Source: a virus
IMG/VR virus record: IMGVR_UViG_3300046009_008236
Location: 1-21,353 of that record
Length of the DNA: 21,353 bases
Strand: one strand, 5' to 3'
Shown: positions 1 to 21,353 of the stretch, one piece after another
Layout of the letters: the number at the start of each line of letters is the position of its first letter
How positions within the stretch are numbered: position 1 is the stretch's first letter
Program-made: the position numbers and the translations under genes
The notes under the pieces: generated by a model
Seen by the model: the letters and a program-made list of their open reading frames with translations, nothing else
Database searches by the model: none
What the model was told of the DNA's origin: nothing

Positions 1-3000
1 TCGGCGTATTTGGCAATCTGACGAACTTCTCCCGCTACGTCCAGTTTTGGATTTTCTGCAAGCTGTGATTTTAACTCCCCCATCACACTTCCGAACTCCC
101 CCTTCAACACCTGCTGCGCCGCCTTCTGTCTCCACCTCCCCTTCCTAATCGCGTCCTGTTCCTCTGCCTGTTTCTCCATCCGCTGTGCGTCGTTGAACTG
201 GCGCAACCTTGTGGGGCGCATACCCAGTGCAAGTCCTAAGCCCTCTCCCGGTGTCATATCGTTCAACACCGCCCGACCTTTGTTGTCCTCGCCCGCTGTT
301 CCAGTGGCCAGCCTTATCTGACTGCGCAGCCCCGGCGGAACAAACGCCATAAGCCCCGCACCCTGTCCGTTCATAATCTGTTTCACCCCTTCCGCCATCT
401 GCGTCGCCAAGCTCGCCGGCACTCCGAACAGATTGCTTATCTGAAACCCGTCCCTCTCACTCACACCCGGAATCAACTCTCCCGACGACAAACGACTTTG
501 CATATCCCAACCAAGTTGTGACGGCAAACCTGACATCATCATATCAGTTAATAAATGGCCATCTTTGCCGTCTTCCGCAAAGAACTGTTGCATCAGTCCC
601 CGGACATTTTTATTTATTTCTAGCGACGGATCAACTTGGTTTATCAGTGCAAGTGCGCCGGAAACAAACGGCATTCCTAAAGCTCCCGCCACCGCAAACT
701 GAAGTCCCAACTGTGTCAAGAACGCTTTCCTTCCCGCATACTTCTCCGCCGGAGTAAGGCTGCTGTTCCTCCACCCCCGCTGAAAGTTCCTCAGTATCTG
801 GTTTATCGTCCCGAACGTATAACTCTGCAACGCACCGGCCATCATAGCCGCACTGCGTGACGCAGGCCCCGCATTGTCATAGAGTCCTATGGCGCGGTTG
901 AAGCGACCACCTGGATCGTTGGTTGCTTGATGCACATCACGGGCTTTGCCCTCCGCCCACTCACGGCCCTTTTCCGGGAACGTCCGCATGAGTGCTCTGA
1001 ACGCACCGAGAGCAGTCGCCTCGGTATTGGCCCGCTCCCCGTGTCGCACCATGGAAAGCGCGACGTTGGAATACGCGCCGCCCACACTCGCCACCCACTG
1101 CCCGAAGGTCTTCGGCTTTGACGCGTTCAGCGACGCCGTCAGCTTGTAGCTGTCGTAGCCTTTTCGCATTTCGGTTTCGTCAAACAACGAGCGGTCGGTA
1201 ATCAGGTCGTTGTTCAGCCGTTCCATAAACCAACGCTCGTTCGCGTCCGGCAGTCCCTTGGACAAATCCGTCATCCCACCGAGCTTCGTAAAGGATTTCG
1301 CCGCGTCCTTCAACGCGCCGGACACCCCTCTGAACGCCGACCAGAATCCCACTCCGTGTGACATCATTTCCGGTATCCCACGGAGGAACGGCTGGAACAC
1401 ATTGTTCAGCAAAAACCCGACATTGCCCCCAAGCGTGAACGTGGTCACGGCCTTCTGCAACGCACGCATAGGTTTCGGGTCAGGGGTGAGGAACCCGTTC
1501 AACCACTGGCGCAGGCCTTGCGACGTTTCAGGTGCTGCGCGGTATTCCGGCGCGAGCAACGTCATCTCCACCTGTTCCCGAATCAACCGCTTATTCCAAT
1601 ACGCAGGACTCCCCTCCAGCCACGAAAAGAAATGGTCCGTGAACGGGACAATATCACCGCCTTTCGACAGCGTCCGACCCTTGCTCTCCCCCGCACCGAT
1701 GTCATACGACACGTGTTGGTCTTTCAGAATCTGTGCACCGGGAGCCAGCTTTTGAATCGCGGAAAGGACTTCGTCCGACGCTCCGGCAGCTTTTGCTGCA
1801 AGCTGTTGGTGCTCGTCATACGCTTTCGCCTTGTCGATAAAGTCCTGACTCCAGTCCATCGTAGCGTAGTCCCCCGGTTCGTTGGGCTTCTTTGTCGTGA
1901 GGTCAATCTTCACCCCGTGCTTACGCGCGCGTGCAAGGACTTCTTTGTCGCTGTCCGCACCCATTATGATTTCCTCTTTTCCACGGAAACCCTTGTAGAT
2001 GAAGTCGCCCTTGCGCTGTGCCGTGACCCACCCGGGGTTATTCTTGAAGTGCAGCTTTGCTGCAATCAACACCTTCGACATTCTGTCTTGTGCCTCCATC
2101 AACTGTTCCAGCGTCTTGGGTTGAAGCACCGCCTGCGCCTGTTGAAGTTTCTGTCCCGCCATCACATCCGCAGGATTCTCCTTCAACGCCATCAGCGCGT
2201 CCAGCACATTCCTCGACGCCGTCATTGCAGCTTCGACGTTGAGGTCTTTCTCCTGCAACAACACCAGCTTCGCCCCTTGCAACGTCCCGTTTTCCCCCAT
2301 ACGATGCAGGATATGCGTCTGTCCCTTCTGCGTCCCTATCGCCATTTGAGCTACTAATTGCCGCGCTTTTAGAATAAGTTTTTCCCTTTCTGTGAATCCT
2401 CCGTGCGGGCCTTGGTCTGTTCCTTTGACCCCGACACCTGCGGCAAGCATTGCAGGATGGTCTGCTTTAAGCAACTCGACTTTATCCTTACCAATAACGT
2501 TGTTTACACGCATAATTGTGTCAACAATGTCTTTGTTCTGTCCCTTCTCCAACCATTCCCTCCACCCTTCGGCAATCTTCTCGTTGTAAACTCCCGGATT
2601 CGCGGGGTCGTAACCCAGAACATCATGCTGTGCGGATTGCGCGAACTTACGTGCGAGGGTGTCACTCCCGGTCATGCGAACGAGCAGCTCCTTCACCAAC
2701 GGATTCGACTGCGCCCACTGTCCGATTTGAAGCGTCAGCTTACGGAGGAACCCAATCTTCTCGTCGATGAATCCGTCCGGCGTTTCCCCTTTCACCTTCG
2801 CCTTCACAGTCAACGGCCGGCTCATCACCTCCAGCATGTTCTCTGTTCCGAAGCTGTCCAGCGCACGCATTTGACTCTTCGACGTCATCACTACGTCCTG
2901 CTGTCTCACAAACGGCTGCACCTTCTCCAGCATGTCTTTTGCTGTGCGCTCAAGGGTTTTCGGTGAAAGCAAGTCCGTAACCGGGCCGCTACCGTTCTTC

Positions 3001-6000
3001 GCGAGGTTGTGAATCCCTAACAGCACATCCTGCATTTGCTGCACGCGCAGGCTAAGATACCGCTGGACGCTGTCCGGCATGTGATTGAAATAAACAACGC
3101 TACTCGGCGTGTCCAACTGTTCCATGAACCAATTTTCAATAGCTTTCCCCGTGTTCGGGTCGCTAAACAACAATGCCGTGTTGCCCATTTCCTTGCTGTC
3201 GGGGCTAGCCATTAGCCGCTTAAATTTGTTCCGTGCTTTGACAAGCTCGTTGGAATCCATGTCAGAAGGCTTCGCCAGAATTGCAAATAGCTCTTGTGGG
3301 TTACCCTTGTCCACCCCATGCTTGTTCATCAGCCTCATCGCAACCTGTGTAGCGTCGTTCGCACGATTGGGGTCGTATCCGCGTTGTGCGAAGTGGGCTT
3401 CGAGGTAGTTGAAGGATTTCGCCACAGCTTCGCTGGAGTCCATGACTTGTTTCGTATGATACAAGAATTCATCAAACGCTGTTTCCTTTGGCCCGATACC
3501 GAAAAGTTTTTTCACGTTATCTACAAACTCAGACAACCAATGCTTGGTCGGTTCCATTAACTTAAGCCGTTCCCTCAACGCATGTGCCCTGTTCCCGTTC
3601 GCGTAGAACTCATCCACGTTTTGAAGGGCGTAAACAAGGTCTTCGATTCTGGAATCTTTGTGGACGTCACCCTGTTTAATATACCGGTTGGGATCTTTCT
3701 TATAGAGTTTTACCAAATAGTTAAACGCATCAAGTTCTCCCCCTTTCTCTTTCGACAATCCCGCAATCACCCGCTTACGAAGGTTTTCAAACCCGTCAAA
3801 AGCTTCTTTGTTTTTCGGGTCACGCAGGGCAATAGTTCCGACGTGATGTTGCAACTCCTCCATTGCAGTGCCAGCCCAACTGTTGTCGGACTCCCCAAGA
3901 TTCCAAGGAGCGAAGGTGATTTTACCTTTCCGCTGACGAATCATCGGCGCATATTCGGTTTCGCCCTTGGCGTCGAACTCGGCCTCCACCCGGCTTAACG
4001 TTTCCGGTAGGTTACGAATAAGCAGTTCCGCCATTGCACGGTCAGCGGGGTCGGCGTCTTCCATTGCGGAAATAACTTCCGCGATAGCGCGACCGCCCTC
4101 GTTAAGCTTACGGTCAGCAATGACCTGGATACCTTCGGGAGTGGGCACCCACTTCTTTTTCGCATGTGACGGACGCGAAAGCGTAAACCCTTCGTTCGCC
4201 TCTAGCTTCGCGAATGCGTTGGAGAGGTTGTAGATAGTGCCGGTGACAGAGGACTTGGGGGTGCCGTCAGGGTTGCGAAAAACTGGGGAGCCGACGACCT
4301 GACCAATTCTAGCCGCCTCTGGGTTAGGCCCAGCAGTCCAAGGATTCTGAAAGCCGTCTGCGCCACTTCCTTGCATACGCTCTCCAGCAGTTTCACTGTA
4401 ACGTGTCGCTTCTTCCAGTGTGCGAAAATAGTGAAGTTCGCCGGTCTGTTCGTTAGTAGCAACAAACGGTAACCGTTCTAAACTACTGCTTGGTCCAGGG
4501 TCTCTCGCATTCTTATGCACCGGCCCCTCCCACTTCTCCCCTTTATCCCCCGTCAGACTCCGCATCGCAGACTGGAGCGTGGTGTCGTAGGCTACGCTAA
4601 AACCAGCGACATAAGGTTCTTTAGTAACGACAATCTGTCCGTCTCGCACTTCCACCTTACCTCCAGCATCAGCGTATCTTGAGTTTATAGACTCGGCCAA
4701 ACGTTTGATAGATTGTTCCGGTGTATCTTGCAGTCGAGTATTATACTCTTCTTGAGTCAGACGTCCAGCTTGCCATTCTTTTTCAACTTGTTGCCGTTCA
4801 CGAGGATAAGCGTTGCTTTTTTCAATGTCATCTCGAAATTGTTTAATCCGCTTATCCAGCCTCTCCGTCATCATCGCCGTTTCCCCATCACTCACTACCA
4901 TTTCCGTAACTCCACGCTTCCGTGCCTCCGCGATTGCGGCTTTGAGGACAAGGACGTGTTGGAGGCGAAGGAGGGGGTGAGAAGGAACGGAGCTAACCAT
5001 TTTCTCGACATACGCGTCAGCTTCTGGCTTAGTCTTAAATGAAGGAAAAGTTGATTTCGTATTTTCTTTGCTGATTGTCCACTTCTCTCCTTCTTGTTTG
5101 ACGTTAAAAGCACGTATTGCCTTCTGTCTTTGCTGCTCCGCCAAACTCTGTTCCTCTTCCAACAACATCACCGGCTCATCAGGGTGCCCTTTCCAACCCT
5201 TTACCAACTTCCCAGGGACAAACTGAAACATTCCCCAACCACCAGTCTCTGAGCCAGCAGGAGTGTGCAAAGGGTCTGACGGCCCTTTGTAACCCTTGAA
5301 CAGCACATCAACACGAAACGGTTGCGAGTCAAACTCTTGCCCGTTAAACGTCCACTTCAGGTTGTTATCAACCGCCGAGATTGCCTCGTAGTAGGAGGTT
5401 GCGCGGGGGGAGGTGTCGGGAGGAAGGGAAGCAGTCTGACTTTTCAACTCAGTAAGTCTAGTAATTTTATTCAAGTCCTCCTCCGACCATCCCTGTTGAC
5501 GAAGATGTTCAAGTCTTTTAGGAAGATTTTCTAATCCCCGTCCTCCAACTTGTTGTGCAGTTCGCAAAGTAGCTTCCAAGTTAGAATGACTAGCATCCAA
5601 CTCTCCCATCAATTTATGTTGTTCTTCTATCAACGCATCCGCCTTTCCCTTCATCCCATACGTCACATTTGTCACCGGCTGTTTTTCCGGATCACTCAAC
5701 ATCGACTTTAACTTCGACATGTCCACCTTCCCATTCACAAACACTCCGGACTTCGTCGCCTCATCCAACGCCTTCATCAACCCCATCTCCACCGGACTCA
5801 CCGTTTTATCTCCACCCAATCCCGCATTCCGTTGAAACCACGCTTCATCCACTTTCCCGCCCGGTGCGTGCTTCGGCGTAGCCACTTCCGGGTTCACGCC
5901 CCAGATAAAATCACCTCCAGCAGAATAGCGTTCCGCACGGGCTTTTGCTTTCGCCACCAGCGGCGTCCCCGGACGTTTCAGCTGCTCCGTGAACCGTTTC

Positions 6001-8462
6001 ATCAACGTCAACGTATGAGGCCGCTGTTCAAACGTCGAAAGGTCTCCGCCACTTTCAACCAAATCCACATTCTGCGAATCCCAAAACTCCTTTGCATTGA
6101 ACTCCTCCCCCGCTGCAAGTTTCGCATCTACATATGCGTGCATACGAACAAGCTCATCACGGAAGTCAATCGCTTCGTCTTTATTCCAGGAGTCAAAAAC
6201 GTCCTGCAACTCACCTACATTCTGCTGCAAAGTTTTTACAAGCAGGTCTCCATGCAAGCTCACAACGATAGGGTCTTTCGTCCCTGAGGCTTCCAGTATC
6301 GTACCCATTTCGTGCTGCTCTTCGGACGTGTTGAGCTGCTCATCAAACTCCCGCTGACTCCCCACAACCTCCGCCATCAGCGAATCTCCTTGTTCTGCCG
6401 CAGCGTCCAAGGAAACCTTTTTATTCTTTCTAGGTTTTTCTTTAATCTCCGAATTCGACGCACGCAGTTCGTCCAACATTCCCTTCAACCACAGCACGCC
6501 TTTTTCATCTAGCGCAAGTCCAAGATTATGCGCGGTAACCCCTGCTAGCGGTCCCCAACGCTTAGCCTTCCTGTCAAACATCGAAGGCAATCCGGCACCC
6601 GTGAGCAGTCCCTCAATCCTCATTGCAACTCCACGCTTGCTCTGTTTCTCATCCGCGGTGGTCATCGGCAGTGAGTTAAACTGAGCCACGAGCTGTGCGA
6701 CTTCTTGAAGTTTCTGTTCACGCGCTTCACGCTCAAGACGAAAAGCCTCCTTCGTCAGTCCTTCGGACTTCCGCGCAAGTTCTTCTGCAGAAGCGCGGTC
6801 AGCAACGAACGCGGTGTCATGCTGTGCAACAATTCTTTTCGCAGCATCAAGTTCATCTCCTGCACGGCTGTCCGCTGTCGCCACAACCTCTCCCTTTGCA
6901 TTCTTACGCAGTAACGCATTTCTCTTTGCAGCCTCGTCCACCCGTGCCGCAAACTCAGCTTCTCCGACAAAACCCTTTGCCTTTGCCACGAGTTCGTCCG
7001 GCATATGAGCTTCTACGTGCAAGTCAATCTTACCTTTTAAGTCGTCTTGCGCACGCTTGGCATCCGCCTGTGCAGCATCCGCAGCCTCCTTCGCCTTCCA
7101 TGCTTCCGACTTCTCTGGATTCCACGTAACATACGTAGGGTCAACTGGCATTTTGAAAACCGTCTGACCGATTTCGTGTGCTCCGGTGCGGGTTCCGCGG
7201 GAAAACTGAACCTTTTGACGCCCTTCTGGCGTGTCCACCCACGCCGTTACCTGCTTACCGCTTTTTGAAATCCCCGTGATTTCACCCTTGACTTCAACAG
7301 CGTCAGGGCTGTTCACAAACGCCGAAAAAGGAATATCCCCTAGTTCAATTGCTGCAACAAGATTAGAATTTACTATCCGTAGATTCTTCTGTGCTTCCTC
7401 GTCCGTTGGTTCCTGCTCTACCCTACGCCGGGCATCTTCCAGTTCCGTCAGCCATCCCCTCGCCGCCGTGTATTCCTCCTCCGTCGGAGGTTTCCCTTGC
7501 AACCTATCCAACATCTCCTGCGCCTTTGGCGTCAGCGGAGCCAGCGGCCCCTTTGCTTTACCCTCACCCTCTTTAGGATAATACGTCCAATTGTCCCTCT
7601 GCAACTGTTTCCATGCCAGCGCATCATGACCTTCAAGCAACGCCTGTCCCGTTGCTTCAATAGCTTTCCCGTAACTTGGCCCGGCCAACTTCTTCGCCCC
7701 GTGCAACGCCATAAACGGCAGGTTCTGAATCCCTTGGGACAGCCAGAACTCTCCCGTGAACGGGTTGGAAATCTCCTCTCCCGCGAACGCCTGTTGTGCA
7801 ACAGTGCTCCCTCCCATCAACCCCATTGCAGCGGCCTGCCCGACGGTGTATGCCCCCGCACCCTGAGCGAGGTTCTGTGGCATGTAACGGGAGAAGCCCT
7901 GCGTCACGCCGGAGTCCATCAGGTTAGTGCCGGACTTAACCAAAATATCCCCCGCCATCTTTTTCGCACCAAGCCGTTTCAACGCCCACTGTTCCGCCAT
8001 GTCTGTCGCCCCCGGCAGCACACCCATCAAAGCCGCCGACGCCACACCTGCGGCCGGACTTCCGGTTTCGGTATACGCCCCCATTCCCGCCATACCCATT
8101 GCCGGCAACAGACGCGCAGCCGCCGTCGACGCCCCGAGTCCGGGGATAAAGAACGTCGCCATATCCGCCGCCATACGCGGAATGGATTCGCCCGCTGAAC
8201 GTCCCACGTCTTCCATCCCGAACGCGGAGCCTATCCCCGCACCCATCTCCCCGGTAAGCTCCGGCAGTCCCGTCCACTCAATACCCCGGTCAATCGACGT
8301 GTTCAGCCGCTTCAACCAGTTGTCTTTCAACCCCGCGTCGAAGGTGTCGCTTTCAGTTGTCGCAGCCATTTGACGCGACCAGTCAGGAAGCGAGAGCGTG
8401 GTGGCTCCAGCGTCCTTGAGGGTGTCGTAAATGTCTTTTGTCTGACGGTAAGTGAGTGGCAT
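1..8462 (-). CDS. Giant large-polyvalent-protein-like virion protein (3' end beyond window)
   Basis: One frame stays open for 2820 codons from the ATG at 8462-8460 to the left edge, so the C-terminus is missing. Residues about 66-150 and 195-225 are Gly/Ala-rich and hydrophobic. Residues about 300-1060 are long, charged and mostly helical-looking. Residues about 1070-1300 follow the pattern of the EIQSDW domain of phage polyvalent proteins: EEEQS at 1102-1106, then a helix with VLKAAIAEARKRGV, DGE, and a later YD. Residues 1535-1540 (EELQHH), followed by VDEF near 1618, resemble a metallopeptidase with an altered HExxH. From about 2340 the sequence resembles LPD38: NVGFLLNNVFQPFLRG, a membrane-like segment near 2582-2605, then GLPSQLGWDMQSRLSSG near 2643. 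Family members are usually virion proteins delivered into the host. The family-typical ending suggests that little remains beyond the edge. Domain names are from memory of family patterns. The enzymatic activity is unproven. Confidence 0.85.
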   Translation of the reverse strand, partial: MPLTYRQTKDIYDTLKDAGATTLSLPDWSRQMAATTESDTFDAGLKDNWLKRLNTSIDRGIEWTGLPELTGEMGAGIGSAFGMEDVGRSAGESIPRMAADMATFFIPGLGASTAAARLLPAMGMAGMGAYTETGSPAAGVASAALMGVLPGATDMAEQWALKRLGAKKMAGDILVKSGTNLMDSGVTQGFSRYMPQNLAQGAGAYTVGQAAAMGLMGGSTVAQQAFAGEEISNPFTGEFWLSQGIQNLPFMALHGAKKLAGPSYGKAIEATGQALLEGHDALAWKQLQRDNWTYYPKEGEGKAKGPLAPLTPKAQEMLDRLQGKPPTEEEYTAARGWLTELEDARRRVEQEPTDEEAQKNLRIVNSNLVAAIELGDIPFSAFVNSPDAVEVKGEITGISKSGKQVTAWVDTPEGRQKVQFSRGTRTGAHEIGQTVFKMPVDPTYVTWNPEKSEAWKAKEAADAAQADAKRAQDDLKGKIDLHVEAHMPDELVAKAKGFVGEAEFAARVDEAAKRNALLRKNAKGEVVATADSRAGDELDAAKRIVAQHDTAFVADRASAEELARKSEGLTKEAFRLEREAREQKLQEVAQLVAQFNSLPMTTADEKQSKRGVAMRIEGLLTGAGLPSMFDRKAKRWGPLAGVTAHNLGLALDEKGVLWLKGMLDELRASNSEIKEKPRKNKKVSLDAAAEQGDSLMAEVVGSQREFDEQLNTSEEQHEMGTILEASGTKDPIVVSLHGDLLVKTLQQNVGELQDVFDSWNKDEAIDFRDELVRMHAYVDAKLAAGEEFNAKEFWDSQNVDLVESGGDLSTFEQRPHTLTLMKRFTEQLKRPGTPLVAKAKARAERYSAGGDFIWGVNPEVATPKHAPGGKVDEAWFQRNAGLGGDKTVSPVEMGLMKALDEATKSGVFVNGKVDMSKLKSMLSDPEKQPVTNVTYGMKGKADALIEEQHKLMGELDASHSNLEATLRTAQQVGGRGLENLPKRLEHLRQQGWSEEDLNKITRLTELKSQTASLPPDTSPRATSYYEAISAVDNNLKWTFNGQEFDSQPFRVDVLFKGYKGPSDPLHTPAGSETGGWGMFQFVPGKLVKGWKGHPDEPVMLLEEEQSLAEQQRQKAIRAFNVKQEGEKWTISKENTKSTFPSFKTKPEADAYVEKMVSSVPSHPLLRLQHVLVLKAAIAEARKRGVTEMVVSDGETAMMTERLDKRIKQFRDDIEKSNAYPRERQQVEKEWQAGRLTQEEYNTRLQDTPEQSIKRLAESINSRYADAGGKVEVRDGQIVVTKEPYVAGFSVAYDTTLQSAMRSLTGDKGEKWEGPVHKNARDPGPSSSLERLPFVATNEQTGELHYFRTLEEATRYSETAGERMQGSGADGFQNPWTAGPNPEAARIGQVVGSPVFRNPDGTPKSSVTGTIYNLSNAFAKLEANEGFTLSRPSHAKKKWVPTPEGIQVIADRKLNEGGRAIAEVISAMEDADPADRAMAELLIRNLPETLSRVEAEFDAKGETEYAPMIRQRKGKITFAPWNLGESDNSWAGTAMEELQHHVGTIALRDPKNKEAFDGFENLRKRVIAGLSKEKGGELDAFNYLVKLYKKDPNRYIKQGDVHKDSRIEDLVYALQNVDEFYANGNRAHALRERLKLMEPTKHWLSEFVDNVKKLFGIGPKETAFDEFLYHTKQVMDSSEAVAKSFNYLEAHFAQRGYDPNRANDATQVAMRLMNKHGVDKGNPQELFAILAKPSDMDSNELVKARNKFKRLMASPDSKEMGNTALLFSDPNTGKAIENWFMEQLDTPSSVVYFNHMPDSVQRYLSLRVQQMQDVLLGIHNLAKNGSGPVTDLLSPKTLERTAKDMLEKVQPFVRQQDVVMTSKSQMRALDSFGTENMLEVMSRPLTVKAKVKGETPDGFIDEKIGFLRKLTLQIGQWAQSNPLVKELLVRMTGSDTLARKFAQSAQHDVLGYDPANPGVYNEKIAEGWREWLEKGQNKDIVDTIMRVNNVIGKDKVELLKADHPAMLAAGVGVKGTDQGPHGGFTEREKLILKARQLVAQMAIGTQKGQTHILHRMGENGTLQGAKLVLLQEKDLNVEAAMTASRNVLDALMALKENPADVMAGQKLQQAQAVLQPKTLEQLMEAQDRMSKVLIAAKLHFKNNPGWVTAQRKGDFIYKGFRGKEEIIMGADSDKEVLARARKHGVKIDLTTKKPNEPGDYATMDWSQDFIDKAKAYDEHQQLAAKAAGASDEVLSAIQKLAPGAQILKDQHVSYDIGAGESKGRTLSKGGDIVPFTDHFFSWLEGSPAYWNKRLIREQVEMTLLAPEYRAAPETSQGLRQWLNGFLTPDPKPMRALQKAVTTFTLGGNVGFLLNNVFQPFLRGIPEMMSHGVGFWSAFRGVSGALKDAAKSFTKLGGMTDLSKGLPDANERWFMERLNNDLITDRSLFDETEMRKGYDSYKLTASLNASKPKTFGQWVASVGGAYSNVALSMVRHGERANTEATALGAFRALMRTFPEKGREWAEGKARDVHQATNDPGGRFNRAIGLYDNAGPASRSAAMMAGALQSYTFGTINQILRNFQRGWRNSSLTPAEKYAGRKAFLTQLGLQFAVAGALGMPFVSGALALINQVDPSLEINKNVRGLMQQFFAEDGKDGHLLTDMMMSGLPSQLGWDMQSRLSSGELIPGVSERDGFQISNLFGVPASLATQMAEGVKQIMNGQGAGLMAFVPPGLRSQIRLATGTAGEDNKGRAVLNDMTPGEGLGLALGMRPTRLRQFNDAQRMEKQAEEQDAIRKGRWRQKAAQQVLKGEFGSVMGELKSQLAENPKLDVAGEVRQIAKYA

Positions 8463-8486
8463 GTTAGGGATAGGGGATAGATTTGA
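8463..8486 (-). promoter_or_regulatory. Leader of the giant gene, without Shine-Dalgarno
   Basis: The 24 bases between the TAG of the preceding gene and the ATG read, on the coding strand, as a pyrimidine/A-rich run ending CCCTATCCCTAAC before ATG. No GGAG-like sequence is present. These 24 bases equal 8 sense codons in the same frame as both neighbouring genes. Confidence 0.5.
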
Positions 8487-9407
8487 CTAGAAGTAGGTAT
8501 TCGTGTTTTCCTGCGCAGCCTGCGCACGGCCGTCATCTAGCGCGTTTTCCATTGTTGTTAGTCCATACTTAGCCCGTGGTAACGCCATGCGAGGATTAAA
8601 CATTCCTTGCATTCCAGCAATGACACCCGCCCACGGATTTCCAGCGGCACTGGCTCCAGCCAGTTGCAGGTGCGCGGGCAGCGTGTCCTGATTGTATGGC
8701 GTGTTCCACGGGTTGTAGGGGCCAGACGCGGTCGGCCTTGACATGCCACCCCAGAAGGAATTATCAGGTTGCCACTTCTCATACGGCGCGTCAGGTCCCG
8801 CTTCGGCGTAGTAAATTCCCGGCCCACGATAGTCCATCGGCAGCATTCCCGGTGAGCCATACTTCAACTGTCTGCCGTATTGTTCCGCTCCTTTAGGATT
8901 GGGGAAAATCCACCCATTGGCCTCCTGCCTTTTACGAGAATTGTCTGCTGCCTGTTCTATAAACGGGCGCAAGTGCCTTTGCAAAAACGGATTTGCCTGT
9001 GCAGGAAGTTCTCCGCGCAGTCCCGCCCAGATGTTCTCTCGCTGTGCCTTCTTCTGCTCCGCCCACTGTGCCCGCTCTTCCTCACGCAGTTTTTCCCCGC
9101 GAGCACGCGCTGCCACGGTCCAGTCGTTGGGATTCGGTCCCGCAGCAAGCGGCCATCCGTTAATGTCGTTGCCCGCACCACGCAAGGCAAGCTGCTGCAT
9201 ACCCATTCGCAGCCCTTCGTTTCGGAGCCGTTGTAGTTCGACCCCGCCATCGCCGAAGTTCGGCATTTGCTGTTGCTGTTGCTGTTGCTGCATCGGTTGC
9301 GGCGCACCTATGAAGTTCGCCTGCATACGGTTCAGCTCGGCAAACCAGTCATTGCGCGAGTTAGTTTTCGGGGTGAAGTCCCAGAGTGAATTTTCGTTTT
9401 CAGCCAT
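8487..9407 (-). CDS. Gln/Trp-rich virion-associated protein, 306 aa, function unknown
   Basis: I do not recognise a family. The protein starts at an ATG (9407-9405) behind an A/C-rich leader and ends at TAG. Residues 38-50 hold eight consecutive Gln flanked by Met, encoded by a perfect hexanucleotide repeat. A charged, probably helical stretch follows at about 105-165 (KLREEERAQWAEQKKAQREN). The C-terminal half (about 165-290) is rich in Pro, Gly, Asn, Tyr and Trp and looks largely unstructured. I count eleven Trp in total, which is unusual. It lies directly upstream of the giant polyvalent-type gene and downstream of another Gln-rich gene, the place where short-tailed phages keep internal (ejected) virion proteins. 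That role is an inference from position and composition. Its stop is the only in-frame stop between it and the giant gene. Confidence 0.85.
   Translation of the reverse strand: MAENENSLWDFTPKTNSRNDWFAELNRMQANFIGAPQPMQQQQQQQQMPNFGDGGVELQRLRNEGLRMGMQQLALRGAGNDINGWPLAAGPNPNDWTVAARARGEKLREEERAQWAEQKKAQRENIWAGLRGELPAQANPFLQRHLRPFIEQAADNSRKRQEANGWIFPNPKGAEQYGRQLKYGSPGMLPMDYRGPGIYYAEAGPDAPYEKWQPDNSFWGGMSRPTASGPYNPWNTPYNQDTLPAHLQLAGASAAGNPWAGVIAGMQGMFNPRMALPRAKYGLTTMENALDDGRAQAAQENTNTYF
9267..9290 (-). repeat. Hexanucleotide microsatellite (TTGCTG)x4 coding poly-Gln
   Basis: Four perfect copies of TTGCTG on the plus strand (CAGCAA on the coding strand) encode eight Gln inside the 306-residue protein. 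A length change by whole units would keep the frame, so the tract could vary in length between isolates. Confidence 0.9.
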
Positions 9408-9438
9408 TGTAGTGTTGTGTTAGGTGTTGTTGTGGTGG
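9408..9438 (-). promoter_or_regulatory. A/C-rich leader without Shine-Dalgarno
   Basis: On the coding strand the 31 bases between the two Gln-rich genes are almost purely A, C and T and end CTAACACAACACTACA before ATG. Guanine is nearly absent from the leader, so no anti-16S pairing site exists. No promoter or hairpin is evident. Confidence 0.55.
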
Positions 9439-10251
9439 TTAGAACATGGGCACCGGGTCGGGTAGCGGTGCAATGCGGCGCTCCAGTGCCCAACGCCGAC
9501 GTTTTACGTCTTCCTCGTCGGCCTTACGTTGCGCATTTTCTCGCAAAATCTGTTCGCGACCTTGTTGTTCGCTTAGCTTCCTTGCAAGGTCAGGATTTTC
9601 CGCCTTTGCCTGTGCAAGCGGGTCAGCCGCCGCACCCCCAGCAGTTGCCATTGTCCCCACCATCTGTTGAATCTCCGGCAAATCCCACACATCAGGATAG
9701 CTTGCTTTCAATCCGACAAGACCAGTTTGCAATTCCTGCCCCTTCATTGTGCCTTGGAAAAGTCCAAGCTGTTGTTTTAGTGACTGCACTCTGGCCATCT
9801 GTCCGAGTGTCTTTGCATTTTGAACTTCATCAGGAAGCAGCGACGCAGCCAAGGCCTTTCCAAGGTTGGAGTCCTGCTGCCCCATTCCGACAAGCTGTGA
9901 AAAAATTCGACCAACTTCGGAGCGTCTTTCAGCTTTCACGCGTTCGGCTTCTGCTGACGCCCGCTGGTTAAACAACGCCTCCTGCTTTGCAAGGTTTGCT
10001 TTCTCGTATCGACCTTGCTGTGCCAGCGCACGGTTTCTATACGCTGCATCGGCTCCATAGTGACGATCTTGCACTGCAAGTTGCTGCTGGCGAAATTCCT
10101 GTTCCGCAGCACGTTGCTGCTGTTGCTGCTGCATCTGCATCCACTGCAACGCGCCTTGTTGTTGCAGCGCGGCGGAGTTATCTTGCCCGCCACCATTGAC
10201 GAGTTGCATCATTTGTGCGAGTTCAGCGAGTTCAGAGTTTCGATTTGGCAT
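9439..10251 (-). CDS. Gln/Ala-rich coiled-coil protein, probable internal virion protein, 270 aa
   Basis: No family is recognised with certainty. The start is ATG at 10251-10249 and the stop is TAA. Residues about 25-120 are very rich in Gln, Ala, Arg and Glu (MQMQQQQQQRAAEQEFRQQQ is typical) and look like a continuous helix or coiled coil. Residues about 120-205 are more mixed, with a likely small folded part (GLVGLKASYPDVWDLPEIQQ). Residues about 215-262 return to charged helix (ENPDLARKLSEQQGREQ), and the tail is Pro-rich. Ala/Gln-rich helical proteins just before a giant gene recall the internal core/ejection proteins of podoviruses such as T7 gp14. This is an analogy of composition and position, not of sequence. 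A scaffold or chaperone for the giant protein is an alternative. Confidence 0.85.
   Translation of the reverse strand: MPNRNSELAELAQMMQLVNGGGQDNSAALQQQGALQWMQMQQQQQQRAAEQEFRQQQLAVQDRHYGADAAYRNRALAQQGRYEKANLAKQEALFNQRASAEAERVKAERRSEVGRIFSQLVGMGQQDSNLGKALAASLLPDEVQNAKTLGQMARVQSLKQQLGLFQGTMKGQELQTGLVGLKASYPDVWDLPEIQQMVGTMATAGGAAADPLAQAKAENPDLARKLSEQQGREQILRENAQRKADEEDVKRRRWALERRIAPLPDPVPMF
10114..10131 (-). repeat. Short CAG/CAA tract, (TTGCTGCTG)x2, coding poly-Gln
   Basis: Two perfect 9-base copies encode six Gln in the 270-residue protein. It is a second in-frame Gln tract within 850 bases of the one in the next gene. Confidence 0.75.
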
Positions 10252-10287
10252 GGGAGTGTGGGTTGGGTTAGACTAAGTTACATTTAC
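10252..10287 (-). promoter_or_regulatory. Leader without Shine-Dalgarno, 36 bases
   Basis: This is the widest gap in the window. The coding strand ends TAACCCAACCCACACTCCC directly before ATG. It is A/C-rich and contains no GGAG-like site. I see no clear -10/-35 pair and no terminator hairpin. Confidence 0.5.
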
Positions 10288-10554
10288 TCACTTCAGCCAC
10301 TTTCCTTCTGGACAGTGTTGAGTGATGAGAACGGTTTTTGCTTTCAGAAAACATCCACAGCGGGAACACTTCGGACCAAGTGGACTGGCGGAGTCCAGAA
10401 AATTCGGGCAGGCTTCACAAACCGCCATCCGCGCAGCCACAACTTCGGGTGCAACCACCAGCTTCCCAGTCGCCAGCACACCCCTTGCAGCTTTTGCCGC
10501 AGCAGCAATGAAACTGGCAGCTCTCGCCGCACCGTTTGGAAGTTCGCCTTTCAT
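10288..10554 (-). CDS. Zinc-ribbon protein, 88 aa
   Basis: I choose the ATG at 10554-10552 because it overlaps the TGA of the preceding gene as TGATG, a usual coupling signal. A GTG at 10590 would add 12 residues and overlap the neighbour by 37 bases. The N-terminal half is an Ala-rich helix. The C-terminal half carries C46xxC49, then C63xxCxC68 and H80-C81 followed by PEGKW. This spacing is like a common small phage zinc-ribbon type (CxxC, CxxCGC, then a Lys and CPxxKW, as in DUF6171-like proteins, which I recall only as a pattern). The cysteines most likely bind one or two Zn ions. The partner is unknown: it may bind nucleic acid or another virion protein. Its coupling to a Cys-rich gene is notable. 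Confidence 0.8.
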   Translation of the reverse strand: MKGELPNGAARAASFIAAAAKAARGVLATGKLVVAPEVVAARMAVCEACPNFLDSASPLGPKCSRCGCFLKAKTVLITQHCPEGKWLK

Positions 10555-11111
10555 CAGCACGGGGTGCAGCCCATTGGGTTTCCGCACCACGGCGGGTTAG
10601 GATTTGAGAAGGGTGTTCCCGGGGGGTTTGCTGCCAGCCACGCCACACAAGTATCGTATGTGACAGTCAATGTTGCACCAGGTCCCGTTGGTTGCGGGAC
10701 GGACGGGGTGCGAAAGTCAAGCTGTGCATGACCGGCATATACCAGCATTCCACAATCGTCCACACACTGCACTTCAATGGAACTGTAGTTCTCCTTGCAC
10801 GCTCCTATAAAGGCAGGTGCGGTAAAAGTCTGCGAAAACCCCGGCCCGGCCACTGTCGCAGTGATGTCTTTGCCTGTCTGATAAACAGGCGTGCATCCGC
10901 TTGTCCATGGAGGAACGGCAACCGGCCCGCCATTTGACAGCCGATAGCCGCATCCCGTTCCTGTGTAACCCCCAGTGATGAAGGTGTAAATTGGAAGCGT
11001 AATCTTTGGGCCGCAAACGCAGCAGCCGGGGCAACTGACCAACAGCTTGTCTGCTTCGCAGTTCACCTGCAACTTGTCTTTGTCACAGTTTATGATTAAC
11101 TTCTCAGGCAT
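10554..11111 (-). CDS. Cysteine-rich protein with N-terminal 9-residue repeats, 185 aa
   Basis: No family is recognised. The protein has 15 Cys in 185 residues, an extreme content for a phage gene. Three imperfect 9-residue repeats open the protein (KLIINCDKD, KLQVNCEAD, KLLVSCPGC; residues 4-30). A CPGCCVCG cluster follows, and the rest is rich in Gly, Pro and Thr with Cys spaced singly, as in GTGCGY, CVDDCG and the terminal NPMGCTPC. No signal peptide or membrane segment is visible. The cysteines could form disulphides in the mature particle or bind metal. It starts three bases after the upstream gene's TAA and ends in a TGATG overlap with the zinc-ribbon gene. A tail or surface structural role is plausible from its place, but this is inference. 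Confidence 0.85.
   Translation of the reverse strand: MPEKLIINCDKDKLQVNCEADKLLVSCPGCCVCGPKITLPIYTFITGGYTGTGCGYRLSNGGPVAVPPWTSGCTPVYQTGKDITATVAGPGFSQTFTAPAFIGACKENYSSIEVQCVDDCGMLVYAGHAQLDFRTPSVPQPTGPGATLTVTYDTCVAWLAANPPGTPFSNPNPPWCGNPMGCTPC
11022..11102 (-). repeat. Three tandem 27-base units coding KLxVxC repeats
   Basis: Three consecutive 27-base units encode nine-residue repeats with consensus K-L-x-I/V-N/S-C-x-x-D/C. The DNA copies have diverged (for example AAGTTA, AAGTTG, AAGCTG), while the Lys, Leu and Cys are kept, which suggests selection on the protein. Confidence 0.65.
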
Positions 11112-11114
11112 GGC

Positions 11115-11465
11115 TTACGGACACGCGGTCGTTTCACTTGGCGTCGTCTCAATCAAGTCATCCCACTCAGGGTCGGCATTCTCCGGGAACTCCTTCAACT
11201 TCTCCTCACTCACAATCAGCGTCTTGAACTGTCCCTGCAATTGCCCGTTGTAAAGCCTCAGCCCCACCAACACGTCGACCTCCAACCCGACCTCCTTTTC
11301 CTCAAACACTGGGGATTCCACCTTCGCGGGTTCTTCAAACCCGATGTTCAAAATCCCACGAGAAAACGTTGCCGTGACCGGAGCCTGCGCCCTCACCTGC
11401 AACCGCTGCAAGATGTCCGCGGTGACGGTATCAACAATTTCCTGCCGTTCTTGTGGGGTTATCAT
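11115..11465 (-). CDS. Small virion-cluster protein, 116 aa, function unknown
   Basis: This is an unrecognised protein. It begins with ATG at 11465-11463, which overlaps the TGA of the upstream gene as ATGA. Residues 3-24 form a likely amphipathic helix (ERQEIVDTVTADILQRL). The middle and C-terminal parts are beta-like and acidic (LEVDVLVGLRLYNGQLQGQF, then PENADPEWDDLIETTPS). There is no signal peptide or metal motif; a lone Cys lies next to the C-terminus. The helix-plus-beta layout could suit a trimeric assembly or tail accessory protein, but I have no sequence support for any specific role. It ends three bases before the Cys-rich gene. Confidence 0.8.
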   Translation of the reverse strand: MITPQERQEIVDTVTADILQRLQVRAQAPVTATFSRGILNIGFEEPAKVESPVFEEKEVGLEVDVLVGLRLYNGQLQGQFKTLIVSEEKLKEFPENADPEWDDLIETTPSETTACP

Positions 11466-12403
11466 AGCGTGAAACTTTTGGTTATCCGCCGATACCCGCC
11501 TTCATACGGATGCTGGGTGTCTTCAACAATAATCGTGCCAGAAAGATTCGCGGGGGACGTTGCGGGAAACGCGTAGCTCCCGACCATGTAAGAAAATCTC
11601 GGGTGCTCGGTTCCGGTGGAATAGTAATACGTAACCGACCCATGCAGACACGGCGGGATGCTGACGGAACCGAAAGGTGACGCCCAGGAAATACCTCGGG
11701 GTTGGAAAAGGGTTGGGGCGAGGTCGGTGAATGCGTCTTTTTGCCAAGACTCCGTGACGGTCAGCACGTAACTGCCGGAAAAATCCGTAAGTTCAAAATA
11801 CGGCTGGACGGAGGAAATGGTGGGGCCGGGTGTGATGAAAGGTTCGGACTGAAACTCCGGGTGTTCACTATCAAGTTGATTATACGGATTCCGGTAAGGA
11901 AACCCGCGGTCAAGAAAGGTCTCAAGGTGAAATGAAGTCAGCACCCGTGGCAGAGTCACATGCTCTGCAACGGTATACGTCCTCGTCCACGACGACGCGC
12001 TTGTCTTCGTCCGAATTCCAATCGCATCCGTCAGCCCCGTATACTCGTAATAAAACCCACCCGCGTCAATCCCTGTTGGGATGTCTCCCCCCGTCGGCTT
12101 GGCCACAATCTCATGTTCGACAGGAAGCACCAGCCCCGTAGTTTTGTCAAACCGATAGTCAACAAAAACCTTCCCCACCGGATCGTCAATCGTCGTTGTG
12201 GAAAGCTCCCGCTCATCTGTTCGGGTCTGACGCAACTTTGACGCGACGGTGGTAATCGACATTGCCGCAGGTTCCACATCTGTCGGCACCTGTGTCACCG
12301 TAGTCTTGGCGTTCAACAGTGCGCGGAATCTGTCCGGGATGAGCTGTTCATCCCCACGGTTCCACTGCAACAGTGAATACCCCTGTTTTTTCTTCAAGGC
12401 CAT
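11462..12403 (-). CDS. Probable tail/connector structural protein, 313 aa
   Basis: The family is not recognised. The start ATG (12403-12401) shares one base with the TAA of the adaptor-like gene (TAATG). The protein has a short basic N-terminus (ALKKKQGYSLLQW) and then a long run rich in Thr, Ser, Tyr, Phe and Pro that looks all-beta. An example is the aromatic stretch near residues 225-290 with SYVLTVTESWQKD and GSVTYYYSTGTEHPRF. No transmembrane segment, catalytic motif or repeat stands out. Directly after a head-tail adaptor one expects a tail or neck component, so I infer a structural protein of the tail or its receptor-facing part. A small tail-spike-like or nozzle component is possible but unsupported. 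Confidence 0.8.
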   Translation of the reverse strand: MALKKKQGYSLLQWNRGDEQLIPDRFRALLNAKTTVTQVPTDVEPAAMSITTVASKLRQTRTDERELSTTTIDDPVGKVFVDYRFDKTTGLVLPVEHEIVAKPTGGDIPTGIDAGGFYYEYTGLTDAIGIRTKTSASSWTRTYTVAEHVTLPRVLTSFHLETFLDRGFPYRNPYNQLDSEHPEFQSEPFITPGPTISSVQPYFELTDFSGSYVLTVTESWQKDAFTDLAPTLFQPRGISWASPFGSVSIPPCLHGSVTYYYSTGTEHPRFSYMVGSYAFPATSPANLSGTIIVEDTQHPYEGGYRRITKSFTL

Positions 12404-13455
12404 TACCTGCTGTGCCTCCGGTTGTTTTCATACCGTGCGCTGTCCCAGTCCTTGAACGCGGCCAGCCCGTCGTCACGGAGTTTTTCCGGCGGTGGGAGGT
12501 TGCCTTCTTGACGGAAAACGAAATGCTTGAACAGGTGGTTTAAGTGGACAATCGCACCCCATTGTAAATACTGCGCGGCGTATTCAGTCCAGATGTCGCT
12601 CGTGCTGTCGACATCCGCGGCAGCAACGGTTGCGGTGCCGGTGAAAGTTCCTGAAGCGGCGGTCGCTGCACCAGAAGGACGAGCCAACAAACCGGAAGTG
12701 AAAACATGAGTGTTGCTGGCGGTGGTATTTCCAATGTCAGATGCGAGAGAAAGCACAAACCCCGCGGCGTTGCTCTTGTGCCAGATTGCATACGTTGCTG
12801 CCGCTGCTCCGCCGCCACCGATTGCGGAACTCAACCACAGTGGGCGACTCCCATCCGCGGTCGTTTTGGTGTAGTAACCGTATTGGTAATATGTCGTGTT
12901 CACCCCGGTCACTCCCGTTCCGCCCGTGACCGTCAACGTGCTGCTGCTTGCGGTCCAGTCAGGAGAGAAGACGTAAACTTCAAGGCCCAGTGTCGCGGCA
13001 GCAACCGTCGACTCCTTCGGGAACCGATACAACACATCATTCGCCAGCAAATACCTTCTTGCCGTGTCCACCGCGCGGAGGTCGCCCTCAACAGCGTAGG
13101 TCGATAGCGTAAACCTTTCCTCTTTCCGTTGCCGTTCAATCCCCTCCGCAACCGTTGTCCATTCCACCGGACGGAAATTTGCCGCCGTATCAAAGGTGCC
13201 AATGTCCAGCACCGTTTTGATAATCGCAGCGGTGGACGTGCCGTAGAGAACTGCGTTCCCAAGACTCCCACCTGTGACAGGGTCCACAGAAACCGTTACC
13301 AGTTTCCGCTGAAATTCAAAATCGCATTCGAGTTCAGCTTTACGCCGGACTTGATTAAGTGCAAGCAACGCAAGGTCTTGGCCGTTGACGGTGAGGTCAG
13401 CGACCGCTACCTCGAAGTAGCTTGCGATTGCGGTTTTGAGATCTAGGATAGTCAC
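12403..13455 (-). CDS. Probable head-tail adaptor with an inserted beta module, 350 aa
   Basis: The start must be the GTG at 13455-13453. An in-frame TAA lies 30 bases upstream, and the protein contains no internal Met at all. Residues 1-50 (DLKTAIASYF, then ALLALNQVRRKAELECDFEF) and 286-345 (DIWTEYAAQYLQWGAIVHLN, then LRDDGLAAFKDWDSARYENN) look like the helical bundle of podovirus head-tail adaptors. Between them, residues about 172-283 are rich in Gly, Ala, Thr and Ser and hold a module of the form Y-x-x-G-Y, DGSRPLW, then AIWH and GFVLS. That module looks like a separate beta domain placed into the adaptor. The adaptor call rests on fold-like pattern and on position after the capsid genes. 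It has no Shine-Dalgarno and it overlaps the next gene by one base. Confidence 0.8.
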   Translation of the reverse strand: MTILDLKTAIASYFEVAVADLTVNGQDLALLALNQVRRKAELECDFEFQRKLVTVSVDPVTGGSLGNAVLYGTSTAAIIKTVLDIGTFDTAANFRPVEWTTVAEGIERQRKEERFTLSTYAVEGDLRAVDTARRYLLANDVLYRFPKESTVAAATLGLEVYVFSPDWTASSSTLTVTGGTGVTGVNTTYYQYGYYTKTTADGSRPLWLSSAIGGGGAAAATYAIWHKSNAAGFVLSLASDIGNTTASNTHVFTSGLLARPSGAATAASGTFTGTATVAAADVDSTSDIWTEYAAQYLQWGAIVHLNHLFKHFVFRQEGNLPPPEKLRDDGLAAFKDWDSARYENNRRHSR

Positions 13456-13485
13456 AGATGGGAGATGTTGGAGACGCTGACTCGG

Positions 13486-13698
13486 TTAGTAGTCTGCGCC
13501 GTGATTGCCAAACGGACCTTCGCTCTTTGCGGAGCGACCGCCGCGCTTGAACGGCTCGAATGCACCTTCCTTACCGGGGATGCAATCCGGGTCGTCTTTC
13601 GCCATTCCCACCTGAAGAAGCGGAGCGTCCTCAAGTTTCGTTGACGGGGTTTTCGGCGTCCACTTAGAGACGCTGCCTGTGGGTCGGATGTTAGCCAT
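13486..13698 (-). CDS. Small basic protein, 70 aa, function unknown
   Basis: This is a short, unrecognised protein. It starts at ATG 13698-13696 behind a clean A/C-rich leader and ends at TAA, with gaps of 25 and 30 bases to its neighbours. It is rich in Lys, Pro, Gly and Ser (WTPKTPSTKLEDAPLLQVGM, then FKRGGRSAKSEGPFGNHGAD) and appears mostly unstructured. There is no Cys pair, signal or membrane segment. Its place between a capsid-associated gene and the adaptor-like gene suggests a minor head or neck component. Support that it is real comes from the snug fit of the gene, its own leader of the kind seen before other genes here, and the absence of a better frame. Confidence 0.7.
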   Translation of the reverse strand: MANIRPTGSVSKWTPKTPSTKLEDAPLLQVGMAKDDPDCIPGKEGAFEPFKRGGRSAKSEGPFGNHGADY

Positions 13699-13723
13699 GT
13701 TGTTTGTTTTTCTTGGTTGTGGG
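13699..13723 (-). promoter_or_regulatory. A/C-rich leader without Shine-Dalgarno
   Basis: The coding strand reads ACAACCAAGAAAAACAAACA and then ACATG. It is a near-pure A/C run that resembles the leader of the capsid gene and contains no GGAG-like site. Confidence 0.55.
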
Positions 13724-14029
13724 CTACAGTTTCGGTGTGCCCGTGACCGTCAGATACAGTTCCGCAGCCGAAGGCCCGGTTCCAATCTGAATGAGGTTGT
13801 TGACTGGGTCCACGGCGGCCGTTGCCACCGCAGACGTTGTTGCATTCCACACGCTCGACACTTCGAGGATTTTTCCAAACAGCATCACAGCAGCAGTCGC
13901 GGTGTCACCGGCACTAGCCGATGAAATCTTGAACTGCTTCTTGACGACGTCAGAGTTTCGCTCCGAGTATCGAGTTGCGGATTTGTCTGTTGGGTATTCG
14001 GAGAATACCGTTGCAGCGAGGGCAGCCAT
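13724..14029 (-). CDS. Capsid-associated small protein (possible decoration protein), 101 aa
   Basis: I take the ATG at 14029-14027, two bases after the TAG of the capsid gene. Longer readings in this frame would lie inside the capsid gene. The protein is rich in Ala, Thr, Val and Ser, with a short basic stretch (ERNSDVVKKQFKISSASAGD) and then beta-like segments to the end (AAELYLTVTGTPKL). No family is recognised with certainty. A small beta-rich gene right after the major capsid gene often encodes a decoration or cement protein, which is my inference here. GGAGG occurs in the end of the capsid gene at 14045-14049 but sits about 15 bases from the start, farther than is usual for ribosome binding. 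Confidence 0.8.
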   Translation of the reverse strand: MAALAATVFSEYPTDKSATRYSERNSDVVKKQFKISSASAGDTATAAVMLFGKILEVSSVWNATTSAVATAAVDPVNNLIQIGTGPSAAELYLTVTGTPKL

Positions 14030-14031
14030 GA

Positions 14032-15447
14032 CTAGAGCGTGATGCCTCCAAGGTTTTCCACCCACATGTGCGCTTCGGGGAATCCGACTTCGATTCCGCC
14101 TGCCGTCAGATACTGATCCTTCCGATACAGCACGCCCTTCGGCTGAACCGAGGTCATGACCTGCGTATCGTGGTTGCACAGCGGACGCCAGACGAGCCAG
14201 CCGAGGTCGAGGTAGAGCGCGCAGGAGCGATAAACCGGTGCCTGGAACAGCGGGTGAACTTTGTAGTAAACCGTGCCGGAGTTGCTCTGGTGCTTGAGAA
14301 GCTGGAAGTCCCAGCCAACGTTCTGCGTTTCCCGCAGCGACGTCCACTGAACCTGCTTTTCAAACGACTCAGCCACCTTTGTGAGGTAGTCCGGTCCGCA
14401 CAGCACCAGCTTGTCCCGTGACGTGCTGTTAACCTTCTCGAACGGGCGAGCAGTCAGCTTGTTAAACTGCGCACGAGTGATCGTGGCGGAATCAAGCTGG
14501 ATGATACGCTTGTCGGGGTAGTCTTCCCACGCAGAGCGGGTGACGGTCGTGAGGTTATCGGTGCCGCCAGCGTGGGTGTAACCGATGTCGCCCGCACTTC
14601 CGAGTTCCCACTGCTTGAGATACCACATGATGCCGCCCGAGGTGTAGCGGAGCATGTTGTCTCCGGTTTCGGCGTCAGCTTCCGTCGTGATAGGCCCGCG
14701 GATACCGAAGATGGTAGTCCGTTCCAGACCTTCAAGATGATGCATACCGTTCAGCTTGAGACGCTTCTGGTAGTCGCCGCTCTTGTTATACAACGTCGGG
14801 GCTTGCAACGCATACGACGTGAGCGCAAAGCCGTTAAGATGCAGCTGCACGTAGTTCTTGACTTCGAGCGGGATGGTCGTGCGACCCTTACGGCTGCGGG
14901 AGCCTTCGAGGTAAGCCGAGCCTGCAAGAAACACAACCTTCCCGGCATTGCTACCAGCGGTGTTGAGCACCGTCGCAGTCACACCGTTCGGCACATTCTG
15001 CGGAACGAAGTCAATCCAATACGCCCCGGCTGTGCCGCCAACCGACAGCACGCGCCCGATAAGGGTGTCGCTACCGGAGGTCAGTGCAACCTGAGGAATT
15101 TGAATCATGTCATCGGTCTGGAAGTCCGCGACGGAGTCAACATAAACCCGAAGGTTCGTGCCAAGACTGATTGTCGTGGGACCGCCCGACGTGGTCGTGC
15201 CGCCAGCGAGGTAGAACGTGACGCCAGAGGTCGGCTGACCCGACGTAAGCGTTGCGGTTTTGATGCTGGTGTAACGCTCTTCCGGCCACCCGAATTCGGG
15301 GACAGGAGTGTCGTTGCCGGGTTCCATCAGCGACAGAAGCGCTGTGAGTGGTGCTGCGCCTTCCGGAAAGTCATAAGAGACCGCCGAACGGATGTTTCGA
15401 CGCCAGTAGGCCTTTTGGCCAGCGGCGGAGGTGATACCAAGTGCCAT
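14032..15447 (-). CDS. Major capsid protein, SU10/DUF5309-like, 471 aa
   Basis: This is the main shell protein, probably of HK97 fold. The start ATG (15447-15445) follows an A-rich leader. The N-terminal part has a typical arm and opening motif (APLTALLSLMEPGNDTPVPE, then FGWPEERY, residues 31-59). Residues about 60-175 form a Thr/Gly/Val-rich beta region, perhaps an extended loop or inserted domain. Residues 175-430 carry the helical and beta core. The C-terminus reads DQYLTAGGIEVGFPEAHMWV followed by EN, the Y-x-T-x-x-G-x-E-V ending that I associate with the DUF5309 (phage SU10) capsid family. Position supports it: the gene follows a scaffold-like gene and precedes the adaptor-like gene. 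Family membership is recalled by pattern; capsid identity is well supported by context. It ends with TAG. Confidence 0.85.
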   Translation of the reverse strand: MALGITSAAGQKAYWRRNIRSAVSYDFPEGAAPLTALLSLMEPGNDTPVPEFGWPEERYTSIKTATLTSGQPTSGVTFYLAGGTTTSGGPTTISLGTNLRVYVDSVADFQTDDMIQIPQVALTSGSDTLIGRVLSVGGTAGAYWIDFVPQNVPNGVTATVLNTAGSNAGKVVFLAGSAYLEGSRSRKGRTTIPLEVKNYVQLHLNGFALTSYALQAPTLYNKSGDYQKRLKLNGMHHLEGLERTTIFGIRGPITTEADAETGDNMLRYTSGGIMWYLKQWELGSAGDIGYTHAGGTDNLTTVTRSAWEDYPDKRIIQLDSATITRAQFNKLTARPFEKVNSTSRDKLVLCGPDYLTKVAESFEKQVQWTSLRETQNVGWDFQLLKHQSNSGTVYYKVHPLFQAPVYRSCALYLDLGWLVWRPLCNHDTQVMTSVQPKGVLYRKDQYLTAGGIEVGFPEAHMWVENLGGITL

Positions 15448-15476
15448 TGTGTTTTGTGTTTTCTTGCAACTCTCAG
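15448..15476 (-). promoter_or_regulatory. A-rich leader of the capsid gene, without Shine-Dalgarno
   Basis: The coding strand ends GCAAGAAAACACAAAACACA before ATG. The run is rich in A and C, and a strong gene such as this one would normally show GGAG if the host used it. No hairpin is visible. Confidence 0.55.
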
Positions 15477-16268
15477 CTAGCGCAGAGACTCGAACAGGTT
15501 AATGCCAGGTGGCCCCTTACGGGGTGCCGGCGTTGCCTGTCCTCCGCCTCCGCCCGAACCGCTCGACACAGTCGGCAGCTCATTCGGGTTAGCGGTTGTC
15601 TTTGCACTCGCTTTGAGTTTGAATGTAGGAGCGGTTGTTTGGATGAGGCGTTCGGCTCCCTTGGCGACCGCCTCAAATGCGGACTGTTCATCCGCAAATT
15701 TTTGTGTGGAAAAAAGCTGCTGCGCAACCGCACCAATCATTGGGCGTAGTGCGGGGTTAGCAAGCTCTGGAAAGCGAGAGTTAAAGCGTGCTTCACGCTG
15801 TTCGGCTTGAAACTGCTCGAAGGCCGCAAGACGCGGGGCAAAGGTTTGCTCGACGCGGGAGACTTCGCCGTAGGTGTGAACCTGCGCGCGTGCCTCGGCA
15901 TGGTCAGCGGCACGGTCAAAAAGTTCCTGCAACGCCTGTTTCTTCGTCGCGAGGTTGTCGAACTTCTCGACGAAAGCGTCGTCGACCTCAAACTTTTTCA
16001 GCAACTTGTTGATTTCCGTCTGCGTCATTGGGGGCTTTGCAGCGACGGGGGCAACAGGCTGTGGCATCGCGGCACGAACGGCGGCAGCAATGTCGTCCGC
16101 GGTCATGGACAGCGTGGGGGTAGCAGGAGGGGTGACGGGTTCGACGGGATCGACGGGAGCGTCGGGTTCTTGTCCGAGTGTATCGGATTCCGGCTCCATC
16201 ATGTCAAGGCTGCCGTTATTGTCGTCGAATTCCGCGAAGAACGTGCGGAGGTATTTACTCGTTTTCAT
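15477..16268 (-). CDS. Scaffold-like head assembly protein, 263 aa
   Basis: This is probably the internal scaffold that guides procapsid formation and is then lost. The order portal, small gene, this gene, capsid is the classical site of a scaffold. The N-terminal 60 residues are acidic and Pro-rich (EPESDTLGQEPDAPVDPVEP), and a helical part follows from about 60 to 215. That part has many Ala, Glu, Gln and Phe (ALQELFDRAADHAEARAQVH, FEQFQAEQREARFNSRFPEL). The tail is low-complexity (SSGSGGGGGQ) and ends GPPGINLFESLR, a small motif that could contact the capsid. No serine-protease motif is visible, so a protease-scaffold fusion is unlikely. The start ATG overlaps the upstream gene by 14 bases. 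Assignment is by composition and position. Confidence 0.8.
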   Translation of the reverse strand: MKTSKYLRTFFAEFDDNNGSLDMMEPESDTLGQEPDAPVDPVEPVTPPATPTLSMTADDIAAAVRAAMPQPVAPVAAKPPMTQTEINKLLKKFEVDDAFVEKFDNLATKKQALQELFDRAADHAEARAQVHTYGEVSRVEQTFAPRLAAFEQFQAEQREARFNSRFPELANPALRPMIGAVAQQLFSTQKFADEQSAFEAVAKGAERLIQTTAPTFKLKASAKTTANPNELPTVSSGSGGGGGQATPAPRKGPPGINLFESLR

Positions 16269-16572
16269 TTATGTTTTCTATGTTTAGTTTTTGCGCGACT
16301 ATCTGACCCTCCTCGTCCATTTTGGCGATTTGGGATTTGAGGAGGTCACGAAGCCCCTCGAAATAGGAAATTTGACGAATGACGGAAGTGCGCTGACCGT
16401 GCCAGAGGTTGAGCATTGCGACGGCTTCGATGTTGTTGGGGGACGTGGCGAGGATGGAAGTCTCCAGACCTTCGAGTTCTACGCCCAGAGCTTTTTGCAC
16501 CTCGGGGTAAACGGGCGACGCCATGTAGGCGTCCAGCGCGTCGAGCTGTTTTTGGAAGTCGGAGCGGAGCAT
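16255..16572 (-). CDS. Small helical protein between portal and scaffold, 105 aa
   Basis: I take the ATG at 16572-16570, which overlaps the TGA of the portal gene as TGATG; a GTG three bases further upstream is an alternative. A weak purine run (AAAGGGAAG) lies just before it, the nearest thing to a ribosome site in the window. The protein is almost wholly helical (FQKQLDALDAYMASPVYPEV, then QKALGVELEGLE) and ends in a polar Asn/Glu tail. Proteins of this size and make-up often sit between portal and scaffold in short-tailed phages, but their role is not established. It may help portal incorporation. It overlaps the scaffold gene by 14 bases. Confidence 0.8.
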   Translation of the reverse strand: MLRSDFQKQLDALDAYMASPVYPEVQKALGVELEGLETSILATSPNNIEAVAMLNLWHGQRTSVIRQISYFEGLRDLLKSQIAKMDEEGQIVAQKLNIENINENE

Positions 16573-18764
16573 CACTTCCCTTTCGCCTCCGGTTTAACAT
16601 TAATATGCACCACCTTGTCCCCTTCCGTCACGTGCGTCTGCGGCGCATTCGTCGTCTGAGGCCCGCCCTGCTGTTGCGGCTGTGGGTTATCCTGGACAGG
16701 AGGACGGGGCATAACATCCAGCCCTTCTTCCACCCGCTTTTTCAGCGAAAACCGCGAAACCGGTCCCGCATCACGTAGGCGTAGCATTTCCTCAAGGATT
16801 GCTTTTGCCGAAAGGTCAAGCTGCATCGCCATTTCGGGATTCTGCATTGCCGTGATAAGCAGTTCCTGCAACGACTGCGCCATCATCCCACGGTCTTGGG
16901 GCATCGTGTTGTCGTAAAGCATGAAGTCGTCCCCGCAGATGACTTCTTCGGGTTCGCCCTTGAAAGCTTCGTAACGCTCCTGCACTTCCAACATAGGGTC
17001 GACCGGACGGGGAGGGATTTGTGACGGGTCAATCTGCTGTTGCAGCATGGGGTTCTGTCGCACAGCTTCCGCAAGCTGTTGCATCTGCATCTCCCACTGC
17101 TGAGAAGCGGCAGCGTATTGGGCGAGAACTTTTTTTGACGGCTTGCCGATGACCCGTAGAAAGGACTCGAAGGACAGCGACTGCCGAGCGTTGCTCAACA
17201 TCAACCGCCCCATCCGACCCAACAGACTTTCCCAGATAAGCGCGCCGTGCATTTTCATACGCGAGGCGGCTCCGCCTGCGACAGTGCGGTCTTGGAAAGA
17301 AGACCGCCGGCCAGTGCTCGACTGTCCCTGCATCATCTTATTCACCCCCGTGACTTGCTCAATCACATCGCCGAGAATCCCCACGTCGTTCATGTGGTTC
17401 CCCGTGACGTCCTGAATGCGCAACTGGCCTACGGCCCTGTCTGGAGGCACTGCAACACCCTTGCGAAGATAGATGTCCCCCTTGCCGTCAAGACTTTTCG
17501 TGTTGATAAGCGACTCGTTAATGATGAGCCGATTGTCAATAACGCGGTCAACACTCGCCACGTGCGAGTTCATGAACCACGATTGAAACTCCTGAATCGG
17601 ATAGATAAGCTCCGCAAGACCGAACGAAGTGTTTTGGTGCATGTCAGGGCTGAACTGCCCAACGGTGTAGCCAAACTCATTATGCCACCACTTCGCCTGC
17701 TCCATGCGGATGACACGGTTGCCGTTCGCATACCACAGGTGGTAGAGAATCTTGTGGTTTTCGGAGCCTAGAACCCACTCCCCGTTGTCGTTCTTCACCG
17801 GCTTATTTCCCGCAACCTTACTCTGTCCCGGCACATAGTCTTTCAGTTTGAACTTCGACGGGATAATCCAGACCTGCATCTTGGTCACGAGAGCAAGGCT
17901 GCTACCGTTGTTCGGGTCAAATCCCGTCACGAGATTTTCATTCCCCCTCAACGCTCCGCGAAGGTTGTCCATGACCTCGGCAAGACCGCCCACACTTCCC
18001 GCAACAGCCATCGGTTGAATATACTTCACCCCCGCAACCTCCCCTGCCGCTTCGAGTTCATAAAGCGCGGTCATTGAAAATTCTTCTTCTAACGCACAGA
18101 ACTCGCCCTTCTGGAAATCGCACAAAGCGTGCCGCGTGTCCGGAAAAAACCGGAAGGGCGAGATATTCCGCACTCGATTCCCCTCATACTTCACGTAGTC
18201 CTCCCACGCCGCAACAGGGTCAGGAGTGGGATAGATTTCCCCGTTAGGCCCAGGAGCCGGTGTCGGTTCTTGCCGCGCAATCCACGCTTTCATCATTTCC
18301 TTCGTCCACGAGACTTCCATCGCGGCTTCACCGAAACGCCCAATGTCAAGAAGGGCTTGAAAAAGTCGTGCGTTTTTGTCGTTCTTGTTCAGCTGGAACT
18401 CCAACACCAACTCCAGGTCAGCTTTCTTCGTGCCGAAGTCCTCGTCCCCCGTCGGACGGAGATTGAAAAACGTCTCTTGTTGGTTGAACTGAAGGAAGTG
18501 GAACGACACAAAGGTCATTATCTGCGCGTACGCAGTGGGGAGCACAGCCTTTGTTGGACGCCCTTCGGCTGCCTTTTTGGTGTCCTCCTTATCCATCACC
18601 ATTTCGCCCTTGAACACGCTTTGTTGGAGTTCCCAGTTTTCGTAGTTCCGACTACGCGCCTGCCGGGAAATACCCATGAGACGCTTGGCGTGTTTAAGCA
18701 ACGCGCTATGAAAAGCGTCCTCGGGGTCTTGGACAGAAAGCAGGGTTTTAATATCAGAGTCCAT
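16572..18764 (-). CDS. Portal protein, podovirus type, 730 aa
   Basis: This is the dodecameric ring at the capsid vertex through which DNA enters and leaves. The size fits podovirus portals. The N-terminal part (about 1-230) has the helix-rich region with YENWELQQSVFKGEM and PTAYAQIMTFVSFHFLQFNQ. The middle has the typical clip and wing segment (NTSFGLAELIYPIQEFQSWF), then INESLINT and GVNKMMQGQSSTGRRSSFQD near 475-500. The C-terminal 180 residues are rich in Gln and Met (MQMQQLAEAVRQNPMLQQQ) and Pro, like the extended barrel or crown of long portals, and end in a disordered PQPQQQGGPQTTN tail. The gene directly follows the terminase and overlaps it by one base (TAATG). Confidence in the portal call is high from pattern plus position. 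Confidence 0.9.
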   Translation of the reverse strand: MDSDIKTLLSVQDPEDAFHSALLKHAKRLMGISRQARSRNYENWELQQSVFKGEMVMDKEDTKKAAEGRPTKAVLPTAYAQIMTFVSFHFLQFNQQETFFNLRPTGDEDFGTKKADLELVLEFQLNKNDKNARLFQALLDIGRFGEAAMEVSWTKEMMKAWIARQEPTPAPGPNGEIYPTPDPVAAWEDYVKYEGNRVRNISPFRFFPDTRHALCDFQKGEFCALEEEFSMTALYELEAAGEVAGVKYIQPMAVAGSVGGLAEVMDNLRGALRGNENLVTGFDPNNGSSLALVTKMQVWIIPSKFKLKDYVPGQSKVAGNKPVKNDNGEWVLGSENHKILYHLWYANGNRVIRMEQAKWWHNEFGYTVGQFSPDMHQNTSFGLAELIYPIQEFQSWFMNSHVASVDRVIDNRLIINESLINTKSLDGKGDIYLRKGVAVPPDRAVGQLRIQDVTGNHMNDVGILGDVIEQVTGVNKMMQGQSSTGRRSSFQDRTVAGGAASRMKMHGALIWESLLGRMGRLMLSNARQSLSFESFLRVIGKPSKKVLAQYAAASQQWEMQMQQLAEAVRQNPMLQQQIDPSQIPPRPVDPMLEVQERYEAFKGEPEEVICGDDFMLYDNTMPQDRGMMAQSLQELLITAMQNPEMAMQLDLSAKAILEEMLRLRDAGPVSRFSLKKRVEEGLDVMPRPPVQDNPQPQQQGGPQTTNAPQTHVTEGDKVVHINVKPEAKGK

Positions 18765-20419
18765 TAGGCGTAGGTGTGGCGGGAAAGGTGAATGGCGTTA
18801 TGCCGAGAGTATTCCGGACGGACAGGGAGTTTGTCCTCGTCAGAAGGAGTAACGTAGTCGAGACCGGAAAGCACCGCACGGTAAAGGTTCTCCATCATGT
18901 GGTCGTCCTTGTCCACAGGTTTACCGGTTTCGGGGTCTTTCACGTAGTGCGTCATCTCAAACAGGGTTTGAGTAAGGTTCGGCGAAAAGTAGATTGTCGG
19001 GAGGTCGTGGTGTCCACGTTCCCGGAGCTTTTCCCCAACCTTCAGCGTGCCCTGCGTGCGGTCCTTTGTCGCAGGCATGAAAAAGAGGTCGTGAGAAGCG
19101 AGAGTGTCGATAACGGAAGTTTCGCTGTTCGGGTCTTCGATTACAGCGTTCGGGTCGATTTCGAGAGAAATGCAGTTACGCCCGGCAATCTTTTCCTTCA
19201 AAAGCTCCGCGTTCTGTGCGATATACTTTGTGTAGAACATCTCGTCGTAGATGTAAACGGTGCCGTCTGGAGCCGTCGCGAAGAAAAGCAACGCTTGGTG
19301 TTTGGAGATATGAACGTCCCACCAGACCCTGATGGTGTAGTTTTTTGGCGGGTCGTTGAAATCTTTCCACCCTTTCGGAACGTCACACAACACGTGCATG
19401 TCCCACACAAACTCGGGATAGACAAGGCCGGACATGTGGGACGGGAGACCGTTGATGCGGCATTCAAGGTTCACGGGGTCGCGCTTGAACAGTTCTTCAA
19501 ACTCGTCAATGGACTGTTGGGAGTTATGCGGGTTGTCGTAGATGCTCCACGTGATGATAAAGCGGGAAACGTTGTTGTTTTTGCCCACCACAAACTCCCG
19601 CCCGTCCGGGGCCATGTCCACCAGACGCTTGTTCTTCGGCGTGAACATGTCGTTAATCCACATTTCGGTGAGAGGCGTGCAGTTAATCCAGAACTTTCCT
19701 TGACGGTCAACAAGCCCGCGTGCATGGGCTTGGAACATGCTTTCAGGACAGGGTTCGTCAAGGTGAATCACGTCCCAATCGCTGGACTCTGCGGACATCT
19801 TTGCATGTTTATACGATTCGATGGTGTCAATATAAATCGAAGATACTCCGCCACCATGTTCGGCTGGCCGTGCAATATCAATCCGGTCAATGTGGCCGCC
19901 GCGAGATTTATGGGGGTTGCCGTGGATGGAAGCTGTTGGGATGAGCTGGAAATACTCACCCCAGTTTTCATAGCTTCCGACGTTGTTGGTAAAGATTTCA
20001 TTGGACTTGTCCCAGTCGGTGACGATGAGAAGGAGTTTTATCGGACGCTGAGGGATGCCGAGAGTGATAAGGGCGAAGTCTTCAGGGTTAGCAACAGGGT
20101 CATGCACACGAACGACATTTCCCTTTCCGTCCTTGACTTCAAACTTGTGCCGATACCACGGGCGATAACCGAGGCAGAACGCCACGTCTTCGGCGGCTCC
20201 GCACTTCGTTTTTCCGCCGCGGTTTCCGGTGCGACAATAGCGACCCGCGACATGAGCAGCGCGGTGAAACTTATCCTGCTTCGCGTGCGGACGATAGAAG
20301 TCAAGCCCGAACGCTTCCCGAAGTGCCTTAATCCGCGCAAGGGTTTCCTTACGTTTACGCAGTTCCACCAGCCGGTCTTGCACGGCAGGAGAGTCAACGA
20401 ACTGTGTGTCGGCAGACAT
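18764..20419 (-). CDS. terL: Terminase large subunit (packaging ATPase/nuclease), 551 aa
   Basis: This is the motor that pumps DNA into the procapsid and cuts it. The ATPase half shows a Walker A (TGNRGGKT, residues 64-71), a Walker B with catalytic Glu (DVIHLDEP, 216-223, Glu222) and a coupling-type motif (NCTPL, 246-250). The nuclease half shows the expected three acidic sites: Asp368 in VWWDVHISKH, Asp422 in SLEIDP, and Asp505/506 in KDDHMMENLYRAV. Length and motif spacing are those of a complete enzyme. The start ATG (20419-20417) lies two bases after the preceding TAA. No small terminase gene is visible; it may lie beyond the right edge. Confidence 0.97.
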   Translation of the reverse strand: MSADTQFVDSPAVQDRLVELRKRKETLARIKALREAFGLDFYRPHAKQDKFHRAAHVAGRYCRTGNRGGKTKCGAAEDVAFCLGYRPWYRHKFEVKDGKGNVVRVHDPVANPEDFALITLGIPQRPIKLLLIVTDWDKSNEIFTNNVGSYENWGEYFQLIPTASIHGNPHKSRGGHIDRIDIARPAEHGGGVSSIYIDTIESYKHAKMSAESSDWDVIHLDEPCPESMFQAHARGLVDRQGKFWINCTPLTEMWINDMFTPKNKRLVDMAPDGREFVVGKNNNVSRFIITWSIYDNPHNSQQSIDEFEELFKRDPVNLECRINGLPSHMSGLVYPEFVWDMHVLCDVPKGWKDFNDPPKNYTIRVWWDVHISKHQALLFFATAPDGTVYIYDEMFYTKYIAQNAELLKEKIAGRNCISLEIDPNAVIEDPNSETSVIDTLASHDLFFMPATKDRTQGTLKVGEKLRERGHHDLPTIYFSPNLTQTLFEMTHYVKDPETGKPVDKDDHMMENLYRAVLSGLDYVTPSDEDKLPVRPEYSRHNAIHLSRHTYA

Positions 20420-20421
20420 GG

Positions 20422-21048
20422 TTACTGTTTTACGTCGAGTTCAACTTCCAGATGCGTGCAGATAAGGAAGTGCGACGACGCAGTGGCAGACGTGGCGTCA
20501 AACGTGATGATGAAGTCAAGAACGTCGCCGGCGGCCAGTCCCGTGGCAGTTACCATAAAGTCTTTGTCTGCAAGAGTTGTGGAGTTGCAGGAAATTGCAG
20601 AAGTTGCCACAAGGTCCCCGCCGGAAACCGCGATTCCCGTGCGTGTGGCTTTATACGCCTGCACATCCACAGTGGCGGAGGTTGCCGCGACAGACGTAAG
20701 CATTCCCGCGCACAGGCGGAAGGTGATTGCGCCGGCGGAAACATACTCCAGCGGGAGGGTGAACCGACCGCGAGCTTTTTCCCGCGTCATTACGCCAAGC
20801 GCATTCAGGTCTTGCGACTTGAGGTGGGGGATGTTAGTGGCGAAGGTGCCGGTGGCAAAACCAATGTCGTCGTTTGAGCCCACGGCAGGAAGGGCGGTCT
20901 GCACCGCGTCCCACACACGCAACGAGGTGAGCGGGATTTCAAACACCTTGGTTTCGGTCTCGATGTTGCTGCGGGGGACTACACCAGCAAGACTGCCGGA
21001 GAACCGGAGGTCACCGGTTACGCGAAGGCTTTCGTTGAATACGGCCAT
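20422..21048 (-). CDS. Beta-rich virion protein before the terminase, 208 aa, role unknown
   Basis: The start ATG (21048-21046) follows a 17-base gap. The N-terminus reads MAVFNESLRVTGDLRFSGSL, a beta-rich opening of a kind seen in phage fibre or head-decoration proteins. The rest alternates short beta strands: FEIPLTSLRVWDAV, SNDDIGFATGTF, GRFTLPLEYVSAGAITFRLC, then VDVQAYK and a Leu/Val-rich end (LICTHLEVELDVKQ). I recognise the general pattern of unnamed proteins found near terminase genes in environmental phages (DD-x-G-x-x-x-G-x-F, LP-x-EY, vDVxxY), but no function is known to me. There is no catalytic or membrane motif. Head fibre, decoration or assembly factor are all possible. Confidence 0.85.
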   Translation of the reverse strand: MAVFNESLRVTGDLRFSGSLAGVVPRSNIETETKVFEIPLTSLRVWDAVQTALPAVGSNDDIGFATGTFATNIPHLKSQDLNALGVMTREKARGRFTLPLEYVSAGAITFRLCAGMLTSVAATSATVDVQAYKATRTGIAVSGGDLVATSAISCNSTTLADKDFMVTATGLAAGDVLDFIITFDATSATASSHFLICTHLEVELDVKQ

Positions 21049-21065
21049 AAAGAGAGTTAGGCGGG
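21049..21065 (-). promoter_or_regulatory. Pyrimidine-rich leader without Shine-Dalgarno
   Basis: The coding strand reads CCCGCCTAACTCTCTTT before ATG. It is pyrimidine-rich, so it cannot pair as a Shine-Dalgarno sequence. No terminator hairpin is seen after the peptidase gene. Confidence 0.45.
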
Positions 21066-21353
21066 TTATTGTGTTGCTTGAAAGTGCATTGCGTCACGGC
21101 CCCAGAACGCGCCAGCGGACAGCCAGCCCTCACGGGCGAAAGCCTCCATCACGACGAAAGGCATTTTTGCCCGAACGGGCCATGAAACGTGATTGCGGTT
21201 GTTGTTTGCGTCGAAGTCGATGGCTGCACCACGGGCGTGAAGCGAGGGCAGAGATCCTCCGCGCATCGGGCGGTTGTTGTAGCAGCCGTCATAAACCGCC
21301 ACAACTTCTCCCGCGTAGTCGGATGCGTCCTTGAGCGCGCGGGCGAGGCTGGC
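21066..21353 (-). CDS. M15-type peptidase, probable endolysin (5' end beyond window)
   Basis: Only the last 95 residues are in the window; the frame is open to the right edge, so the true start is outside. The zinc site of M15 D-Ala-D-Ala/L-Ala-D-Glu peptidases is visible: SLHARGAAIDFD, with His39 and Asp46 of the visible part as metal ligands, and near the end WGRDAMHFQ, with Asp87 as the probable catalytic acid and His90 as the third ligand. These enzymes cut peptidoglycan peptides, so the gene is probably the lysis endolysin, although a virion-bound peptidase is possible. The product ends QATQ and TAA, 17 bases before the next gene. No holin or spanin is visible in the window. Confidence 0.9.
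   Translation of the reverse strand, partial: ASLARALKDASDYAGEVVAVYDGCYNNRPMRGGSLPSLHARGAAIDFDANNNRNHVSWPVRAKMPFVVMEAFAREGWLSAGAFWGRDAMHFQATQ

Follow-up and report, generated by a model that had tools for sequence, protein, structure and literature searches.

The 21,353-nt stretch of viral DNA analysed here (the window), a linear IMG/VR contig of environmental origin, encodes a giant protein that we assign, with a probability of about 60%, to the phage polyvalent proteins of tail-700/PLxRFG (DarB-like) type. It is probably injected along with the DNA and would carry an effector domain with a predicted GNAT fold. The protein is of a known kind; its architecture and the fold assignment are new. 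It consists of two conserved ends and an exchangeable middle, and it is a downstream member of a podovirus-type virion cassette. Such a plan, conserved delivery ends around an exchangeable middle, would make cargo in giant phage proteins findable by position, and a GNAT-like fold suggests acyl transfer as a function that can be tested for a phage domain that recurs but is not covered by any Pfam model.

The giant ORF starts with an ATG at 8462 and runs without an internal stop over 2820 codons. This stop-free length is beyond chance, the presence of homologues of similar length confirms that the frame is coding, and no sign of a frameshift was found. The original prediction of a single frame across the left 8.46 kb is thus confirmed, and we add the strand, minus, which it had not stated. 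The last conserved block is followed by 102-138 residues in 24 relatives that hold both ends vs 15 in the window giant; the protein is cut at the contig edge, and this comparison suggests that about 100 C-terminal residues are missing. An exact-match search found no contig extending the cut C-terminus.

Features of the giant protein and its neighbouring genes (window coordinates; residues numbered in the giant protein).
Feature	Residues	Position	Strand	Basis or remark
Giant ORF	2820 visible	3..8462	-	3' end lost at contig edge; homologues
Conserved N-terminal block	~4-253	7704..8453	-	Gly/Ala-rich; kept in relatives
Private stretch	~255-868	5859..7700	-	relatives not detectable; GC3 below that of the ends
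EIQSDW-like domain, predicted GNAT fold (core from ~929)	~907-1425	4188..5744	-	40 members; models; fold matches
Zincin-like metallopeptidase segment	~1490-1655	3498..3995	-	EELQHH at 1535-1540 replaces HExxH; VDEF Glu (1616-1619) kept
Segment of close relatives only	~1684-1855	2898..3413	-	shared with L131, L144, L113 and L112
Private stretch	~1861-2020	2403..2882	-	relatives not detectable
Conserved C-terminal block	2022-2820	3..2399	-	includes tail-700/PLxRFG match at 2337-2787
Gln-rich protein, 306 aa, adjoins giant		8487..9407	-	internal-virion-protein-like by position only; homologue search negative
Gln/Ala-rich protein, 270 aa		9439..10251	-	internal-virion-protein-like by position only; homologue search negative
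Major capsid protein		14032..15447	-	SU10_MCP PF17236, E 1.7e-16
Portal		16572..18764	-	SU10_portal / PHROG 332
Terminase large subunit (TerL)		18764..20419	-	PHROG 2, E 5.7e-9

Within the contig, the giant closes a cassette of virion genes that comprises TerL, an SU10-type portal and capsid protein, tail-type genes and the two Gln-rich proteins. It lies 10.3 kb downstream of TerL on the same strand; nine relatives whose contigs carry both TerL and the giant show the same strand and order, at distances of 7.6-16.5 kb. Length and a location after the tail genes are what a tape-measure or tail-fibre protein would have; this identity is nevertheless highly improbable, as the portal and capsid are of podovirus type, zincin and GNAT-like domains are present, and Pfam and PHROG gave no tail match even at E<=1. 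Elsewhere in the window, a small protein (10288-10590) has a zinc-ribbon-like CxxCPNF...CSRCGC pattern, and a 185-aa protein (10554-11111) has a Cys-rich N-terminus and no family match above chance. A plus-strand frame of 852 codons (18776-21334), antisense to TerL and its upstream gene, is probably a shadow frame. A 6.1-kb metagenome contig, L002, carries a TerL 100% identical to that of the window.

Profile searches of IMG/VR found giant relatives of 1805-3124 aa. With the giant protein as query, 25 of 50 TerL-related viral records gave matches, and a profile of the EIQSDW-like segment gave 40 loci, of which a few lay on contigs already in the relative set; two alignments (A3 and A4) proved unsuitable as scan seeds because of their diversity. 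Iterated profiles, whose E-values derive from small, related search sets, show residues ~4-253 and ~2022-2805 to be conserved in the relatives and the middle to be mosaic. In 25 giants that hold both ends, this middle is as short as 721 aa and as long as 1960 aa. The comparison with L131 illustrates the pattern: N-terminal identity is 47% over 281 columns, and residues 262-1602 are without a match at E 1e-3. Over residues 283-1692 GC3 falls mostly between 0.40 and 0.60, vs about 0.7 at the N-terminal end. In one relative, L177, the giant is divided inside the EIQSDW domain into ORFs at 7658-9862 and 9989-13999, which reflects a genuine split or else a frameshift. A tblastn search of 50,697 phages with the whole giant protein and a capsid-seeded IMG/VR scan returned no match. 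Searches of Pfam, PHROGs and NCBIfam with the window giant returned nothing except a tail-700 match and a weak match to Cas12c, an identity that we dismissed as chance.

The tail-700/PLxRFG model of NCBIfam (NF032893) matches the truncated C-terminus with 67 bits (E 1e-18; curated cut-off 100 bits). The same model scores above its cut-off in the close relatives L112, L113 and L144 (105-134 bits), and it matches 12 of the 17 proteins scanned. A profile of the C-terminal family in turn matches giants of cultured phages (PBC5 gp21, 2.8e-42; ABTNL-3, 2.2e-36; LASTA, 3.6e-34; Parlo, 5.8e-30) and no reversed decoy sequence. By profile similarity, then, this end is the tail-700/PLxRFG region of the DarB-like giants of cultured podoviruses. 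It had been described as LPD38-like, an assignment that finds no support: Pfam LPD38 gave no match in the window giant at E<=1 or in the relatives at E<=0.01 or 0.001. A profile search of the PDB with the C-terminal block gave only two weak matches, taken as chance.

The EIQSDW-type segment was correctly recognised from the outset. No Pfam model covers it, and a PHROG match, a weak one, was obtained for just one of 32 members. Ten columns are invariant over these 32 members, among them H1066, E1103, Q1105, D1203, Y1292 and H1316. In the searches the domain came up almost exclusively in viral contigs, with one match in 84,980 prokaryote genomes. A sequence-profile search of the PDB gave no match, hhalign comparison with three phage GNATs was insignificant, and no sequence or profile comparison detected a GNAT in the domain, which is too divergent for the Pfam GNAT models. 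In L144, the closest relative, a recognisable GNAT (Acetyltransf_7, 6.3e-6; 1010-1201, residues ~337-400) is inserted in its EIQSDW GNAT-like domain.

Predicted structures point to a GNAT fold. The AlphaFold model of the window segment is confident over residues ~939-1424 only, and its low-confidence part (~1430-1860) was left out of the interpretation. Each of the 50 PDB matches that VIA listed for the window EIQSDW model is a GNAT or an AHL synthase, with Z up to 9.1; Foldseek with this model alone was not significant. The compact member L182 (pTM 0.75) was modelled with the GNAT order b1-a1-a2-b2-b3-b4-a3-b5-a4-b6-b7, and all 50 PDB matches listed for it were GNATs, both by Foldseek (best E 4e-3, probability up to 0.97) and by VIA (Z 9.3); Foldseek E-values for the EIQSDW models all exceed 0.001. 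The two modelled members are 24% identical, and the models are not fully independent because they share most of their alignments. When predicted structures of viruses were searched, phage proteins ranked first, several of them carrying a large polyvalent or ART-PolyVal-like annotation, and GNATs of giant viruses came next. Some other alpha/beta fold that resembles GNATs in models is unlikely: it would agree with the lack of sequence-level support for a GNAT and with a Foldseek E of merely 4e-3, but the models of two divergent members and two aligners agree, every VIA match listed is a GNAT or an AHL synthase, all 50 Foldseek matches listed for L182 are GNATs, and the topology fits.

Compared with GNAT acetyltransferases such as GCN5, RimI and TacT/AtaT, the EIQSDW domain is thus alike in predicted fold and strand order, the fold topology of the superfamily being present in predicted models, but it differs in having no sequence similarity, large insertions and a signature, EVQSDW(G/A)Q, at the end of strand 4 (EEEQSLAEQ in the window giant). 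The signature would fall near GNAT motif A and the CoA site, but it does not show the usual Q/RxxGxG/A pattern. Since the canonical motif A is not apparent there, catalysis is uncertain, and any activity is hypothetical because sequence methods miss the GNAT link. We tentatively propose, at somewhat short of even odds, that the models describe a previously unrecognised, apparently virus-restricted family of GNAT-fold acyltransferases with a remodelled CoA loop, acting as an injected effector within the exchangeable cargo.

The middle also holds the metallopeptidase-like segment that had been proposed. In relatives aligned to the zincin profile, HExxH precedes a DEF-type Glu, and 22 of the 25 giants contain HExxH in their middle vs about 4% expected by shuffling. 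The zincin-related segment is present in the window giant as well, but the first zinc ligand is lost, so that the combination of HExxH and a downstream Glu is absent and this copy is probably inactive or altered.

Residues 300-1060 and 1640-2300 had been called unrecognisable, and these limits need correction: ~907-1060 belong to the EIQSDW domain, ~1684-1855 are shared with close relatives, and ~2022-2300 are part of the conserved C-terminal block. What stands is that residues 255-868 and 1860-2020 are without matches in viral and phage searches, and 255-868 also in a PDB search; residues ~1430-1490 have no relatives within the sequences searched. The idea that unassigned stretches may hold effectors finds its clearest candidate in the EIQSDW domain, with its GNAT-like fold, whereas 255-868 and 1860-2020 yielded nothing.

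We envisage that the giant travels in the virion and leaves it together with the DNA, that the conserved ends serve as a packaging and delivery scaffold, and that the middle is cargo directed at the host cell as infection begins. In the window giant the recognisable cargo would be the GNAT-fold domain with the EIQSDW signature, most likely an acyl- or acetyltransferase acting on a host protein, an RNA or a small molecule, together with the zincin segment, whose counterpart in relatives probably cleaves the polyprotein or a host target. A purely structural internal-core or ejection protein, similar to T7 gp16, would instead help the DNA across the envelope, with the middle as a spacer and the GNAT-like and zincin folds as inactive relics. 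The position after Gln/Ala-rich internal-protein-like genes, the conserved Gly/Ala-rich N-terminus and the missing ligand of the window zincin would all suit such a role. We consider it the strongest competitor, yet rather unlikely, because relics would be expected to lose both HExxH, kept in most of the giants, and the invariant EIQSDW columns (His, Glu, Asp, Tyr and His among them), which persist over 32 divergent domains, and because relatives carry ART-PolyVal, LPD37 and canonical GNAT domains.

The polyvalent assignment of the original prediction is upheld by the late-gene context, the modular middle, the zincin segment, the DarB-like/PLxRFG C-terminus and two Pfam domains of the relatives, ART-PolyVal (1.3e-22) and LPD37 (1.4e-13). 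Its expectation of LPD-family matches was borne out in these relatives only; no polyvalent Pfam domain (LPD, ART or other) was found in the window giant itself. Polyvalent proteins were proposed by Iyer et al. 2017 (PMC5512222) to be packaged, ejected with the DNA and active as effectors, with zincins as processing enzymes and GNATs, including two RimI-like families, among their cargo. The window giant resembles them in its large size, its multidomain make-up, its place among the late virion genes, its zincin and its relatives with ART-PolyVal, LPD37 and GNAT; it differs in having no Pfam LPD domain and in an EIQSDW domain beyond the reach of the Pfam GNAT models.

The PLxRFG/tail-700 giants of LASTA (Klebsiella), Parlo (Serratia) and PBC5 (Sinorhizobium) share with it the C-terminal ~700 residues, the size and the place at the end of the virion block, and the Parlo giant, which is DarB-like, also has a related zincin (4.4e-15 with the zincin profile). 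The LASTA giant carries an SLT transglycosylase, an Eco57I-type methylase, a helicase and LPD39, and PBC5 gp21 a helicase and LPD39, none of which was found in the window giant. The DarB pairing of a methylase with an SNF2-type helicase is thus present in LASTA, but neither domain has a Pfam match at E<=1 in the window giant; no separate SLT lysozyme was found in the 16 relatives searched. The cultured giants tested are without the conserved N-terminal block and the EIQSDW domain of the window group. LASTA (L186:16236-16691) and Parlo (L188:2149-2574) each have a solo GNAT gene among the virion genes near the DarB-like giant, the two being 76% identical, and PBC5 has two adjacent genes (L189:4950-12524 and 14156-20698) both annotated as DarB-like. 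Vibrio phage vB_VspS_VS-ABTNL-3 PVS_24 (1790 aa) and Caulobacter phage Kuura_021 (1358 aa) are likewise encoded last or almost last in the forward structural block, with a tail-700 C-terminus and a related portal, and differ in size and in having no match to the EIQSDW domain or the N-terminal block.

The podovirus JC1 bears on whether such giants are packaged. Its DarB-like protein (4515 aa) is the product of the last virion-module gene, and 51 unique peptides of it were identified in preparations of purified virions (PMC9144972). That the window giant is instead a large protein produced in the infected cell and left out of the particle is therefore improbable, given also its late virion-gene context with fixed order and its C-terminal homology to DarB-like giants. 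Burkholderia phage JC1 gp69 / Bcep22 gp75 differ from the window giant in having methylase and helicase matches and no tail-700 match, so JC1 supports packaging by analogy only; the similarity of gp69 to the C-terminal block is weak (0.001-0.003), and we do not claim homology. The likeness lies in the arrangement, a giant as the last gene of a podovirus virion module.
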